Source: Streptomyces sp. TBY4 (GTDB lineage: Bacteria; Actinomycetota; Actinomycetes; Streptomycetales; Streptomycetaceae). Taken from it: a stretch of 64,000 nt of DNA. The translations under genes and the position numbers were made by a program. Numbering within the stretch: position 1 is the stretch's first letter; each line of letters begins with the position of its first letter. Where the stretch lies: assembly GCF_024213195.1 (NCBI RefSeq), contig NZ_JANAVF010000004.1, positions 372,001 to 436,000 of the forward strand, written 5' to 3'. Under the pieces are notes generated by a model, which worked only from the letters and a program-made list of their open reading frames with translations, ran no database searches and was not told the origin of the DNA. This document shows, in pieces, positions 1 through 64,000 of this stretch.

Positions 1-497
1 CGATGAAGTCGATGTGGACCAAGGACGACATGCACAAGGTCGAGGCGCAGTTCCGCTTCTTCCCCGGCATCCAGTACAAGACGATCACCCGCCCCGGCCC
101 CAAGGGCGCCGAGGAGTACGAGCGCCAGGTCGGCGACCCCTCGACCCTGGCCTGGGAGCCCGCGTACGAGTTCGCATGGTCGGTGGCGGATTCGCAGGGG
201 GTCAAGAAGGTGCTGACGACGAAGGACGGCAAGCAGGCGCTCGTCCTGCGCGCCGTGCTGCGCGACGCCCGGCGCACCGAGGTGGCGCAGGTGCGCCAGG
301 AGCTCAAGAACCGGCCAGCGACGGGCCGTACGAAGATCCCCGGCGGCAAGCGCGTCACGTGTGACACCGGGATCTACACGGTGGAATGGTCGGTCACCCG
401 CACGGGCTACGGCACCCTCACCGGATCCCTGCCGTGGGACTCCAGCTGCGAGCAGTACCGCACGGCCTTCACGCCGAAGAACCAGGGCGCGAGCTAG
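1..497 (+). CDS. hypothetical protein, probably C-terminal part
   Basis: The open frame runs from the window edge to a TAG at 495-497. An ATG at position 3 would give 164 residues, but there is no room to see a ribosome binding site, so the gene most likely begins outside the window. The product is soluble-looking and mixed in charge, with two cysteines in the last third (in VTCDTG and SSCEQY) that could pair as a disulfide. I see no signal peptide or membrane segment in this part. I do not recognise the family. GC-rich third positions support real coding on this strand rather than the opposite one. Confidence 0.6.
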   Translation, partial: MKSMWTKDDMHKVEAQFRFFPGIQYKTITRPGPKGAEEYERQVGDPSTLAWEPAYEFAWSVADSQGVKKVLTTKDGKQALVLRAVLRDARRTEVAQVRQELKNRPATGRTKIPGGKRVTCDTGIYTVEWSVTRTGYGTLTGSLPWDSSCEQYRTAFTPKNQGAS

Positions 498-572
498 GCC
501 GCGGGGGTCGCGGGGGAGGGGGAGGGCCTGCCGCCCCGCGCGCCTTGTGGGCGCTCGCGGGCGACGGGGCCT

Positions 573-663
573 CGGCCTTGGATCAAGGCCGTACAGCCAT
601 CATGCCGCCCGGGGTGAGGTGCGGCAGGAGGCGAAGGTCCCTTCCGCCGGGGGCCTTCGGCGG
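573..663 (-). terminator. hairpin cluster after the sugar-binding lipoprotein gene
   Basis: Two short perfect hairpins lie between the convergent genes ending at 497 and 707: an 8-bp stem at 573-580/584-591 with loop GAT, and a 6-bp stem at 644-649/658-663. Neither has a long T tract, which is common for Streptomyces terminators. The role is inferred from position only. Confidence 0.4.
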
Positions 664-706
664 TTCTTCGGGTCGGCGCGGCGCTTCGCGTCGGCGGGGC
701 GCTGCG

Positions 707-2017
707 TCAGCGGCCCTTCCTGGCCTCGTTCGCCTTGGTGGAGATCTCCTCCAGGACCGCCTTCGGGTCGCCGGCGGGGTCCACGGCGCGGCCGATGTTG
801 CGCTTGATGGTGTCGCTGATGACCACCCAGGACGGGTCGTTGACCGGGTAGAGCTGCGCACCGCGCAGGGCGTTCAGGAACTGCTGGTCGTTCTTGTCCA
901 TGCCCGAGCTTCCGGCCAGGGTCCGGGAGGCCGAGACGGTGGACGGCAGCAGGTGGTAGCGGCCGGCGAAGTCCGCCAGGTTCTTGTCCCGGTAGACGAA
1001 GTCCAGGAACTTGCCGATCTCCTCGCGGTGGCCGTTCTGCTTGAAGGCCATCATCCAGTCGGCCACGCCCACGTTCGGCGGGACCTCCCCGGAGCCCAGC
1101 ATGTCCGAGACGGGCATCGCGACGGTGCCGACGGTGATCCCCTTGGCGCGCGCCTCGTGGGCGAGCTGCGGGTAGCCGTTGAGCATGCCGACCTGGCCGT
1201 TCTTGAAGGCTTCGAAGGCGTCGGCGCGGTTGAGCTGGGACGGGGGAACGGGGCCGAGCAGCCCGGGGGCGACCAGGTTCTCCTTGATCCACTTGAAGGT
1301 GTAGATGTTCTGGTCGGAGGCCAGGCTGTAGTTGCCGCTGCTGTCGGCGTAGCCGCCGCCGTTGCTGAGCTCCCAGATCATCGCCTCGGCGTGGGCCTCC
1401 TCCGGGCCCAGGGGCATGGCGAAGGGGGTCTTCACGCCCTTGGCCTTGAGCGCGACGGCCGCGGCCTTCAGGTCCTGCCAGGTCTTGGGCTGCCAGCCGC
1501 TCTTGGAGCCCTTCGGGATGACCCCGGCGTCGGTGAGCAGCTGCTCGTTGTAGAAGAGGAGGCGGCTGCTCGCCACGAAGGGCAGGCCGTAGAGGGTGTT
1601 GCGGACGGAGCCGGCGTCGGAGAGCGGCTTGAGGAAGTTCGCCTCGGCGGTGACCGAGAGGAGCTCGGGCGCCGAATAGAGCTTGCCCTGCGCCGCGAAG
1701 TCCGAGTAGCCGCCCATGAGGGCCATGTCCGGGGCGTTGCCGGCCTTGACCATGCGGGAGACTTCGCGGTCGATGTCGGCCCACGGCAGGAGCTCGACCT
1801 GCACCTTGATGCCCGGGTTCGAGGCGGCGAAATCAGCCGTCACCTTGTCCCAGAAAGCCTTGGAACTGGTGGCCGGGGTGTCCCCGTATTCGGCGGCGAC
1901 GAGACGGAGGGTGCCGTCTTCATCAGCGCTTCCGCCGGAGCTGCCGCAGCCGGCCAGCGGTATCAGCAGACCGAGCACGACCGTGGTGGCGGCCGCGCTG
2001 AAGATTCTTCGTCGCAC
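707..2017 (-). CDS. extracellular sugar-binding lipoprotein of an ABC transporter
   Basis: A 436-residue family 1 solute-binding protein. The N-terminus has arginines, a hydrophobic stretch and the lipobox LAGC around residues 21-24, so it should be exported, cleaved and lipidated on the outer face of the membrane. The body shows the usual pattern of sugar-binding proteins, for example NPGIKVQVELLPW near residue 70, GNAPDMALMGGY near 95 and the conserved FYNEQLLTDAG near 155. The start is a GTG with AGGGGAA about 8 nt upstream. No permease or ATPase gene lies beside it, so it is an orphan here and must work with a transporter encoded elsewhere. The ligand cannot be told from sequence. Confidence 0.93.
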   Translation of the reverse strand: MRRRIFSAAATTVVLGLLIPLAGCGSSGGSADEDGTLRLVAAEYGDTPATSSKAFWDKVTADFAASNPGIKVQVELLPWADIDREVSRMVKAGNAPDMALMGGYSDFAAQGKLYSAPELLSVTAEANFLKPLSDAGSVRNTLYGLPFVASSRLLFYNEQLLTDAGVIPKGSKSGWQPKTWQDLKAAAVALKAKGVKTPFAMPLGPEEAHAEAMIWELSNGGGYADSSGNYSLASDQNIYTFKWIKENLVAPGLLGPVPPSQLNRADAFEAFKNGQVGMLNGYPQLAHEARAKGITVGTVAMPVSDMLGSGEVPPNVGVADWMMAFKQNGHREEIGKFLDFVYRDKNLADFAGRYHLLPSTVSASRTLAGSSGMDKNDQQFLNALRGAQLYPVNDPSWVVISDTIKRNIGRAVDPAGDPKAVLEEISTKANEARKGR

Positions 2018-2314
2018 GGGTGTATTCCCCTGATTTTCTTTTGAGTCCCGTTATTACTTATGAGTTACTCCGGGCTGCGGTGTCCCTCAGTGGCCCGTTG
2101 GCCGGAATTCTCTCCTGAGGAAGGGCGGTTGGTTCCATTGGGTCGCCACTTATGGTCAATGCTCCAACTGCGGCATTTCTGAATGGTGTTTTCCGATATG
2201 TGATCCACAATTCGGACGCGCGTAGACATGCCGAAACGCCCGTTTCCGGCCATGGAGCGCGGCGGAACGGGTCGGAGCGGATCGGAACGGGTCGGAGGGG
2301 GAGCGGGCGGAGGA
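2018..2314. promoter_or_regulatory. AT-richer intergenic region with the lipoprotein gene promoter
   Basis: This 297-bp gap separates the starts and ends of two minus-strand genes. Bases around 2030-2240 are clearly richer in A and T than the surroundings, as expected for a promoter/operator region for the gene starting at 2017. I cannot fix the -10 and -35 boxes. Short frames inside have AT-rich third positions and are unlikely to be genes. Confidence 0.35.
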
Positions 2315-2932
2315 TCAGTCCGCGAAGTCGCCCGCGTACGGGTCGGGCTCGCCGGTTTCGGGGTTGCGCCCCTCCTGCCAGCGGCGCTGGGCTTTGCGCC
2401 AGTGCACGAAGCTGAGGTGGCCGCCGTCCCAGAAGGTGATGCTGACCGGGCTCACGTCGAACTCGTCGGAGCACAGCAGGTAGAGGAACTCGGCCATGCC
2501 GTACGGGTACACGGCGAAGGAGTCCGCGGTGTGCCGGCCGACCACCAGAACGGGCCAGCGGTCGGGGTCGGGGTCGGTCGTCAGCCAGCACAGGATGTCG
2601 GAGCCGCCGGTGACCCCCCAGGCGAGGATCGACTCCGGGTCCACATCGAAGGCGGCCCGGCCGCCCTCCGCCTCCCACACCTGGCGGGCGTTGGCCGTCT
2701 CCTCCGCCATCTGCGCGGGATCCCACTGGAGTCCGGGCTTGGGCAGCGGCAGCAGCACGCTCGCCTCGCCGTTGATCGAGCCCGCGCCGAAGCGGCCCAT
2801 GAAGGCGATGAAATCGGCGGGGAACCGACTGCCCCAGACGGCCTCGGCCGCCTGCCAGTCGATGTCCTCGTCGGCTCCGTGGGTCGCCGGCATGATCTGC
2901 TCCAGCGCTTTGATGCGCGCGTTCTCGGTCAT
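2315..2932 (-). CDS. SMI1/KNR4 (SUKH) family protein
   Basis: A 205-residue soluble acidic protein. It has the SUKH layout: FPADFIAFMGRFGAG near residue 37, an aromatic and acidic middle, and WPVLVVGRH followed by the FAVYPYGMAEFLY segment near residues 130-150. Proteins of this superfamily are widespread in Streptomyces and some act as immunity proteins to polymorphic toxins. No toxin gene is adjacent here, so a lone housekeeping or orphan role is equally possible. The ATG start at 2932 is preceded by a purine-rich GGGGAGC sequence. Confidence 0.75.
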   Translation of the reverse strand: MTENARIKALEQIMPATHGADEDIDWQAAEAVWGSRFPADFIAFMGRFGAGSINGEASVLLPLPKPGLQWDPAQMAEETANARQVWEAEGGRAAFDVDPESILAWGVTGGSDILCWLTTDPDPDRWPVLVVGRHTADSFAVYPYGMAEFLYLLCSDEFDVSPVSITFWDGGHLSFVHWRKAQRRWQEGRNPETGEPDPYAGDFAD

Positions 2933-2991
2933 GCCGCTCCCCTGCCACCCCAGCTCAACCGCCCCAACCTACCGCCGGTGCGGGGTGGCGC

Positions 2992-3411
2992 CTAGCGCGT
3001 CGTGAGACGTACTCCGAGCGTGGAGCCGACGCGCAGGCCCCAGGCGGCCATGGCCCCCGCCTCGGCCTCCAGGACGTGCCGGGCGCGCAGCCGGGGGAGG
3101 CCCAGGCGGCCGGGGGCCATGGTGGTCAGTGCGATGACGGTGAGCCGGCGGTCGAGGTGGGCCACGTCGATGGCGAAGCGCATCCGGAAGGTGTGCACGC
3201 TCGTGGCCGGGGTGAGGAGCATCGCCCCGTCGATCCCGTCCCGCCCGAGCAGCCCCCGGGTCCGGGCCCGGTAGGAGGCCGCCACCTCCAGCGGCACCTC
3301 CAGCCCCGCGTCCACCGGCTCTTCCCCCGGTACTGCCGGTCCCGTCCCCAGGTCGACGCAGAGCGTCGCCGCACCGTCGTGCCACCGCTGCCCGTTCCCC
3401 ATGCGGGCCAC
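2992..3411 (-). CDS. DUF192 family protein
   Basis: About 139 residues from the GTG at 3411, or three residues less from the ATG at 3402. DUF192 hallmarks are visible: a TRGLLGRDGIDGAMLL block (residues about 51-66), HTFRMRFAIDVAHLD (73-87) and a C-terminal VLEAEAGAMAAWGLRVG. The family adopts a small beta-barrel fold and has no settled function. Unlike many homologues there is no signal peptide, so it is predicted cytoplasmic. The start codon lies immediately beside a perfect 29-bp inverted repeat that occupies the normal ribosome binding position. Confidence 0.78.
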   Translation of the reverse strand: MARMGNGQRWHDGAATLCVDLGTGPAVPGEEPVDAGLEVPLEVAASYRARTRGLLGRDGIDGAMLLTPATSVHTFRMRFAIDVAHLDRRLTVIALTTMAPGRLGLPRLRARHVLEAEAGAMAAWGLRVGSTLGVRLTTR

Positions 3412-3486
3412 CCTAGGGGGTGTCCTGCCGGCCGGGCCGGGCTCGCGGCTCCCTGATCCGGCCCGGCCGGCAGGACACCCCCTAGG
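3412..3486. repeat. perfect 29-bp inverted repeat upstream of DUF192 gene
   Basis: Arms at 3412-3440 and 3458-3486 are exact reverse complements, separated by 17 nt, and each outer end is the palindrome CCTAGG. In the DUF192 transcript the hairpin would end right at the start codon and could hide the ribosome binding site. It could also be a remnant of a small REP-like element. Confidence 0.85.
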
Positions 3487-3659
3487 CGCCCGACCGCCCC
3501 CGGATCAGGGCTTCGGCGTCAAGGCGGCGCGCCCGGCGGGGTCACCCGGGGGAGGGAAGCCCGCGGGTTGGCCCGTACGGGCTCCCGCCGGGCCCCGCAA
3601 GGGATCCGGGGGCCGCCGTGGCTCTGCGCAGTGCTCCCGGACGGCTCCGGAGCGTAATC

Positions 3660-3758
3660 GTGTCGCAGTGATGCACGCAGCAGGCTTTACGAAGGGTTAT
3701 GGTGGAACCCCCCCCTCGGGCCGGTCCGTATCCCCCCCACGGACCGGCCCGTTTTTTT
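3660..3758 (+). ncRNA. candidate small RNA ending in an orphan terminator
   Basis: A classic intrinsic terminator sits on the plus strand although no plus-strand gene lies upstream of it; both flanking genes are on the minus strand. A transcript must therefore start somewhere in 3487-3717. The left boundary given is a guess, based on a TAATCG-like -10 near 3655; a second possible -10 (TATGGT) is at 3699. Function unknown. Confidence 0.35.
3717..3758 (+). terminator. strong Rho-independent terminator with T7 tail
   Basis: A 13-bp perfect GC-rich stem (3717-3729 with 3739-3751), a 9-nt loop, and seven consecutive T at 3752-3758. On the minus strand there is no T tract, so it points to a plus-strand transcript. 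Confidence 0.85.
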
Positions 3759-3811
3759 GTCTCCGCGCAGCGTCCGGGCACCGCCGGGCCGCCTCCGGGC
3801 AAAGGGGCAGG

Positions 3812-4849
3812 TCAGCCCCGCTGGGCCCAGATGTTGGCGCCGGGGGTGGACACCGCGAAGGAGTCGATCTCCTTGAGCTCCTCCTCCGACAGCGGCGCGC
3901 CGGACAGGGAAGCCACGTTCTCCTCGAGCTGCTTCACGCTCGACGCGCCGATCAGCGCCGAGGTCATCCGCTCGTCCCGCAGCACCCAGTTCAGCGCGAG
4001 CTGGGCCAGCGTCTGCCCGCGCCGCGCCGCGATCTCGTTCAGCCCGTTCAGCCGGCGCACGACCTCGTCCGACAGCAGGTCCGGGTTGAGGGACTTGCCC
4101 TGGGTGGCCCGCGAGCCCTCCGGGATGCCCTTGAGGTACTTGCCCGTCAGCAGCCCCTGCGCGAGCGGCACGAAGGAGATGCAGCCCATGCCGGCCTCCT
4201 CCAGGGTGTCCAGCAGGCCGTCGTCCTCCGTCCAGCGGTTGATCATGGAGTACGAGGGCTGGTGGATCAGCGGGCGCACGCCCATCTCCCGCAGCAGCCG
4301 GGCCGCCTCGGCCGTCTGCTCGGCGGTGTACGAGGACACGCCCACGTAGAGCGCCTTGCCCTGCTGGACCGCGGACGCCAGCGCGCCCATGGTCTCCTCC
4401 AGCGGGGTCTCCGGGTCGAAGCGGTGGGAGTAGAAGATGTCGACGTAGTCGACGCCCATCCGCTTCAGCGAGGCGTCCAGCGAGCCGAGCAGGTACTTGC
4501 GGCTGCCCCACTCGCCGTACGGGCCGGGGTGCATGAGGTAGCCGGCCTTGGTGGAGAGGACCAGCTCCTCGCGGTGGGACGCGAAGTCCTGCGCGAAGAT
4601 CTTGCCGAAGTTCAGCTCGGCCGAGCCGGGGGGCGGGCCGTAGTTGTTGGCCAGGTCGAAGTGGGTGACGCCCAGGTCGAAGGCCCGGCGCAGGATCGCC
4701 CGCTGGGACCCGAGGGACGCGTCGTCGCCGAAGTTGTGCCAGAGGCCGAGGGAGATCGCGGGGAGCTTGAGGCCGCTGTGGCCGGTGCGCCGGTACTCCA
4801 TGGAGTCGTAGCGCGAGGGCTCTGCCCGATAGGGATTGTTTTCAGTCAC
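3812..4849 (-). CDS. aldo/keto reductase, YghZ/Gpr type
   Basis: A 345-residue NADPH-dependent aldo/keto reductase closely resembling Escherichia coli YghZ (L-glyceraldehyde 3-phosphate reductase). The shared blocks include SLGLWHNFGDD, ITHFDLANNYGPPPGSAE-like residues with the catalytic Asp and Tyr, the Lys in STKAGY, the His in FYSHRFDP, and the cofactor-binding LIGASSVKQLEEN near the C-terminus. The start is the GTG at 4849, with GGAGG 7 nt upstream. Likely role: cytoplasmic reduction of reactive aldehydes such as methylglyoxal or glyceraldehyde 3-phosphate. It is transcribed divergently from the prenyltransferase gene. Confidence 0.92.
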   Translation of the reverse strand: MTENNPYRAEPSRYDSMEYRRTGHSGLKLPAISLGLWHNFGDDASLGSQRAILRRAFDLGVTHFDLANNYGPPPGSAELNFGKIFAQDFASHREELVLSTKAGYLMHPGPYGEWGSRKYLLGSLDASLKRMGVDYVDIFYSHRFDPETPLEETMGALASAVQQGKALYVGVSSYTAEQTAEAARLLREMGVRPLIHQPSYSMINRWTEDDGLLDTLEEAGMGCISFVPLAQGLLTGKYLKGIPEGSRATQGKSLNPDLLSDEVVRRLNGLNEIAARRGQTLAQLALNWVLRDERMTSALIGASSVKQLEENVASLSGAPLSEEELKEIDSFAVSTPGANIWAQRG

Positions 4850-4987
4850 GTTGTCCTCCCTATCACGGACTTGTGACAGGACCGAGTTGGGTGCCGGATC
4901 CCGTCGCGCAGTAATGTGGCGGTCTGTGGACTTGGGGGGGACCACCGCATTCCGCACGGGGGTATCGCTCGGAGGGGCTGGAAGATC

Positions 4988-5761
4988 GTGAAGCTGCGCG
5001 ACCTGGTACGCCGTCCTGTGTACAGGCTCTACGCACGCCGGGTGGAAGGCCGCATCGACCATGACGAGACGCCCAAGCACATCGGCGTGATCCTGGACGG
5101 GAACCGCCGCTGGGCGAAGGCGTCCGGAGGCACGACGGTGCAGGGCCATCAGGCCGGCGCCGACAAGATCTCCGAGATGCTGGGCTGGTGCACCGAGACG
5201 GACGTCGAGGTCGTCACCCTGTGGATGCTCTCCACGGACAACCTGGACCGGCCCGAGGTCGAGCTCCGCCCGCTGCTCAACATCATCGAGAACACCGTCC
5301 GCGGCCTCGCCGCCGACGGCCGCTGGCGCGTCCACCACGTCGGCAACCTCGACATCCTGCCCGCCGGCACCCAGAGCGTCCTGAAGGAGGCCGAGGAGGC
5401 CACCCGCGACATCGACGGAATACTCGTCAACGTCGCCGTCGGCTACGGCGGACGCCAGGAGATCGCCGACGCGGTCCGCTCCCTTCTGCTGGAGCACGCC
5501 TCGAAGGGCACCTCCTTCGAGGAGCTCGCCGAGATCCTCGACATCGAGCACATCTCGGAGCACCTCTACACGCGCGGCCAGCCCGACCCGGACCTGGTGA
5601 TCCGCACCAGCGGGGAGCAGCGGCTGTCCGGATTCATGCTGTGGCAGAGCGCCCACTCCGAGTACTACTTCTGCGAGGTCTTCTGGCCGGCCTTCCGCAA
5701 GGTCGACTTCCTGCGCGCCCTGCGCGACTACGCCGCCCGCCACCGGCGCTACGGCACCTGA
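4988..5761 (+). CDS. isoprenyl transferase (cis-prenyl diphosphate synthase)
   Basis: A 257-residue member of the UppS family. The first motif is [14 protein letters not shown] near residue 30, which carries the catalytic Asp. Later come LSTDNLDRP-like, [12 protein letters not shown] and [19 protein letters not shown], followed by the Mg-binding region. Sequence style and synteny resemble mycobacterial Rv1086, which makes short-chain Z,E-farnesyl diphosphate, rather than the main undecaprenyl synthase, but the chain length cannot be read from sequence. I chose the GTG at 4988 because [10 protein letters not shown] is the typical N-terminus of Streptomyces homologues; GGAAG lies 4 nt before it. 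The next gene is PhoH, as in mycobacteria. Confidence 0.9.
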
Positions 5762-6176
5762 CCCCGCCCGGCGGGGCCCCGTACGGCATCTGACCTGCGG
5801 TGGACCAACGCCCCCTCGGCACCTCACGGCGCGCCCGGAACCCTCCGCGGCGCGCCGTGCGCGTGTTCCCGTACGCCCTTCCCGTCCCGTCGGACCCTCC
5901 GCGCGAGGCCTTCACCAGGGATTCACCGAGCGTCCGTCATATGCCATGGCATGGCTGGACCCATTCGGGGAATATCCCTTGCAGGTCGACGCCCGATCCA
6001 CGGGTGTCGAATCTCAGCGGACGGCATGGGGTCGTCCGCCCGGGAGGCCCTTTGCACCAGGACGCACGTGCGGCTCGCACGGACGGAGTGGAGGGCCGGA
6101 AGTCGGCCCGCGCAGGGGTGCCGATGACCGGTCCGGTCTTCATGGCCCGACCTCTTCCGAGGGGGTACGTCCTTCC
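5762..6176 (+). promoter_or_regulatory. long intergenic leader upstream of phoH
   Basis: A 415-bp stretch without a convincing gene. It opens with a small hairpin (5762-5767/5771-5776) that may terminate the prenyltransferase transcript. A perfect 12-bp palindrome ATGCCATGGCAT lies at 5941-5952 and could be an operator. In mycobacteria a small antitoxin gene precedes phoH2, but the frame that overlaps the phoH start here does not look coding. Confidence 0.4.
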
Positions 6177-7493
6177 GTGGTGACCAGCACTAAGAGCCGC
6201 CTGCCCGACAGGCGGACCTACGTCCTCGACACCAGCGTCCTGCTGGCAGACCCCAACGCGATCTCCCGCTTCGACGAGCACGAGGTCGTGCTCCCGATCG
6301 TGGTGATCACCGAGCTGGAGGCAAAGAGGCACCATCCCGAACTCGGCTACTTCGCCCGTCAGGCCCTCCGCCTGCTCGACGACTTCCGGGTTCGCTACGG
6401 ACGCCTCGACGCACCCATCCCACTGGGCGATCTGGGCGGCACCCTGCGCGTCGAGCTCAACCACTCCGACCAGAGCGTCCTGCCCGCGGGCTTCCGGCTG
6501 GGGGACAACGATTCGCGGATCCTCGCGGTCGCGCGCAACCTCCAGGCCGAGGGCTACGACGTCACGGTCGTCTCGAAGGATCTTCCCCTGCGCATCAAGG
6601 CCTCCTCCGTGGGGCTGATCGCCGAGGAGTACCGCGCGGAGCTCGCGATCACCGATGCCGGCTGGACCGGCATGACCGAGCTGGCGCTCTCCGGTGAACA
6701 GGTGGACCTGCTCTTCTCCGAGGAGCGGCTCTACGTACCGGAGGCCGCGGAACTCCCCGTGCACACCGGTCTGGTCCTCCAGTCGGAGCGCGGCAAGGCG
6801 CTCGGCCGGGTCACGGCCGACGGCAACGTGAAGCTCGTACGGGGCGACCGCGAGGCCTTCGGGCTGCACGGCCGCAGTGCCGAGCAGCGGATCGCGCTCG
6901 ACCTCCTGCTCGACCCCGAGATCGGGATCATCTCGATGGGCGGCCGGGCCGGCACCGGAAAGTCGGCGCTGGCGCTGTGCGCGGGGCTGGAGGCCGTACT
7001 GGAGCGGAGGCAGCACCAGAAGGTGATGGTCTTCCGGCCGCTGTACGCGGTCGGCGGCCAGGACCTCGGCTACCTCCCCGGGGACGCCAACGAGAAGATG
7101 AGCCCCTGGGCCCAGGCGGTGTTCGACACCCTCTCGGCGGTCGCCGGGCGCGCGGTCATCGAGGAGGTGCTCAACCGCGGGATGCTGGAGGTCCTGCCGC
7201 TCACGCACATCCGGGGCCGCTCGCTGCACGACGCGTTCGTGATCGTGGACGAGGCGCAGTCCCTGGAGCGCAACGTCCTGCTGACCGTCCTGTCCCGCAT
7301 CGGCGCCAATTCGCGGGTGGTCCTCACCCACGACGTGGCCCAGCGGGACAACCTGAGGGTCGGCCGGTACGACGGAGTCGTCGCCGTGGTCGAGAAGCTG
7401 AAGGGGCATCCGCTCTTCGCCCACATCACGCTGACCCGCTCCGAGCGCTCCCCGATCGCCGCGCTGGTCACCGAGATGCTGGAGAACCTGTAG
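6177..7493 (+). CDS. PIN domain-PhoH family ATPase/ribonuclease (PhoH2)
   Basis: A 438-residue fusion. Residues about 10-140 are a PIN (VapC-like) RNase domain with the acidic residues in [18 protein letters not shown] and GDNDSRIL. Residues about 235-435 are a PhoH ATPase with Walker A GRAGTGKS, Walker [10 protein letters not shown], and a VVLTHDVAQ sensor. Family members unwind and cut RNA. The start could be either of the adjacent GTG codons at 6177 and 6180; GAGGGGG ends 11 nt before the first. The gene stands between the prenyltransferase and a secreted hydrolase and is followed by a hairpin at 7557-7599. Confidence 0.93.
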
Positions 7494-7556
7494 GCGGGCC
7501 CGGCGGCCCGCACGGGCCGCGAACCGGGTAAAACACCCATAGCGGGAAGGTGAGTT

Positions 7557-7599
7557 GGCGCCGTCCGGCAAAGGCGAGAGAGCCTAGCCGGGCGGCGCC
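7557..7599 (+). terminator. hairpin downstream of phoH
   Basis: A 13-bp stem (7557-7569 with 7587-7599, one G-U pair) with a small inner GGC/GCC stem in the loop, about 60 nt after the phoH stop. There is no T tract. Confidence 0.6.
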
Positions 7600-7845
7600 T
7601 CCGCGCACAGGGGTTTACCGAAACCAACGGCGACGCACCAGGTGTGACCTTTCCCACGCAACGGAGAATTGCCCTGCGGCGTCGAGGTCCGGCAGAGTCT
7701 GTTTTCCGTCAGGCCCCGCATACGGCACACCTGTATCTCCCGTGAGATGCAACCGCAGTACGCTAACTCCACAGTCGATCGCCGTATGCCGCCCGGAGCA
7801 TCACGCGGCACTCCCGCAAGGGAGTTGCCCACGGGCCCGCGCCTC

Positions 7846-7905
7846 CAGTGACCGCACCACCACGGAGGCCAGTGTCAGGGCACTATTGCGCCCGCGCGGT
7901 CACTG
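7846..7905 (+). promoter_or_regulatory. structured 5' leader of the SLT-like gene
   Basis: Arms CAGTGACCGC (7846-7855) and GCGGTCACTG (7896-7905) are perfectly complementary and enclose a second small AGTG/CACT stem. The structure ends 24 nt before the GTG start at 7930. The whole gap 7494-7929 holds no gene. A regulatory leader is plausible because Streptomyces muralytic genes often have one, but I could not match the conserved boxes of the c-di-AMP riboswitch. Confidence 0.4.
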
Positions 7906-7929
7906 CGGACGCTGCTGGAAGGAAACCGT

Positions 7930-8628
7930 GTGAGCCGGATCTCGGTTCGGGGATTCGCGGTGGCTTCGGCCACCGCCGTCACCACCGTCGGCGCCGTCGT
8001 GGGTGTTGCCACTGGCGACCCCGCCTCGAACGATCTCGAGACGACCGCGTCCGGGACGACTCTCCTCACTGACATCCCGGTCGGCCAGCAGGCGCAGGTC
8101 CAGAACGCGTCCCTGACGCAGCAGGCCGACTCCATCGCGCACGCCGCCGACGCCGATGCCAAGCGCTCGGCGGAGGAAGCCGCCCGCATCCAGGCCGCCG
8201 AGGACGCCAAGGCCAAGAAGGCCGAGGCGCAGAAGGCCGCCGACGAGCAGGCGAAGAAGGAGCGCGAGGAGAAGGAGCAGGCCGCCAGCCGTTCCACCGG
8301 CCGCGACGCCTCCTCCTTCACCCCCCAGGCGACCTACACGGTGGCCCAGGTCAAGGCGATCGCCCAGCAGATGGTCCCGGCGGGGCAGTTCCAGTGCTTC
8401 TCCCGGATCATCAACCAGGAATCCACCTGGAACTACCTGGCCGTGAACAAGTCCTCGGGCGCCTACGGCCTCGTCCAGGCCCTGCCCGGTTCGAAGATGT
8501 CCACGGCCGGCGCGGACTGGCGCACCAACCCCGCCACCCAGATCGAGTGGGGTCTGAACTACATGAACAAGCGGTACGGCAGCCCGTGCGGAGCCTGGAA
8601 CTTCCACCAGGCCAACGGCTGGTACTAG
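7930..8628 (+). CDS. secreted transglycosylase SLT-like protein
   Basis: A 232-residue exported protein. The N-terminus is a signal-like segment (residues 1-29). It is followed by a charged Ala/Lys/Glu-rich coiled stretch (about 60-120) and a C-terminal lysozyme-like domain (about 135-232) beginning TVAQVKAIAQQM and containing CFSRIINQESTWNYLAVN, in which the Glu is the likely catalytic residue. Two cysteines (FQCFSR and SPCGAW) may form a disulfide. The predicted role is peptidoglycan cleavage during growth or sporulation. The start is GTG with GGAAGG 5 nt before it. The leader is long and structured. Confidence 0.88.
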   Translation: MSRISVRGFAVASATAVTTVGAVVGVATGDPASNDLETTASGTTLLTDIPVGQQAQVQNASLTQQADSIAHAADADAKRSAEEAARIQAAEDAKAKKAEAQKAADEQAKKEREEKEQAASRSTGRDASSFTPQATYTVAQVKAIAQQMVPAGQFQCFSRIINQESTWNYLAVNKSSGAYGLVQALPGSKMSTAGADWRTNPATQIEWGLNYMNKRYGSPCGAWNFHQANGWY

Positions 8629-8665
8629 CCCCGCACGAGGAGCGCCCGCGCGCCTCGGCCCCGAA

Positions 8666-8697
8666 GAGCCCCGCACCGTTCCTACGGTGCGGGGCTC
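8666..8697 (+). terminator. terminator after the SLT-like gene
   Basis: Perfect 13-bp stem (8666-8678 with 8685-8697) with a 6-nt loop, 38 nt after the stop codon. Confidence 0.8.
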
Positions 8698-8762
8698 CTC
8701 GCGTGTACGGTCTTTCGAGGCGTGCCCCGGCGCGCGGTCCAGGGCGGGGGGAAGGGAACGAG

Positions 8763-10166
8763 ATGGCGAAGACAGGCTGGCTCGGCCGGCTCGGCAAGAG
8801 GCTGAGCGACGTGGAGGCCCGGCTCGCGGAGCGGCGCGCCGAGGTCGAGGCCGAGACCTCCGACGCCGCTCCCGCTCCGGCCCGGTCCTACCCGGCCCCG
8901 GCGCACCGGGCCCCGGCACACCCGGCCCAGCCCGCCCCGGCCCCCGCCGCCCCGCACTCCGTGGAGCCGGGCCGGGAACACTTCGACTACACCGCGCCCC
9001 GGCGCCCCGACCCCGTGTCCGTCATCCCGTGGGGCATGCGCGTCGCCGCCGAGGCGAGCTGGCGGCTGCTGCTGCTCGCCGGGATGCTCTGGGTCCTGAT
9101 GAAGGTGATCAGCGAAGTCCGGCTGGTCGTCCTCGCCTTCGCCGCCGCCCTCCTGGTCACCGCACTGCTCCAGCCCTTCGTGGTCCGGCTGCGCCGGCTC
9201 GGCATGCCCCGCGGGCTGGCCACGGCCGTCACCGCGATCCTCGGGTTCGTGGTCATCGGGCTGGTCGGCTGGTTCGTGGTCTGGCAGGTCATGGACAACC
9301 TCGACGATCTCTCCGCCCGGCTGCGCGAAGGCATCAACGACCTCAAACTCGCCGCGCTGGACAGTCCGTTCCACGTGACCGAGAAGCAGATCAACGAGAT
9401 CGCCAAGAACCTCAGCGAGACCATCGGCACCAACACCGAGCAGATCACCTCCGCCGGCCTGCAGGGCGTCACCGTCCTCGTCGAAGTGCTGACGGGCATG
9501 CTGCTCGCGATGTTCTCCACGCTCTTCCTGCTCTACGACGGCAAGCGCATCTGGACCTGGACCACGGCCCTGCTCCCCGCGGCCGCCCGCCCCGGCGTGG
9601 CCGGCGCCGGTCCGCGCGCCTGGCGGACCCTGACCGCCTACGTGCGCGGCACGGTCCTCGTGGCCCTCATCGACGCCGTGTTCATCGGCCTCGGCCTCTA
9701 CTTCCTCGACGTCACGATGGCCGTGCCGCTCGCCGTCTTCATCTTCCTGTTCGCCTTCATCCCGCTCGTCGGCGCCGTGATCTCCGGCGTCCTCGCCGTG
9801 GTCGTGGCCCTGGTGACGCAGGGGCCGTTCACCGCGACGATGGTGCTGCTGGTGGTCCTGGCCGTCCAGCAGATCGAGGGCCACGTGCTCCAGCCCTTCA
9901 TCCTGGGCCGGGCGGTACGGGTGCACCCGCTCGCGGTGGTGCTCTCGGTGGCGGCCGGCGGCCTGGTCGCCGGCATCGGCGGAGCGGTGGTCGCCGTCCC
10001 GCTGGTCGCCGTCACCAACACGGTGGTCGGCTACCTGCGGGCCTACTCGCGCGAACAGCTCCACCACGGGCTCTCCCCGGTCGGCCCCGGGCCGCACGGT
10101 GCGACGGCCCTGGGTCAGACGGAATTCGAGGCGGAGGAGACACGTACGGGTGATAACGGAGCCTGA
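8763..10166 (+). CDS. AI-2E family transporter
   Basis: A 467-residue inner-membrane protein of the AI-2E/TqsA/YdiK family. Residues about 1-85 are a cytoplasmic Ala/Pro-rich tail. The membrane part follows with about eight hydrophobic segments in the family pattern: two pairs of helices, a soluble stretch (about 175-235), then further helices including the conserved FAFIPLVGAVISG block near residue 340 and the QQIEGHVLQPFILG motif near 380. Substrate unknown; the family name does not prove autoinducer transport. The ATG at 8763 has GGAAGGG upstream. Its end overlaps the next gene by 17 nt, so the two are probably co-transcribed. Confidence 0.9.
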   Translation: MAKTGWLGRLGKRLSDVEARLAERRAEVEAETSDAAPAPARSYPAPAHRAPAHPAQPAPAPAAPHSVEPGREHFDYTAPRRPDPVSVIPWGMRVAAEASWRLLLLAGMLWVLMKVISEVRLVVLAFAAALLVTALLQPFVVRLRRLGMPRGLATAVTAILGFVVIGLVGWFVVWQVMDNLDDLSARLREGINDLKLAALDSPFHVTEKQINEIAKNLSETIGTNTEQITSAGLQGVTVLVEVLTGMLLAMFSTLFLLYDGKRIWTWTTALLPAAARPGVAGAGPRAWRTLTAYVRGTVLVALIDAVFIGLGLYFLDVTMAVPLAVFIFLFAFIPLVGAVISGVLAVVVALVTQGPFTATMVLLVVLAVQQIEGHVLQPFILGRAVRVHPLAVVLSVAAGGLVAGIGGAVVAVPLVAVTNTVVGYLRAYSREQLHHGLSPVGPGPHGATALGQTEFEAEETRTGDNGA

Positions 10167-10911
10167 GTTCGACGGCGGTTCGTCCGGCCTTCCGGGGCCG
10201 GAGGCCCTTGAGGGGGCCGAGGGGGCCGGGGGGCCGCAGGGGCACGAGGGCTACGGAGGGTCCGCGCGGCCCGGCCGCCGCCCCTGGCGCTGGGCGCTCG
10301 GCGGGGCCCTGCTCGCCTCCGCCCTGTGGGCGGGCGCCTGGTGGGCCGCGACCCCGCAGGACCACCGCCCGCCGCTGCGGTACGCGCTGCCCCTGAGCCT
10401 GTGCGACCAGGCGAAGCTGCCCGCGGTGGGCCGGCTGGCCGAGCGCATCGCCTGGGACCAGACCCCGAGGCTCTGGGAACACCCGGGCGTGGACCGGGCG
10501 ATGTGCATGCTGAGCACACCGCCGATCGACGCGGAGGTGCCCACGCGCTGGCTCGCGTACCAGGCCCAGGTCTCGATGGAGCTGCACAAGCGCGTGGACC
10601 CCGCGGCGGAGTTCGGCGCGGATCCCGGCGGAGGGGGCTGGGGCGACCTCGGCAGACCGGACTTCCGCTCGGTGCCGGGGCTGGGGGAGCAGGCGCTGAT
10701 CTCCGAGACGGAGTACGGGAGCGGGTGGCGGCTGACCGTGCTCGACGGCGGCGCGGTGTTCACCATGGACGTGTCGGTGTGGTCGGGCGGCGAGGGCGAA
10801 CCGGTCAGCGGCGAGGCCGCGCCGCAAGATCCACCGAAGCCCGATGCCGACGCGGTCCAGGCTGCGATGATCGAGGACATGCACGCCCTGATGAAGGCGC
10901 TGCACACGTAG
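10150..10911 (+). CDS. membrane-anchored hypothetical protein, paralogue A
   Basis: A 253-residue protein with a Gly/Glu-rich cytoplasmic head (1-38), one membrane segment (about 43-62, WRWALGGALLASALWAGAW) and an extracytoplasmic domain with two cysteines. The GTG start at 10150 lies inside the end of the AI-2E family gene and has GGAGGAG about 10 nt before it. It shares its layout and motifs with the next gene: a W-ALGG membrane segment, a VxxELHKxxDP motif, a LDGGAVFT motif and a MIEDMHALMKxL ending. I do not recognise a family or function. Confidence 0.8.
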   Translation: MITEPEFDGGSSGLPGPEALEGAEGAGGPQGHEGYGGSARPGRRPWRWALGGALLASALWAGAWWAATPQDHRPPLRYALPLSLCDQAKLPAVGRLAERIAWDQTPRLWEHPGVDRAMCMLSTPPIDAEVPTRWLAYQAQVSMELHKRVDPAAEFGADPGGGGWGDLGRPDFRSVPGLGEQALISETEYGSGWRLTVLDGGAVFTMDVSVWSGGEGEPVSGEAAPQDPPKPDADAVQAAMIEDMHALMKALHT

Positions 10912-10938
10912 CCGGGGGAACGGCGGGGGGACACGGGG

Positions 10939-11625
10939 ATGATCGGCGAGCCCGAGATAGACGGGAGCTGGGGCACGGCGAGCGGGGCGGAGGTCCTTCC
11001 GGGCGAGCCCGCGCCCGAGCGCGTACGGCGCGCACGTCCGCCGTGGCTGTGGGCGCTGGGCGGGGTGGTGGCGGCCTCGGCGGTGTGGGCGGGCACCCTG
11101 GCGGTGCAGGACCGTTTCCGGGACACGCCGCGCCTCGACTACCGGCACTCCGCCGACGTCTGCAAGGAGTTCGAGGTCAAGACGGTCGGCCAGGCTGCCG
11201 GCCGGGAGTTCGACGGGCGCCAGAGCAGTGCGGGCACCTCACCCGAGCAGGACTGGGCGTACTGCACGACCTCCATGCTGTACGTGGAGGGGGCCCCGAT
11301 GTACGGGGCCCAGGTGCTGGTCGAGCTGCACAAGAAGACCGACCCCGGGCGGGAGTTCGCCACCGGCCCCGGGACGGACCCGGACACCAGGCTCGACACC
11401 GACGAGCGCTACGCGGTGGTGGGCCTCGGCGAGCGGGCGGTGCTCGACCCGTACTACGGGCGCACCGGAGCGCGGCTGATGGTGCTCGACGGAGGGGCGG
11501 TCTTCACCCTCAGCGTGCAGTGGTTCCACCTGAACGGCGACCCCGGCGGCGGCGTCGACGGGGGCGCGATGGAAGCCGCGATGGTCGAGGACATGCGGGC
11601 GCTGATGGCCAAGCTGAAGCGGTAA
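10939..11625 (+). CDS. membrane-anchored hypothetical protein, paralogue B
   Basis: A 228-residue protein, a tandem paralogue of the preceding gene: membrane anchor at about 37-56, extracytoplasmic domain with VLVELHKKTDPG, LMVLDGGAVFTLS and the C-terminal MVEDMRALMAKLK. Two cysteines (VCKEFE and AYCTTS) are placed like those of the paralogue. The gap to the previous stop is 27 nt, so it is the last gene of a likely three-gene operon, ended by the hairpin at 11648-11671. Function unknown. Confidence 0.8.
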   Translation: MIGEPEIDGSWGTASGAEVLPGEPAPERVRRARPPWLWALGGVVAASAVWAGTLAVQDRFRDTPRLDYRHSADVCKEFEVKTVGQAAGREFDGRQSSAGTSPEQDWAYCTTSMLYVEGAPMYGAQVLVELHKKTDPGREFATGPGTDPDTRLDTDERYAVVGLGERAVLDPYYGRTGARLMVLDGGAVFTLSVQWFHLNGDPGGGVDGGAMEAAMVEDMRALMAKLKR

Positions 11626-11647
11626 CCGCTGCCGCACACACGCAGGG

Positions 11648-11671
11648 GCCCCGCGACCGGAGTCGCGGGGC
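11648..11671. terminator. bidirectional terminator between convergent genes
   Basis: Perfect 10-bp stem GCCCCGCGAC / GTCGCGGGGC with loop CGGA, between the paralogue B gene and ahpD. Confidence 0.8.
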
Positions 11672-11694
11672 ACCTGGGCACGTAGGGCGGGGTG

Positions 11695-12234
11695 TCACTC
11701 GCCGGCGAGCGCGGCCTCGGCGTCGAGGGTGACGGCGACGGCCTGGATCACCGAGGCGATCTTGAAGGCCTCCTGGACCGTCTCGCGGTCCACGCCGGCC
11801 TTGCGCAGGACCTGCTCGTGCGAGTCCAGGCACTGGCCGCAGCCGTTGACCGCGGAGACGGCGAGCGACCACAGCTCGAAGTCCACCTTGTCCACGCCCG
11901 GGTTGCCGATGACGTTCATCCGCAGGCCCGCGCGCAGGGTGCCGTACTCCGGGTCGGAGAGCAGGTGGCGGGTGCGGTAGAAGACGTTGTTCATCGCCAT
12001 GATCGCGGCGGCGGCCTTGGCGGCGGTGTACGCCTCCGGGCTCAGGGCCGCCTTCGCCTCCGGCTCCAGCTCGCGCAGGACGCGCGGGGACCGGGCGGCG
12101 ATGGCGCAGGACAGGACGGTGCCCCACAGCTGCTGCTGGGTCAGGGTGTCCTGATTGCCGATGACCGAGCCGAGGTTCAGCTTCAGGTCCTTGGCGAAGT
12201 CCGGTACGGCGGACTTGAGGGAGTCGAGGGACAT
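11695..12234 (-). CDS. ahpD: alkyl hydroperoxidase AhpD
   Basis: A 179-residue AhpD. The redox motif [10 protein letters not shown] places the catalytic cysteines at 132 and 135 and the histidine at 139, as in mycobacterial AhpD, which passes electrons from the dihydrolipoamide system to AhpC. The family length is normal. It starts 3 nt after the ahpC stop codon, so both are made from one transcript. Control by OxyR is expected because oxyR is divergent on the other side of ahpC. Confidence 0.97.
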
Positions 12235-12237
12235 CCG

Positions 12238-12792
12238 TCACTCACCGGCCAGCAGGGCGCCGGCGTCGATGGTGCTGTCGCCCTTGTTCCAGTTGCAGGG
12301 GCACAGCTCGTCGGTCTGCAGGGCGTCGAGGACCCGCAGGACCTCCTTGGGGTTCCGGCCGACGGAACCGGCGGTCACCATGGAGAACTGGATCTCGTTG
12401 TTCGGGTCCACGATGAAGACGGCGCGCATCGGGAGACCGTCCGAGCCGAGGATGCCGAGGTCGGAGCAGAGCTCGCGCTTGATGTCGGACATCATCGGGA
12501 AGGGCAGGTCGCGCAGGTCGGCGTGGTCCTTGCGCCAGGCGTGGTGCACGTACTCGGAGTCGAGCGAGAAGCCGAGGATCTGGGCGTCGCGGTCGGCGAA
12601 CTCCTCGTTCAGCTTGCCGAAGGCGGCGATCTCCGTCGGGCACACGAAGGTGAAGTCGAGCGGCCAGGAGAAGATGATCTTCCACTTGCCCTCGTAGGTC
12701 TTGTGGTCGATCTGGGCGAACTCGGCCCCGGCGTCGAGCGAGACGCAAGCGGTCAGGTCGTAGGTGGGGAACTGGTCGCCGACAGTGAGCAC
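12238..12792 (-). CDS. ahpC: alkyl hydroperoxide reductase AhpC (peroxiredoxin)
   Basis: A 184-residue 2-Cys peroxiredoxin. The peroxidatic cysteine is C51 in DFTFVCPTEI, and the resolving cysteines lie in DELCPCNW (C164, C166), as in other actinobacterial AhpC proteins. It reduces hydrogen peroxide and organic peroxides in the cytoplasm and is recycled by AhpD. The start is a GTG with AAGGAG 6 nt upstream. The intergenic region shared with oxyR carries an OxyR-type site. Confidence 0.97.
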   Translation of the reverse strand: MLTVGDQFPTYDLTACVSLDAGAEFAQIDHKTYEGKWKIIFSWPLDFTFVCPTEIAAFGKLNEEFADRDAQILGFSLDSEYVHHAWRKDHADLRDLPFPMMSDIKRELCSDLGILGSDGLPMRAVFIVDPNNEIQFSMVTAGSVGRNPKEVLRVLDALQTDELCPCNWNKGDSTIDAGALLAGE

Positions 12793-12888
12793 GCGCTCTC
12801 CTTGCGGAATGGAAAGTGACCCTTTTGGGGGCTTTCCGGTGAGGTTGGACGTATCTCACATGCTGACACGGCGGCATTGATTGCAGAA

Positions 12889-12925
12889 ATAGCTAACCTG
12901 GTAGTGAGTGATCGGAGATACCTAT
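12889..12925. promoter_or_regulatory. candidate OxyR binding site between ahpC and oxyR
   Basis: ATAG at 12889-12892 and CTAT at 12922-12925 define exactly the 37-bp span of the classical ATAG-N7-CTAT-N7-ATAG-N7-CTAT OxyR pattern. The third element reads ATCG (3 of 4) and the second does not match. A local palindrome GATACCTATC is at 12917-12926. Confidence 0.5.
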
Positions 12926-12974
12926 CAGAGGAACGAAGCAGGCGACGCTGGCCCAGCTGCGGGCCTTCGCCGCC

Positions 12975-13859
12975 GTGGCCGAGCAGCTGCACTTCCGCGA
13001 CGCGGCCGCCGCGATCGGGATGAGCCAGCCCGCGCTCTCCGGCGCCGTGTCCGCGCTGGAGGAGGCGCTCGGGGTGCGGCTGCTGGAGCGGACCACGCGC
13101 AAGGTGCTGCTCACCCCCGCCGGGGAGCGGATCGCGGCCCGCGCACGGGCCGTGCTCGACGCGATGGGCGGGCTGCTGGAGGAGGCCGAGGCGGTACGGG
13201 CCCCCTTCACCGGGGTGCTGCGGTTCGGGGTGATCCCCACCGTGGCCCCGTACCTGCTGCCGACCGTGCTCGGGCTATTCCACCGCCGCTACCCCCGGCT
13301 CGACCTGCAGGTGCACGAGGAGCAGACGGCCTCGCTGCTGGAGGGGCTGGCCGGCGGGCGGCTCGACCTGCTGCTGCTCGCCGTACCGCTCGGGGTCCCC
13401 GGAGTCACCGAACTGCCGCTCTTCGACGAGGACTTCGTCCTGCTCGCGCCGCGCGAGCACGCTCTCGCCGGCCGCCGGGACATCCGGCGCGAGGAACTGC
13501 GCGGACTGCGGATGCTGCTGCTCGACGAGGGGCACTGCCTGCGCGACCAGGCCCTCGACATCTGCCACGACGCGGGACGCGGCGCCGGGGCGGACGTCAC
13601 CACCACGGCCGCCGGACTGTCCACGCTCGTCCAGCTGGTCGCCGGCGGGCTCGGCGTGACGCTGCTGCCGCGCACCGCGCTGCGACTGGAGACCGCCCGC
13701 AACGAGCACCTGGCCACCGGGTACTTCGCCGAACCGGCGCCCTCCCGGCGGATCGCGCTGGCCATGCGGACGGGCACCGCCCGCGCGGAGGAGTTCCGCG
13801 CCGTCGCCGACGCCCTGCGCGAAGCCGTACGCCCGCTCCCCGTCTGGCTGACGGACTAG
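12975..13859 (+). CDS. oxyR: LysR-family peroxide regulator OxyR
   Basis: A LysR-type regulator with the helix-turn-helix core FRDAAAAIGMSQPALSGAVS and the C-terminal effector domain. The redox cysteine is present in DEGHCLRDQ and the second in LDICHDAG, as in OxyR proteins. It is divergent from ahpC-ahpD, the usual Streptomyces arrangement. The start is a problem: the coordinates given use the first in-frame GTG, yet homologous residues TLAQLRAFAA continue upstream to about 12945, and no in-frame ATG, GTG or TTG exists back to the stop at 12909. Initiation at a rare codon (ATC 12924, ATA 12918 or CTG 12948) is possible. Confidence 0.92.
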   Translation: MAEQLHFRDAAAAIGMSQPALSGAVSALEEALGVRLLERTTRKVLLTPAGERIAARARAVLDAMGGLLEEAEAVRAPFTGVLRFGVIPTVAPYLLPTVLGLFHRRYPRLDLQVHEEQTASLLEGLAGGRLDLLLLAVPLGVPGVTELPLFDEDFVLLAPREHALAGRRDIRREELRGLRMLLLDEGHCLRDQALDICHDAGRGAGADVTTTAAGLSTLVQLVAGGLGVTLLPRTALRLETARNEHLATGYFAEPAPSRRIALAMRTGTARAEEFRAVADALREAVRPLPVWLTD

Positions 13860-13874
13860 GGAGCGGGCGTACGG
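13825..13874. terminator. hairpin spanning the oxyR stop codon
   Basis: Perfect 16-bp arms at 13825-13840 and 13859-13874 with an 18-nt loop. The left arm is inside the last codons of oxyR and the stop codon is at the base of the right arm. The next gene is convergent. Confidence 0.75.
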
Positions 13875-13911
13875 GGCTGCGTGCGCGAGGCGGTCGATCC
13901 GTGCGCGGCCG

Positions 13912-16320
13912 TTACTCCGTGCGCAGGCCGTCCGGGCGCATCAGGCGGATCAGCGGCGGCAGGCTGAGCAGGGTGACCAGAACGGACACGCCCGCGCCGA
14001 TGCCGACCATCCCCAGGACCGCGGTCACGTTGACCGTGATCGTGGAGCCCGTCATCTGCAGCAGCACCAGGCCGAGCGCGAGCCCGACCACCGTGGCCAG
14101 GGCCAGGCCCAGGCCGATCGGGATGGCGGTCTGCCACAGCACGGAGAGGCTGAGCGTGGAGCGCTTGGTGCCGAAGGCGACCAGCGCCGACAGCAGCTTC
14201 TTGCGCTCGCGCAGCTGCTCCAGCTGGGAGACGAGCAGGCTGGCGCCGATCAGCATCAGCACGAGGGCGGAGCCCACGAACAGGCCGGTCCGGATGGAGG
14301 CGAAGCGGTCGTTGACCTCGGTGGCCTGGACCGTCATGGGGACGGACATCGGGTCGGCCTTGAAGACGGCGTTGCGCGCCAGCTCCACGGCGTCGGGCAC
14401 GTTCGGGTCCAGCTTCACGTACACCCGGGAGGACTGGAAGTTGCCCATGCCCTTCGGGGCGGCCGCCGGGGTGACCAGCAGTCCGCTCAGCGTGTCGCCC
14501 ATCGGGCCCTTGCGGGGCTGTACGGTCCGGGCGTCGGCGGGCACGGTCCAGGCGACCGGCTTGGTGCCGTCGTCCGCGTTCTCCTTGAAGATGTTCCCCA
14601 CGAACAGCTTCTCGCCGGGCTTGGCGGTGTCGCCGGTCATGCCTCCGGGTGCGGGGGCGCCGGTGATGACGAAGGCGTCGCCGTCCTTGCAGGAGGGCAG
14701 CTCCGCGAACTCCTTGAGGGCGGCGCAGGTGCCGGTCGTCACCTGGATCGCCGTGTCCGTGTAGCTCATGTCCGGGCTGCGCCCGGCCATGGTCGAGGAC
14801 TCCGCGACGGCCTGGGTGACGCCCTTGGTCCCGGCCAGCACCCGGGCGACGTCCTCGCCGCCGCCGCGGGAGCGCTGCATGACGGAGATCGAGGCCCGGG
14901 TCGGGTCGTGACCGGTGTCCTTGGTGTACGAGTCCTCGGTGGAGGCGAAGAGCATCTGCAGGGCGATGGCTCCGGCGACCGCGACGGCGATCCCGTTGAC
15001 CAGCCGGGCGGAACTGCCGCTGGTGAGCTGGAGCCGGCGGGCGGCGAGCTGCCAGGAGACCGGGCCCGCGCCGCCGATCCGGCCGACGACCCGTTCCAGC
15101 ACCCAGGGGAGCAGGACGGTGATGCCGACGAGGAGCAGCACCACGCCGCCCGAGACCTGCCACTGGTTGAACTGTCCGCTGTCGTTGCCCTTGCCCATCA
15201 GCGGGGCCAGCAGGCCGAGTCCGGCCAGCGGGAGCAGCAGCCGCCACCAGATCCGGCGCTTGGCCGGAGTCGTCGTACGGACCACGCCGAGCGGCTCGAT
15301 GACCACGCCGCGCAGGGCGAACAGGGTCACGGCGACGGCCGCGGCGGGCACGGCGATCGCGATGAGCACGGCCAGCCAGGGCGTCGGGTTGAGGTCGGAG
15401 GGGAAGACGCTGCGCTGGTAGAGGTCCATGGCCGGGGCCGCCTGGCGGGCCGCCAGGAAGAAGCCGGTGCCCAGGGCCAGGCCGATCAGCGATCCGGCGG
15501 CGGCCTCGCCGGCGGCGATCCGGCGGACCATCCGGCCGTCGGCGCCGACCAGGCGCAGGGCGGCGAGCCGGCGGTCGCGGCGGTCGCCGCCGAAGCGGAC
15601 GGCGGCGCCGATGAACACGGCGACCGGCATGAGCAGGGCCACGAAGGTGAGGACGACGAGGAGGGTGAGGACCGGGTCGAGGCCCTCCTTCTCCTGGCTG
15701 TTCTCGAAGGCGGTGACCCGCTGGACGTAGTTCGGGGCCTCCTTCTGGAGCGCGGGGAGGCGGTCGCTGCCCGCGTAGAAGTAGAGGTCGCCGGGGCCCA
15801 CCAGGCCCGCGTCGCCGATGGTCCCGACGATCTTCCCGTCGAGGCGGTCGCGCAGCAGCTTGCCCTCGTCCGTCTTCATCAGCCGGTCGAGCGCGGGGGA
15901 GACGACCAGTTCGCCGGCGCCGGGGAACTTCTTCACGCCCGGGGGCAGCGGGGCGTCCGGCCCCTCGGGCTGCACCAGCCGCCCGTCGATCCCGTAGGCG
16001 CGGTACGTCTGGTTCACATCGGTGATCAGCAGCGTGTCGCGGCCGGGCTCCTCGGCGGTGGGCGAGGTGAAGGTCTGGCGGGCGGCGCCGCGCGCGTCGC
16101 GGGCGGCCAGGGCGCTGGGGACCGCGCTGGTGACGAGCAGCAGGGCGACGCCGAGGCCGACGCCGAGGCCGGTGAGGAGGGTACGGGTCCAGCCCTGGCG
16201 GCCGCCGCCGAAGGCGAAGCGGACGCCGAGTCCGAGGTCGCGGAGCCAGACGCGGAGCGCGCTCTGCTCCGCGGGTCCGCCGTGGCCGCCGGCCCGGCGG
16301 TGGGTGGTGCCGTGACTCAT
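13912..16320 (-). CDS. FtsX-family ABC transporter permease
   Basis: An 802-residue permease with two FtsX units. There is a membrane helix at about 45-65, then an extracytoplasmic domain, a three-helix block at about 235-370, further helices near 425-480 and 520-540, a second external domain (about 545-690) and a final three-helix block near 695-790. This is the layout of MacB/LolE-like exporters of lipids, peptides or antibiotics; the substrate is unknown. Its ATG overlaps the stop of the ATPase gene by 4 nt (ATGA), so it is translationally coupled as the last gene of the padR operon. Confidence 0.92.
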   Translation of the reverse strand: MSHGTTHRRAGGHGGPAEQSALRVWLRDLGLGVRFAFGGGRQGWTRTLLTGLGVGLGVALLLVTSAVPSALAARDARGAARQTFTSPTAEEPGRDTLLITDVNQTYRAYGIDGRLVQPEGPDAPLPPGVKKFPGAGELVVSPALDRLMKTDEGKLLRDRLDGKIVGTIGDAGLVGPGDLYFYAGSDRLPALQKEAPNYVQRVTAFENSQEKEGLDPVLTLLVVLTFVALLMPVAVFIGAAVRFGGDRRDRRLAALRLVGADGRMVRRIAAGEAAAGSLIGLALGTGFFLAARQAAPAMDLYQRSVFPSDLNPTPWLAVLIAIAVPAAAVAVTLFALRGVVIEPLGVVRTTTPAKRRIWWRLLLPLAGLGLLAPLMGKGNDSGQFNQWQVSGGVVLLLVGITVLLPWVLERVVGRIGGAGPVSWQLAARRLQLTSGSSARLVNGIAVAVAGAIALQMLFASTEDSYTKDTGHDPTRASISVMQRSRGGGEDVARVLAGTKGVTQAVAESSTMAGRSPDMSYTDTAIQVTTGTCAALKEFAELPSCKDGDAFVITGAPAPGGMTGDTAKPGEKLFVGNIFKENADDGTKPVAWTVPADARTVQPRKGPMGDTLSGLLVTPAAAPKGMGNFQSSRVYVKLDPNVPDAVELARNAVFKADPMSVPMTVQATEVNDRFASIRTGLFVGSALVLMLIGASLLVSQLEQLRERKKLLSALVAFGTKRSTLSLSVLWQTAIPIGLGLALATVVGLALGLVLLQMTGSTITVNVTAVLGMVGIGAGVSVLVTLLSLPPLIRLMRPDGLRTE

Positions 16321-17003
16321 ACCGCGCGCTCCATGTCGCGGGACTTGCCGTCGCGTACGACGATCTCCCGGTCGGAGTACGCGGCCACGCGGGTCTCGTG
16401 CGTGACGAGGACGACGGCGGCGTTCGTGGACCGGGCGGCCTCGGTGAGCAGCTGCATGACCAGCTCGCCGTTGAGGGAGTCGAGGGCGCCGGTGGGCTCG
16501 TCGGCGAAGATCAGCCGGGGGTTGGTGACGAGGGAGCGGGCGACGGCCACGCGCTGGCCCTGGCCGCCGGAGACCTCGCCGGGGCGCTTGCGGCCGAGGT
16601 CGTCGACCTGGAGCCGCTCCATCCATTCCAGGGCGGTCCGTTCGGCCTGCTTGCGCTTCACGCCGGTGAGGCGGAGCGGCAGGGCGACGTTCTCGACGCA
16701 GGTGAGCTCGGGGACGAGCTGGCCGAACTGGAAGACGAAGCCGAACTCGCCGCGGCGCAGGGCGCTGCGCTCGGCGTCGTTCATGGCGGAGAGCTCGCGT
16801 CCGGCGTAGGTGATGGTTCCGGAGTCGGGGGTGACGATTCCGGCGAGGCAGTGCAGCAGGGTCGACTTGCCGGACCCGGAGGGGCCCATGATCGCGACGA
16901 CCTCGCCCGCGTGGATGGAGAACTCGGCTCCGTCGAGGGCGTGGGTGGTGCCGTAGGTCTTACGGAGGTCAGTGGCGCTGAGCAGCGTGCCGGCCGGGGT
17001 CAT
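16317..17003 (-). CDS. ABC transporter ATP-binding protein
   Basis: A 228-residue MacB/LolD-type ATPase. Walker A is GPSGSGKST, the signature is VSGGQGQR (usual VSGGQQQR), Walker B is LIFADEPTGALD and the switch histidine is in VLVTHE. It energises the FtsX-type permease encoded immediately downstream. The ATG overlaps the padR stop by 4 nt, giving a tight padR-ATPase-permease operon in which a local regulator controls the exporter. Confidence 0.96.
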   Translation of the reverse strand: MTPAGTLLSATDLRKTYGTTHALDGAEFSIHAGEVVAIMGPSGSGKSTLLHCLAGIVTPDSGTITYAGRELSAMNDAERSALRRGEFGFVFQFGQLVPELTCVENVALPLRLTGVKRKQAERTALEWMERLQVDDLGRKRPGEVSGGQGQRVAVARSLVTNPRLIFADEPTGALDSLNGELVMQLLTEAARSTNAAVVLVTHETRVAAYSDREIVVRDGKSRDMERAV

Positions 17004-17524
17004 CGGCGTATCTCCTGGGCGAGCTGGTCGAGGCGGGCGGCGGTGAGTTCGAGCCACCGCAGGTCCGCTTCGAGGTGGAACAGGGCGTGGTCGCAGACGA
17101 GCTGGTCGGCGAGGTCGCCCTTGCGCTTGCGTTGGGTGAGGATGCGCATCAGGCGCAGGTGCTCGGCGCGCTGGGTGTCCAGGAGCTCCTGGGCGCTGCG
17201 GCCGGTGAGGAGGGCGAGCACGACCTTCGTGTAGAGGGTCGACTGCAGGTACGGCTCGGGCTTCTCGGGCTGGGCGAGCCAGCCCTCGACGTCGGTGATC
17301 CCGGCGTCGGTGATCGCGTACCGCTTGCGCTCGGGGCCGCCGCCGCTCTCCACGCCGTCGACCTCGACCAGGCCGTTCTTCAGCAGCCGGGACATCGTCG
17401 AGTAGACCTGCCCGTAGGCGAGGGGCCGGTCGTGGCCGAATCTCTCGTCGAAGGTCCGCTTGAGGTCGTAGCCGTGCCGGGGGCCGGCCTCCAGGAGGCC
17501 GAGGAGTGCGTGACTGATGGACAT
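17000..17524 (-). CDS. PadR-family transcriptional regulator
   Basis: A 174-residue PadR protein: N-terminal winged helix (MSISHALLGLLEAGPRHGYD to about residue 85, including GQVYSTMSRLLKNGLV and the wing ERKRYAITDAG) followed by a long-helix dimerisation domain of the AphA/Vir type. It heads the operon with the ATPase and FtsX genes and probably represses it. A dyad TATACAC/GTGTATA starts 10 bp upstream of the start codon and is the likely operator. Ligand unknown; similar systems respond to antibiotics or cell-envelope stress. Confidence 0.94.
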   Translation of the reverse strand: MSISHALLGLLEAGPRHGYDLKRTFDERFGHDRPLAYGQVYSTMSRLLKNGLVEVDGVESGGGPERKRYAITDAGITDVEGWLAQPEKPEPYLQSTLYTKVVLALLTGRSAQELLDTQRAEHLRLMRILTQRKRKGDLADQLVCDHALFHLEADLRWLELTAARLDQLAQEIRR

Positions 17525-17533
17525 GCCGACGAC

Positions 17534-17564
17534 TATACACGCGGTGTATACGCTCGATGTATAC
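17534..17564 (-). promoter_or_regulatory. PadR-type operator
   Basis: Perfect dyad TATACAC-GCG-GTGTATA at 17534-17550, overlapped by two copies of GTATAC at 17546-17551 and 17559-17564. Sites of this ATAC/GTAT type are typical of PadR regulators. It lies directly upstream of padR, pointing to autoregulation. Confidence 0.65.
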
Positions 17565-17588
17565 GTGGAGTGCATAGCCGGCAGGACT

Positions 17589-17651
17589 GGCCATTCGACG
17601 GGCAGGATCGGCCATTCGACCGACGGGGTCCGCCATTCGAAGGGAATCCGC
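17589..17651. repeat. three tandem 21-bp repeats upstream of DUF2079 gene
   Basis: GGCCATTCGAC at 17589 and 17610 and CGCCATTCGAA at 17631 recur at exactly 21-bp spacing, two helical turns, in the intergenic region between padR and the DUF2079 gene. They may bind a regulator; nothing in the window identifies which. Confidence 0.7.
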
Positions 17652-17707
17652 CCGCGGGGGAGGCGGCTCCGGGGTCGGCCGGGACCTTGCTGGCATCTTG
17701 AAGGTTC

Positions 17708-19216
17708 ATGCGAGCACCCACCACCAATACCGCCGCACTCCCACCGCAGCAGACGGGCACCGAGGAGCGGGCGGCGCCGACGCCGTCCCCGGAAGGCCGG
17801 GCCCGAGCCGACTGGTGGATCTGGGCCATGGCGGGGGCGCTGTTCTTCGCCTACATGGCCCTGTCCCTGCGGATCCACGAACGCCTGCTCTCCCGCAGCT
17901 TCGACCTGGGGATCTTCGTCCAGGTCGTGCGTTCCTATGCGTCGGGGCACCTGCCCGTATCCGAGGTCAAGGGGCCCGACTTCCCGGTCCTGGGAGACCA
18001 CTTCTCCCCGATCCTGGCCCTGCTGGCGCCGCTGTACTGGCTGTGGCCGTCGGTGAAGGTGCTGCTCGTGGCGCAGGCCGCGCTGGTCGCCGGGAGCGTG
18101 CTGCCGCTGGCCTTCTGGGCCCGTCGGACGCTGGGCTCCGCGGCCGCCGCGGTCATCGGCACCTGCTACGGGCTCTCGTGGGGCATCGCGAGCGGGGTTT
18201 CCTCCGACTTCCACGAGTGGGCCTTCGCCCTTCCGCTGCTCACCCTCTCCCTGACGGCCCTCGGCGCGGGCCGGCTGCGCGCCGCCGCGTACTGGGCGCT
18301 GCCGCTCCTGCTGGTGAAGGAGGACCTCGGTCTCACGGTGGCCGCGATCGGCCTGGTCATCGCCTGGCGGGGCGGCCGCGGCGGGCGCCGGCTGGGGCTC
18401 CTCACGGCAGCGGCCGGTGTGGCCGGGACCGGGCTGGCCCTGCTGGTGCTGGCCTCCTTCCATCCGGGCGGCTTCGACGGCTACCTCGTCTCCCACAACC
18501 CCGGTGGCGGCGCGGGCGGCTCGGGCGGCGCGCTGGTGGGGGAAACGCAGGGCGGCGTACTGGAACTCCTCCACCAGCTGACGCTCGGTCTGATCACCCC
18601 GCAGGAGAAGGTCACCACCCTCGTCCTCATCCTGGCCCCCACCCTCTTCCTGGCCGCGCGTTCGCCCCTGGTGCTGATCGCGCTGCCGTCCGTACTGTGG
18701 CGCCTCGCCTCGAACTACCCGCCCCACTGGGGCACCGGCTACCACTACTCGCTGCTGGTCATGCCGGTCGTCTTCGTGGCCTTCGTCGACGCCCTGCAGC
18801 GGCGCGGGGCGAGCGGCCGCAGCCTGTACCGCTACCTGGCGGGCTCCGCGGCGGTCACCCTGCTCCTGCTGCCGCACTATCCGCTCTGGCAGCTGACGCA
18901 GCCGGAGACCTGGGTGAAGGACCCCCGCATCGCGGTGGCCCACAGCGTGATGGACGAGATCCCGGACGACGCCACGGTCCAGGCGTCGCACTACCTCGTG
19001 CCGCACCTCGCCGACCGCACCAGCGTCAGCCTCTACGGATGGGGGGACAGCCGCCCCCATCCCGAGTGGATCATGGTCGACACCCAGGTACAGCCGCATC
19101 TGCGGTGGCCGATGTCGGTCTTCCAGGAGCAGATCTCCCTGGACGAGGCCCGGGCCCGGGGGTACCACACGGTGGACGACAGGGACGGCTTCGTCCTGCT
19201 GAGCCGCACGGGATAG
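17708..19216 (+). CDS. DUF2079 integral membrane protein
   Basis: A 502-residue protein with about ten hydrophobic segments and a C-terminal soluble part (about 405-502). The DUF2079 signature is present: SRSFDLGIFVQVVRSYASG near residue 61 and GDHFSPILALLAPLYWLWPS near 96. The family resembles GT-C glycosyltransferases in architecture, with an acidic DLG motif in the first external loop, but no activity is established. The ATG at 17708 has a GAAGG sequence about 5 nt before it. It is transcribed divergently from padR. Confidence 0.85.
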   Translation: MRAPTTNTAALPPQQTGTEERAAPTPSPEGRARADWWIWAMAGALFFAYMALSLRIHERLLSRSFDLGIFVQVVRSYASGHLPVSEVKGPDFPVLGDHFSPILALLAPLYWLWPSVKVLLVAQAALVAGSVLPLAFWARRTLGSAAAAVIGTCYGLSWGIASGVSSDFHEWAFALPLLTLSLTALGAGRLRAAAYWALPLLLVKEDLGLTVAAIGLVIAWRGGRGGRRLGLLTAAAGVAGTGLALLVLASFHPGGFDGYLVSHNPGGGAGGSGGALVGETQGGVLELLHQLTLGLITPQEKVTTLVLILAPTLFLAARSPLVLIALPSVLWRLASNYPPHWGTGYHYSLLVMPVVFVAFVDALQRRGASGRSLYRYLAGSAAVTLLLLPHYPLWQLTQPETWVKDPRIAVAHSVMDEIPDDATVQASHYLVPHLADRTSVSLYGWGDSRPHPEWIMVDTQVQPHLRWPMSVFQEQISLDEARARGYHTVDDRDGFVLLSRTG

Positions 19217-19234
19217 CCGCCTGCACCGGACACG

Positions 19235-19269
19235 CGTGTGGGGCGCCGGCTCGGCCGGCGCCCCACACG
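19235..19269. terminator. bidirectional terminator, 16-bp stem
   Basis: Perfect 16-bp arms (19235-19250 and 19254-19269) with a 3-nt loop, between the convergent DUF2079 and cyclophilin genes. Confidence 0.85.
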
Positions 19270-19297
19270 GCTGTTCGCGAGGCTCAGTCGCCCGCCG

Positions 19298-20005
19298 TCA
19301 CGCGGCCGGGCGCTGCACCGTGATCGACTTGATGACGACGGGCTCCTTGGGCTTTCCGTCGGTCGATCCGTCCGCCGTCCCCTTGGCGGCGATCTTCGCC
19401 ACCGTGTCCAGCCCGCCGACGACCTTCCCGAAGGGGGTCCAGCTGGGCGGCATGCGGAGAGTGGGATCGGCGTAACTGATGAAGAACTGGCTGCCGTTCC
19501 TTCCCGGCACGGCCTTGGACATGGCGACGGTGCCCGCGGGGTAGGAGGCTCCGGCCAGGTTTTCGTCCTTGAACCAGTACCCGGGGTCGGAATTACCCTC
19601 TCCGGCGGGGTCGCCGCATTCCAATACGAAAATCCCTCCAGTGGTGACCCGGTGGCACTTACTTCCGTCGAAGTATTTCTTTCCGGCGAGGAAGGAGAAC
19701 GAGTTGGTGGTGCACGGCGCGTCCTTCGTGAGGGCCTCGATGGTGACGGGGCCCTCCTCGGTGTCGATCCTCACCGTGTACGGCCGGGCCGCCGCCACGG
19801 CGTCGAAGCCCGGGACGGAGGCCTTGCTGCCGCCGTCGGAAGCCGCGTAGGTGCAGGTGACGGGCGGCTTGGAATCCGTGACGCCACCGGTGAGGGAGAG
19901 CGCCGTCCACGTGAGTCCGGAACACACGGCGACCGCCGCCACCGCGACGCCCGCTTTCCGGGCCGCCCGCCGTCCGCCGGATTTCGTCCCACTGGTCAGA
20001 TTCAT
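19298..20005 (-). CDS. peptidyl-prolyl cis-trans isomerase, cyclophilin type, membrane-anchored
   Basis: A 235-residue protein with a positively charged head and one hydrophobic segment (about 17-40), probably an uncleaved signal anchor. The cyclophilin domain covers about 70-230: NSFSFLAGKKYFDGSKCHRV, the active-site region GNSDPGYWFKDEN, GTVAMSKAVPGRNGSQFFI and a final PFGKVVGGLDTV. It should assist folding of exported proteins. Cys residues at CTY, PCTT, KCHR and LECG are more numerous than in cytoplasmic cyclophilins. The start has GAGG 6 nt before the ATG. Confidence 0.9.
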   Translation of the reverse strand: MNLTSGTKSGGRRAARKAGVAVAAVAVCSGLTWTALSLTGGVTDSKPPVTCTYAASDGGSKASVPGFDAVAAARPYTVRIDTEEGPVTIEALTKDAPCTTNSFSFLAGKKYFDGSKCHRVTTGGIFVLECGDPAGEGNSDPGYWFKDENLAGASYPAGTVAMSKAVPGRNGSQFFISYADPTLRMPPSWTPFGKVVGGLDTVAKIAAKGTADGSTDGKPKEPVVIKSITVQRPAA

Positions 20006-20109
20006 ACGAGCCTCGAATTCGGTGAGCGGCCGTATATGACGCGGTGAGCGTATCCAGTCGTACGGATGCGGGCGGGCGGCACACGCCGTGCAATTCGGGC
20101 GGAATGCCC

Positions 20110-20382
20110 TCAGGAATCCGGTGCGTTGCGGGGGCGGCCCCGGGGTGGGATCGGGCCCGCGCCGCCGGGGAGGCGGCCGGCCTCGGACAGGGCGCGGCGG
20201 AGCAGGAACTCGATCTGCGCGTTGGTGCTGCGCAACTCCGCCCCGGCCCACCGCGCGAGTGCGTCGTGCACCTGCGGGTCCAGCCGCAGCAGCACCTGCT
20301 TGCGGGCCTGGCGCCCGGCCCTGGGGGCCGCCGCGGCCCCCTCGGCCGCGCCCTCCGGTGCGGCGCCTTGGTCGGGGGTCAC
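20110..20382 (-). CDS. ribbon-helix-helix (Arc/HicB-like) protein
   Basis: A 90-residue basic protein. The core KQVLLRLDPQVHDALARWA followed by LRSTNAQIEFLLRRAL (about 30-65) is a ribbon-helix-helix DNA-binding fold: a short strand, then two helices. Both tails are disordered and Pro/Arg-rich. The GTG start overlaps the stop of the SPFH gene (GTGA), so it is co-translated. It is the natural candidate to bind the 16-bp palindrome ahead of the SPFH gene. No toxin gene is adjacent, so a toxin-antitoxin role is not supported. Confidence 0.85.
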   Translation of the reverse strand: MTPDQGAAPEGAAEGAAAAPRAGRQARKQVLLRLDPQVHDALARWAGAELRSTNAQIEFLLRRALSEAGRLPGGAGPIPPRGRPRNAPDS

Positions 20383-21290
20383 TGGTAGAGGGTGCCCGTG
20401 TTGACTACCGGCTGGGCCGCCCGGTCGCCGCACAGGACCACCATCAGGTTGGACACCATCGCCGCCTTCCGTTCCGGGTCGAGGTCCACGACGTCCTGCT
20501 CCGCGAGGCGGGTCAGGGCGAGCTCGACCATACCGACCGCGCCCTCGACGATCAGCTTGCGGGCCGCGACGACCGCCCCCGCCTGCTGGCGCTGGAGCAT
20601 CGCGGAGGCGATCTCAGGGGCGTACGCGAGGTGGGTGAAGCGGGACTCGATGATCTGGACGCCGGCCGCCTCGACGCGGGCGGACAGTTCGACGGCGAGC
20701 TTCTCGGTGATCTCCTCGGCGTTGCCGCGCAGCGACAGGCCGCCGTCCTCGTGGGCGTCGTAGGGGTACTCGATCGCGATGTGGCGGACGGCCGCCTCGG
20801 TCTGGGTCTCGACGAACTCGGTGAAGTCGTCGACCTCGAAGACGGCCCGCGCGGTGTCCTCGACCCGCCACACCACGACGGCGGCCAGCTCGATCGGGTT
20901 GCCGTAGGCGTCGTTGACCTTCATGACGGCGGTCTCGTGGTTGCGGACCCGGGTGGACAGGGGGTGGCGGGTGGCCAGCGGGTTGACCCAGCGCAGTCCG
21001 TCGGTGCGGACGGTGCCGCGGTAACGGCCGAACAGCTGGACCACGCGGGCCTCGCCCGGCGCGACCATGTTCAGCCCGGTCATCGTGATGACGGCGACGA
21101 GGGCCAGGAGGGCGCCCGCCAGGATCAGGCCCACCAGGGCCCCGCCGCTCGCGGACACCGAGGCGATCACGATCAGGCCCGCCCCCGCGGCAATTCCCGC
21201 CAGGCCGAGCAGCAGCGCGAGCCCGCCGCCCACGCTCCGCGCGGGGAACTCCCGTACGCCGCTCTCGGTACCGCCCGTGGTGTTCGTCAT
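20379..21290 (-). CDS. SPFH/Band 7 domain membrane protein
   Basis: A 303-residue protein with two adjacent membrane segments (about 22-45 and 50-72) followed by an SPFH domain (about 80-245), with [39 protein letters not shown] and an ALTRLAEQ helix near the end. SPFH proteins scaffold membrane microdomains. It is the first gene of a two-gene unit with an RHH protein. Upstream of its ATG lies the palindrome AAAGTGATATCACTTT. Confidence 0.92.
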
Positions 21291-21334
21291 CGTCTGCCCC
21301 GTTTCGTCGGTGGCGGCCGGTCGGGCCGCTTAGC

Positions 21335-21350
21335 AAAGTGATATCACTTT
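21335..21350 (-). promoter_or_regulatory. 16-bp perfect palindrome, candidate operator of the SPFH-RHH operon
   Basis: AAAGTGATATCACTTT, 45 bp upstream of the SPFH start, followed by a further T run on one side. Perfect dyads of this type in a promoter are typical sites for dimeric ribbon-helix-helix proteins, and one is encoded in the same operon. Confidence 0.65.
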
Positions 21351-21569
21351 TTTGACCAGGGCGGGAGGGGAGCGAGAGAGGGGAGCGGGAGGGGAGGGGA
21401 TGCGGAGCGGCAACCTCCGGGGCCCCGCTTGCGTCGGTTCCGGTGGGATGGGTGCTCATTGTCACGTCCGAATTGCCCGGTATCAGCATCCGTTGGCCGG
21501 TTTTTGTCACAGCCTGCGGTGTTAGCTTTCTGAGCTGACGTCGGGGGGTAATCGAGCGGAGCGGGAGCG

Positions 21570-23813
21570 ATGGGGCGAGCAGAAGCGCGTAGGGCGCAGC
21601 AGCAGCGCGGTGCGCGACGAGCGCCGCGCGGGCGCGTCAAGGGCAAGGGCGGCAAACCGACCGGCATACGCCGCTTCTTCACCTGGAGGAAGGTGCTCGG
21701 CACCTTCTTCGGCGCGGTGCTGCTCGGCATGGCGGCCCTGGTCGGCCTCTACTTCTACGTGGAACCGCCGAACCCCAACGACGATGCGCTGAAGCAGAGC
21801 AACGTCTACAAGCTCTCCGACGGCACGGTCATGGCCCGCGTCGGCTCCATGAACCGCCAGATCGTGTCGATCGACAAGATCCCGGCGGACGTGCAGACGG
21901 CCTTCATCGCCATCGAGAACAAGTCTTTCTACAGTGACCGGGGCGTCGACCTCAAGGGCATCGCCCGAGGCGTGTTCAACACCGTCACCGGCAAGGGCAA
22001 GGCCGGCGGTTCGACGATCACCCAGCAGTACGTCAAGAACTTCTACCTGACGCAGGACCAGACGGCGACCCGCAAGCTGAAGGAGTTGATCATCTCCCTC
22101 AAGGTCGACCAGGAGATGGAGAAGCCCCAGATCCTTGCGGGCTACCTGAACACCAACTTCTACGGCCGCAACGCCTACGGCATCCAGGCCGCGGCCCAGG
22201 CCTACTACGGGGTCGACGCCGACAAGCTGACCCTGGAGCAGGGCGCGTACCTCGCCGCGGTCCTCCAGGCCCCCAGCCAGTACGACTGGGCGACCGCCGG
22301 GCCGAACGGCAAAGAGCTCGTCATGATCCGCTTCAACGGCGTGCTCGACAACATGGTCGAGATGGGCAAGCTGGACCCGGCCAAGCGCAAGGAAATGAAG
22401 TTCCAGGAGCCGATCAAGCCCAAGGCGCCCACCGGTGCGGAGGGCCAGAAGGGCTACCTGATCCAGGCCGCCGACGAGGAGCTCAAGCGCCAGACCGGCA
22501 TGACCGACGGCCAGCTGAAGGCCGGCGGCTGGGAGATCACCCTCTCCATCGACCCGAAGAAGCAGGCGGCGCTGGAGCAGGCCGTCCAGGACGAGCTGGA
22601 GTCCAAGCTCGACCGCAAGGGCCGCCCCGTCGACGCCGCCGTGCAGGCGGGCGCCACCTCCGTGGACCCGAAGACCGGCGCGATCGTCGCGATGTACGGC
22701 GGCACCGGGCAGAGCGAGCAGTGGGCCAGCAACGCCCTGCGCAAGGACTTCCAGCCGGGCTCGACCTTCAAGCCGGTCGTGCTCGCCGCGGCCCTGGAGC
22801 AGAAGGCGAGCACGCAGGACGGGAAGCCGATCACGCCCAGCACCCTCTACGACGGCACGAGCAAGCGGCCCGTGGTGGGCAGCGACACCCCGTTCGCCCC
22901 GCAGAACCAGGACGACAGGAACTACGGCAACCCGATGATGACGGTGCAGTCCGCCACCAACTCCTCGGTGAACTCCGTGTACGCCCAGATGATCGTGGAC
23001 GTCGGTCCGCGGAACGCGAAGAAGACCGCCCTGCAGCTCGGCATGCAGGACCGCGAGGGCTGGCCCGAGGACAGGCCGGCCATGTCGCTCGGCACCATGA
23101 GCGCCGACACGGTCGAGATGGCCGGGGTCTACGCCACCTTCGACAACCACGGCAAGAAGGTCACGCCGAGCATCATCAAGTCCGCCAAGCACGCGGACCG
23201 CGAGTACAAGCCGGTCCGCGCCGTCGGCGACACCGCCATCAGCCGCAGGACCGCCGACACCGTCACCAAGGTGCTCACCGGCGTCGTCGAGGACGGCTCC
23301 GGTGAGGCCGTGAAGAGCTCGGCCTACGAGGCCGCGGGCAAGACCGGAACGGCCGAGAAGAACGTGGCCGCCTGGTTCACCGGGTTCACCCCGGAACTGG
23401 TCACCGTCGTCGCGATGTTCGGTGACGAGCCCGGCACCCACACCCAGACCAGCCTGACCGGCACCGCCGGCGGCGGCCGCGCGGGCGGCTCCAGCTTCCC
23501 GGCGTCGATCTGGAAGGAGTACACCCTCGCCGCCCTCAAGGGCGTCGACACGGCCTCCTTCGACCTCGACGAGGCCGACATGGGCAAGGTCCAGTCGTCG
23601 AGCCCCAGCAGCTCCGCGTCGACCTCGCCGAGCCAGTCCGAGAGCTCGCAGTCGCCGAGCGGCACCCCGAGCCGGACGCCCAGCCGGACGCCGAGCCGGA
23701 CGCCCAGCTCGACGCCGAGCTCGACCCCGAGTTCGACGCCCAGCTCGACGCCCACCCCGACGAAGTCCAGCTCGGGGAAGCCCTCGCCGCCGGACCGGGA
23801 GCCCGAACCGTAG
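21570..23813 (+). CDS. class A penicillin-binding protein (transglycosylase/transpeptidase)
   Basis: A 747-residue bifunctional cell-wall synthase. A basic cytoplasmic head (1-45) precedes one membrane anchor (about 45-68). The GT51 domain (about 90-260) has the catalytic Glu in FIAIENKSFY and the motif GGSTITQQYVKN. The transpeptidase domain (about 325-640) has the serine motif STFK at 398, SVN near 465 and KTGT near 591. The last 80 residues are a disordered Ser/Thr/Pro tail with tandem TPSR/TPSS repeats. It polymerises and crosslinks peptidoglycan outside the membrane. It starts 280 bp from and divergent to the SPFH gene. Confidence 0.95.
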   Translation: MGRAEARRAQQQRGARRAPRGRVKGKGGKPTGIRRFFTWRKVLGTFFGAVLLGMAALVGLYFYVEPPNPNDDALKQSNVYKLSDGTVMARVGSMNRQIVSIDKIPADVQTAFIAIENKSFYSDRGVDLKGIARGVFNTVTGKGKAGGSTITQQYVKNFYLTQDQTATRKLKELIISLKVDQEMEKPQILAGYLNTNFYGRNAYGIQAAAQAYYGVDADKLTLEQGAYLAAVLQAPSQYDWATAGPNGKELVMIRFNGVLDNMVEMGKLDPAKRKEMKFQEPIKPKAPTGAEGQKGYLIQAADEELKRQTGMTDGQLKAGGWEITLSIDPKKQAALEQAVQDELESKLDRKGRPVDAAVQAGATSVDPKTGAIVAMYGGTGQSEQWASNALRKDFQPGSTFKPVVLAAALEQKASTQDGKPITPSTLYDGTSKRPVVGSDTPFAPQNQDDRNYGNPMMTVQSATNSSVNSVYAQMIVDVGPRNAKKTALQLGMQDREGWPEDRPAMSLGTMSADTVEMAGVYATFDNHGKKVTPSIIKSAKHADREYKPVRAVGDTAISRRTADTVTKVLTGVVEDGSGEAVKSSAYEAAGKTGTAEKNVAAWFTGFTPELVTVVAMFGDEPGTHTQTSLTGTAGGGRAGGSSFPASIWKEYTLAALKGVDTASFDLDEADMGKVQSSSPSSSASTSPSQSESSQSPSGTPSRTPSRTPSRTPSSTPSSTPSSTPSSTPTPTKSSSGKPSPPDREPEP

Positions 23814-23818
23814 GAGGT

Positions 23819-23848
23819 CCGGTCAGCGCCGGTCCGGTCAGCGCCGGT
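23819..23848. repeat. 15-bp tandem duplication
   Basis: Two exact copies of CCGGTCAGCGCCGGT in tandem between the penicillin-binding protein gene and the end of the SpoIIE-type gene; the TGA stop of the latter lies inside the second copy. Confidence 0.8.
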
Positions 23849-26087
23849 CCGGCGAACCCGGCAGAGCGAGCTCGAACCAGACGACCTTGCCGCTGCTCAG
23901 CCGGGTGGCACCCCAGCGGCGTGCCATCCGGTTGACCAGGAACAGGCCGCGGCCGCCCTCGTCGTCGTCCCGGGCCCGGCGCTGGCGCGGCAGCTGCGGG
24001 GAGTCGTCGCCGACCTCGCAGCGCAGTACGTCCGTCCGCAGCAGGCGCAGGGTCACGGGCCGCTCGGCGTACCGCACGGCGTTCGTCACGACCTCGCTGA
24101 CCAGCAGCTCCAGCGAGTCCTCCAGCTCCTCCAGCCCCCAGCGCGCCAGCGCGCGGCGGGCGAACCGGCGGGCCCGCCCCGGGGCGGTCTCCTCCGGGTC
24201 CAGGAACCAGTACGCCACGTCGCTGGGCGCGATCCCGTCGAACCGGGCCGCGAGCAGCGCGATGTCGTCGTCCCGGTCACCGGGGCCGAGCATGTCCAGG
24301 ATGTCGTCGCACAGGGCCTCCAGCGGCGGCGGGTGGTCCAGGCCCGTCAGCTGCGCGGTGGTGGCGAGCCGCTCGCGGAGCTGCTCGATGCCGGTCCAGA
24401 CGTCGCGCAGCCGCGATTCGACGAGCCCGTCGGTGTACAGCACGAGGGTGGCCCCGGCCGGGGCGTCCAGCTCCACGGCCTCGAAGTCCACGCCGCCGAC
24501 GCCGATGGGGGCGCCGGGGGGTACGCGCAGCACCTCGGCGCGGCCGCCCAGGTGCAGCAGGACCGGCGGCGGATGCCCGGCATTGGCGATGGTGATCCGG
24601 TGCGAGACCGGATCGTAGACGGCGTAGAGACAGGTGGCCATGCGGTCGGAGCCGAGCCGCTGCGCCTGCTCGTCCAGGTGGTGCAGGACCTCCGCGGGCG
24701 GCAGGTCGAGCTGCGCCAGCGTCTGGGCCGTCGTGCGGAGCTGTCCCATGATCGCGGCGGAGGTCATGGAGTGGCCCATGACGTCGCCGACGACGAGCGC
24801 GACCCGGCTGCCGGGCAGGGGTATGGCGTCGTACCAGTCCCCGCCGACCCGGGCCGTTTCGGCGGCGGGCAGGTAGCGGCTGGCGAGCCGGACCCCGGTG
24901 GGCTGGGGGAGGCTGTCGGGCAGCATCGTGCGCTGGAGCTCGTCGGCGATGTAGGCCTCGCGGCCGTAGAGCACGGCCTTGTCGATGCCCAGCGCGGTGT
25001 GGGTGGCCAGCTGCGCGGCGACCAGCAGGTCGTTCGTCTCGAAGGCGGGCCGCTCCGGGGTGCGCAGGAACACCGCCGCGCCGATGACGCGGCGGCGGCC
25101 CCGCAGCGGCGCGAGGATGGCCCGCTGGCCGCGCGGGACCGGGTGGTCGGCGCCCAGCAGCTCCGGCAGGGCGGCGCGGGCGGCGGCGGAGGACCCGAAG
25201 ACCGGCCGTACGCCGCGCAGCACCTCGGCGAGGGCCCCGCCGGGGCGGATCTCGCACAGCTCGGCCGCGGGCAGGTCACCCTGCGGGCCGACCAGGGCGA
25301 GCTGGCTGAAGTCGAGCTCGCCGTCGGCGGTGGTCGCCGCGCCGGCGGCTCCGGCTCCGGCTCCGGTGAACTCGTCGATCGGCCGGAGCCGGTCGGTTCG
25401 GCGGAGCCTTAAAACGACCGGTCCGACGGGCCGCTCGTCGCCGACGGGCAGGGGATCGCGCAGGTAGACGAGGATGGCGTCGGAGAACGTGGGCACGGTG
25501 GCCCGGCACAGGCCGAGCACGATCTCGTCGAGGTCGATGCCGCGCGCGATCCGCCGGGTGGCGGCTCCGACGAACCGCAGCCGGTCGCCCTCGCGCCGCG
25601 CGATGGTCGAGTCGGCCCCGATGCCGCCGGGGCCGCCCGTGCCGCCGGCCTGGGCCGTACCGCCGGGCTGCACGGACGCGCCCGGCCGTCCGGACGCACC
25701 GGAGGCGCCGGAGGTGGCCAGCGTGCCGGACCGTCCCGCGGCCTCGCGGGCGGCTTCGCCGTCGCGGGTGCGCGCACTGCCCGCCTCCGCGGCCGCGGCC
25801 GCGTCACGGCCGGCCCGGACCCGGGCGGCGCCCTGGCCGGGCAGGGCCGCGGGGTCGCCGGGCTCCCCGGCCCCCTCGGAGGCGGACGGCGCCTCCGCGG
25901 TGGCGCGGGGGCGGGGCAGGTCCGCCGCCTGGGGCTGCGCATGCGTGCGCACGGCCTCGGCCGCCGGGAGCGTGGCCTTGCCGTGGCCCAGTTCCTCCGT
26001 GCCGTGGCCGGACTCGTCGGTCCGACCGCCGGAGGCAACCGGCTGGGGGCCCTCCTGAGAGGTGGGGTACTCCGTCACGCGTGGCAT
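23838..26087 (-). CDS. GAF-SpoIIE-HATPase regulatory phosphatase
   Basis: A 749-residue signalling protein. Residues about 1-170 are disordered and rich in Ala, Gly and Pro. A GAF-type sensor follows (about 175-365), then a PP2C/SpoIIE phosphatase (about 385-605; metal residues in VGGDWYDAIPL and LVLYTDGLVE) and an RsbW-like HATPase domain (about 625-745; SEVVTNAVRYA and GGRGLFLVNRMA). Such proteins control anti-sigma-factor antagonists by dephosphorylation and kinase activity. Residue 226 is encoded by TTA (25410-25412), the rare leucine codon read by the bldA tRNA, so translation may be developmentally delayed. The start may instead be the GTG at 26078. Confidence 0.93.
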   Translation of the reverse strand: MPRVTEYPTSQEGPQPVASGGRTDESGHGTEELGHGKATLPAAEAVRTHAQPQAADLPRPRATAEAPSASEGAGEPGDPAALPGQGAARVRAGRDAAAAAEAGSARTRDGEAAREAAGRSGTLATSGASGASGRPGASVQPGGTAQAGGTGGPGGIGADSTIARREGDRLRFVGAATRRIARGIDLDEIVLGLCRATVPTFSDAILVYLRDPLPVGDERPVGPVVLRLRRTDRLRPIDEFTGAGAGAAGAATTADGELDFSQLALVGPQGDLPAAELCEIRPGGALAEVLRGVRPVFGSSAAARAALPELLGADHPVPRGQRAILAPLRGRRRVIGAAVFLRTPERPAFETNDLLVAAQLATHTALGIDKAVLYGREAYIADELQRTMLPDSLPQPTGVRLASRYLPAAETARVGGDWYDAIPLPGSRVALVVGDVMGHSMTSAAIMGQLRTTAQTLAQLDLPPAEVLHHLDEQAQRLGSDRMATCLYAVYDPVSHRITIANAGHPPPVLLHLGGRAEVLRVPPGAPIGVGGVDFEAVELDAPAGATLVLYTDGLVESRLRDVWTGIEQLRERLATTAQLTGLDHPPPLEALCDDILDMLGPGDRDDDIALLAARFDGIAPSDVAYWFLDPEETAPGRARRFARRALARWGLEELEDSLELLVSEVVTNAVRYAERPVTLRLLRTDVLRCEVGDDSPQLPRQRRARDDDEGGRGLFLVNRMARRWGATRLSSGKVVWFELALPGSPDRR

Positions 26088-26217
26088 TCCGTCCGTTTGC
26101 GCTCGATGTGCGCTGCACTCAACTCGGTCAGTCGCGGTATACCCGCTCAGCGGCGGGGACACCATCGCCCCGCGTTTCCGCGTCCCGCTCGTTACCTCTC
26201 GATATCGCGTCGGCCTA

Positions 26218-26250
26218 GGTCAAATGCTGTGCTGCTGGCGACATTTGACC
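26218..26250. promoter_or_regulatory. 9-bp inverted repeat upstream of the SpoIIE-type gene
   Basis: GGTCAAATG (26218-26226) and CATTTGACC (26242-26250) are perfectly complementary with a 15-bp spacer. They lie 131 bp before the SpoIIE-type start and 59 bp after the DUF402 stop codon on the same strand. Operator or terminator cannot be decided. Confidence 0.45.
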
Positions 26251-26308
26251 GCCGACGCCCCGGCGGAGGACGATCCTACGATCGCCCCCCGGGGGCGCAT
26301 CAAGGGTC

Positions 26309-27076
26309 TCATGAGGTCATATGCGCCGGAGTGCGGTCCCAGTCCTCCGGCAGTGCCGGTACGCCCCATGCGGGGTCCGGCCGCCAATCCTGCCAGCCTT
26401 CGGAGAATGGCGGACCCCAGGCCCCGATCACGTCCACCGCCGCGAGGCCGGCCGCGCGCACGCGGCGGGCCTGTTCCGGGTCCATCAGACCCGACCGCTG
26501 GGCCTGGGCGAACTCGTCCTCGTCCAGCCACTTCCAGCTGCGGTCCGGGTAGACGGCGATGTCGAGGAAGTGGTCCACGGAGTCCACCCCGCCGGTCCAC
26601 CGGGACAGCGGCTCCTCCAGGTTCACGTACCAGTTCTTGAGCCGCCAGCCCGGTCCCCAGAACAGCCACACCGACCAGGGTTCCCCGGGCCGGGCCAGCT
26701 TCAGCACGCCCCCGCCGAACCAGCGCGACCGTACGGTGGTCCGCGGCGCGGTGTACCGGGTGGCGAGCGGCTCCTCGTGGACCGGGGTCCCGTCGGCGAG
26801 CACCGGCTTGACGCACTCGGTCCCGGGGGCCATCCACACCGCGAGCAGCTCGTCGGTGTCGGCCACCACGGTCACGGGCCGGCAGATGTGGACGGCGCCC
26901 TTCGCGTCGGGCGCGTGATCGCGGTAGCGCCAGAGGATCTGCTCCCCGGGCGCCCAGCGGACGCCCTGTGCGGCGCCCCGCTCCGCACGCCCGGCCGAGC
27001 CCTGGGCCGAGCTCTGCATCGAGCCCCGTGCCGAGCTCCGCGCGCTGCCGCCCCCGCGGCCTCCGGTACCTGTCAT
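26309..27076 (-). CDS. DUF402 family protein (FomD-like)
   Basis: A 255-residue protein. The first 40 residues are low-complexity Ser/Gly/Ala/Gln. The DUF402 domain (about 95-240) follows, with the metal-binding pattern LKNWYVNLEEPL, then VDHFLDIAVYPD and WKWLDEDEF, which supply conserved Asp/Glu residues. Characterised relatives (FomD, nucleoside tri/diphosphatases) hydrolyse nucleotides or nucleotidyl conjugates using divalent metals; the substrate here is unknown. It is separated from fumC by a terminator-like hairpin. Confidence 0.82.
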   Translation of the reverse strand: MTGTGGRGGGSARSSARGSMQSSAQGSAGRAERGAAQGVRWAPGEQILWRYRDHAPDAKGAVHICRPVTVVADTDELLAVWMAPGTECVKPVLADGTPVHEEPLATRYTAPRTTVRSRWFGGGVLKLARPGEPWSVWLFWGPGWRLKNWYVNLEEPLSRWTGGVDSVDHFLDIAVYPDRSWKWLDEDEFAQAQRSGLMDPEQARRVRAAGLAAVDVIGAWGPPFSEGWQDWRPDPAWGVPALPEDWDRTPAHMTS

Positions 27077-27158
27077 GGGCAGATCTTAGGGCGGGGGTCC
27101 GGGGGACCGCTGCGCTGCAGGTCACCGAGGTGTCCGAGGGAGGGAAACGACCGGATCC

Positions 27159-27196
27159 GGACCCCGGGGCGGGGCGGCCGCCCCGGATCGGGGTCC
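27159..27196 (-). terminator. fumC terminator
   Basis: GGACCCCG (27159-27166) pairs with CGGGGTCC (27189-27196) around an inner GC-rich stem, just after the fumC stop. Confidence 0.65.
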
Positions 27197-27198
27197 GC

Positions 27199-28590
27199 TC
27201 AGGGGCGGGTCATCCGCAGCACGTCCAGTGCTTCGTCGAGCTGCTCCAGGGTGAGGTCGCCGCGGTCCACGTACCCCGACTCCAGGACGACCTCCCGGAT
27301 CGTCTTGCGCTCCGCGAGGGACTTCTTGGCGACCTTGGCAGCCTCCTCGTAGCCGATGTACCGGTTCAGCGGGGTCACCACGGAGGGCGAGGACTCGGCG
27401 TACTCCCTGGCCCGGGCCGTGTTGGCGGTGATTCCGTCCACGGTGCGGTCGGCCAGCAGGCGGCTCACGTTGCCCAGCAGCCGGATGGACTCCAGGAGGT
27501 TGCGGGCCATCACGGGGAGCATCACGTTGAGCTCGAAGTTGCCCGCTGCGCCCGCCACGGCGACCGCGGCGTCGTTCCCCATCACCTGGGCGGCGACCAT
27601 CAGGGCGGCCTCCGGGACCACCGGATTGACCTTTCCGGGCATGATCGAGGACCCCGGCTGAAGATCCGGGAGATTGATTTCGGCCAATCCGGTGCGCGGC
27701 CCCGATGCCATCCAGCGGAGGTCGTTGCAGATCTTGGTCAGCGAGACGGCGACCGTACGGAGCATTCCGGACGTCTCGACGAGGGCGTCCCGGGCCCCCT
27801 GGGCCTCGAAGTGGTCCCGGGCCTCGGTCAGCGGCAGCCCCGTCGCGGCGGCCACCTCGGCGATCACGGCCGCGGAGAACCCGGGCGGGGTGTTGATCCC
27901 GGTGCCCACGGCGGTCCCGCCCAGCGGCAGTTCGGCCAGCCGGGGCAGCGCCGCGCGCAGCCGCTCGACGCCGTAGCGGAGCTGGACCGCGTACCCGCCG
28001 AACTCCTGGCCCAGGGTGACCGGGGTGGCGTCCATCAGGTGCGTCCGGCCGGCCTTGACCACCTGGGCGAACTCCGCGGCCTTGCGCTCCATCGCGCCGG
28101 CCAGGTGCTCCAGGGCGGGGATGAGCTCGCCGGTGACGGCGGCGGTGGCGGCGATGTGGATGGAGGAGGGGAAGACGTCGTTGGAGCTCTGCGAGGCGTT
28201 GACGTGGTCGTTGGGGTGGACGGCGCGGCCGAGCCGCTCGGTGGCGAGGGTGGCGATCACCTCGTTGGCGTTCATGTTGGACGAGGTGCCGGAACCCGTC
28301 TGGAACACGTCCACGGGGAAGTGCTCGTCCCAGCGGCCGTCGGCCACCTCGGCGGCGGCCGCGACGATGGCCCCGGCGGTGTCCGCCTCGATCACGCCGA
28401 GCCGGGCGTTGACGGTGGCGGCCGCGGCCTTGATGCGGGCCAGTGCCTCGATGTGGGCCCGCTCCAGGCGCTGCCCGGAAATGGGGAAGTTCTCGACGGC
28501 GCGCTGGGTCTGAGCTCGCCATTTGGCGTGGGCGGGGACGCGCACGTCCCCCATGGAGTCGTGCTCGATCCGGAACTGTTCGTTCGTCAT
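27199..28590 (-). CDS. fumC: fumarate hydratase, class II
   Basis: A 463-residue class II fumarase. The superfamily signature is [12 protein letters not shown] near residue 316, with the [19 protein letters not shown] and [11 protein letters not shown] blocks and a VGTGINTP active-site loop. It is oxygen-stable and needs no iron, and converts fumarate to malate in the citric acid cycle. A class I fumarase is encoded about 4 kb away, so the strain carries both types. The start is an ATG with GAGGAGG upstream. Confidence 0.97.
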
Positions 28591-28649
28591 CTGTGGTGCC
28601 TCCTCAAAAAGTTGAGCAATTGTCTTGTTCGGACTGTTCCCAACTCGCC

Positions 28650-28661
28650 TACCGGCCAGTA
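28650..28661 (+). promoter_or_regulatory. near-palindromic site upstream of the GDSL lipase gene
   Basis: TACCGGCCAGTA is a 12-bp dyad with one mismatched pair, 37 bp before the lipase start and in the region shared with the divergent fumC promoter. It may be an operator; the regulator is unknown. Confidence 0.35.
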
Positions 28662-28697
28662 AATACCGTGGGTAACACCGAGATCGGGGAGGCGTTC

Positions 28698-30239
28698 ATG
28701 GCACGTGCCCGTACGCAATCAAGGACCAGGCTCAGATCTACCGTCGCCGCCGTCGCGGCGGCCCTGGCCGCCCTGGGGGGCGTCACCGCCATCACCCCCA
28801 CGGCCCAAGCGGCCAACGCCTCGGGGGCCGCCGCCGCGGTCACCCCGCTCACGCCCGAACTGGAGGCCGTCCGGGCCGCCGAGGCCGTCAAGATCTACGG
28901 CGACTCCGCGATCCGCCCGCTCGCGGACCGCAAGACGGGGCTCATCTCGCTCGGCGACAGCGAGATCTCGGGCGAGGGCGTCGGCAACTACGACCCCGCG
29001 ACCAACACCCCGTCCAATCAGTGCCACCGCTCGCCCGACGCGGCGATCCACCGCACCGGCATCGCGGCCGACTACACCTTCAACGTGTCGTGTTCCGGAG
29101 GCTACACGGGCAACATCAGGATCGGCGGCAGCAAGCAGTACGCCGACGAGCTGGTGCAGAGCGACAACCTGGCCATCAAGGCCCGCAACACGAAGATCAA
29201 GATGGTGCTGCTGGTCGCCGGGGCCAACGACGACCTGCAGTTCGGCCCGGTCATGACCGACTGCGTCACCCGCTGGGTCCTCAGCCAGGGCACCTGCGAG
29301 CCGAAGTACGGACCGGGCTGGCAGGCACGCGTCGACGGGCTGAAGCCCAAGGTCGAGGCGACGATCGGCGACCTCAAGACGGTCATGCGCGACGCGGGCT
29401 ACGCCGACTCCGACTACAAGCTGGTCGTGATGGGCTACCCCAGCCCCATCGGACCCGACTTCAACGACAACCCCAACTTCCCCGGCAAGCTCCCCGGAGG
29501 CTGCGCCGGCTACGACTCCGACGCCACCTGGGGCCGCAACTACGCGGTGCCCACCTTCGAGAAGGGCATGCGCGCGGCCGCCCTCGCCGCGGGCGCGACC
29601 TACCTCGACAACTCGCGACTCTTCCACGGCCACGAGGTCTGCATGGAGGACACCTGGGCCCGCGGCCTCTACCTCGACCTCGGGGACCACTTCCCGTGGG
29701 ACGAGAACACCGCCCGGCAGTCCTTCCACCCCAACTACCGCGGCCACGGCGCCTTCGCGTCCTGTCTCACCCAGCTCTACGCCTCCGGCCTGCGCGAGGC
29801 CTCCTGCGCCGACCCGGCGAGCACCGGCACCCCCGTCCTGCAGGCCGGGGCCTGGGACGACCTCTACGAGCCGCTGAAGAACGAGGCGACGGGCAACTGC
29901 GTCGACTCCAACGGCGGCGCCAGCGCCAACAACACCAAGGTCCTCGGCTGGGACTGCCACGGCGGCCGCAACCAGGGCTGGTGGTACGACTCCGCGAAGA
30001 AGTCCCTCCACATCGAACTCACCCACGACCGCTGCCTGGACGCGCCCGGCGCCAACTACGCCAACGGCACCGGGCTCATCATCTGGAACTGCCACGGCGG
30101 CGCCAACCAGCAGTTCGTCCGCGACGGAGCCACCTTCCGGCCCGCCGCAGCCCCCGGCCAGTGCCTGACCGTGGCCGCGGCGCACGAGCCGCTGCGCCTC
30201 CAGCCCTGCAACGGCTCCGCGAACCAGCGCTTCGCGTAG
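28698..30239 (+). CDS. secreted SGNH/GDSL esterase-lipase with ricin-type lectin domain
   Basis: A 513-residue secreted protein. A signal peptide (about 1-38) ends in PTAQAAN. The SGNH hydrolase domain (about 80-370) has the block I serine in SLGDSEISGEG (Ser 88), block III GAND, and the catalytic Asp/His region QSFHPNYRGH. Residues about 390-513 form a beta-trefoil carbohydrate-binding domain with repeated GNCVDSNG and QxW-like motifs (HGGRNQGWWY, HGGANQQFV, NGSANQRF). Predicted role: extracellular ester hydrolysis on glycans or lipids held by the lectin part. GGGGAGG precedes the ATG by 5 nt. Confidence 0.92.
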   Translation: MARARTQSRTRLRSTVAAVAAALAALGGVTAITPTAQAANASGAAAAVTPLTPELEAVRAAEAVKIYGDSAIRPLADRKTGLISLGDSEISGEGVGNYDPATNTPSNQCHRSPDAAIHRTGIAADYTFNVSCSGGYTGNIRIGGSKQYADELVQSDNLAIKARNTKIKMVLLVAGANDDLQFGPVMTDCVTRWVLSQGTCEPKYGPGWQARVDGLKPKVEATIGDLKTVMRDAGYADSDYKLVVMGYPSPIGPDFNDNPNFPGKLPGGCAGYDSDATWGRNYAVPTFEKGMRAAALAAGATYLDNSRLFHGHEVCMEDTWARGLYLDLGDHFPWDENTARQSFHPNYRGHGAFASCLTQLYASGLREASCADPASTGTPVLQAGAWDDLYEPLKNEATGNCVDSNGGASANNTKVLGWDCHGGRNQGWWYDSAKKSLHIELTHDRCLDAPGANYANGTGLIIWNCHGGANQQFVRDGATFRPAAAPGQCLTVAAAHEPLRLQPCNGSANQRFA

Positions 30240-30286
30240 CACCCCCGTCAGGCCAGTACCCCCGTCGGTCCTGACCCCGACCCCCC

Positions 30287-30316
30287 ACGCCCGGCCGGCG
30301 CACCCCGGCCGGGTGT
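30287..30316. terminator. terminator between lipase and GDPD genes
   Basis: Stem of 12 bp (30287-30298 with 30305-30316, one G-U pair) around CGCACC, between convergent genes. Confidence 0.7.
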
Positions 30317-30323
30317 TCACATC

Positions 30324-31094
30324 TCACATGTCCAGCAGCAGCTTGCGCACGTCGCGGGGCTTGTTGGTGATGATCGTGTCCACGCCCAGGCGTACGCAGA
30401 GCTCCACGTCCTCGGGCTCGTCCACGGTCCACACGCGCACCTGGAGCCCCTTCGCCTTCAGCCGCCCCACCAGACCCGGGTCCCGCCGCACGAGCTCGAT
30501 GCCCGGACCCGCGTGGGTCGCGTACGGCGGCCGTACCGGCCGCACCCTGTGCTCGATCAGGTACACGGCGGGCAGACCCGGCGCGAGCCGGTGCATCCGG
30601 GTCAGCGCGGCCCGGGAGAAGCTCATCACCTCGACGCGGCCGCTCGCCCCGTCGGCGAGCCCGTACTCCCCGAGCAGCCGCACGAGCTCGGCCTCCAGCC
30701 GGCCGCCCGCGCGGGTGGGGTGCTTGGTCTCCACGGCCAGCCCGACGGGGTGGGGCGCGGCCAGCGCCTCCTTGAGCAGGTCCTCGAACAGCAGCACCCG
30801 GGCCCCGGCGTGCCCGGCCCCCTTCCACGCGCCGAAGTCGAGGGCGCGCAGCTCCTCGTACGTCATCGCGGAGACGACCCCGCGCCCGTCGGAGGTCCGC
30901 TCGACCCGCCGGTCGTGCACGCACACCAGCCGCTGGTCGGCGGTGAGCCGCACATCGCACTCGAGCCCGTCGGCCCCGTCGGCGATGGCCTGCCGGTACG
31001 CCTCGAGGGTGTGCTCGGGATGCTCGTGGGAAGCCCCGCGATGGGCGATGACCCGCGTGCGGCGGGCAGGGGGGAGGTCGGTCGTCGCTGCCAT
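30324..31094 (-). CDS. glycerophosphodiester phosphodiesterase
   Basis: A 256-residue cytoplasmic GDPD with a TIM-barrel fold. The first strand motif is IAHRGASHEHPEHTLEAY (metal and substrate residues His, Arg, Glu), followed by GLECDVRLTADQ, VCVHDRRVERT with the catalytic His, a VETKHPT block and a terminal GVDTIITNKP. It hydrolyses glycerophosphodiesters to glycerol 3-phosphate and alcohol. I chose the ATG at 31094 because AAGGA lies 7 nt upstream and the domain begins directly after it. Confidence 0.93.
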   Translation of the reverse strand: MAATTDLPPARRTRVIAHRGASHEHPEHTLEAYRQAIADGADGLECDVRLTADQRLVCVHDRRVERTSDGRGVVSAMTYEELRALDFGAWKGAGHAGARVLLFEDLLKEALAAPHPVGLAVETKHPTRAGGRLEAELVRLLGEYGLADGASGRVEVMSFSRAALTRMHRLAPGLPAVYLIEHRVRPVRPPYATHAGPGIELVRRDPGLVGRLKAKGLQVRVWTVDEPEDVELCVRLGVDTIITNKPRDVRKLLLDM

Positions 31095-31257
31095 ACGGAA
31101 ATCCTTGCAAACCGGAGTGAACGCGCTGGTGCGGGGTCGTGTCCCCGACGTTAACCGGATGCGGTGGCCGTCCCGGGCAGGGCAGGGTGACGCCATGCCG
31201 GAGCCCCGGAGACGTGCAGCCGCGACGAAGGGTGGGGCGGCCCCGGCGGGGCGGGTG

Positions 31258-32223
31258 TTACTGCGTCCCCGCCGCCGTGATGATGTCGTCGAGGCGTTTG
31301 GCTTCGGCTTCCAGGGTCTTCTGCTCCTGCTTGAGCTTCTCGGCGTTCTGCGTGATCTGGGTCTGCTGGTAGGCGGTCTCCACCGTCACCCAGGTGCCGA
31401 CGATGTTGGCCTCCTTGCCGCAGGTCCAGGAGGCCACCGCCGTTTCGATCTCCTCCGGCGTGGCCTTCGGGGCGCTCCACTTCGGGTCGCCGATCGCGTC
31501 GAACGGACTCTTGTAGGCGCTGTAGCCCTTGGCGGCCATGCAGCCGGCCCACTGCTTCTCGGCCGCGGTCACCCGCGGATCCCTCTTGGCGGTCTCGAAG
31601 GAGCGCGTCTTGATCGCCGCGGCGGTCTCGGCGTGTCCGGCGCGGGTGTCGGCGCCGCTCGCGAGCGTGCGCTGGGACTCCTTGGCGCAGCCGCCCTCGG
31701 GCACCTTCATCCCGTTGTACGTGGTCACGGGCTCGCCGCTGCCGTCCTTCATGCCGCGCAACACCTCCACGACAGCCGCCGGCTGGCGCACCATCTGGTC
31801 GCTGGTGAAGGCGCGAGGGTCGCCCTGGGGCATGTGGAAGCCGTACTTCTGGGCGATGTCGAGAGAGGCGGGGGTGCCGTAGCGGCGGGTGTGCGGGGAG
31901 CCCTCGACGACCGTCGAGGCGGGCAGTTGCTCCTGCTGCAGGCCGAAGCGGGAAAGGCACTGCTTGTTCAGCAGGTTGAGGGCCTGCCCGGTCCGTACGA
32001 TCTGGTCGGCGGACACGTCGTAGGCGTCGATCGGCAGGACCAGCCCGATCGTGACGTCCTTCTCCTCGGCCTTGCCGGCCTCGGGGACCGCACTCTGCTC
32101 CCCCGCGGGCTGCGTCGCCCGGTGACTTCCCCCGGCCTTCTCGCCACCCGAGCTGCAGGCGGCGACGGTGACGACCGCGAGGAGGGCCGCGGCCAGCCGG
32201 GGAGCGGAACGAGTCGTGATCAC
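31258..32223 (-). CDS. hypothetical lipoprotein
   Basis: About 321 residues from the GTG at 32223. The start gives a typical lipoprotein signal with a VTVAAC lipobox near residue 22. The mature protein is hydrophilic, with acidic and Lys-rich stretches, cysteines in KQCLS, GGCAKE, AGCMAAKG and WTCGKEA, and a C-terminal coiled-coil region (about 275-315). The AGCMAAKGY motif recurs in many actinobacterial lipoproteins of unknown role. An ATG at 32283 would add 20 residues but runs through an inverted repeat, so I prefer the shorter form. Confidence 0.75.
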   Translation of the reverse strand: MITTRSAPRLAAALLAVVTVAACSSGGEKAGGSHRATQPAGEQSAVPEAGKAEEKDVTIGLVLPIDAYDVSADQIVRTGQALNLLNKQCLSRFGLQQEQLPASTVVEGSPHTRRYGTPASLDIAQKYGFHMPQGDPRAFTSDQMVRQPAAVVEVLRGMKDGSGEPVTTYNGMKVPEGGCAKESQRTLASGADTRAGHAETAAAIKTRSFETAKRDPRVTAAEKQWAGCMAAKGYSAYKSPFDAIGDPKWSAPKATPEEIETAVASWTCGKEANIVGTWVTVETAYQQTQITQNAEKLKQEQKTLEAEAKRLDDIITAAGTQ

Positions 32224-32269
32224 GGGGAGCCACCCTGGCCGCGATCCCTGGGGCGCGTCAAGGGTTGAG

Positions 32270-32303
32270 TCGTCAACTCGCATGCAGGTGAGTGAGTTGA
32301 CGA
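32270..32303. promoter_or_regulatory. 10-bp inverted repeat between fumA and the lipoprotein gene
   Basis: TCGTCAACTC (32270-32279) and GAGTTGACGA (32294-32303) are perfect complements with a 14-bp spacer. The position fits an operator for the lipoprotein gene or the end of the fumarase transcript. Confidence 0.45.
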
Positions 32304-32351
32304 ACCGTCACACCGGCCGGGGCAGAGCGTCCGCCCCGGCGCGGTGAGGCG

Positions 32352-34031
32352 CTACGCCAGGCCCGGGCCGCGGACCGGGATGTGGGTGAAGGTGGGTTCC
32401 GGGGCGGGGTTCTGGAAGAAGTCGTTGCCCTTGTCGTCGACCACGATGAAGGCCGGGAAGTCCTCGACCTCGATCTTCCAGACGGCCTCCATGCCGAGCT
32501 CCTCGTACTCCAGGACCTCGACCTTCTTGATGCAGTCCTGGGCGAGGCGCGCCGCCGGGCCGCCGATGGAGCCGAGGTAGAAGCCGCCGTGGGTGCCGCA
32601 GGCGTCCGTGACCTGCTGGGAGCGGTTGCCCTTGGCCAGCATGACCTTGGAGCCGCCCGCCGCCTGGAACTGCTCGACGTAGGAGTCCATGCGGCCGGCC
32701 GTGGTCGGGCCGAAGGAGCCGGAGGCGTAGCCCTCGGGGGTCTTGGCCGGGCCGGCGTAGTAGACCGGGTGGTCCTTCAGGTACTGCGGCATCGGGGCGC
32801 CCGAGTCCAGCAGCTCCTTGATCTTGGCGTGCGCGATGTCGCGCGCCACGACCAGCGGACCGGTCAGGGAGAGGCGGGTCTTGACCGGGTGCTTGGTCAG
32901 GGTCGCCAGGATCTCGTCCATCGGCTGGTTCAGGTCGATCGAGACCACGTCCGCCGACTCGTCGAGGTGGTCGTCCGTGGTCTCCGGCAGGAACCGCGCC
33001 GGGTCGCGCTCCAGCTGCTCCAGGAAGACGCCCTCGGCGGTGATCTTCGCGGTGGCCTGGCGGTCCGCGGAGCAGGAGACGGCGATCGCGATCGGGAGGG
33101 ACGCGCCGTGGCGGGGGAGGCGGACCACGCGGACGTCGTGGCAGAAGTACTTGCCGCCGAACTGCGCGCCGATGCCGATCTTCTGGGTGAGCTCGAAGAC
33201 CTGCTGTTCGAGGGCCTCGTCGCGGAAACCGTGGCCGAGGGGGGAGCCCTCGGTGGGGAGCTCGTCCAGGTAGTGGGCCGAGGCGTACTTCGCGGTCTTG
33301 AGCGCGTGCTCCGCCGAGGTGCCGCCGACCACGATCGCCAGGTGGTACGGCGGGCAGGCCGCGGTGCCGAGCGAGCGGATCTTCTCCTCCAGGAACTTCA
33401 TCATGGAGGCCTCGTTGAGGACCGCCTTGGTCTCCTGGTAGAGGAAGGACTTGTTGGCGGAGCCGCCGCCCTTGGCCATGAAGAGGAACTTGTACGCGCC
33501 GCCGTCGGTCGCGTACAGCTCGATCTGCGCGGGCAGGTTCGAGCCGGTGTTCTTCTCCTCCCACATGGTGACCGGGGCCATCTGCGAGTAGCGCAGGTTC
33601 AGGCGGGTGTACGCGTCGTAGATGCCGCGGGACAGGGCCGCCTCGTCGCCGCCCTCGGTGAGGACGTTCTGGCCGCGCTTGCCCATCACGATCGCCGTGC
33701 CGGTGTCCTGGCACATCGGCAGGACGCCGGCCGCCGCGATGTTCGCGTTCTTCAGGAGGTCGAGGGCGACGAACTTGTCGTTCGCCGAGGCCTCCGGGTC
33801 GTCGATGATGCGGCGCAGCTGCGCGAGGTGCGCGGGGCGCAGGAAGTGCTGGATGTCGTGGATCGCCTCTTCGGCGAGCTTGCGCAGCGCCTCCGGCTCG
33901 ACCTTGAGGAACGTACGGCCGTCGGCCTCGAAGGTCGAAACGCCTTCGGAGGTCACCAGCCGGTACGGGGTGGAGTCCTCGCCCAGGGGCAGCAGGTCGG
34001 TGTACGCAAACTCTGGCATGACGGCAGTCAT
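32352..34031 (-). CDS. fumA: fumarate hydratase, class I (iron-sulfur)
   Basis: A 559-residue single-chain class I fumarase with fused alpha and beta regions. Three conserved cysteines, C107 (PMCQDTG), C226 (AACPPYH) and C320 (AVSCSAD), match the 4Fe-4S ligands of E. coli FumA, offset by two. Unlike the class II enzyme it is oxygen-sensitive and may serve under low oxygen or high iron. The start may be the ATG at 34031 or, as in some relatives (MPEFAYTD), the one at 34019. It is divergent from the DUF1707 gene. Confidence 0.95.
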
Positions 34032-34156
34032 TCCCTCACTCGGCAGACGGCGCTGACGACCGTTTGGCAGCGCGGTATCCAGCGTAGGACCTCTTCCGGT
34101 GGCTTTTGTTGTGAGGTAAGGCTCACTCGCCAGTATCGCGATCTATCGTGTCTCGG

Positions 34157-34162
34157 TATGCT
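34157..34162 (+). promoter_or_regulatory. -10 box of the DUF1707 gene (leaderless)
   Basis: TATGCT ends 6 nt before the GTG at 34169, placing the transcript start at or next to the start codon. The -35 is not clear. Confidence 0.45.
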
Positions 34163-34168
34163 GGGGCC

Positions 34169-34873
34169 GTGGACCTGGAAAAGCAGCCCTCATCCGCGCC
34201 GGCCCCCGCGCCGGCCCCCGCACCCGCGCCTGCGCCCGCCCCGGGGCTGCGCGCCTCCGACGCGGACCGGGACCGGATCGCGCAGATCCTCGCCGACGCC
34301 GTCGCCGAGGGCCGGCTGACCTCCGAGGAGCACGCGGAGCGGCTCGACTCGCTGTACGCGCTGAAGACGGTCGGGGAGCTGGAGGTGCTCGTACGGGACC
34401 TGCCCGTGCCCGGCGCACCCGTCGGCTCCCGGCAGGAGCCCGCGTACGCGGGTGCGCCGGCGGGCGCCCCGGTCGAGACGATCGTGGCCGTGTGCAGCAG
34501 CTCCTCCCGCAAGGGCCGCTGGCGGCCGGGCGCGCTCACCCGCGCGGTCTCCGTCATGGGTGACATCGGCATCGACCTCACGCAGGCGGTCTTCGAGCAG
34601 CAGGTCACCGAGATCAACGTGACGAGCATCCTCGGCAACGTCGAGATCCTGGTCCCGGAGAACGTGACCGTGCGCGGCTACGGCAGCGGGGTCCTCGGCA
34701 ACTTCGAGGTGCGGGGCGCCGGCCTCGGCGAGACGGACCCGCAGGCCCCGGTCGTCATCGTCCGCGGCTTCTCCCTGCTGGGCAACATCGAGGCCCACCC
34801 CAAGGCCGGCGCCCGCCTGGTGGACCTGGCACAGCGACTCCGCAAGGGCGCCGGCCGCGAGGGCGTGCGGTAG
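34169..34873 (+). CDS. DUF1707 domain protein with LiaF-like C-terminal half
   Basis: A 234-residue protein. After a low-complexity Ala-Pro repeat (about 8-28), the DUF1707 domain (about 30-82) reads LRASDADRDRIAQILADAV, EGRLTSEEHAERLDS and LYALKTVGELEVLVRDLP. A beta-rich C-terminal domain with VSVMGDIGIDL, SILGNVEILVPENV, GVLGNFEVRG and SLLGNIEAHP repeats resembles the LiaF/DUF2154 fold. Such proteins are thought to sense or stabilise the envelope, but this one has no membrane segment. An upstream GTG at 34148 would overlap the -10 box, so I chose 34169. Confidence 0.85.
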   Translation: MDLEKQPSSAPAPAPAPAPAPAPAPGLRASDADRDRIAQILADAVAEGRLTSEEHAERLDSLYALKTVGELEVLVRDLPVPGAPVGSRQEPAYAGAPAGAPVETIVAVCSSSSRKGRWRPGALTRAVSVMGDIGIDLTQAVFEQQVTEINVTSILGNVEILVPENVTVRGYGSGVLGNFEVRGAGLGETDPQAPVVIVRGFSLLGNIEAHPKAGARLVDLAQRLRKGAGREGVR

Positions 34874-34885
34874 GGCCGCGGGATC

Positions 34886-35002
34886 GCGCCCGGGGCCTGC
34901 GCCCGGGGCTGGCGTCTGGGGCCTGCGCCCGGGATCTGCGCCCGGGACCGGCGTCTGGGGCGTGCGCTCGGGACCGGCGCGCGAGGCCGGCGCCCGGGGC
35001 GA
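34886..35002. repeat. 13-bp imperfect minisatellite, nine copies
   Basis: Nine consecutive 13-bp units of the form GCGCCCGGGRCYK, at 34886, 34899, 34912, 34925, 34938, 34951, 34964, 34977 and 34990, starting 13 bp after the DUF1707 stop. All units share GCG at the start and GG near the middle. It is not coding on the plus strand and may vary in copy number between strains. Confidence 0.85.
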
Positions 35003-35052
35003 CGCGCGGGCAACCGGCGCTGAAATCAGGCGCTTTGGCGGGTAGGCGACCG

Positions 35053-35058
35053 TAGGGT
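35053..35058 (+). promoter_or_regulatory. -10 box of the TIGR03086 gene (leaderless)
   Basis: TAGGGT ends 6 nt before the ATG at 35065, with no Shine-Dalgarno sequence between. Confidence 0.45.
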
Positions 35059-35064
35059 CGGCCC

Positions 35065-35664
35065 ATGACCGCATCGAAGTGGGACCTGCTCGACCAGGCG
35101 TACGAGGCGCTGCGCACCGTGGCCTCCGCCATACCGGCCGGTGCGCTCGGCGCACCGACGCCGTGCGACCAGTGGAATGTCGGCCAAGTGCTCCAGCACG
35201 CGGCCGGCGACCAGCTCGCCTACGCGGCCTGCCTCACCGGCGGCCCGGGACCGGCCGAGGACCCCTTCGCGCCCACCGGAACCCTGGCCGGCAGCCCCGC
35301 CGAGCTGCTGGAGCCCGCCCTCGACGCCGCCGCCGAGGCCTTTGCGGGGGTGGAGCCGGGCACCGCCGAGGTGGCCGTCCCCCTGCCGCCCTTCACCCTC
35401 GACGCCGAGACCGCCGTCGCCGCGGCCGCCCTCGACGCGGCCGTCCACGCCTGGGACCTCGCGGTCGCCACCAGCCAGGACTCCCCGCTGACCCCCGCCC
35501 TCGCGGCGGCCCTGACCCCGGCCGCCCGGCTGCTCGCCGAGCCGCTGCGCGGGTTCGCGTACGCCCCGGCGCTCGCCCCCGCGCCCGGTCCGGACGCCGA
35601 CCCGGCCGGTGCGCTGCTCGCCTTCCTGGGCCGCCGGCCCGACTGGACGCCGTCCGCCGGGTGA
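35065..35664 (+). CDS. TIGR03086 family metal-binding protein
   Basis: A 199-residue member of the DinB/maleylpyruvate isomerase-like superfamily of four-helix bundles. Metal-ligand histidines are seen in QWNVGQVLQHAAGDQLAY (near residue 45) and AAVHAWDLAVA (near 130), with the third in the same helix family position less clear. Members are proposed mycothiol-dependent enzymes, but this subgroup has no assigned reaction. Very Ala-rich. The likely transcript begins at the ATG. Confidence 0.85.
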   Translation: MTASKWDLLDQAYEALRTVASAIPAGALGAPTPCDQWNVGQVLQHAAGDQLAYAACLTGGPGPAEDPFAPTGTLAGSPAELLEPALDAAAEAFAGVEPGTAEVAVPLPPFTLDAETAVAAAALDAAVHAWDLAVATSQDSPLTPALAAALTPAARLLAEPLRGFAYAPALAPAPGPDADPAGALLAFLGRRPDWTPSAG

Positions 35665-35796
35665 CGTCCGGGTGGCGGGGACACCTTTCGGTCGAACCGG
35701 CCGGATCGGCGGCACACGGTGCATAGGGGAGCGCACAGCGGGTAGGGACAGGTGCGTCGCCTCTCTCGCTCGCGTATACGTCGTCAGGAGTAGACC

Positions 35797-36171
35797 GTGC
35801 CGCATCCGCCGCGCCAGTCCCTGCAGGTAGCCGCCGTCCAGAGTCTTCAGGGGCGCCCGGCGGCGGTCGTGCCGAAGCCGCGGGTGCCGGCCAGGGAAGA
35901 GGACGGCCCATGGCACGCGGACGCGGTGTGCCGGCGGGACGAGGCCGGGCTCTTCTTCGCCCCCTCCAAGGAGCCCACCGCCGCCCGGCTGTCCCGCGAG
36001 GACGCCGCCAAGCGGGTCTGTGCCCGCTGCCCCGTCATGGTCGCCTGCCGGGAGCACGCGCTGATCCAGCCCGAGCCCTACGGAGTCTGGGGCGGGCTCA
36101 CGGCCGCCGAGCGCCGGGTGGTGCTGGCCCGCCGGCGCCGCCGGGCGGGGGAGCTGCGCGAAGCCTCGTAG
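35797..36171 (+). CDS. WhiB-family iron-sulfur transcription factor
   Basis: A 124-residue Wbl protein. The four cluster cysteines lie in AVCRRDEAGLFF and RVCARCPVMVACREHA (C-x2-C-x5-C), followed by the turn motif GVWGGLTAAER and a basic C-terminal ARRRRRAG tail that contacts DNA or sigma factor. The 4Fe-4S cluster makes such proteins redox or NO responsive. By neighbourhood (next to glpX) it looks like the S. coelicolor SCO5046 gene, named wblI as far as I recall. The start is GTG with AGGAG 7 nt upstream. Confidence 0.95.
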   Translation: MPHPPRQSLQVAAVQSLQGRPAAVVPKPRVPAREEDGPWHADAVCRRDEAGLFFAPSKEPTAARLSREDAAKRVCARCPVMVACREHALIQPEPYGVWGGLTAAERRVVLARRRRRAGELREAS

Positions 36172-36197
36172 GTCCGCGCTGCGCGAAGCCTCGTAGG
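36154..36197 (+). repeat. tandem duplication of the whiB-like 3' end
   Basis: The 19-bp sequence CTGCGCGAAGCCTCGTAGG, which includes the TAG stop, occurs at 36154-36172 and again at 36179-36197, a recent-looking 25-bp tandem duplication. Confidence 0.85.
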
Positions 36198-36224
36198 CCT
36201 GCCCGGACCCTCGTCGTCCGGACA

Positions 36225-36269
36225 CACGGAAGGGGCGCCCCCGCCGCACGCGGGAGCGCCCCTTCCGTG
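36225..36269. terminator. bidirectional terminator between whiB-like gene and glpX
   Basis: Perfect 14-bp outer stem CACGGAAGGGGCGC / GCGCCCCTTCCGTG with a partly paired 17-nt interior; convergent genes on both sides. Confidence 0.85.
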
Positions 36270-36288
36270 GTGCCGTGCCGGCCCGGCC

Positions 36289-37320
36289 CTACTGGGCGCG
36301 GTCGAAGTTCAGCGCGCTGTACGCGCGGAGCTTCGAGAGGCGGTGGGTCGAGTCGATCTGCCGGATCGTGCCCGACTTCGAGCGCATGACCAGCGAGGAG
36401 GTCGTCGCGGTCTCCGAGCGGTAGTGGACGCCGCGCAGCAGCTCGCCGTCCGTGATGCCGGTGGCGACGAAGAACACGTTGTCGCCGGAGACCAGGTCGT
36501 TCGTGAACAGGACGCGGTCCAGGTCGTGGCCCGCGTCGATCGCCTTCTGGCGCTCGGCCTCGTCCTTGGGCCACAGCTTGCCCTGGATGGTGCCGCCCAT
36601 GCACTTGATGGCGCAGGCCGAGATGATGCCCTCGGGGGTGCCGCCGATGCCGAGCAGCAGGTCGATGCCGCTGTCCTCCGTGACGGCCAGGATCGAGCCG
36701 GCCACGTCGCCGTCGGAGATGAACTTGATGCGCGCGCCGGTCTCGCGGATCTCCTTGACGATGCCCTCGTGACGGGGGCGGTCGAGGATGATCACCGTGA
36801 CGTCCTCCACGGCCATGTTCTTGGCCTTGGCGACGCGGCGGATGTTGACGGAGACCGGGGCGTTGATGTCGACGAAGTCGGCGGCCTCGGGACCGGTGAC
36901 CAGCTTCTCCATGTAGAACACCGCGGACGGGTCGAACATGGTGCCGCGGTCGGCGGCCGCCAGGACGGCGACGGCGTTCGGCATGCCCTTGGCGTTCAGG
37001 GTGGTGCCGTCGATGGGGTCCACGGCGATGTCGACCTCGGCACCGGTGCCGTCGCCGACGCGCTCGCCGTTGAAGAGCATCGGGGCTTCGTCCTTCTCGC
37101 CCTCGCCGATGACGACGACGCCGTTCATCGAGACGGTGGAGATCAGGGTCCGCATCGCGTTGACGGCGGCGCCGTCGGCACCCAGCTTGTCACCGCGCCC
37201 GACCCACCGGCCGGCGGCCATGGCGGCGGCCTCGGTGACCCGTACGAGTTCCAGGGCGAGGTTGCGGTCGGGTGCCTCCGGAGAGACTTCGAGCTGGGGC
37301 GGCAGGTTGTGCTCGGTCAT
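36289..37320 (-). CDS. glpX: fructose-1,6-bisphosphatase, class II
   Basis: A 343-residue GlpX. Diagnostic blocks include [42 protein letters not shown] with the metal-binding Asp residues, and [17 protein letters not shown]. It removes the C1 phosphate of fructose 1,6-bisphosphate in gluconeogenesis and is the main such enzyme in actinobacteria, which lack the class I type. Gene order next to the whiB-like and fumarase genes matches S. coelicolor, and glpX-fum is also paired in Mycobacterium. Confidence 0.96.
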
Positions 37321-37522
37321 CGGAGCGCACCTTTCTGTACGGCGACGGCCGGGAGTGAGGGTCCCTCGACTCTATCGGTACGTCGACATATTGAGCAGAC
37401 CGGGTCACGTATGAGCGCCATATCGGTCAGCTGGTTGTCCTGAGCGGACGTCTTGCGCCGTCCCGGGCGCGCCATCCCTACCCCGGCGGAGATCGCCCGG
37501 GGGGATGCGGGACGATGGTGTG

Positions 37523-38050
37523 GTGGCAGGTATGAAGGGCAAGCAGACGGTCGTGGACATGGTCCGGTCGCTGGCGGTGATCGGGCTCGTGGTCGGGGGG
37601 ATCTATTTGGTCATCCCACATGACGAGAAGGCCGATCCGACGCGGGTGGTCGACTACCGCGTCGAGAGCAACACGGCCCGGCGCGCGGCGCCGTACCCCG
37701 TGGCGGTGCCCGTCGGGCTGCCGCCGGAGTGGCGGGCGACCTCGGTGGGGTACACGCGCAAGGAGGCCAGCGCCTGGCACCTGGGCTTCCTGGACCCGAA
37801 GCAGCAGTACGTGGCGGTGGAGCAGTCCGCGGACGTCACGGACAAGTACATCGGGAAGGTCACCCACAGGGCGGCGGCCACCGGGGAGACCCAGCAGGTC
37901 GGCGACCAGGTCTGGGAGCGCTGGGACGGCGAGAAGTACGACGCCCTCGTGCGCAAGGAGCAGGGCTACGTCACGGTGGTGACCGGGACGGCCTCCTTCG
38001 AACAGCTCGGGGCGATGGCTGCGGCGCTGGAATTCAAGCAGGGCTCGTAG
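37523..38050 (+). CDS. DUF4245 membrane-anchored protein
   Basis: About 175 residues, with one membrane segment (about 15-35) and an extracytoplasmic DUF4245 domain: a YPVAVPVGLPPEWRATSV block, YTRKEASAWHLGFL and VVTGTASFEQLGAMAAAL. Function unknown; the gene sits beside glpX in many actinobacteria. The ATG at 37505 would add six residues. I prefer the GTG at 37523 because a GACGAT -10-like box ends 6 nt before it, suggesting another leaderless transcript. Confidence 0.82.
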   Translation: MAGMKGKQTVVDMVRSLAVIGLVVGGIYLVIPHDEKADPTRVVDYRVESNTARRAAPYPVAVPVGLPPEWRATSVGYTRKEASAWHLGFLDPKQQYVAVEQSADVTDKYIGKVTHRAAATGETQQVGDQVWERWDGEKYDALVRKEQGYVTVVTGTASFEQLGAMAAALEFKQGS

Positions 38051-38145
38051 TACGAGACCCGTAGAACCGGACCTCGTAGAACCGGATCCGACCTACGGGC
38101 TCAACCCCCGCCTCGCCCTCGGCGCCGAGCGAGCGGTACGCGGCG

Positions 38146-38186
38146 AAAGGCCGCGCCCCCCGGGATTCCGGGGGGCGCGGCCTTTT
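38146..38186. terminator. strong terminator with GATT loop
   Basis: Perfect 18-bp stem (38146-38163 with 38168-38185), loop GATT and a TTTT tail; AAA on the other side makes it work both ways between convergent genes. Confidence 0.92.
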
Positions 38187-38210
38187 CGTTCACTGCCTGC
38201 GGGGCTGGGC

Positions 38211-38801
38211 TCAGACGGTCGTGATGACCTGGTCGAACTCCAGGCGCGGGGAGCGCGGGAACCAGGCGTCATCGCCCGGCTTGCCGATGTTGACGATCAT
38301 CAGCGGGGTGTGGTCGCCGTCCAGGAACTCCTTCTGGATGCCGGCGAGGTCCGCACCGGTCATCGGGCCGGCGGCCAGGCCGGCGGCGCGGACGCCGATG
38401 ATGAAGTACGCGGCCTGCAGCGCGGCGTTGAGCAGCGCGGACTGCTCGCGGACCGGGCGCTCGGAGAAGAAGGCGTCCTTGGCCTGCGGGAAGTGCGGGA
38501 GCAGCTGCGGGAGCTCCTCGTGGAACTCGTTGTCCGCGGCCAGGATCGCGACCAGCGGGGCCGCGGCGGTCTTGGGCTGGTTGCCCTCGGCCATGTGCTT
38601 CACGAGCCGCTCGCGGGCCTCGGGGGAGCGGACCAGGGTGATGCGCAGCGGCGTCTGGTTGAAGGCGGTCGGCCCGAACTTCACCAGGTCGTAGATCGCC
38701 TGGACCTGCTCCTCGGTCACCGGCTCGTCGGAGAACGTGTTGGCGGTGCGGGCCTCGCGGAAGAGGAGGTCCTGAGCGGCGGCGTCGAGAACGAGAGACA
38801 T
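38211..38801 (-). CDS. malonic semialdehyde reductase / nitroreductase family (RutE-like)
   Basis: A 196-residue FMN-dependent nitroreductase-fold protein. It begins LVLDAAAQDLLFREARTAN and has VKFGPTAFNQTPLRI, typical of RutE/HadB proteins that reduce malonic semialdehyde to 3-hydroxypropionate in pyrimidine breakdown. The FMN-contacting Arg residues lie in FREARTAN and the C-terminal FPRSPRL. No other rut genes are adjacent, so the true substrate is unknown. The promoter region holds an AT-rich palindrome. Confidence 0.88.
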   Translation of the reverse strand: MSLVLDAAAQDLLFREARTANTFSDEPVTEEQVQAIYDLVKFGPTAFNQTPLRITLVRSPEARERLVKHMAEGNQPKTAAAPLVAILAADNEFHEELPQLLPHFPQAKDAFFSERPVREQSALLNAALQAAYFIIGVRAAGLAAGPMTGADLAGIQKEFLDGDHTPLMIVNIGKPGDDAWFPRSPRLEFDQVITTV

Positions 38802-38880
38802 CGGAAAGCCTTCTTCTGTGCGGGACTGCGGGATCGCGGGACTGCTGTAGCGATGGCTTGAACACTACGCCCGGGATAGG

Positions 38881-38890
38881 TGAATATTCA
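38881..38890 (-). promoter_or_regulatory. AT-rich palindrome upstream of the nitroreductase gene
   Basis: TGAATATTCA, flanked by partly symmetric GGT/ACT, 80 bp before the start. It is conspicuous in this GC-rich background and resembles MarR/HxlR-type operators. The regulator is not in the window. Confidence 0.45.
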
Positions 38891-38917
38891 ACTAAATCCC
38901 TGCCTGCGTGAGCGGTA

Positions 38918-39145
38918 TCACTCCCCGCCGGCCCCCTCCGCCGCCTCGCGCGCCGCCAGCGCCGAGTCCAGCCGGGCCCGGGCCCCCTCCAGCCAGTGGC
39001 GGCACACCTTCGCGAGCTCCTCGCCGCGCTCCCAGAGCGCGAGGGAGTCCTCCAGCGAGGTGCCTCCGGCCTCCAGCTTGCGGACGACCTCGATCAGCTC
39101 GTCCCGGGCCTGTTCGTACCCCAGCGCCGTATCGGTTTCAGCCAT
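38918..39145 (-). CDS. xseB: exodeoxyribonuclease VII small subunit
   Basis: A 75-residue small subunit, all helical: [20 protein letters not shown] followed by [20 protein letters not shown] is the family signature. It binds the large subunit XseA, encoded 76 nt upstream in the same direction. An upstream ATG at 39175 would add ten residues without homology, so the ATG at 39145, with GGGAGCGGGA before it, is preferred. Confidence 0.95.
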
Positions 39146-39221
39146 TCCCGCTCCCACCTTAACTGTGTAATACACCGAAATTTTTTCCTGCGGCAGTGCG
39201 ACGGCAGCGCCGGGCGATCGC

Positions 39222-40442
39222 CTACGAGGGTTCCTCGGCCGCGACCCGCACCGGGAACTCCCCCTCCGCCACCCGCGCCCGCAGCACGTCCCCCGCCGAC
39301 ACGTCCCCCGGCGAGCGCACCACGTGCCCGTCGGCCCGCTGGAGCACCGCGTACCCGCGCTCCAGCGTGGCGGCCGGGGACAGCGCCACCACCCGGGCGA
39401 GCGTGTGCGCCAGCTCCGAATCGGCCCGGTCCAGCAGGTGCCCCAGGGTCCGGCGGGAGCGCGCCAGCAGCGCCTCCACCTCCGCCTCCCGGGTCTCCAC
39501 CATCCGCTGGGGGTGTACGAAGACGGGCCGCGCCAGCGCGTGCGCGAGGCCGCGCTCCTCCCGGTCGAGCAGTCCGCGCACGGCGCGCAGCCCCCGGCCC
39601 TGGAGCTGGCGCACCCGCTCCAGTTCCTCCCCGACGTCCGGGACCACCTTCTTCGCGGCGTCCGTGGGCGTGGAGGCCCGCAGGTCCGCGACCAGGTCCA
39701 GCAGCGGGGAGTCCGGCTCGTGCCCGATCGCCGAGACCACGGGGGTACGGGCCGCCGCGACGGTCCGTACGACCTCCTCGTCGGAGAAGGGCAGCAGGTC
39801 CTCCACGCTGCCGCCGCCGCGGGCCACGATGATCACGTCCACCTCGGGCAGGGAGTCCAGCTCCTTGACCGCCTGGACCACCTGGGGCACCGCGTGCACC
39901 CCCTGGACGGCGACGTTGCGGACCTCGAAGCGGACCGCCGGCCACCTGCGCCGCGCGTTCTCCAGGACGTCGCGCTCGGCCGCCGAGGCCCGCCCCACCA
40001 CCAGCCCGATCAGCTGCGGCAGGAACGGCAGCGGCTTCTTGCGGTCCAGCGCGAAGAGCCCCTCGGAGGCGAGGGAGCGCTTGAGCTTCTCCAGCCGGGC
40101 GAGCAGCTCGCCGATGCCGACCGGCCGTATTTCGGTGGCCCGCAGGGACAGCTGCCCGCGCGGGGCGTACCACTCCGGCTTGGCGAGCACGACGACGCGC
40201 GCGCCCTCCGTCACGGAGTCCGCGACCTCGTCGAAGACCTGCCGGAAGCAGGTCACGCCCAGGGAGATGTCGTGCGAGGGATCGCGCAGCGTCAGGAAGA
40301 CCACCCCCGCCCCCGGCCGCCGCGAGAGCTGCGTGATCTGCCCTTCCACCCACACCTGGCCGAGCCGGTCGATCCAGCCCCCGATGAGCCGGGAGACCTG
40401 ACCGACCGGCAGCGGCGCGTCAGCCGACGAATTCAGACCCAT
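39222..40442 (-). CDS. xseA: exodeoxyribonuclease VII large subunit
   Basis: A 406-residue XseA. An N-terminal OB-fold ([20 protein letters not shown]) is followed by the catalytic core with [20 protein letters not shown] and [22 protein letters not shown], then a long coiled-coil (about 270-350) that docks XseB, and a C-terminal beta domain with LERGYAVL. The complex degrades single-stranded DNA to oligonucleotides in both directions. Gene order xseA-xseB next to ispH is conserved in actinobacteria. Confidence 0.96.
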
Positions 40443-40451
40443 GTACGCAGG

Positions 40452-41867
40452 CTAACGGCCAGAACCGACACCGGCGTCGGGCCGGGAGCCTTCGTCCGGC
40501 GCGCGTCGCCCGCGCTGGGCCACCAGCACGCCCAGGCCCACCAGCAGCCACACCGCCCCCACCAGTTGCGCGGTCCACGAGGCCTCGACGATCACCGCGA
40601 CGGTCACAGCGGCGCCCAGGACCGGGATCACCAGGTGCTTGAACCAGTTCGGGGCCCCCTCGCGCCGCTTGACCACGAACCAGCCGACGACCGAGGCGTG
40701 CAGCAGCGTGAACGCCACCAGCGCCCCGATGTCCACCACCGAGACCAGGTGGTCCAGCCCGTCGTCGCGCCGGGCCGCCCACACCGCGGCGATCAGCGTG
40801 ACCGTAGCCGCCACCAGCAGGGCCGGGCGCGGGGTCCCGTGCGAGGTGTGCGCGAGCGCCCGGGGCAGCCGCCCCTCGCGGGCCATCGCGAAGATCAGCC
40901 GGCCCGCCGCCGCCTGCCCCGCCAGCGCCGCGAAGGCCGCCCCGATCGCCTTGCTGATGGCGACCAGGTCGTGCAGCCACATCCCCACGGAGGCCTCGAC
41001 CGTCGTGTAGAAGGCCGCGCCCTGCTTCCCCGGTTCGGCCGCCAGCTCCGCCGCCGAGAGGGGGGAGAGCAGGGCCGCCAGGTAGGTCTGGGCGACGAAC
41101 AGCACCCCGGTCAGCGCCAGGCAGAACAGCACCGCCCGCGCCACCTTCGCGCTGCCGCCGGTCACCTCCTCGGCGAAGGAGGCGATGGCGTCGAAGCCCA
41201 GGTAGGACAGGACCGCGACGGAGACCGCGCCGAGCACGGCGGCCGTCGAGAAGCCGCCGAGCGAGCCGTCGCCCGTGAAGGGGGAGAGCCAGCCGCGGTG
41301 CTCGGCGCCCCGGGCCAGGACGGTCACCGCCGAGACCAGGAACACCAGCAGGACCGCGATCTCCATGGCCAGCACGGCGAAGCCCACGCGCGCGGCGGCC
41401 CGTACGCCCCACAGGTTCAGCAGGGTGGTCACGACCACCGCCAGAGCCGTCCACACCCACCGGGAGACCTCCGGGACCAGGGCGTTCATGGCGATCCCGG
41501 AGAACAGGTACGCGACCGCCGGGATCAGCAGGTAGTCGAGCATCGCCATCCAGCCGGCGATCAGCCCGGGGCCCTCGCCGAGGCCCTTGCGGGCGTACGT
41601 GAAGACGGAGCCGGCCTGCGGGGCCACCCGCACCATCTGCGCGTAGGAGAAGGCCGTGAAGGCCATCGCCACCGTCGCGACGAGGTAGACGAGGGCGACG
41701 GCCCCGTGCGATTTGGCGTCGAGGGTGCCGAAGACTCCGACCGGGGCCATGGGGGCGATGAAGAGCAGCCCGTAGACCACCAGGTCCCGGAATCCGAGAC
41801 TGCGGCGCAACGAGGTGCCGGGCGTGGTGCCGGGCGGGCCGGGCGGGGTGCCGGGCGCGGACGCCAT
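40452..41867 (-). CDS. APC family amino acid permease
   Basis: A 471-residue transporter with about 12 membrane segments. The first helix contains [19 protein letters not shown], the broken-helix motif of the APC fold, and the conserved [16 protein letters not shown] loop lies near residue 90. The N- and C-terminal tails are short, Pro/Gly- and Asp-rich. The substrate cannot be assigned. GGAGGA lies 4 nt before the ATG at 41867. Divergent from ispH. Confidence 0.92.
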
Positions 41868-41950
41868 CTTTCCTCCGGAAGTGTGGCCGGTGCGGACGTT
41901 CGCCCCAGTTTGTGCCGAACGGGGGACCCGCGGCCTGCTGGACACCCCCG

Positions 41951-41956
41951 TACGAT
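41951..41956 (+). promoter_or_regulatory. -10 box of ispH (leaderless)
   Basis: TACGAT followed by 7 nt and then the ATG at 41964; the transcript should start at the codon itself. Confidence 0.5.
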
Positions 41957-41963
41957 GGAGCCC

Positions 41964-42953
41964 ATGACTGCTGACGCCCCCGCTACCGCATCCCGCCGCG
42001 TCCTGCTCGCCGCCCCGCGCGGCTACTGCGCGGGCGTGGACCGTGCCGTGATCGCCGTCGAGAAGGCCCTCGAACAGTACGGTGCGCCGGTCTACGTGCG
42101 GCACGAGATCGTGCACAACAAGTACGTCGTGAAGACCCTGGAGAACAAGGGCGCGATCTTCGTCGAGCGGACGGAGGAGGTCCCCGAGGGCTCCATCGTG
42201 ATGTTCTCCGCGCACGGCGTGGCCCCCGTGGTGCACGAGGAGGCGGCCCGCGGCAAGCTCGCGACGATCGACGCCACCTGCCCGCTGGTCACCAAGGTGC
42301 ACAAGGAAGCGATCCGCTACGCGAACGAGGACTTCGACATCCTCCTCATCGGCCACGAGGGCCACGAGGAGGTCATCGGCACCTCCGGCGAGGCCCCGGA
42401 CCACATCACCATCGTGGACGGCCCGCACGACGTGGAGAAGGTCACCGTCCGCGACGAGTCGAAGGTCGTCTGGCTCTCGCAGACCACCCTCTCCGTCGAC
42501 GAGACGATGGAGACCGTCGACGCCCTGAAGACCAAGTTCCCGCTGCTCGTCTCGCCGCCGAGCGACGACATCTGCTACGCCACCTCGAACCGCCAGGAGG
42601 CGGTCAAGGTCATGGGCAAGGACTGCGACCTGGTCATCGTCGTCGGCTCCAAGAACTCCTCGAACTCGATCCGCCTCGTCGAGGTCGCCCTCGACGCGGG
42701 CGCCGGGGCCTCGTACCTCGTGGACTTCGCGACCGAGATCGACGAGGCCTGGCTGGAGGGCGTCACCACCGTCGGCCTGACCTCGGGCGCCTCGGTGCCG
42801 GAGGTGCTGGTCGACGAGGTCCTCGAGTGGCTGGCCGCGCGCGGCTACGGGGACGTGGAGATCGTCAAGACGGCCGAGGAGTCCATCGTCTTCTCCCTGC
42901 CCAAGGAACTCCGCCGCGACCTGCGCGCGGAGGCGGCGGAGCTCGTGAAGTAG
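41964..42953 (+). CDS. ispH: 4-hydroxy-3-methylbut-2-enyl diphosphate reductase
   Basis: A 329-residue IspH (LytB). The three iron-sulfur ligands are C22 (RGYCAGVD), C106 (DATCPLV) and C204 ([11 protein letters not shown]); the active-site E-x-T/H residues lie in VRHEIVHNK and SAHGVAP. It catalyses the last step of the MEP pathway, making IPP and DMAPP, and so feeds the prenyltransferase at 4988. An ATG at 41955 is also in frame but falls inside the -10 box, so 41964 is chosen. Confidence 0.97.
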
Positions 42954-43001
42954 GACCGAAGCAGACCCCTCCACGGCAGGGCGCTCCGGCGGGTCCTTCT
43001 C

Positions 43002-43007
43002 TACGGT
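43002..43007 (+). promoter_or_regulatory. -10 box of ppgK (leaderless)
   Basis: TACGGT followed by 7 nt and the ATG at 43015, the same geometry as at ispH. Confidence 0.45.
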
Positions 43008-43014
43008 GGAGTCC

Positions 43015-43761
43015 ATGGAGATCTTCGGCGTGGACATCGGCGGTTCCGGGATCAAGGGCGCTCCCGTGGACCTGGACCGTGGCGGCCTGGCGCAGGAGCG
43101 CCACAAGGTGCTGACACCGCGGCCGGCCACCCCCGACGGGGTGGCGGGCGGCGTCGTCGAGGTGGTGCGCCACTTCGACTGGGACGGCCCCGTGGGGGTG
43201 ACCTTCCCCGGGGTGGTCACCGGCGGGGTGACCCGGTCGGCGGCCAACATGGACAAGGCATGGGTCGGTGTGGACACCGCGGCGCTGCTCTCCTCGCGCC
43301 TGGAGGGCCGTCCGGTGACGGTACTGAACGACGCGGACGCGGCCGGCGTCGCGGAGATGGCCTACGGGGCGGGGCGCGGGGTCGGCGGCACCGTCCTCCT
43401 GCTCACGCTGGGCACCGGGATCGGCAGCGCGCTGTTCACGGACGGGCGGCTGGTGCCCAACACCGAGCTCGGCCACCTGGAGCTGAAGGGGCACGACGCG
43501 GAGACGCGGGCCTCGGTGAAGGCGAAGGACGACGGGGACCTGACCTGGGAGCGCTGGGCGCACCGGCTGGGGAAGTACCTGGCGCACGTGGAGATGCTCT
43601 TCTCCCCGGACCTGTTCATCATCGGCGGAGGCGTGAGCCGCAAGCCGGAGAAGTTCCTGCCGCTGATCCAGGGCGTACGGGCCCGGATCGTGCCGGCGGA
43701 GCTGCAGAACAACGCGGGCATCGTGGGCGCGGCGATGGCCGCGCGGGCGGCGGCCCAGTAG
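43015..43761 (+). CDS. ppgK: polyphosphate glucokinase
   Basis: A 248-residue ROK-family kinase. The phosphate-binding loop is [12 protein letters not shown] at the N-terminus, the catalytic Asp lies in [12 protein letters not shown], and [11 protein letters not shown] and NTELGHLEL complete the active site. Residue pattern and neighbours match the actinobacterial polyphosphate glucokinase, which phosphorylates glucose with polyphosphate (and ATP). It is downstream of ispH but seems to have its own promoter. Confidence 0.94.
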
Positions 43762-43776
43762 CGGAGCGGCCGCCGC

Positions 43777-44238
43777 TCAGGCGACGCGGCGGGGCATCCG
43801 CCGGCGGCCGATCAGGACGGCCTTGCGCACCACCGCGATCAGCGCGGCCACCAGCGTGCCGGCGTACAGCCAGCCGGCGTGCAGGGACAGCACGGACACC
43901 AGCGCCATCACCTCGCCCGCGAAGCCGCCGGAGCCGCCCGACACGGGCCACGCTCCGGCGGCGAAGGCGATGGGGACGCTGATCGGCGCGGTGATCAGGT
44001 CGGCGGGCCGCACCCACAGGGCGGTGGCGGCCGCGACGGGCAGGAAGAACAGGCCGTAGACGAAGAGCGAGGCGTCGAACAGCAGCCAGTCGAGGCCGCC
44101 GACCAGGAACATCGCGGCGCAGGCGAAGAGCCCGCCGCCGAGCCCGGTCAGCCGGGGCCGCGGCAGCCTGCGTACCGGGGGCTGCCCGGGGGCCCGCTCC
44201 GCTGGGTGACGTACCGTACGCGCCTTGTATCGCTCCAC
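43777..44238 (-). CDS. small integral membrane protein (DUF6542-like)
   Basis: A 153-residue protein: basic N-terminal tail (1-30), then about four hydrophobic segments (roughly 33-50, 56-77, 82-97 and 107-134) and a basic C-terminus GRRRMPRR. It resembles the DUF6542 membrane proteins of Streptomyces. No function is known. Convergent with ppgK and divergent from ychF. Confidence 0.75.
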   Translation of the reverse strand: MERYKARTVRHPAERAPGQPPVRRLPRPRLTGLGGGLFACAAMFLVGGLDWLLFDASLFVYGLFFLPVAAATALWVRPADLITAPISVPIAFAAGAWPVSGGSGGFAGEVMALVSVLSLHAGWLYAGTLVAALIAVVRKAVLIGRRRMPRRVA

Positions 44239-44372
44239 CCCCCAAAACTAGGCGGGGAGGCCGCCGATCCCGTGCCCGGACACGCGTACATCGGGGCGCC
44301 CTCATCGGAAAGTAAACTGCTCCTTGGCCCACTCCGGGCCGCCGCCCCCTCCAGCTACGGGAAGTCGCCAAC

Positions 44373-45461
44373 GTGTCGCTCACGATCGGAATCGTCGGCC
44401 TGCCGAATGTCGGCAAGTCGACCCTGTTCAACGCCCTGACCAAGAACGACGTGCTGGCGGCCAACTACCCGTTCGCCACGATCGAGCCGAACGTCGGCGT
44501 CGTCGGCGTTCCGGACGCCCGCCTCGGCGTCCTGGCCGGCATCTTCGGCTCGCAGAAGCTCCTCCCGGCCACGGTCGACTTCGTCGACATCGCCGGCATC
44601 GTGCGCGGCGCGTCGGAGGGCGAGGGCCTCGGCAACAAGTTCCTCGCGAACATCCGCGAGTCGGACGCGATCTGCCAGGTCATCCGCGCCTTCAAGGACG
44701 AGAACGTCGTCCACGTCGACGGCAAGGTCTCGCCGAAGGACGACATCGAGACCATCAACACCGAGCTGATCCTCGCGGACCTCCAGTCCATCGAGAAGGC
44801 GGTGCCGCGCCTGACGAAGGAGTCCCGCCTCCAGAAGGAGAAGGTCGCGGTCCTGGCGGCCGTCGAGAAGGCCCAGAAGATCCTCGAAGCGGGCGACACC
44901 CTCTTCTCCCAGGGCATCGCCAAGGGCACGGAGCAGGGCGACCTCCTGCACGAGCTGCACCTCCTCACGGTCAAGCCGTTCCTCTACGTCTTCAACGTGG
45001 ACGAGGACGAGCTGACGGACGAGGCATTCAAGGCCGAGCAGAGCGCGCTGGTGGCCCCGGCCGAGGCGATCTTCCTGAACGCCAAGCTGGAGGCGGAGCT
45101 CATCGAGCTCGACGACGAGGAGGCGCTCGAGCTCCTCCAGTCGGTCGGCCAGGAGGAGCCCGGCATGGCCACCCTCGGCCGCGTCGGCTTCGACACCCTG
45201 GGCCTGCAGACCTACCTGACGGCCGGCCCGAAGGAAACCCGCGCCTGGACGATCAAGAAGGGCGCCACCGCCCCCGAGGCCGCCGGCGTGATCCACACGG
45301 ACTTCCAGCGCGGCTTCATCAAGGCGGAGATCATCTCCTTCGAGGACCTGGTCGCCTGCGGCTCGGTCGCCGAGGCCCGCGCCAAGGGCAAGGCCCGCAT
45401 GGAGGGCAAGGACTACGTCATGCAGGACGGCGACGTGGTGGAGTTCCGCTTCAACGTGTGA
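44373..45461 (+). CDS. ychF: redox-regulated ATPase YchF (Obg family)
   Basis: A 362-residue YchF. G1 is GLPNVGKST, G3 is FVDIAGIVRGAS, and the ATP-specific G4 variant NVDED replaces NKxD. A coiled-coil insertion (about 130-200) and a C-terminal TGS domain (RAWTIKKGATAPEAAGVIHTD) complete the family layout. It hydrolyses ATP rather than GTP and associates with ribosomes. The start is a GTG. A terminator follows at 45510-45545, and the mobile element begins directly after. Confidence 0.97.
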   Translation: MSLTIGIVGLPNVGKSTLFNALTKNDVLAANYPFATIEPNVGVVGVPDARLGVLAGIFGSQKLLPATVDFVDIAGIVRGASEGEGLGNKFLANIRESDAICQVIRAFKDENVVHVDGKVSPKDDIETINTELILADLQSIEKAVPRLTKESRLQKEKVAVLAAVEKAQKILEAGDTLFSQGIAKGTEQGDLLHELHLLTVKPFLYVFNVDEDELTDEAFKAEQSALVAPAEAIFLNAKLEAELIELDDEEALELLQSVGQEEPGMATLGRVGFDTLGLQTYLTAGPKETRAWTIKKGATAPEAAGVIHTDFQRGFIKAEIISFEDLVACGSVAEARAKGKARMEGKDYVMQDGDVVEFRFNV

Positions 45462-45509
45462 CGCGTCACATAGCATCACGTGGCTGATCTGGCAAACATG
45501 CAGGTCAGA

Positions 45510-45545
45510 AGGGGTCCACTCCTCCGGGGGTGGGCCCCTAGCTTT
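45510..45545 (+). terminator. ychF terminator
   Basis: 12-bp stem (45510-45521 with 45528-45539, two G-U pairs), loop of 6 nt, then AGCTTTT. Confidence 0.8.
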
Positions 45546-45546
45546 T

Positions 45547-45635
45547 CACCGTGCTGGATAGGTGCTGGATAATCTGACACCTCATCACCCCTCACCACCC
45601 CTCGTCACCCGCACCGTGCTGGATCGGTGCTGGAT
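45547..45635. repeat. paired 24-bp direct repeats at the element's left end
   Basis: CACCGTGCTGGAT followed by RGGTGCTGGAT occurs at 45547-45570 and 45612-45635 (one mismatch in 24), each copy itself a doublet of GTGCTGGAT. The position next to the chromosome-element junction suggests arm-type integrase or excisionase sites. The rest of 45462-45715 holds the ychF terminator and no gene. Confidence 0.6.
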
Positions 45636-45715
45636 GGTGAAAGGACCCTTGGGGCGAGCAGAAGAGCCCCGGCTCTCTCCTCTCGGACGAGGGATGAGCA
45701 GGGGCTCCAGGGTGC

Positions 45716-46009
45716 TTACGGCTTTCGGTGTCGGCCCTTGCCGGGGGCTAGCGGCTGGTCCGCAGGGGCGCGCGCGGCAGCTGTCGGGGCGTTCGCCTCC
45801 GGGTACAGGATGAGTTTTGCCTCGGTCAGGTTGAGTGCGAACCCGTGAGGCTCCCAGGCGTGACCGTTCCACCGCTCGATAGCCCTCGGCGCAGCAGGGT
45901 TCACGTGCGAGCCATGGGGGTTGTCGCCAGAGGAGATCGAGACGGCCCGCAGCCGACCGATCTTCGCGTCCCGGCGCTCCGCCCACTCCGACAGGGATTC
46001 GTCGTCCAT
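45716..46009 (-). CDS. small hypothetical protein (DUF6087-like)
   Basis: A 97-residue protein beginning MDDESLSEWAERRDAKIGRL, with AIERWNGHAWEPHGFALNLT in the middle and a GKGRHRKP end. The pattern recalls the small DUF6087 proteins common near XRE regulators in Streptomyces. Hydrophilic, no motif of known function. It is 9 nt downstream of the MurF-like gene, on the same strand, and may be the last gene of that operon. Confidence 0.65.
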   Translation of the reverse strand: MDDESLSEWAERRDAKIGRLRAVSISSGDNPHGSHVNPAAPRAIERWNGHAWEPHGFALNLTEAKLILYPEANAPTAAARAPADQPLAPGKGRHRKP

Positions 46010-46018
46010 TCCGCGAGC

Positions 46019-46375
46019 CTAGTGGCCTGAGATTCCCGTGACGGGCTGTCCTGTCAGTGCCTGGGCGACCTGCCAGAGCATCCCACCCCTTGACGCCTTC
46101 GTCAGAACGATGTCCCCCGGCTGGAGGACGGAATCGACGAAGGCCGCGGCGGTCGCGTTGTCGGCGACCATCGCCACGTCCGGCACGCCGGCCGCTCCGG
46201 CGGCAAGGGCGAGCTGCTGAGCCATCTCGCCTCCGACCGCTACAACCAGGTCAACGCCGTATTCCGCTGCCATACGGCCTACCTCACGGTGGGCCTCCAC
46301 GGCCTCGTCACCCAGCTCCAGCATCTCGCCCAGTACGGCGATGCGTCGCACGCCCCCGGTCTCGATCTCGGTCAT
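46019..46375 (-). CDS. free-standing MurF-like C-terminal domain
   Basis: A 118-residue protein matching only the last third of UDP-MurNAc-tripeptide:D-Ala-D-Ala ligase: RRIAVLGEMLELGDEAVEAH, then GVDLVVAVG and GDIVLTKASRGG near the end. The UDP-binding and ATP-binding domains are absent, so it cannot be a complete ligase. In MurF this domain positions the dipeptide and part of ATP. Its ATG overlaps the stop of the peptidase gene by 1 nt (TGATG), so it is maintained as an operon member rather than a random remnant. It may act with the Ddl-like protein or as a binding module. Confidence 0.75.
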   Translation of the reverse strand: MTEIETGGVRRIAVLGEMLELGDEAVEAHREVGRMAAEYGVDLVVAVGGEMAQQLALAAGAAGVPDVAMVADNATAAAFVDSVLQPGDIVLTKASRGGMLWQVAQALTGQPVTGISGH

Positions 46376-46923
46376 CAGGACTCTCCGTTGTGCACGAGGG
46401 GGGCGAAGGTGATGGCGCGACCCGTATAGGAAGCGGCCAGGCGACTAAGCGGAACTCGATCGTGCGTTTGCCCCCAAGCCGACGGGTCACGGAAGAGGAT
46501 CTGCGGATCGGGACCATCTTCGTAACCGCGAAGGATGATCAGGTGGCCGCCAGACCTCCCGTCTTCGGGAAGCTGCTCGGTCACGGAGACAATGAGCGGT
46601 GCGGAATCCATCCGGGCAAGCAGCCCCTCGACGGGGACGGGTTCAGCGACGGACTGCACTCCAAGGTCGTCAGCCAGGCTCGCAATCCCCGCGTGGAGCG
46701 CTCCACGCGGGGTGAGTACCTCGTGCTTGACCGCGAGCTTCAGGAGTTCCGTGACGGTGGGCGCATCCTGCCCATAGGCGAGCAGGATGGCCCTCAGTGA
46801 TGCCAGGCCGCACGCACGGTTGGACCATTCGATCCTGTCCCCGAGTGCCCATCCCCCATGGTGCGCCCATTCGGCGGGAGTGATGAGCTGTCGGCACAGG
46901 GGGACATCGTGGACGCGCGGCAC
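46375..46923 (-). CDS. papain-like C39-type cysteine peptidase
   Basis: About 182 residues. The catalytic Cys is in SNRACGLASLRAILLAYG (near residue 45), the His in GGHLIILRGYED (near 133) and an Asp/Asn partner in LFRDPSAW (near 150). This is the C39_2 arrangement of double-glycine-type or general papain-like peptidases, without membrane or ABC domains. I chose the GTG at 46923 because AGGAG lies 10 nt before it; longer starts would run deep into the ligase gene. It could process a peptide made by the operon, or cleave or transfer cell-wall peptides. Confidence 0.75.
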   Translation of the reverse strand: MPRVHDVPLCRQLITPAEWAHHGGWALGDRIEWSNRACGLASLRAILLAYGQDAPTVTELLKLAVKHEVLTPRGALHAGIASLADDLGVQSVAEPVPVEGLLARMDSAPLIVSVTEQLPEDGRSGGHLIILRGYEDGPDPQILFRDPSAWGQTHDRVPLSRLAASYTGRAITFAPLVHNGES

Positions 46924-46936
46924 AACGGCAGGGCTC

Positions 46937-48031
46937 CTACGGGGAGACGGCAGCCTCCCGAGTCGCCGTGCTGCCGGAGAACGCGGGAGAGGGCAGGGGG
47001 ACATCGTACGGCTGGCGGGTCAGGGCCTCGTGTAGGAGCGCCAGTACAACGTCGGTGTGTGTGAGCCCAACCATCGCGGCGCCGACCACGAAGTTGCTCT
47101 CTCGGGACATGCCCGGAGTGCTGTTGACCTCCAGCACGTACGGGTCGCCGGCCTCGGTGAGGATGAAGTCCACGCGAGCGGAGCCGCGGAGCCCAAGGCC
47201 GCTCCAGAGCGCGGTGGCGTGTTCGTTGATCTTGTCGAGCACCTCGGGTGTCAGCTCGGCGGCCCTGACTGCCACGCCGCCCTTCGAGTCCACATCGAGC
47301 TTGGTGTCGGCGTCGTAGAACTCCGCGTCGGTCGCCTCGGTGGCCAGCGGGGGGAACACGACCACGTTGCCGCCGGGCAGTTCCAGCATGCCGACGGTCA
47401 TCGGTACACCGGTCATGTACTCCTCGACGAGGATGTTGCTGCCTTCCTCGCCGGCCGCCTCTTCCAGGGCCATGGCGAGGTCCGCCTGCTCGCGGACCAG
47501 GCTCATGCCGACGCTCGACCCTCCGAAGGGCGGTTTGACCATGACGGGCCGCCCGTTCCACTGGGTCGCGCCACCGTCCGACCACACCCACCAACCCGGC
47601 GTGGGGACACCGAGGGTCAGCATGACCCGCTTGCACATGATCTTGTCGGCGGCCACGGCCGACGCTCCGACCCCGCTGCCGCAGTACGGCACGCGCATGT
47701 AGTCGAGCAGGCCTTGCAGGCGGCCGTCTTCACCGTAGGGCCCGTGGAGGTTGGAGAGCGCGACGTCGTACGTGGACAGCTCCAGGATGAAGTCGACCTC
47801 GCACGGGTTCAGCTCCTGCCAGGCAGCGCCGATCTCGTCCAACGCCCCGGCGAGCGCGGTCACGGATCGCTGGTCCACGGGGCACTTCGAGTGGTAGAGC
47901 CGGTCCTCGGCCGACACCGGGCCGTAGACCAGGGCGACCCTGAGCCCCTGGTGGTCGCGCTGCCACTCATGAAGGGCCGCGGTGGCCTCCTGCACGGCGG
48001 CTTCCGAGCTAGACGTGAGGAAGAGAGTCAT
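46937..48031 (-). CDS. D-alanine--D-alanine ligase family ATP-grasp enzyme
   Basis: A 364-residue protein with all Ddl landmarks: LHGPYGEDGRLQGLLDY, PYCGSGVGASAVAADK, the ATP-binding Lys in VKPPFGGSSVGMS, the Glu in LVEEYM and the metal loop RVDFILTE with EVNSTPGMS. It should ligate two amino acids with ATP, but the N-terminal about 70 residues differ from housekeeping Ddl, so the substrate may not be D-Ala. Its ATG overlaps the dapF stop (ATGA), with AAGGAG inside dapF. It is a second, mobile copy in addition to the expected chromosomal ddl. Confidence 0.9.
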   Translation of the reverse strand: MTLFLTSSSEAAVQEATAALHEWQRDHQGLRVALVYGPVSAEDRLYHSKCPVDQRSVTALAGALDEIGAAWQELNPCEVDFILELSTYDVALSNLHGPYGEDGRLQGLLDYMRVPYCGSGVGASAVAADKIMCKRVMLTLGVPTPGWWVWSDGGATQWNGRPVMVKPPFGGSSVGMSLVREQADLAMALEEAAGEEGSNILVEEYMTGVPMTVGMLELPGGNVVVFPPLATEATDAEFYDADTKLDVDSKGGVAVRAAELTPEVLDKINEHATALWSGLGLRGSARVDFILTEAGDPYVLEVNSTPGMSRESNFVVGAAMVGLTHTDVVLALLHEALTRQPYDVPLPSPAFSGSTATREAAVSP

Positions 48032-48828
48032 GCGAGTACTCCTTCGAAGGTGTTGGTGACCGGGCCTCCGACCCACTGCGTCTGCTCGGGTCGGTTGTTG
48101 TGGGAGCGGACCGTGAGCGGCTCGCCGGCACGGTTGTGGACCGTGACGGGGCGAGGGCCGACGAGCCCGCGCATCCTGGCGGCGACGACGGCGGCGACGG
48201 CTCCGCTGCCGCAGGACAGGGTTTCCTCTTCGACGCCACGCTCGTACGTCCGGATCTTCAGCTCCTGGTTGCCGAAGGGCTGGACGAAGTTGACGTTCGT
48301 CCCCAGCGGTGCGAGGGCCTTGTGGTGGCGTACGAGTCGTCCGATCAGTGCCGCGTCGACCGCGTCCACGTCGTCCACAATGGCGACGACGTGCTCGGTG
48401 CCGGTGTGCACGCTGTCGAACCAGGTCGGCTTGCCGTTGATCACGGCTTGCACGCGGCGCGGGTCGATCATGCCGACCTCGGCGGTGACCCACACGGAGT
48501 CGCCCGTGACGCTCGCCTCGTGCATGACCCCGGCCATGCGAAGACGCATCTCCTTGTATCCGTGGTCCTGCTGCGCGGCCCAGGCGGAGCACCGGAGGGC
48601 GTTGCCGCACATAGTGGCTACGGAGCCGTCCGCGTTGAAGCAGTCGACTTCCAGGACGGCCGGCTCATCACTGACCAGGCTGCTGATGACGAGCCCGTCT
48701 GCACCGACCCCGGTACGTCGGGCGCAGAGGCGTGCGGCTTCCTTCGGCCATTCCCGGTCGACAGCCGGCGAGAGGTCGGTGAGCAGTACGAAGTCGTTGC
48801 CTGCCCCGTGGACCTTGCGAAAGCGCAT
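48028..48828 (-). CDS. dapF: diaminopimelate epimerase family protein
   Basis: A 266-residue DapF-fold enzyme. Both active-site cysteines are present, in TMCGNALRC and in EETLSCGSGAVAA, the pair that epimerises LL- to meso-diaminopimelate without a cofactor. The N-terminal KVHGAGNDFVLLTD and the TGVGADGLV block are standard. The start is an ATG with AAGGAG before it. Core actinobacterial genomes have dapF elsewhere, so this element-borne copy next to a Ddl-like ligase is unusual and may act on another amino acid or a peptide. Confidence 0.92.
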   Translation of the reverse strand: MRFRKVHGAGNDFVLLTDLSPAVDREWPKEAARLCARRTGVGADGLVISSLVSDEPAVLEVDCFNADGSVATMCGNALRCSAWAAQQDHGYKEMRLRMAGVMHEASVTGDSVWVTAEVGMIDPRRVQAVINGKPTWFDSVHTGTEHVVAIVDDVDAVDAALIGRLVRHHKALAPLGTNVNFVQPFGNQELKIRTYERGVEEETLSCGSGAVAAVVAARMRGLVGPRPVTVHNRAGEPLTVRSHNNRPEQTQWVGGPVTNTFEGVLA

Positions 48829-48883
48829 GGCGAAGCTCCTTGCGGCTTGAGGTGAGGAAAGTGGTGCTGCGGGCGTGCGGTGA

Positions 48884-49132
48884 TCAGCGCGGGGTGAGAG
48901 GCCGGTAGACGGTCAGGGCCTTGCGCATGATCAGCGGTGCCCGTCCGGCGAAGTGCAAGATGCGGTGACCCGAGGTGCTGGCGGTCCTCATGTCCTGGAC
49001 CCGCTGGAAGCTGCCGTTGAGGTACAGGAAGTCGCCTACGCGGACATCGCTCGGCAGCGTGCTCGGATACGCGACGGTTCCGACCGGAGGAGTCGGCCTG
49101 GCCTGCGGCCCATGAATCCTGCGCTCGGGCAT
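48884..49132 (-). CDS. hypothetical protein, 82 residues
   Basis: A basic 82-residue protein with a Pro-rich head and a beta-rich core: DVRVGDFLYLNGSFQRVQDM and ILHFAGRAPLIMRKALTVYRP. The VRVGD-LNGSF-RVQDM pattern resembles small beta-barrels seen in phage and intein-like proteins. No cysteines. The ATG overlaps the stop of the small membrane gene (TAATG), and GGAG lies 5 nt before it. It could be a structural accessory or the substrate of the operon's enzymes; there is no direct evidence. Confidence 0.65.
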   Translation of the reverse strand: MPERRIHGPQARPTPPVGTVAYPSTLPSDVRVGDFLYLNGSFQRVQDMRTASTSGHRILHFAGRAPLIMRKALTVYRPLTPR

Positions 49133-49218
49133 TAGCTCCGCCAGATGGCGAACAGGAGGACGCCCCCGATGGCCAGGTAGGCGACGACGTAGGCGACTTG
49201 CTGATTTCGCGAGCTCAT
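49132..49218 (-). CDS. 28-residue single-span membrane peptide
   Basis: Starts with MSSRNQQVAYVVAYLAIGG and ends FAIWRS; residues about 8-25 are a hydrophobic span. The start overlaps the NUDIX stop by 4 nt (ATGA) and the stop overlaps the next start by 1 nt (TAATG), so the frame is fixed by coupling on both sides. This makes it a credible gene despite its size. Function unknown. Confidence 0.6.
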   Translation of the reverse strand: MSSRNQQVAYVVAYLAIGGVLLFAIWRS

Positions 49219-49757
49219 CGGGAGCCGATCAGGAGCCCTTCGAGGCGGCCGCGGAGGGCCGGTATGCCGACCTCATCGAAGGGCACCCAGGCCACCGCAC
49301 CCGTTTCGAGCATCGAGGGGAACACGGCGCCGGAGTGCGCGCGGAACAGGTAGCGGATGCCGACGCGGAGACGAGGGCCGTAAGGGTGCCGGCCTGCGGG
49401 CGTCACGTCGACCAGGAAGGGGCTCTCCCTGCCGGGCTCGGTCCACACGTCCCGGATGCCGGCCTCCTCTGCCAGCAGGCGGAGTGCGGCGTCACGCAGG
49501 GAGTCATCCTGATCCTCGGGCTCGGCCTCCGCGAGGGCGTAGTCGCCCCCGTGGCGCAAGCAGAGGACGCGCCCCCACTCGTCGACGATGACGGCCGCAG
49601 TCATCACGAGGGGGCAGCGCTGATCATGGGTGCACGTCCGGCGCCGTGAGTGATCCAGGGCCGCGTCGTACACCGGCATGATCGCCGTCTCCTCGGACGG
49701 GTGGGCCTGGAGGTAGCTGTGGAGCTCGCGGAGGATCTGGTCTTCCTCGACGCTCAT
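49215..49757 (-). CDS. NUDIX hydrolase-like protein
   Basis: A 180-residue protein. The NUDIX fold is recognisable from TAAVIVDEWGRVLCLRHGG and the box ending LRLLAEEAGI; the normal RE of the box is RL here, so one metal-binding Glu is missing while the EE pair is kept. The remaining sequence (RYLFRAHSG, VAWVPFDEV) fits the family. An N-terminal helical extension with CTHDQRC (two Cys and a His) could bind metal. It may hydrolyse a nucleotide-linked compound or be a binding protein. It overlaps both neighbours by 4 nt. Confidence 0.78.
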   Translation of the reverse strand: MSVEEDQILRELHSYLQAHPSEETAIMPVYDAALDHSRRRTCTHDQRCPLVMTAAVIVDEWGRVLCLRHGGDYALAEAEPEDQDDSLRDAALRLLAEEAGIRDVWTEPGRESPFLVDVTPAGRHPYGPRLRVGIRYLFRAHSGAVFPSMLETGAVAWVPFDEVGIPALRGRLEGLLIGSR

Positions 49758-50131
49758 GGCGCACCCAGCCCGTTGCGCTCGATGTAGATCCAGAGCAGCT
49801 GTCGCGTGAGGAGGGCTACGTCGCGAAGGTAGAGCCAGGCGCCAAAAGTCGGCGTGTTCTCGTTCGGCCGCTCCTGGTGCTCCATCAGGGCGCGGCCCTT
49901 GCGGGCGAGCTTCTGTACCTCGACGTCCTCAGCCGCCCCCAGGTCTTCGCCCAGCAAGACGTTCATGTGCTGGACGATGGCCGGCGTGACGGCGTCGATG
50001 TCCCCGCGGGTCGACGAGTGCAACTTCATGGAGAGCACTGCTTCAGTGCGTAAGGAGATGCTCTCGACATCAACGGAGAGCCGCTCGACCTCCGCCGTTT
50101 CGATTTCCTTGCCGGTACTTGCCAAAGCCAT
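49754..50131 (-). CDS. small helical hypothetical protein, first gene of the operon
   Basis: A 125-residue, largely helical protein with MKLHSSTRGDIDAVTPAIVQ in the middle and LWIYIERNGL near the end; it weakly recalls the DUF6415 family found near natural-product genes in Streptomyces. Residue 27 is encoded by TTA (50051-50053), the codon decoded by the bldA tRNA. Because later genes are coupled by overlaps, this codon could delay the whole operon. GGAGG lies upstream of the ATG, and two CTTGCC repeats overlap its first codons. Confidence 0.7.
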   Translation of the reverse strand: MALASTGKEIETAEVERLSVDVESISLRTEAVLSMKLHSSTRGDIDAVTPAIVQHMNVLLGEDLGAAEDVEVQKLARKGRALMEHQERPNENTPTFGAWLYLRDVALLTRQLLWIYIERNGLGAP

Positions 50132-50279
50132 CCCTGCCTCCTCTGGGCAAGTTCAGGAGCCGTGGCACAAAGCTAGAGATGGAGCCGATCGGAGCGCCAG
50201 GAAGTTGCCCGCACTTGCCAGCCGTTAGGAGAACGTGCCGTAACTTGCCGCACACGAGACGAACTTGCCTGAGCTTGCC
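50108..50279. promoter_or_regulatory. CTTGCC direct-repeat array phased at 10 bp
   Basis: CTTGCC occurs at 50108, 50118, 50214, 50244, 50264 and 50274, with GTTGCC at 50204 and CGTGCC at 50234. From 50204 to 50279 all copies fall on one 10-bp register, so they face the same side of the helix. The array covers the promoter of the DapF/Ddl-type operon and the space after the XRE regulator gene. Confidence 0.8.
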
Positions 50280-50285
50280 AGCCGA

Positions 50286-51128
50286 TCAGTGGAACGATTC
50301 GATAGCGGTGGTGATTATTTCTCGCGCAGCCGAGCCGAAGACAGCCATCTCGTAGAGTTCGGCGAAAGTCTGTGCGTACATGCGGAGTTCATGCTCCTGC
50401 TCCACGGTGAGGTGGGCCGAAACCAGCTCGACCTTGACCGTGCGGTCATCGAACATGAAGAATCCCTCGACCGGCATGAGCGAGCGCTCGACGTCACGGG
50501 GGATGATTCCGATGACCACTCTCGGCAGGGCCATGACGCTCAGCAGATAGCCGAGTTGGCCCACCATCACGTCCGTTCCGCCCATGCGGTTGTAGAGGGC
50601 ACTTTCCTCCAACAGGATGGCGAATGTGCGCTGCGTATATACGATCTTCTGCTTCTCAAGGCGAACCTCAACAGCCGCATCAACGTCGTCGGTCGTGTTG
50701 CGACGGTCGCGGATGGAGGTAAGCAAGGCCTTGATGTAGGACGCTGTCTGCACAGGGCCGGGGATCAGCCACGGAGAGTAGAACCGAAACTGCTGGGTTC
50801 TGTCCCAGAGGGGAAGGGCTGATTGCTGGGCCTGCTTTAGCCCGTTACCTTCCAACTGCTGCCACTGGATATACATGCCTTCGATGCGGCGAGCAGTCCG
50901 GACGAGGTTCTCTGCTTCCTCCTCAACACCGCACGCGGCGCACCAATCACGAAGATCGCGCTCCGAGGGCGCCCGTGTGGCGCTCTCGAAACGCGATGCC
51001 TTCGACTCGTGCCACCCCAGCCTCTCTGAAAGGGCTCGTTTGGTCAGCCCGGCCGCTACCCGGACTTCTGCGAGCCTCTTCCCGAGCGCCTTGCGCGCTT
51101 CCTGCGCGCTCGAAGATGCCGGTTCCAT
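50286..51128 (-). CDS. XRE-family regulator with DUF5753 domain (Scr1-like)
   Basis: A 280-residue regulator. The N-terminal helix-turn-helix (about 15-72) reads LAEVRVAAGLTKRALSERLG and HESKASRFESATRAP. The C-terminal DUF5753 domain (about 100-275) includes the WLIPGPVQTASYIKALL and VEVRLEKQKI blocks and an LLEESALY motif typical of Scr1-type proteins. These regulators normally pair with a small partner and control nearby or developmental genes. It is the third gene of a unit with the 89-residue and DUF6879 proteins. CTTGCC arrays lie at both ends of this unit, making it the prime candidate to bind them. Confidence 0.92.
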   Translation of the reverse strand: MEPASSSAQEARKALGKRLAEVRVAAGLTKRALSERLGWHESKASRFESATRAPSERDLRDWCAACGVEEEAENLVRTARRIEGMYIQWQQLEGNGLKQAQQSALPLWDRTQQFRFYSPWLIPGPVQTASYIKALLTSIRDRRNTTDDVDAAVEVRLEKQKIVYTQRTFAILLEESALYNRMGGTDVMVGQLGYLLSVMALPRVVIGIIPRDVERSLMPVEGFFMFDDRTVKVELVSAHLTVEQEHELRMYAQTFAELYEMAVFGSAAREIITTAIESFH

Positions 51129-51152
51129 ATTGGTGACGTTCCTATGTGGTGC

Positions 51153-51665
51153 TCAGCGGATTCGGAACTCGGCGTGCGGGATCGCCCTGCTCCAGACGGA
51201 CTCGAAGGCATCCTCACAGAGCTTTGCGAGCTCCGGATCTTCGGTGATCTCGGGCTCTGTGGGCTCGCCTTCCCCATCGAAGTGGTTCAGGTACACCAGC
51301 CCGGAATCGAACAGCCAGAAGTCGTTCGCCGGCACAAGCAGGTCGGAAGCCTCCCGACGAGGAAGCCAACCAACCTGCTCGCCTGCGGCGATGTTCAGCC
51401 CCTCCGTGACCTCATGCTCAAAGCGGATGTACTCACTCGCGGGCATCGACACGATGCGGGCTCGACGTACTACGACGCCTCGCGAGACCGCTTCCGAGAC
51501 GATGGAGTGCCAGGCTGACCACCGCTCGGCCGGATCGATCGGCCTGCCGGCCTTCCAGTCGACGAAAGTCGAGTGCGTCTTGCTGTACGCGTCCCGGCTC
51601 TCCAGGTGAACGGCCGTCCGCTGGGTGCCGCCGAACAGGTCCTTAAACGTCGGGGGACTCGACAC
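51153..51665 (-). CDS. DUF6879 family protein
   Basis: A 170-residue acidic protein with RTAVHLESRDAY, a VRRARIVSMPASEYIRFEHE block and WLPRREASDLLVPANDFWLF, the pattern of the small proteins (DUF6879) encoded next to Scr1-type XRE regulators in Streptomyces. It is probably the functional partner of the regulator downstream. The start is a GTG within the end of the 89-residue gene (23-nt overlap), with AGGAGAAGG just before it. Confidence 0.82.
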   Translation of the reverse strand: MSSPPTFKDLFGGTQRTAVHLESRDAYSKTHSTFVDWKAGRPIDPAERWSAWHSIVSEAVSRGVVVRRARIVSMPASEYIRFEHEVTEGLNIAAGEQVGWLPRREASDLLVPANDFWLFDSGLVYLNHFDGEGEPTEPEITEDPELAKLCEDAFESVWSRAIPHAEFRIR

Positions 51666-51912
51666 CCTTCTCCTCCTCCGGCTCGGCGCCCTTGGGGCCG
51701 ACCTCCCTGTCGGCTTCCAGGAAGAACTGCACCATATAGCGGGGGATCTCGACCGCCCCCTCGTGCGGAGGGAGCTTCAGCTGCTTGAGTCGCTCTTCGT
51801 CCACAACGTTGTACCCCTGGACGAGGTACCTGTCCGTCTCCTCGTCCAAGTAGATCGTGGGCGAGTTGCCGTCAGGGCTGTTCGGGTCCTTACCGAGCAT
51901 GCGCAGGGCCAT
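51643..51912 (-). CDS. hypothetical protein, 89 residues
   Basis: A small acidic protein: TIYLDEETDRYLVQGYNVVD, then LKLPPHEGAVEIPRYMVQFF and an EEEK-rich tail. The first block looks like a short beta-meander. It is first in the unit with DUF6879 and the XRE regulator. GGAGGAGG lies 6 nt before the ATG. No function is known; its place matches the small DUF397-type partners in other Scr1 loci, but the sequence is different. Confidence 0.75.
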   Translation of the reverse strand: MALRMLGKDPNSPDGNSPTIYLDEETDRYLVQGYNVVDEERLKQLKLPPHEGAVEIPRYMVQFFLEADREVGPKGAEPEEEKGVESPDV

Positions 51913-51953
51913 GATGTCCTCCTCCGTCGCCGGTGACGCTTCCCATGCCAGAG

Positions 51954-52000
51954 CTTGCCCTCGCCTTCACTGGAAGACGAGGAACTTGCCCAAACTTGCC
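51954..52000. promoter_or_regulatory. second CTTGCC array, upstream of the regulator unit
   Basis: CTTGCC at 51954, 51985 and 51995, with a decayed CTTCAA at 52005. The 51985/51995 pair has the same 10-bp step as the array at 50108-50279. It lies 42 bp before the 89-residue gene. Confidence 0.7.
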
Positions 52001-52110
52001 GGGACTTCAACGGTGACTCTATGCAGGTAGAGGGGGAGGCGTGAGAAGTCGATCAGCCGTTCGCGGGCCCCAGGGTTGGCCGAATGGGGCTGATCGACGT
52101 CCTGCCCGGC

Positions 52111-52497
52111 TTAGGCCGCGCCCTCCGACACTTCGTCGTAGCCGTCCACATATTCATGGCCGTTCAGCCAGGCTGCCAGCTTCCCCACCCCTCGCTCGCA
52201 CCGGTACCGCGCTGCTCTTCCGGTCACGCCTTGGAGGGCGCCAGCCTCGTCATCATGGATGTCCGCGCCGTAGCGAAGGATCAGGGCCTGGCGCTCGCCG
52301 AGCGAGAGCGGCGCTGTCATCCACGCATGCCGAATGTCGGCGAGGTGGGCGAACAGGATTCCCGCGGCCTTCTTATCAACAGTGCCCTTGGGCATGTCCG
52401 CGTCGGGTGCCTGGAGGTTTCGGATGCCGTACGCAGCCTCTACGTCCCAGACGGCCGGCAGGAGGTGCTCAACGAGCCGCCGGTCGTAGCCGCTCAC
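52111..52497 (-). CDS. sigma-70 region 4-like helix-turn-helix protein
   Basis: A 128-residue protein. Residues about 65-115 (LSLGERQALILRYGADIHDD, then ALQGVTGRAARYRCERG) look like region 4 of a sigma-70 factor: a helix, a turn with an acidic pair, and a recognition helix with basic residues. It is coupled to the preceding region 2-like protein by a GTGA overlap. It may be half of a two-part sigma factor or a late-gene activator of the phage. Confidence 0.6.
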   Translation of the reverse strand: MSGYDRRLVEHLLPAVWDVEAAYGIRNLQAPDADMPKGTVDKKAAGILFAHLADIRHAWMTAPLSLGERQALILRYGADIHDDEAGALQGVTGRAARYRCERGVGKLAAWLNGHEYVDGYDEVSEGAA

Positions 52498-52841
52498 CGC
52501 TCGGCCCTCCCGGCCGCTTGCTGGGCGGCCTCGTACGAGGTGTGGCCGACGCGGTGCCGGGCCTCGGTGAGCCAGCGGTCCCGGAGGCGCTGCGACAGCC
52601 AGCGATGAAGCAGGCCGGGGCCGGACTCGGAGAGGAGGCGTCGAACGTCGGGAGACCGCTCGGCGCAGACGAGGACGGCCTCTTGGAAGGCGTCGTCGTA
52701 CTCCAGGGTCAGTCCGTAGTCGCGAGCGAAGCCGCGGGCCACGGCCTTGGCCACGCTGTCGACCTGCGGCTCGGCAAGCACGGACCAGTCGACTGCTGTA
52801 GGGGCTTCGGCTGATTCGAGATCGGCGAGACTCAGGCTCAT
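52494..52841 (-). CDS. sigma-70 region 2-like protein
   Basis: A 115-residue protein. The segment LEYDDAFQEAVLVCAER followed by LLHRWLSQRLRDRWLTEARHR resembles sigma-70 region 2 (DDxxQE helix, then the basic helix that binds the -10 element). There is no region 4. Its stop overlaps the start of the region 4-like gene, and its own ATG overlaps the phosphoesterase stop (ATGA). Confidence 0.55.
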   Translation of the reverse strand: MSLSLADLESAEAPTAVDWSVLAEPQVDSVAKAVARGFARDYGLTLEYDDAFQEAVLVCAERSPDVRRLLSESGPGLLHRWLSQRLRDRWLTEARHRVGHTSYEAAQQAAGRAER

Positions 52842-54031
52842 CGGACCACCTCCTTGACCGGCACCTGGCCATCCTTGGTCACCATGACCGTCAGGCCGGG
52901 TGCCCCGACCGTGCCGGTGCGGTGGCGCCACCACGTCGACTCGGACTCCATGGCCGGCACCTGGACGAACGTCCGGGGGCCGTCGGTGTCGATCAGTTCG
53001 TGGTGGAGATGTCCAGCCAGGAGCAGATCAGCCGTGTGCATGGCGGACGCCTTGTTGAAGGACTGGCCCTTCCACCATTCGAAGTGACGGCCGGCACGCC
53101 ACTGATGACCGTGGGCGTGTGCCACCACGGTGCCCGAGCAGTCCACGACGACCGTGAGTTCGTCCGAGTCCGGCACGTAGATCTCGACGTGGGCGAAGTC
53201 TCGGCCAGCGAGCGCCAGGGCCTCACTGACGGAGATCAGGGCCTCTGTGTCGTGGGAGTCGTCATACCGGGTCACGCCCTTGCCGCCTGGCCGTACGGCC
53301 TCACCGTGATTGCCGGGTACGGCCACGACCGTGAGGCGGGAGACGAGGGGTGCAAGCTTCACGATGGCGTAGGCCATCAGGCGGCGAGTAAGGCGGATCT
53401 GCTCGGTCAGGGTGAGCGGGGTCCTCCACACGTTCGCGCCCCCCTGGGACACGAAACCTTCGACGTGATCGCCGAGCCAGGCGAGGTGTACGTGGTCGAT
53501 GGTAAAGCGCTTGCGGTACTCGGAGAGCAGCACGGCAGCTCGGTCGATGCACTCCATCGACCGGCGGAGGGTGCCTTCCGGGCCATCGCCGTCGGCCTTG
53601 CCGAACTGCATGTCGCCAAGGGCGATGACGTAGCTCCACTCACCCTCGGCGCGCTCGGCCAAGCGTACGGGCGGGGTGTAGTTGTCGAAGACCGCGAGCA
53701 GCTCGTCGAGGCTGGGCCGTTCGGCCACGCTGCTCTTGCGCCGACCGAAGTTGAAGCGTGCGGAGACGCCGGTCTCGCCGCCCGGCATCGTCCACTCAGA
53801 CGACCGGAATGCCGTGACCTCCCATTCGGCTGGGTCGAGCTGGTGTGCGCGAAGTACGTCGGCCGCCGTCGATTCGGGGTCGATGCCCTGAGGGCCACGC
53901 ACCGTGACCTCCGCCGCGTCTCCGGCCAGCTCGATCCGTCGGGTGAAGTCCCGTTCGGGGTCGACCTGGCGGGCCGGGAGAGAGGGGCCTACGGGCTTGG
54001 AGAGGAGTTCATCAAGCAGGGTGTCGCTCAA
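52838..54031 (-). CDS. calcineurin-like metallophosphoesterase
   Basis: About 397 residues. The catalytic domain (about 135-375) has IALGDMQFGKADG, HLAWLGDHVEGF, VAVPGNHGEA and the late LLAGHLHHELID with VAHAHGHQWRAG, which supply the Asp, Asn and His metal ligands. The first 130 residues include a beta-rich region of unknown role. Phages of Streptomyces often carry such an enzyme in the replication module, where it may act on nucleic acid ends. The start appears to be a TTG (LSDTLLDELL), just inside the end of the preceding gene. Confidence 0.82.
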   Translation of the reverse strand: MSDTLLDELLSKPVGPSLPARQVDPERDFTRRIELAGDAAEVTVRGPQGIDPESTAADVLRAHQLDPAEWEVTAFRSSEWTMPGGETGVSARFNFGRRKSSVAERPSLDELLAVFDNYTPPVRLAERAEGEWSYVIALGDMQFGKADGDGPEGTLRRSMECIDRAAVLLSEYRKRFTIDHVHLAWLGDHVEGFVSQGGANVWRTPLTLTEQIRLTRRLMAYAIVKLAPLVSRLTVVAVPGNHGEAVRPGGKGVTRYDDSHDTEALISVSEALALAGRDFAHVEIYVPDSDELTVVVDCSGTVVAHAHGHQWRAGRHFEWWKGQSFNKASAMHTADLLLAGHLHHELIDTDGPRTFVQVPAMESESTWWRHRTGTVGAPGLTVMVTKDGQVPVKEVVR

Positions 54032-54245
54032 GGGGGGTCGCCCCTTCCTGGCGCAAGAGGCGCCGGTAGGTACGGATGGTTGAAGCGGAGACCGGGTGCC
54101 CGTGTCGGTGGAGAATCCCGACGAGTTCCTCGGCCGCCGTGTCCTGGAGGAGGTGTCGCTCGAAGGCTTCGCGCTCGCGGCCTTCCAGGGCTTCCCAGAT
54201 CGCAAGCAGGCGGGGGCCGGGGCGTCCCGGCAAAGGGCTCTTCAT
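54012..54245 (-). CDS. small helix-turn-helix protein
   Basis: A 77-residue protein. AEELVGILHRHGHPVSASTI followed by RTYRRLLRQ looks like a helix-turn-helix of the type found in phage DNA-binding proteins. The ATG at 54245 overlaps the stop of the next upstream gene by 4 nt, and its end overlaps the phosphoesterase gene by about 20 nt. Target unknown. Confidence 0.65.
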   Translation of the reverse strand: MKSPLPGRPGPRLLAIWEALEGREREAFERHLLQDTAAEELVGILHRHGHPVSASTIRTYRRLLRQEGATPLERHPA

Positions 54246-54592
54246 GCGGGTTCCTGGTCGAGCTGTTCGACGGCGGCCGTTGCCAGTGCGGCCACCTGGA
54301 TAAGTCCGGAGCGGGCGGTCACCGTGTCCGCTGAGGCGATGGCTGTATTGAGTGCGGCCAGGAGCTCGGCGTCCCAACCGGGGTGGTCGGCCAGTGAGCG
54401 GGCGAAGGCGATTTCGGCCCAGCGATCGGCTTCCCGGCGGTAGTGCAGTCGGGCGCGGTCGGGCCGGAGCCCTCCGCCCAGTGGGCGGCCCTCGTCGGGG
54501 AGCACCTTGCGCTCGGCCCTCACCTCGGCCAGCACTGCGGCGGTCGGGTCTAGCCTGCGGGGCTGTCGCTTCACGGTGGTCTTCTCGGTCAC
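54242..54592 (-). CDS. phage hypothetical protein, 116 residues
   Basis: A basic N-terminus (VKRQPRRLDPTAAVLAEVRA) is followed by YRREADRWAEIAFARSLADH and an Ala-rich helical end. No recognised domain. It starts with a GTG overlapping the Toprim gene stop (GTGA) and ends 4 nt inside the next gene. The position, between primase and other replication genes, suggests an accessory role. Confidence 0.6.
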   Translation of the reverse strand: MTEKTTVKRQPRRLDPTAAVLAEVRAERKVLPDEGRPLGGGLRPDRARLHYRREADRWAEIAFARSLADHPGWDAELLAALNTAIASADTVTARSGLIQVAALATAAVEQLDQEPA

Positions 54593-55257
54593 TTGGCCTT
54601 CTCCTCTGCGAGCAGGTCGTATAGGGCTTGGGCGCCTCCGGCCTTGTAGGTCTCGGTCACGTCGCCAACGTGTAGTCGGACGCCCGCAGCGGAGCGCAGA
54701 GACCGGGTGACCTTGGCGGTGAGGCGGGCGCCGGCATCGTCCGGGTCGGACCACACCCAGACGCGGGAGAAGCCCGCGAGCATGCGGCGGTGCCGGCCGA
54801 AGAACATCTCGACGCCGGGAGCACCTGCGGAGTGCCAGCCGATCTTCCGGAGGATGATCCGGTCGAGTTCGCCTTCGCCGAGGTGGATCTCCTCCCCGGC
54901 CTGGTGGATGGAGTCGACGCCGTAGATCCTCGGAGGGTCGCCGGGCATCGTGTTGTACTTGCCGTGCCCCAGGGCCCGGTGGTCGTGCTCCTCCAAGCAC
55001 CGGAAGCGGATGGTCACGGTGTGCCCGTCGTGGGCGAGGTAGGGGATGGCTAGCATTCCGCGGTAGCGGCCGTGGCCGGGCAGGGGGTCAGTGACGACGC
55101 CAAGCCGGTACGTATCCACCTCCTCCTCGCCGATCCCTCGATCGGCCAGGTACCGGGCGGCGTCCGCCGTAAGAGCTGCCTGATAGGTGCTCGTCGCCTC
55201 CTCCAGCATCGTCCGCTGGGAGGCCGAGAGAGGCCGCAAGGGTTCGCGCTCCGACAA
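54589..55257 (-). CDS. Toprim-domain primase subunit
   Basis: A 222-residue protein. ALTADAARYLADRGIGEEEV and YRGMLAIPYLAHDG are typical of the region after the zinc finger in DnaG-like phage primases. The Toprim domain (about 120-220) has the catalytic Glu in HLGEGELDRI and the metal-binding VWVWSDPDDAG. The TTG start at 55257 lies inside the zinc-finger gene in a different frame, a 170-nt overlap. Together the two would make one primase. Confidence 0.8.
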   Translation of the reverse strand: MSEREPLRPLSASQRTMLEEATSTYQAALTADAARYLADRGIGEEEVDTYRLGVVTDPLPGHGRYRGMLAIPYLAHDGHTVTIRFRCLEEHDHRALGHGKYNTMPGDPPRIYGVDSIHQAGEEIHLGEGELDRIILRKIGWHSAGAPGVEMFFGRHRRMLAGFSRVWVWSDPDDAGARLTAKVTRSLRSAAGVRLHVGDVTETYKAGGAQALYDLLAEEKAK

Positions 55258-55495
55258 AGCTGGTGCTCTCCTTCTGCATGATCAACGTGTATGAATCGCC
55301 GCCCTGGCCGCAGCTATGGCACTTCCACAGGCCCTTGTTCTCGTCCACCGAGCACGAGGGGGTGCGGTCCTCGTGCAAGGGGCACGCGACCATGCCGGTT
55401 CGGGTCATCGAGACCCCGTAGTGCTCCAAGACGGCCACCAGGTCGGGCCTCGGCTGATCTCCGTCGTCATGCCGGCCGATGTCGCGGAGTCTCAT
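55088..55495 (-). CDS. CHC2-type zinc-finger primase subunit
   Basis: A 135-residue protein. The zinc site is ACPLHEDRTPSC followed by KCHSCGQGG, the C-x2-H...C-x2-C pattern of DnaG primases, preceded by DLVAVLEHYGVSM. The C-terminal 40 residues are Gly/Arg-rich and end in YVPAWRRH, resembling the tail of stand-alone zinc-finger proteins of actinophages. The last 170 nt overlap the Toprim gene in another frame. Confidence 0.82.
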   Translation of the reverse strand: MRLRDIGRHDDGDQPRPDLVAVLEHYGVSMTRTGMVACPLHEDRTPSCSVDENKGLWKCHSCGQGGDSYTLIMQKESTSFVGARTLAASLGLPADDAGGGDEHLSGSSYGGRRPVPGRSRDRRGGGGYVPAWRRH

Positions 55496-55635
55496 GCGAC
55501 CCTCCGTCCACGGAAGTGGGCGGCGTGCCTGTCCCACCCCAGGTCGTCGAGGCCATCCGGCTCCGGCTCACCCAGCAGGTCGGCAAGCTCACGGGCGAGA
55601 CGACGATGCTCGGCCACCTCCTCGAACTGCCTCAT
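55492..55635 (-). CDS. small hypothetical protein, 47 residues
   Basis: Begins MRQFEEVAEHRRLARELADL, strongly helical, then LGWDRHAAHFRGRR. It overlaps both neighbours by 4 nt (ATGA on each side), which fixes the frame and supports it being translated. Unknown function. Confidence 0.55.
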   Translation of the reverse strand: MRQFEEVAEHRRLARELADLLGEPEPDGLDDLGWDRHAAHFRGRRVA

Positions 55636-56015
55636 CGGTCGGCCTCGCCCGGGAGGCCGAAATACTCGGCAACCGTCGTGAGTACGTAGGCCTCCCGCCA
55701 ACTCGCCCCACGGCGGCGGACGATGGCCACCGCATCAACGTCTGCTGGGGCCAGTCCACGATGGCGGGCGTAGTTGTCCCGCTCGCGCTGGGCCTCACGT
55801 ACGAACACGCTGGGCTTGAAGGTGGCGTTCTTCGCCTCGATGATGAGAGGGCGCCCGCCAGGCCGCCGGACGATGTGATCGCCTTCGTCGTCCTTGCCGG
55901 TGAGGCGGAGGCGCTCGATGTCGAAGCCTGCTTCCCGAAGGCGATCTCGAAGCTCGGACTCCCAGTCGGCTCCTCGCCGCCGGTTCCGGCGGTTTCGCGC
56001 TGCTACGTCAGTCAA
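55632..56015 (-). CDS. Holliday-junction-resolvase-like / VRR-NUC-like nuclease
   Basis: A 127-residue protein of the PD-(D/E)XK type: ADWESELRDRLREAGFDIER has the first Glu, KDDEGDHIVRRPGGRPL the Asp, and IIEAKNATFK the E-x-K. This matches small phage resolvases and restriction-like nucleases. The start is a TTG. It sits between the helicase and primase genes of the replication module. Confidence 0.78.
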   Translation of the reverse strand: MTDVAARNRRNRRRGADWESELRDRLREAGFDIERLRLTGKDDEGDHIVRRPGGRPLIIEAKNATFKPSVFVREAQRERDNYARHRGLAPADVDAVAIVRRRGASWREAYVLTTVAEYFGLPGEADR

Positions 56016-56027
56016 CTCTTACATTCC

Positions 56028-56867
56028 TCACTGTTTCAGGGCGTCGAGAGGGGACCACTGACGTGGTGCGAGCGCGGAGAACCGGGTGATGTCCGGGTGG
56101 CAGCGCAGGGTGGCGTACCGGCGTGCTGTCGGATCGGAGGGCCCCATGCGTTGCTTGATCACGGCGATCCGGTATTCGAGGCTGGACGGGTCCAGTGCGA
56201 CGGAGAGTGACAGCTCCGGTTTCTCGGACAATCCGCCCTTGACTTGATCACGCGACGGTGGCGCCCATGGGTCGCTCTTGGCCTCCCACGACTTGTCGGA
56301 GGCGTGGTGCAGGACAATCACCGTCGCGCCAGTAGCGCGAGCCAGCTCCGTCAGGCCCGACATCACGGCCATCTGCTCCGTGTAGTCCGACTCCGCGTTC
56401 TCGAAGTCCATCAAGTTGTCGAACACCAGGACTTCCGGATAGGCGTCCCAGAGTTCGATGTACGCCTCCAGCTCCTCATCGACGTTCTTCCAGGTGATCG
56501 GGCTACCGAACGAGAACGTGATGCGTGAGCCCGCAAGGGCGGTTAGGTACTCCTCGCGGTGCCGGCCGCCTGCCGCCATGCCCGCCTCGACCATCTCGGT
56601 CGTGTCGCCCGTCGCCATGCTCGCCAGGCGTGAGGAGGCGGTGAAGGCGGACATGTCCGCCGAGAAGTACAGGGTCGGCAAGTTCATCTGGGCGACCCAG
56701 AAGAGGGCCAGGCCCGACTTCTGGGTGCCGGATCGGCCCGCGATCATGATGACCTCGCCCTGGCGTGGGCGGCAGCCGAGGTTGTAGAGGGCCTCGAACG
56801 CGGCAATGCGGGGGAGTTCGCGGCCCGCTTCGGCATGGAGGGTCAGGGACCGTCCAGGGGTGAGCAC
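56028..56867 (-). CDS. RecA/DnaB-like phage replicative ATPase
   Basis: A 279-residue RepA/DnaB-type helicase core. Walker A is IAGRSGTQKSGLAL near residue 45, Walker B is VLVFDNLMDFEN near 133, and TVIVLHHASDKSW with an Arg/Lys-rich RIAVIKQRMGP completes the fold. There is no N-terminal primase or DnaB domain. The start is a GTG with GGAG 9 nt upstream. Confidence 0.85.
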   Translation of the reverse strand: MLTPGRSLTLHAEAGRELPRIAAFEALYNLGCRPRQGEVIMIAGRSGTQKSGLALFWVAQMNLPTLYFSADMSAFTASSRLASMATGDTTEMVEAGMAAGGRHREEYLTALAGSRITFSFGSPITWKNVDEELEAYIELWDAYPEVLVFDNLMDFENAESDYTEQMAVMSGLTELARATGATVIVLHHASDKSWEAKSDPWAPPSRDQVKGGLSEKPELSLSVALDPSSLEYRIAVIKQRMGPSDPTARRYATLRCHPDITRFSALAPRQWSPLDALKQ

Positions 56868-56891
56868 TCGGTCGGCTCCAATCGTGAAGGG

Positions 56892-56921
56892 GGAGGGGGC
56901 GACGGCGAGGCCGCCCCCTCC
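56892..56921 (-). terminator. hairpin ahead of the helicase gene
   Basis: Perfect 10-bp stem GGAGGGGGCG / CGCCCCCTCC with a 10-nt loop, between the 145-residue gene and the helicase gene. It may reduce read-through. Confidence 0.65.
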
Positions 56922-56935
56922 TGCTGGCCGATGCG

Positions 56936-57373
56936 TCAGTCGAAGGTGGGCGCTGCGGTCACCGCGGCCTCGACGGCCTTGTCGCGCTGCTCGGCGTAGG
57001 CGATGACCTGGGCCCGGATCGCCGGATCGTTGACCTGCCGCCACACCCACGCGGGGTGCGCGCCGGGCTTCGTGGGCGGCACCTGGGCGACGGTGACGAG
57101 GACGGCGCTGTCGACCATCGTCTCCAGATCGCGGGCCAGGACGGTCTGCTCGATTCGCATCCCCTTCGAGACCTCGGGTGTCAGCGCAGAGAGCTGCTCC
57201 GGGGTCCGGAAGACGGATACGTCACAAAGTGCGCTGTCCTTGGGGCCGTTGGGGGTGGGGCGCTGTCGCTCCCACGCCGAGACCTCGACGAGGATGGCGA
57301 CGGAGTCGGCCACTTCCTTCGGCTTGAACCAACCGCCGGCCTGCGTCGGGATGCTCTTGAGGTTCAGGGTCAC
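56936..57373 (-). CDS. phage hypothetical protein, 145 residues (possible ssDNA-binding)
   Basis: A 145-residue protein beginning MTLNLKSIPTQAGGWFKPKE, with VAILVEVSAWERQRPTPNGPK and ALCDVSVFR. The beta-rich pattern and position between helicase and RecB-like nuclease recall single-strand-binding proteins in actinophages, but I see no decisive motif. The GTG start overlaps the stop of a 38-residue frame by 1 nt. Confidence 0.6.
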   Translation of the reverse strand: MTLNLKSIPTQAGGWFKPKEVADSVAILVEVSAWERQRPTPNGPKDSALCDVSVFRTPEQLSALTPEVSKGMRIEQTVLARDLETMVDSAVLVTVAQVPPTKPGAHPAWVWRQVNDPAIRAQVIAYAEQRDKAVEAAVTAAPTFD

Positions 57374-57489
57374 TAGTGCTGATCTCCACTCTTTCGGTGA
57401 ACGGGGTACGGGGTGTGGGGGAGGCGGGGCTTCAGCGGCCCGGCGGCGAGGACGACGGCGACAGCCGCGCCGAGAAGGCGGCGACCCAT
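57373..57489 (-). CDS. 38-residue membrane or secreted peptide
   Basis: Begins MGRRLLGAAVAVVLAAGP, a short signal-like hydrophobic stretch, and ends with a basic PVHRKSGDQH. It is held by a TGATG overlap upstream and a TAGTG overlap downstream, so it may be translated. Very small; unknown function. Confidence 0.4.
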   Translation of the reverse strand: MGRRLLGAAVAVVLAAGPLKPRLPHTPYPVHRKSGDQH

Positions 57490-57917
57490 CACGACGCCTG
57501 GAGTGCTCGGCCGCGCGCCTTCCAGGCGTCCATGACGGGCGAATCGCTGAAGGCGGCTTGGTTCGTTGCCCAGAGGCGCCGCAGCTCATCAGCCGTTCGG
57601 CATGCGGCGATCTGCTCCAGGATGGCTGCGGACGGGCTACCCGTGGGGGCCGCCTGCGGTGCTGAAGTCGGTAGCGGGGAGGCCTGCGGGACGACATGCG
57701 CGCCCAGGTCGGACGCGATGAGCTCCGAGCCTCTGGCGAGCTGGCCGACCTCCACCAGAATCTCGTGAAGAGAAAGGGTGGTTACACTCTTGCAATCTAG
57801 CCCGAAGAAGAGGCAGAGCCTTTCGCGGAGGCTGTTCTCGGTGCCGCCGAAGGTAACCTCTGAGGCGCCTGCCCCATATGGGACTTTGATGATGATCGAC
57901 TGACCCTCTTCGGGCAT
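57489..57917 (-). CDS. phage hypothetical protein, 142 residues
   Basis: A beta-rich N-terminal half (QSIIIKVPYGAGASEVTFGG), then LFFGLDCKSVTTLSLHEILV and an Ala/Pro linker, and a helical C-terminal end (ILEQIAACRTADELRRLWAT). The last part resembles the short C-terminal segment of phage recombination proteins. I do not recognise the family. AAGGGAG lies 6 nt before the ATG. Confidence 0.65.
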   Translation of the reverse strand: MPEEGQSIIIKVPYGAGASEVTFGGTENSLRERLCLFFGLDCKSVTTLSLHEILVEVGQLARGSELIASDLGAHVVPQASPLPTSAPQAAPTGSPSAAILEQIAACRTADELRRLWATNQAAFSDSPVMDAWKARGRALQAS

Positions 57918-57971
57918 CGCTGCTCCCTTCACGCGGTCCGGGGACCTCCCCCGGTGCGTAGTTACACTCTA

Positions 57972-58901
57972 TCAAACGATTCGCCGGGCTGAGCTGCCGA
58001 ACTCGGCGAGTGCCCCCCGGGTGGATCGCATGCGGCGGATGTCGCGGGCCAGGAGCGCCGCCTCCCAGCCGACCCGCAGGTCTGCCCAGTACAGGGTGCA
58101 CCTCGCCTCCCCGGCAGGCAGGTGGATGATCACGCCCCAGTCCTGAGATACGCCAGGCGCTTCGGTGTACGCAGCCGCAGCCTCCTCGGCCGGCACCACC
58201 GTCTTTCGCCATGCCGCCAGGGCCTTCTTGTCGCGCCCGTCCACCGGAAAGCGCGTGTGGTCGTAGCGCTCACCATGGGCGTAGACGGCGAGCTGGCTGG
58301 CCATTTTGAGGCCGCCATACTGCACCGATCCGGTCTTCAGGTCGCCGATCAGCAGGCCCTCGAACGGGCGGCCGTCAGGACCTGGGCCCGAGTAGTGCAG
58401 GAGGCGATCGAAGGTGCCACCTACGCCGAGTTCGTCCACGACGACGAACTGTTCGATGGCCACCGTGTCGAAGCCGACAGTCGCCATCTTGTACGCCGCC
58501 ATGTCGGCCAGGTCGCGGTCCGACGCGCCAAGGGGCAGGGGCTCCCCGCGGTCTACGGCCTCGGAGAGCGTGTGCAGATGGGTGCCGTGCTCACGCTTCC
58601 TGTTCGCTCCGGCGAGGCTCACAGCCCGCTCGGTGAGCTCGTCCAGCGCGGCTTTGCCTTCCCGGCTGCCAGGGTCCAACTCTTTCACTCGTGCCACAAG
58701 GGCGGGCTCGCGTGATGCGCCAACGAGGGTCATGCGACCCTTCCAGGCGGTTAGGGCCGACTTGTCCTCAATGCAGTCGATGTACGTGGTCGTCCTCGTC
58801 AACGGCTTCGGAGTCCCGCCGCTCTTGGGTACGACGAGAGGGCGCCCCCATCCGTCACGAGGGACAGCAGGGGCCGGAAGGGCGGTCAGGGTCAGGGGCA
58901 A
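57972..58901 (-). CDS. RecB-like PD-(D/E)XK exonuclease
   Basis: About 309 residues. The catalytic core shows the pattern of RecB/Cas4-type nucleases: GVGGTFDRLLHYSG with the Asp, LLIGDLKTGSVQYGG with the D-x-K, then QLAVYAHG with the Gln/Tyr that follow in this family. The start is uncertain: a TTG at 58901 has GGAG 6 nt upstream and is preferred over the TTG at 58913. A likely recombination exonuclease acting with the neighbouring protein. Confidence 0.78.
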   Translation of the reverse strand: MPLTLTALPAPAVPRDGWGRPLVVPKSGGTPKPLTRTTTYIDCIEDKSALTAWKGRMTLVGASREPALVARVKELDPGSREGKAALDELTERAVSLAGANRKREHGTHLHTLSEAVDRGEPLPLGASDRDLADMAAYKMATVGFDTVAIEQFVVVDELGVGGTFDRLLHYSGPGPDGRPFEGLLIGDLKTGSVQYGGLKMASQLAVYAHGERYDHTRFPVDGRDKKALAAWRKTVVPAEEAAAAYTEAPGVSQDWGVIIHLPAGEARCTLYWADLRVGWEAALLARDIRRMRSTRGALAEFGSSARRIV

Positions 58902-58917
58902 ATCGGGCTCCAAGTGG

Positions 58918-59187
58918 CTAGGCGGCAGTCTGTAGGTAGAGGCGCACGGAGTCGTCCGCAAGCAAGGTCGGCTCGCATTCGTCCTGGTCAAGGAGTCCAA
59001 GGCCGCGCTGCTCGGCGACCTTGAGGATGCGGCGCAGGTGGTCCGGGGCATGGTTGGGGCTGACCGTGATGTGGCAGTCCGACTGGTCCTCGGCGACGTG
59101 CAGGGCGACGCCTGGCAGGTACAGGACTTCGGCCCGCCTGATCGGCTCGGCTTCACACATGGAGACCGCCCCCTGGTCATGCATCAT
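58918..59187 (-). CDS. phage hypothetical protein, 89 residues
   Basis: A small acidic protein with RRAEVLYLPGVALHVAED, CHITVSPNHAPDHLRRIL and an end rich in Leu and Asp. First gene of the long minus-strand early operon. AAGGGG lies 7 nt before the ATG. Not recognised. Confidence 0.65.
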   Translation of the reverse strand: MMHDQGAVSMCEAEPIRRAEVLYLPGVALHVAEDQSDCHITVSPNHAPDHLRRILKVAEQRGLGLLDQDECEPTLLADDSVRLYLQTAA

Positions 59188-59509
59188 CCGACGGCCCCTT
59201 TCCCCGTGCCGGCGCTTCCCCGCGCCGGACTGTCGAACGTTCGTGCGAGCCTAGATCCTGCCCGCAGGGTGACCCTTTGGTCAACCCTTGCAAACCGTAC
59301 TGGACTCTGAGGTTCCGGCCCGAGTGATTTAGGACGCTTTCTAGGAATTGAAACAGCCTTTCATTTCGCCGTGTGAAATGAGCGCGGTCTCGTTTCATCA
59401 CGTGAAACGAGAATCGGCGTCGACTCGTTTCGCCACGTGAAATGACGAGACGAATCCTTCTGGGGCGCACATAAGGTGGTCGATACAGCTAACCCAGCAA
59501 AGGATCAAC
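59188..59509. promoter_or_regulatory. divergent control region of the element
   Basis: A 322-bp gene-free region between the early operon (leftward) and the oxidoreductase gene (rightward). It is less GC-rich than its surroundings and holds the three inverted repeats described separately. It is the likely switch region of the element. Confidence 0.55.
59362..59444. promoter_or_regulatory. three related operators, YRTTTC-N7-GAAAYG
   Basis: Sites at 59362-59380 (CATTTC/GAAATG), 59391-59409 (CGTTTC/GAAACG) and 59426-59444 (CGTTTC/GAAATG), all with a 7-bp spacer ending in GT. Site 2 is extended to a perfect CTCGTTTCA/TGAAACGAG dyad. The centres are 29 and 35 bp apart. Confidence 0.75.
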
Positions 59510-60460
59510 ATGCGCGCGATTGTGATGTCTCAGGCCGGCGGACCGGAGGTGCTCCGAGAGCTGGAGGTCCCGGATCCGAGGCCCATCGCAGGCCACCACG
59601 TGGTGACCGTGTCGCGGTCTGGCGTCAACTACGCCGACGTTCATGTGCGGCAGGGTGACTATCTGGCGCAGGTTGAGTACCCGATCATCCCCGGCAACGA
59701 AGTCATGGGGACGCTGGCCGACGGCCGCCGCGTGGTCGCCCTTTGCCAGGGCGGCGGCTATGCCGAGAAGGCCCTCGTGCGCCGCCTCCTGACCTGGGAT
59801 GTTCCGGATGAGGTCAGCGACGAGCAGGCTGTGGCTCTGACCCTCCAGGGACAGTCCGCGTGGCATCTGCTGCATTCCGTGATCAGGATCACCAAGGGGG
59901 ATTCGGTCCTGGTGCCGGCCGCGGCCGGTGGTGTCGGGTCCCTCGCTGTGCAGCTCGCGAAACTTGCAGGTGCCCGAGTCGTCGCCCTGGCGGGAGGCCC
60001 GGCAAAGGTCGAGCTGGTTCGCGCTCTGGGCGCCGACGTCGTCCTGGACTCGTCCTGGACGGAGAGCCTCACGGCTCGCATCATCGAAGCCAATGAGGGC
60101 CCCGTGTCGTGTGCGCTGGAGATGACGGGGGGCGAGGTTTTCGACTCAACTCTCGCTGCTCTCGCCCCTCGTGGTCGCATGGCCGTCTATGGATGCGTGT
60201 CGGGGGAGCGGCGTTCACCATCCATCACGGACCTCATGCAGAAGTCGCAGTCCGTATCGGGATTCTGGCTGCCGAACCTTTACGGCGTGCGCTACGCCCT
60301 GCGCGACTCGATGGCCGCCCTGTTCGCGGCCACGGCGCGCGGAGATCTGCGCCCTGTCGTAGGCACCTGCTACAACAGTGATGAGGCAGCGAGGGCGCAC
60401 ATGGATCTTGAGGCCAGACTGACGACGGGCAAGGTAATGATCAAGCAAACTCGGCAGTAA
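59510..60460 (+). CDS. zinc-binding dehydrogenase family quinone oxidoreductase
   Basis: A 316-residue medium-chain dehydrogenase/reductase of the quinone oxidoreductase type. SGVNYADVHVRQGDY and PIIPGNEVMG lie in the catalytic domain; the NADPH-binding VLVPAAAGGVGSLAVQLAKL (about 135-155) follows. The structural zinc cysteines are absent, as in QOR. Reaction likely reduction of a quinone or enone. AAAGGA precedes the ATG. It has its own terminator and sits downstream of the triple operator. Confidence 0.9.
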   Translation: MRAIVMSQAGGPEVLRELEVPDPRPIAGHHVVTVSRSGVNYADVHVRQGDYLAQVEYPIIPGNEVMGTLADGRRVVALCQGGGYAEKALVRRLLTWDVPDEVSDEQAVALTLQGQSAWHLLHSVIRITKGDSVLVPAAAGGVGSLAVQLAKLAGARVVALAGGPAKVELVRALGADVVLDSSWTESLTARIIEANEGPVSCALEMTGGEVFDSTLAALAPRGRMAVYGCVSGERRSPSITDLMQKSQSVSGFWLPNLYGVRYALRDSMAALFAATARGDLRPVVGTCYNSDEAARAHMDLEARLTTGKVMIKQTRQ

Positions 60461-60519
60461 CATCGATCTCTAAGTCTGCACTTCGCACAGGCGCAGACTT
60501 GAGACCACAGGTATTCGCG

Positions 60520-60549
60520 GCGCCGCCCAGGGAGGCGGCGCTGCGTTTT
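60520..60549 (+). terminator. terminator of the oxidoreductase gene
   Basis: GCGCCGCC / GGCGGCGC stem (60520-60527 with 60534-60541) followed by TGCGTTTTG. A weaker 8-bp hairpin (60472-60479/60493-60500) precedes it. The next start is at 60564. Confidence 0.75.
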
Positions 60550-60563
60550 GTTCAGGGGAAGCA

Positions 60564-61346
60564 ATGACCACGGCCAAGGGCACGGCACACGGCAAGCGGG
60601 TATTTCTAGTTCAGCGAGCATTTGCTGACCTCGACGGGGATTGTCACGGACCTGCGGCTATTTCCAAGGTGACGGGTCTCGACAGAGCAACCGTTTATCG
60701 AGTGCTACAGGACGGGCTCGCCGACGGAACTTTTGCCCAGGTGAAGGAGAATGGGCGCCAGCTCTATCGCCTTGGTCCTGGCGCGTTCCTGCTTTCGATG
60801 CAGGCGCTTGCGCAGACGCCCGATGAGGAGATGACGCACGCCGTCCTCGACAAGCTCCAGCGGTCGACGGGCGGGTTGGTTGCCTACTACGCGGTCGTCG
60901 GAACCAGGCGCATCTGTACGGACTACGCGATCGGGGACTTCGATCCGAAGTCGATCGGGATCGATCCGTTCGAGCTGGTCAAGTACAGTCGCTCCCTCCG
61001 CACGGGGGCGAGCGGGCGGGTAATCCTCGCGCACATGCCGGCACCCTTCCAGGAGAAGGTGCTCGCCGAGCAGGTGCCCGAAGGCGTCGGCCCGGGCGTC
61101 ATCCGCGACAACGATGTGCTTGTCGAGTCGCTCAAGGACATCCTCGACTCCGGCTTCGCCGTCGGGCGGCAGGAATGCATGAGCGGCTGGGACTCCGTCG
61201 CTGTTCCCGTGATGTGGGATCAGACCATTCAGGGATCGCTCCTGCTGTGGATTCCGGCGCAGGAGATGCCTGAGGACGTGAGCGGGCTGGTCGCCGCAAC
61301 ACTCATGGCAGGCGAAGTGCTCAGCCGGATCGCAGCGGCGCCCTGA
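60564..61346 (+). CDS. IclR-family-like transcriptional regulator
   Basis: A 260-residue protein. The N-terminal winged helix (about 10-75) reads CHGPAAISKVTGLDRATVYRV, then the wing NGRQLYRLGPGAF. The C-terminal effector domain has LVAYYAVVGTRRICTDYAI, TGASGRVILAHMP and a SGWDSVAVPVMW end, the IclR pattern. It probably senses a small molecule and may control the oxidoreductase gene upstream. A bidirectional terminator follows. Confidence 0.85.
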   Translation: MTTAKGTAHGKRVFLVQRAFADLDGDCHGPAAISKVTGLDRATVYRVLQDGLADGTFAQVKENGRQLYRLGPGAFLLSMQALAQTPDEEMTHAVLDKLQRSTGGLVAYYAVVGTRRICTDYAIGDFDPKSIGIDPFELVKYSRSLRTGASGRVILAHMPAPFQEKVLAEQVPEGVGPGVIRDNDVLVESLKDILDSGFAVGRQECMSGWDSVAVPVMWDQTIQGSLLLWIPAQEMPEDVSGLVAATLMAGEVLSRIAAAP

Positions 61347-61378
61347 GGCGCCTCCGCGGCCAACCTGGGCGAAAAGCA

Positions 61379-61414
61379 GTGAGCCACCCCCGATCAATCT
61401 TGGGGGTGGCTCAC
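61379..61414. terminator. bidirectional terminator
   Basis: Perfect 13-bp stem GTGAGCCACCCCC / GGGGGTGGCTCAC with a 10-nt loop between convergent genes. Confidence 0.85.
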
Positions 61415-61431
61415 GCTGCTATTGGTGGATC

Positions 61432-61914
61432 TCACTTATCCGTACTGCGAGGCTTTGCGGGATCTCCGGGGCGAATCGCGCGCACGATGTCGGTGTCGGA
61501 TTCTTCCCGAGGGACCAGAAAGAATCCGTCCTCCGTCGTGGGGTCGTAATAGACCACCGCGTTGGCCTCTGCGAGACCCCGTTTCCAGGACGAAAGTCGA
61601 GTCTCGTCGTAATCCGAGAGAGGCTTTAGGTTTGTGTCGCCCTGCTCGACGGCGCGGCGCCGGGCCTCAAAACGGAGCATCACAAGGTCGTAGGCCCAGC
61701 GATGAGGCTGTTCTACCTTCCAGGGGATGAGGTCATTGTCGCGGGCGATCCGAAGTGGGAGACCAGCACGGTTCTTGTAGACGGCCCAATAGCTGGGCGT
61801 GGTCTCAGTCTCGTACTTCTCCTGGTACTTCTGCACCATCCAGGCGTACGACTTGCCCTCAGCGAGCCAGCGCTTTGCCTCGTCGTGGTTCTTGACTTTG
61901 CTCGCACGGCCCAT
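61432..61914 (-). CDS. helix-turn-helix protein of the element, possible repressor
   Basis: A 160-residue protein. The N-terminal part HDEAKRWLAEGKSYAWMVQ and the following TTPSYWAVYKNRAGLP look like a resolvase/terminase-type helix-turn-helix. The C-terminal part is basic-acidic mixed with DPTTEDGFFLVPREESDTD. It is the only simple DNA-binding protein beside the switch region apart from the IclR-like protein, so it is a candidate immunity repressor. No homology to a known repressor can be claimed. Confidence 0.6.
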   Translation of the reverse strand: MGRASKVKNHDEAKRWLAEGKSYAWMVQKYQEKYETETTPSYWAVYKNRAGLPLRIARDNDLIPWKVEQPHRWAYDLVMLRFEARRRAVEQGDTNLKPLSDYDETRLSSWKRGLAEANAVVYYDPTTEDGFFLVPREESDTDIVRAIRPGDPAKPRSTDK

Positions 61915-62041
61915 GTGTCCACCCTTCCCTGGTTTGATGGTCCTCTCAAGAGTGCATGGCCATTGTTGCGGCAGCAGGCACGGCTCTACAGTGGCATGTA
62001 ATAGTTGGACGAGTCAAGACGAACGAGGAGACGTAAGGGTT

Positions 62042-62338
62042 GTGCTGATCGAGGTAGAAGTTTGCGACGTCTGCCGGAGGGTCGGCGTCCCGGTCGCTAG
62101 TTACACCATTACGGAGCCGGGTAGCGGCCGCTCGGGCGTCACCGTCCGTTGCAGCGACGATGCCGCACCCTTCGAGGAGGTACTCGGCCAACCGGGCGAG
62201 TCCCCGGGGCCGGTCGACGAGCCGCAGTCTCGGCCGGCACCGCGGACTGCTGCACGCGCGGAGCCCAAGGGCCGACGAGCACGCAAGGTCGTGACCCTAG
62301 AGGAAATCGAAGCCGCGAAGGCTGCGGGCAAGGCGTAG
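62042..62338 (+). CDS. small phage protein with zinc-finger-like cysteines and basic tail
   Basis: A 98-residue protein. The N-terminus VEVCDVCRRVG with a later RCSDD gives three Cys that could bind metal. A Pro-rich linker and a basic PKGRRARKVVTLEEIEAAKA end suggest DNA or protein binding. The GTG start is preceded by AAGGG. It stands alone and rightward between leftward genes. Confidence 0.65.
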   Translation: MLIEVEVCDVCRRVGVPVASYTITEPGSGRSGVTVRCSDDAAPFEEVLGQPGESPGPVDEPQSRPAPRTAARAEPKGRRARKVVTLEEIEAAKAAGKA

Positions 62339-62352
62339 GGAAACAAGGGAAG

Positions 62353-62380
62353 GCCCCCACCAGCGTTGACTGGTGGGGGC
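62353..62380. terminator. bidirectional terminator
   Basis: Perfect 11-bp stem GCCCCCACCAG / CTGGTGGGGGC with loop CGTTGA between the convergent zinc-finger-like and holin-like genes. Confidence 0.85.
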
Positions 62381-62388
62381 TGTGTCTG

Positions 62389-62607
62389 TCACTCGGTGTC
62401 GTCGCTCTCGGACGGGGCCACGACGCCAAGGGCGGTCATGATCTGGACGATGACCGCCACCTCGGGGCTGTCCGCGTACACGATGGCCGCGACGCTCACT
62501 GCGACACCGATCACGGCCAGAATCGCCCCGGCGCGTGTGCGGTATCGAACGGGCAGCAGGCTTACGAGGCTGGGCGGCTTCGAGCCGGGCATCAGCATCT
62601 TGCTCAT
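62389..62607 (-). CDS. holin-like membrane protein
   Basis: A 72-residue protein with a basic Pro/Leu N-terminus, two hydrophobic segments (about 26-45 and 49-63) and an acidic tail ESDDTE. Size, topology and the position directly after the endolysin gene (TGATG overlap) fit a class II holin. No specific family match. Confidence 0.72.
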   Translation of the reverse strand: MSKMLMPGSKPPSLVSLLPVRYRTRAGAILAVIGVAVSVAAIVYADSPEVAVIVQIMTALGVVAPSESDDTE

Positions 62608-63380
62608 CAGCGGCCTGCCGGAGCCATCAGGCGGGACCAGGTGGTCGGCCCCGGGTATCCGTCCGTGTCGGACCCGCTCCAGCCCTGTGCGCGCTGGAAC
62701 GCTGCGGTCGCGGACCGGTCGGCCTCCGTGAAGCGCGGCCCCGGACCCTCCTTGTAGAAACGGCCGAAGCCGTGGGCCACGAGGCGCTTGCCGAGGGCCG
62801 TCACCGCCGGGTGGGTCTTCCCCAGGACGAAGGCGCCGCGGCCCGGGAACGGCGTGTCCCCGTTGTCGATGCCAGTACCGCTGACGGGCATGCCCGCCTT
62901 CACCCAGGAGTAAAGGCGGGGCCCGGGGCACTCGGTCGCGAATCCGTCCTTGTGGCCCTTCTTCGCGAGGCTCCGGCCGGTGCGCCGGCATGCCTCGTTG
63001 TACAGGGCGCGAGCAGATCGCAGGGCCGCCTCCGAGGGGGCCTGATCGCCGCCGATGGCGATCTGTACGCCGATACCGGAGCGGTTGTGGTCAGGGCAGT
63101 GGGCGCCCTGGAGGGTCCAGCCGCGACCCTCGTAGATCACGCCGTTCTGGTCGATGGCGAAGTTGTAGCCGATGCCCGACCAGCCCTGGGCGCGGTGGGT
63201 CCGCTCGATTGCCTGCGGAACCGAGCTGCCAGTCCGGCTGACGGGGTCGCCGCCGTCGTAGTGGACGAAGTATTCGGTGCGCTCACTCAGCGGCACGGTG
63301 TCCGGGGTGCCGTTCCACGGCTTTGCGCCCCAGGCCGAACGGGAGACGATGTTGATGCTCAGGAAGAACTCCTTGGTCAT
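62607..63380 (-). CDS. N-acetylmuramoyl-L-alanine amidase endolysin (PGRP) with C-terminal peptidoglycan-binding-like domain
   Basis: A 257-residue endolysin. The PGRP/amidase_2 domain (about 8-170) has the zinc ligands in YFVHYDGG, GAHCPDHN and CPGPRLYSW, and the Tyr in GIGYNFAID. A C-terminal domain (about 190-257), with HPAVTALGKRLVAHGFG and DRSATAAFQRAQGWSG, resembles a PGBD-1 peptidoglycan-binding repeat. It cuts the amide bond between MurNAc and the peptide to release phage. It precedes the holin-like gene. Confidence 0.92.
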   Translation of the reverse strand: MTKEFFLSINIVSRSAWGAKPWNGTPDTVPLSERTEYFVHYDGGDPVSRTGSSVPQAIERTHRAQGWSGIGYNFAIDQNGVIYEGRGWTLQGAHCPDHNRSGIGVQIAIGGDQAPSEAALRSARALYNEACRRTGRSLAKKGHKDGFATECPGPRLYSWVKAGMPVSGTGIDNGDTPFPGRGAFVLGKTHPAVTALGKRLVAHGFGRFYKEGPGPRFTEADRSATAAFQRAQGWSGSDTDGYPGPTTWSRLMAPAGR

Positions 63381-63385
63381 GACGA

Positions 63386-63415
63386 AGGCCCCGTCCGGAG
63401 TTCCGGAGGGGGCCT
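63386..63415 (-). terminator. hairpin between lysis genes
   Basis: 13-bp near-perfect stem (63386-63398 with 63403-63415, one mismatch), loop AGTT, just upstream of the endolysin start. It may attenuate read-through from the upstream gene. Confidence 0.6.
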
Positions 63416-63429
63416 GGGTGCAGTGCGGG

Positions 63430-63777
63430 TCAGTTGGGTTCGGTGAGGTGCCGGTCGAGGCGCTCGGCGACGGCCAGGCGTTCGACACGTTCGTGGGCGA
63501 TCTCGCGCCGGAGGGATGAGAGCTCTTCGGCGTGGTGTTCCTGGCCGTCGAGGACTCGGTCGAGGCCCCGGATGACGCGGTCGACGTCGTCGCGGAGGTT
63601 CGTTGTGTGGTCGTTGGAAACTTGCTCGCGGGCCTCTTGGGCGTGGTCGCGTACCTCTGCGAGCGCTGCGCCTTGGCGGCGGACGAGTTCGACCAGGACG
63701 CCGACCAGGGCCACCAGCACCGCGCCGGCCGCCGAGATCAGGGCTGCCTGGGCGGTGGGGGCGAGGGCTGTGGTCAC
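63430..63777 (-). CDS. phage membrane protein with coiled coil
   Basis: A 115-residue protein: one membrane helix (about 12-32) followed by a long coiled-coil (VRDHAQEAREQVSNDHTTNL to the end). This layout is common for proteins near the lysis cassette of actinophages (DUF2746-like). The GTG start overlaps the stop of the tail gene (GTGA). Confidence 0.75.
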   Translation of the reverse strand: MTTALAPTAQAALISAAGAVLVALVGVLVELVRRQGAALAEVRDHAQEAREQVSNDHTTNLRDDVDRVIRGLDRVLDGQEHHAEELSSLRREIAHERVERLAVAERLDRHLTEPN

Positions 63778-64000
63778 GGGGCCTCCGCGAACCGGCCTTC
63801 GAGGGAGGCGAGCCGCCTTTCCAGGTCGGTGATGCGCCGTGACTGGTCCTGCACGACGGGGAGCAGGGCGACGCCGAGCAGGTCGTACCGGAGGGCGTCG
63901 ATCTGGCCCTCCTCGTTGTACGTGACGATCTCAGGGAGGGTCTGCGCCACTTCCTCGGCGATCAGGCCGTACTCGTCCTTTCGGGCGTCGGGCTTGTCCT
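63774..64000 (-). CDS. phage tail protein, C-terminal S74 chaperone domain (partial)
   Basis: Only the last 74 residues are in the window; the gene continues past the right edge. The sequence DEYGLIAEEVAQTLPEIV followed by ALRYDQLLGVALLPVVQDQ and a short coiled coil is the intramolecular chaperone (peptidase S74) at the end of tail fibres and endosialidases. It helps trimerise the fibre and is usually cleaved off. Confidence 0.85.
   Translation of the reverse strand, partial: DKPDARKDEYGLIAEEVAQTLPEIVTYNEEGQIDALRYDLLGVALLPVVQDQSRRITDLERRLASLEGRFAEAP

Follow-up and report, generated by a model that had tools for sequence, protein, structure and literature searches.

The locus considered here raises the question of why a prophage of a Streptomyces strain should carry, in one compact operon, a DapF-type epimerase, a Ddl-type ligase, a C39-type peptidase and an isolated MurF domain. 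The window, i.e., the whole stretch of DNA analysed, comprises 64,000 nt of Streptomyces sp. TBY4 (contig NZ_JANAVF010000004.1, positions 372,001-436,000, forward strand). Our preferred answer, read from sequence and given a probability of about one half, is that this mobile, van-like operon may reprogram the cytoplasmic peptidoglycan precursor by making a non-standard D,D-dipeptide for the stem. In plain terms, a dormant virus of a soil bacterium carries what look like altered spare wall-finishing enzymes, probably so that its host can make one wall block differently; vancomycin-resistant bacteria do much the same with other parts.

An initial annotation had described eight minus-strand genes between 46019 and 50131, and the ORF list contains them at those positions with the junctions then reported: five overlaps of 1-4 nt and two gaps of 55 and 13 nt (hel/nudix -4, nudix/tm28 -4, tm28/p82 -1, p82/dapF +55, dapF/ddl -4, ddl/c39 +13 with the c39 GTG start at 46923, and c39/murFc -1). 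The conserved unit is, however, larger, comprising 11 minus-strand genes with the 5' start at 51912, of which the eight-gene set is the 3' part; in 5' to 3' order these are p89, DUF6879, XRE/DUF5753, hel, NUDIX-like, tm28, p82, DapF, Ddl, C39 and murFc, the first three travelling together with the other eight. No Pfam family was found for hel, tm28 or p82 in the Pfam scan. The features are the following, with counts referring to 38 cassette loci:

45443..45459, no strand: attachment repeat of the left side, in the ychF 3' end; it recurs beyond the window, at 99193
45610..45636, no strand: direct repeat of 27 bp that recurs at 99119 and may be an integrase arm site
45716..46009, minus: DUF6087 gene downstream (Pfam DUF6087 6.1e-33), of uncertain unit membership, common to related loci (68% in L079 and L104; partial 44% match in L074)
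46019..46375, minus: murFc, isolated MurF C-terminal domain (Pfam Mur_ligase_C 2.3e-10), intact in 37/38
46375..46923, minus: C39-type papain-like cysteine peptidase, GTG start (Pfam Peptidase_C39_2 1e-7, above cut-off)
46937..48031, minus: Ddl-type ATP-grasp ligase with a rebuilt second-substrate pocket (Pfam Dala_Dala_lig_C 4e-33), intact in 35/38, Ddl presence itself having been used to select loci
48028..48828, minus: DapF-type epimerase (Pfam DAP_epimerase 1.7e-37), intact in 36/38
48884..49132, minus: p82, 82-residue protein, intact in 27/38
49132..49218, minus: tm28, 28-residue peptide with a single membrane span predicted by sequence, found intact in 27/38
49215..49757, minus: NUDIX-like protein with an altered Nudix box (Pfam NUDIX 4.6e-5), intact in 30/38
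49754..50131, minus: hel, small helical protein, intact in 32/38
50286..51128, minus: XRE/DUF5753 transcriptional regulator (Pfam DUF5753 4.5e-30, HTH_31 3.4e-13), intact in 38/38 by the script's criterion, despite being two overlapping pieces in L087
51153..51665, minus: DUF6879 protein, p170 (Pfam DUF6879 6.8e-53), intact in 38/38, DUF6879 presence itself having been used to select loci
51643..51912, minus: p89, small ORF, first gene of the unit, found in 38/38 and intact in 30 by the script's criterion
52111..64000, no strand: rest of the prophage inside the window, with early-type genes and an amidase lysin; carrier, not operon

Mobility, already proposed from the sequence, is borne out: a ~53.7-kb prophage lying in the ychF 3' end, a site that is empty in a relative, carries the unit as cargo at one of its ends, and further copies occur on plasmids, on an IMG/VR contig and close to relaxase-type genes. 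Conservation extends beyond this strain, small ORFs included, the gene order recurring in 38 of 57 non-redundant C39 loci; a relaxase-type gene lies nearby in 15 and the same phage genes are present in 6. Since the whole order recurs in other species, the eight-gene set is not a product of chance. All genes of the unit are under purifying selection (dN/dS), including the four enzymes, with medians of 0.17 for murFc and 0.28 for tm28. Of 12 loci in which the latter was found, 11 have a peptide of exactly 28 aa and the twelfth one of 59 aa; elsewhere it is recurrently deleted or frameshifted. Some loci are decaying (L054/L088, L055, L056, L060, L066, L097, L100, L102 and L103), a few being cut by contig ends. 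The dapF and ddl of the cassette are extra copies, better-fitting housekeeping ddl, dapF and murF lying separately elsewhere in the genome; together with purifying selection on the four enzymes, this argues for the van-like reading.

The DapF-type epimerase scores 192.8 bits against the TIGR00652 cut-off of 114.65, and both active cysteines, noted at the outset, are kept in 42/42 aligned rows. The GNPH motif, the canonical substrate motif of diaminopimelate epimerase, is not kept, being GTEH in 41 rows and GTDH in one. Compared with solved proteins, the window DapF profile reached up to 113.8 bits for DapFs, above most, and 76.6 bits for the O-ureidoserine racemase of the cycloserine pathway (7vdy). 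The hosts include LL-DAP and meso-DAP genera, and DapF is therefore not simply a supplier of wall DAP.

The Ddl lies below the housekeeping NCBIfam cut-offs (195.0 vs. 243; 192.0 vs. 245.65) and those of the D-Ala-D-Lac (NF000206, 111.9 bits vs. 550) and D-Ala-D-Ser (127.6 vs. 520) ligase models, reaching no van or Ddl cut-off among the 25 of 56 models listed. The AKY-motif Tyr is lost and an Asn stands in the PG(M/L) loop in all 28 aligned cassette Ddls, unlike in the housekeeping copy; this rebuilt pocket is common to three cassette families, and cassette Ddls branch apart from core Ddl and VanA (support 100/99, with only two outgroup rows). Both the altered pocket and the separate branching argue for the van-like reading, and, judging by the residues concerned, the change sits where the product, not only drug binding, should change.

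The C39 protein is 182 aa long and stands alone, without fusion to an ABC transporter; it matched no model in the NCBIfam scan. Cys38, His127 and Gln12 are invariant and Asp146 nearly so over 23 aligned rows, and a model of the homologue from L098, which shares 63% identity with the window C39, predicts the papain-like fold of the C39 family. By Pfam, murFc carries Mur_ligase_C only, without the Mur_ligase and Mur_ligase_M (ATPase) domains; this loss of the ATPase and nucleotide-binding domains in the window lineage counts against the van-like reading, as does the absence of VanRS, VanH and VanX from the unit (ORF list, Pfam/NCBIfam scans). In L098, C39 and MurFc are fused in one 288-residue ORF, which speaks for it; the same locus is decayed, lacking dapF and with Ddl reduced to a tail, which speaks against it. 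Ddl is also a tail in L101, whose joined ORF does not include the out-of-frame N-terminal part of C39, and in L105, where C39 and MurF are kept. Full-length MurF beside DapF, Ddl and C39 in L093 and L096 again favours the van-like reading. In the Nudix hydrolase box (GX5EX7REUXEEXGU), Leu replaces the first Glu of REUXEE and the last Glu varies across the 12 orthologues of the NUDIX-like protein, which thus departs from it.

Broadly, DapF would supply an amino acid X, D-configured or meso, and Ddl would join D-Ala to it; the host MurF, or the cassette one in lineages keeping it whole, would then build D-Ala-X into the UDP-MurNAc pentapeptide. C39 would remove the normal D-Ala-D-Ala, the role of VanX, with murFc as its putative recognition domain for the D,D-dipeptide end. 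The XRE/DUF5753, DUF6879 and NUDIX-like proteins may sense and regulate, tm28 and p82 being presumably accessory. The benefit could be tolerance to agents binding or processing D-Ala-D-Ala, an asset for the host of the element when it meets rivals or other phages.

Of the two ideas first put forward for the operon, a modified stem peptide and a diffusible peptide, the former is the better supported, as the genes found beside C39 relatives include MurF, Ddl and MurC-type ligases, a PLP enzyme, an M55 D-aminopeptidase or a vanHAX cluster, and this company argues for the van-like reading. In 10/10 plasmid records matching C39 (E 1e-5), Ddl, a Mur ligase, a PLP enzyme or remnants of these adjoin, according to annotation or, for one unannotated record, tblastn; likewise, C39 adjoins Ddl or its remnant in the 9 plasmid Ddl records opened, out of 11 at 45% or more. 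Among the latter, L190-L193 are new (C39 kinship 54-90% to L108), L190 having an M55 D-aminopeptidase in the company of Ddl and C39. Plasmid relatives combine MurF, often MurC-type too, with Ddl, a PLP enzyme and C39, and a PALP-type gene accompanies Ddl in L108, L109, L188, L191 and L192. In a class-wide sample of nine C39-family loci outside the cassette (L167-L175; four weak matches left out), Ddl or MurF adjoins three (L168, L171, L174) and a class I/II aminotransferase adjoins L169; nothing obvious lies beside C39 in the five others (L167, L170, L172, L173, L175), which counts against the van-like reading. L174 places C39 near vanH, vanA, vanX (M15, 1.1e-61), MurF, FemX-like and MurG-like genes (VanA 611.8 bits vs. 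cut-off 550; VanH 513.3 vs. 540). C39 occurs without a Ddl match in L059, a further point against it.

The main rival, which we consider unlikely although worth serious attention, is a minimal biosynthetic cluster in which DapF would act as an amino-acid racemase and Ddl as the maker of a D-containing dipeptide, held by MurFc while C39 transfers or trims it; the outcome would be a small diffusible peptide, either a signal or an antibiotic. In L164, within a prophage of the same family, and in L165, a similar regulatory front part stands before a graspetide cluster and before HemB/HemC genes, respectively; this part is therefore not specific to wall genes, which also counts against the van-like reading. 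L062/L185 join DapF-like, oxidoreductase, aminotransferase, cyclodeaminase, PALP and C39 genes, tgmABC (a graspetide set) lies near plasmid cassette L187, and L057 has an extra L-amino-acid-ligase-type ATP-grasp gene and, by reading, an MFS-type gene. A MurF of which the window keeps only a non-catalytic domain would also suit such a cluster. Nonetheless, the cassette showed neither a transporter nor a tailoring enzyme, some relatives retain complete MurF and even MurC-type ligases, enzymes that work on UDP-MurNAc, and a vanHAX cluster, too, has a C39 gene.

It is improbable that the unit is a defence or superinfection-exclusion module, blocking other phages or conjugation partners by a wall change or a peptide made on infection. 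Carriage by a prophage and the relaxase-type genes near other copies would fit, as would the CBASS-type cyclase gene after murFc (L043, L045/L072) and the NACHT gene near plasmid cassettes L108 and L189, whose listed proteins share accessions; the PADLOC scan of cassette proteins, however, returned only weak HTH matches (regulator) and one weak hel match (E 0.046). Protection against phage lysins, suggested earlier, has lost ground: the prophage's own lysin is an amidase, which does not cleave at the stem terminus and would not obviously be blocked by a new one. Even less probable are spare, drug-insensitive copies of DapF and Ddl against an antimetabolite such as D-cycloserine, as the paralogues themselves and the HemB/HemC paralogues of L165 might suggest; the Ddl pocket change should affect the product, C39 and MurFc would be superfluous yet are well kept, and DapF fits solved DapFs better than the cycloserine-pathway racemase. 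Ordinary wall-gene duplicates caught on a prophage without joint function, for which locus decay might speak, are very improbable, being contradicted by fixed order in unrelated elements, purifying selection and the shared pocket change.

Returning to precursor rewriting, the wider proposal is tentative and rather doubtful: an undescribed class of mobile systems in which VanH/VanA/VanX would be replaced by a PLP-independent epimerase, an Asn-pocket Ddl and a cysteine peptidase with a captured MurF dipeptide-binding domain. Such systems would end the stem in a residue that is neither D-Ala, D-Lac nor D-Ser; phages, relaxase elements and linear plasmids would spread them, exchanging the cargo that follows a common regulatory front part. 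If the van-like reading is right, precursor rewriting would extend beyond van operons: among soil actinomycetes, temperate phages and mobilisable elements would have a version of it in which a cysteine peptidase does the work of VanX and an orphan MurF domain takes part. Predicted consequences would then be tolerance to D-Ala-D-Ala-directed agents and a new stem terminus. Surveys for van genes might also overlook such a reservoir, since the window Ddl stays under all van and Ddl cut-offs in the models listed and C39 lacks an NCBIfam match.

Among known systems, C39 leader peptidases of PCAT/ComA transporters share the fold and Cys/His/Asp site; the cassette C39 differs in being linked or fused to a MurF domain, not to a transporter, nor did a double-glycine precursor come to notice. 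The D-cycloserine pathway, with the DapF-like racemase DcsC and the Ddl-like DcsI, likewise unites both enzyme types in one cluster, to which the cassette adds C39 and a MurF domain, neither of which is known from that pathway. D-Ala-D-Ser operons (VanC/VanE/VanG with the VanT racemase) follow a similar racemase, ligase and peptidase logic, the cassette using DapF instead of a PLP serine racemase. vanHAX operons carry a Ddl-type ligase, sometimes an extra MurF, and a peptidase beside the ligase, and are mobile in some taxa (PMC8698665). Like the actinomycete ones (with murF and vanK), the cassette has a dedicated Ddl-type ligase and an adjoining peptidase; it has, however, DapF and not lactate dehydrogenase, C39 and not an M15 metallopeptidase, a MurF domain and not MurF, and an XRE/DUF5753 regulator and not VanRS, no two-component pair being found among neighbouring gene calls. 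The initial annotation knew of no system with this combination, a statement that needs a qualifier, since van operons and the pdx operon of Micromonosporales, described as PALP, Ddl and VanX with VanRS (PMC8698665), are close in logic. Compared by that description, both pdx and the cassette join a dehydratase/racemase-like gene, a Ddl-like gene and a peptidase; the window has DapF in place of PALP, which lies beside Ddl only in plasmid relatives, and C39, MurF and other regulators where pdx has a VanX-like peptidase and VanRS. By the same description, the PALP, Ddl and C39 of the plasmid families match the PALP, Ddl and VanX of pdx (PMC8698665), which puts C39 in the place of VanX and argues for the van-like reading.

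The eight minus-strand genes of the initial annotation are real and arranged as it had described, with five overlaps of 1-4 nt and two gaps (55 nt and 13 nt), taking the GTG at 46923 as start of the C39 gene. They form part of a longer cassette:

46019-51912, minus strand: the eleven-gene cassette, in the order p89, DUF6879 (p170), XRE/DUF5753 regulator, hel, NUDIX-like, tm28, p82, dapF, ddl, c39, murFc
46019-50131, minus strand: its last eight genes, from hel (small helical protein) to murFc (isolated MurF C-terminal domain)
49132-49218, minus strand: tm28, encoding a 28-residue membrane peptide

In Pfam and NCBIfam, DapF lies above the TIGR00652 cut-off, Peptidase_C39_2 and Mur_ligase_C are matched, the NUDIX match is weak, and no family is found at a useful level for hel, tm28 or p82; the Ddl-type ATP-grasp protein falls under the cut-off of every one of the models shown (25 of 56). 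The possibility that these are the normal wall genes in sole copy is ruled out by separate ddl, dapF and murF genes elsewhere in the genome. The other Ddl and DapF share 38% and 41% identity with those of the window, a full MurF is found on another contig, and these copies outside the window fit the housekeeping roles. The host also has a second C39-family gene (L175, contig C54, near 347625-348143) with no obvious adjoining wall gene.

The same gene set was found in other genomes. The C39 peptidase was matched at 79% identity or more over nearly its whole length in 19 of the 392 genomes sampled from the genus, including the window's own, and in any form at E 0.001 in 53. Searching 84,980 species genomes turned up 41 loci, the majority in Streptomyces, with others in Planomonospora, Actinacidiphila, Spongiactinospora, Nocardia and Kitasatospora. 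With identical copies merged and plasmid and viral matches added, 57 C39 loci were considered, including the G590 matches of a class-wide C39 sample (by position, the two Planomonospora loci); the full cassette order recurs among 38 of them, some with losses. By the length and coverage criterion of our script, all eleven genes are intact in 19/38 and all four enzymes in 34/38 (dapF in 36, murFc in 37), the counts of p170, ddl and c39 being inflated because the 38 were chosen for their presence. Median dN/dS, with eight diverged loci excluded and pairs that are not independent, ranges from 0.15 to 0.42 over the eleven genes (murFc 0.17, c39 0.18, dapF 0.21, ddl 0.25, tm28 0.28); constraint thus extends even to the orphan MurF domain and to tm28.

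Of the 34 loci whose four enzymes are all intact, 12 lack an unbroken copy of one or more of hel, NUDIX-like, tm28 and p82; this count takes tm28 as absent from L063, which has a frameshift in it, and from L086, which may keep a diverged version. Breakpoints vary between loci, and some join frames, e.g., hel or NUDIX-like with the tail of tm28. Deletion or frameshift of tm28 is recurrent, with the enzymes mostly kept (L038/L065, L039, L042/L068, L048, L063, L074, L081 and others), and this small membrane component seems either costly to keep or unnecessary. Deletions are not confined to the small genes, since L159 and L160 keep p89 to p82 without the enzymes; in L161-L163, parts of this front are retained and the enzymes are missing.

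The proposed mobility of the operon was borne out. A 17-bp repeat that includes the ychF 3' end occurs at 45443 and 99193, and in a related genome whose site is empty the flanks align up to 45465 on the left and from 99223 on the right, 43 bases apart; this places the operon at the left edge of an approximately 53.7-kb prophage. Beyond the window, minus-strand tail- and head-type genes are followed by plus-strand genes up to a tyrosine integrase and then by chromosomal-type genes, as judged by reading. Pfam confirmed the portal, the integrase and the amidase lysin, and gave no match above cut-off for the tape-measure, capsid and terminase candidates; the label “siphovirus” and several gene names outside the window are putative readings of the sequence. 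At 59510-61346, inside the prophage, two plus-strand genes run opposite to the early genes and the lysin on either side of them; one reads as quinone-oxidoreductase-like and the other is unassigned, and the pair is possibly a second cargo. Other carriers are also found: a relaxase-cluster gene is present in the fetched flank of 15/38 cassette loci (upstream in 14, downstream in L086), one cluster member being MobA/VirD2-like by Pfam; the same phage early genes lie upstream in 6/38; one copy was found on a contig from IMG/VR; and core versions occur on Streptomyces plasmids. Two loci with a relaxase gene carry a CBASS-type oligonucleotide cyclase directly 3' of the cassette, next to murFc (L043, 3832-4728; L045, 3842-4738).

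The enzymes themselves give several clues. In 28 aligned cassette Ddls, drawn from three families, the AKY tyrosine has given way to L, I, R or H, and Asn follows Ser, Gly or Ala in the PG(M/L) loop, at the position of Met after Ser in the housekeeping copy. We take these positions to be Tyr216 and Leu282 of E. coli DdlB, two residues lining the second D-Ala site. In a tree with just two outgroup rows, 15 cassette Ddls fall to one side of the host Ddl and VanA (100/99). DapF retains both active cysteines in 42/42 rows, as first noted, and has GTEH in 41 and GTDH in one, versus GNPH in the host copy; its identification as O-ureidoserine racemase was rejected, as the score lies under those of most DapFs. 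A DapF-like gene on a plasmid (L062, 14335-15279) aligns with neither active-site cysteine in place, each position being altered or absent; the cluster around it includes genes for molybdopterin oxidoreductase, an aminotransferase and a cyclodeaminase. Cys38, His127 and Gln12 of C39 are present in 23/23 rows, and so is Asp146, save in family-2 rows, which have Asn. The altered NUDIX box was likewise confirmed, with some of its residues lost, and the protein probably binds rather than hydrolyses.

Full-length MurF follows C39 in four related loci (L091, L093, L096, L105), and its N-terminal part in L094; DapF, Ddl, C39 and MurF are all complete in L093 and L096, where the front part is missing, and Ddl is damaged in L091 and L105. 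C39 is fused to the MurF domain as a single 288-residue ORF in L098, whereas L101 joins only the C-terminal half of the peptidase to this domain, the C39 start being out of frame; because both loci keep only a Ddl tail and have no dapF, these fusions come from decayed cassettes. The AlphaFold model of L098 (overall pLDDT 83.9; pTM 0.68) has a confident C39 domain (blocks mostly >90) and a weaker MurF-like domain, covered by two rows at most. Foldseek hits were C39 domains of PCAT/ComA for the first domain (best E 4.6e-7; TM 0.79 by target) and MurF for the second (4qdi; E 1.6e-3). In L171, a diverged Ddl and C39 precede a murFc 63% identical to that of the window.

The commonest plasmid relative is a set of MurF, Ddl, a PLP threonine/serine-dehydratase-like enzyme and C39 (L108, L109, L187, L188, L189, L191, L192; L108 and L189 have listed protein accessions in common). 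A further Mur ligase is present in L109, L187, L188, L191 and L192, MurC-type by NCBIfam in L109 only (298.2 bits vs 335.1) and by annotation in the others. In L191 (NZ_CP122459.1, 6959-12503) the set Ddl-PLP enzyme-C39-MurF-Mur ligase lies on a linear plasmid that may be a phage-plasmid, since it also has a phage portal gene; in L187 (NZ_CP108821.1, 5895-14910) such a set lies a few hundred bases from the graspetide set tgmABC. A Nonomuraea plasmid (L190) has Ddl, a PLP enzyme, a peptidase 54% identical to the L108 C39 (Pfam C39_2 22.6 bits, just below the cut-off of 24) and an M55 D-aminopeptidase (Pfam, 1.2e-88). All ten plasmid records matching C39 at E 1e-5 have Ddl, Mur ligase or PLP-type neighbours or remnants; nine of the 11 plasmid Ddl records at 45% or more were opened, and in each C39 adjoins the Ddl or what is left of it. 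In L174 (genome G497), from another family, C39 lies near vanH-vanA-vanX, MurF, FemX-like and MurG-like genes (VanA 611.8 bits vs cut-off 550; VanH 513.3 vs 540; VanX an M15 dipeptidase, 1.1e-61; glycosyltransferase by Pfam). L057 and L058 bring together Ddl and C39 with FemAB-like and ATP-grasp proteins and an MFS-type gene, to which L057 adds a VanX-like protein (44.5 bits vs 320) and an alanine racemase; L059 has C39 and no Ddl match. Among the nine class-wide C39 loci outside the cassette that were opened (four weak matches were left out), Ddl or MurF adjoins in three, a class I/II aminotransferase in one, and nothing obvious in five.

From these sequence comparisons, we give about even odds (0.5) that the cassette is a van-like rewriting system for the peptidoglycan precursor. 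DapF would supply an amino acid X, to which Ddl would join D-Ala; MurF, the host's or its own, would install the resulting D-Ala-X, and C39, guided by murFc, would clear the normal D-Ala-D-Ala. This Ddl-dependent scheme does not explain why C39-MurF(c) is retained in the Ddl-losing loci L098, L101 and L105; L059 and the class-wide C39 loci with no obvious wall gene adjoining also speak against it. The initial annotation is partly supported and sharpened: the modified stem peptide is favoured together with mobility, and the diffusible peptide remains as a rival. A small-molecule biosynthetic cluster, which we consider rather unlikely, stays alive because the front part is common to other cargo. 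In L164 (G334, 7876-12899), a prophage of the same family with seven early proteins 50-82% identical to those of the window, a NUDIX-like gene (37%), a 30-residue membrane peptide and a p82-like gene (41%) precede a graspetide cluster (TIGR04187, 422.6 bits), which suggests cargo swapping behind one regulatory chassis. In L165 (G312, about 3881-9943), a NUDIX-like gene (32%) and a membrane-peptide gene precede HemB and two HemC genes, with a relaxase gene near; the helical gene is recognised there by position only. Confirmation of the VanX, HemB/HemC and L190 assignments balances the reservation about the fusions, so the odds stand. A known anti-phage system was rejected: among the cassette proteins, PADLOC matched only the regulator, through HTH families, and hel, once and weakly (E 0.046).

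In PHROGs, the regulator was the only strong match (E 5e-38; Ddl 3e-4, hel 0.006). Neither C39 nor the NUDIX-like protein was found among 50,697 isolated-phage records at E 1e-3; Ddl-type matches occur in 19 phage records, each at <60% identity. The NUDIX-like protein had no plasmid match at E 1e-8, and a sequence search of C39 against solved structures returned nothing relevant. The titles and abstracts listed by literature searches held no description of this gene combination.

Precursor reprogramming as such is already known, and the product of the cassette is putative. According to PMC8698665, VanA produces D-Ala-D-Lac, VanX removes D-Ala-D-Ala and MurF installs the new dipeptide; the pdx operon (PALP, Ddl and VanX) is presented there without a test, precursor remodelling being suggested. 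A search of 394 class genomes for the PALP enzyme at E 1e-90 gave a single match, with no adjoining Ddl. Compared with the pdx operon, the cassette families have PALP or DapF together with Ddl, carry C39 where pdx has VanX, and frequently include a MurF of their own.
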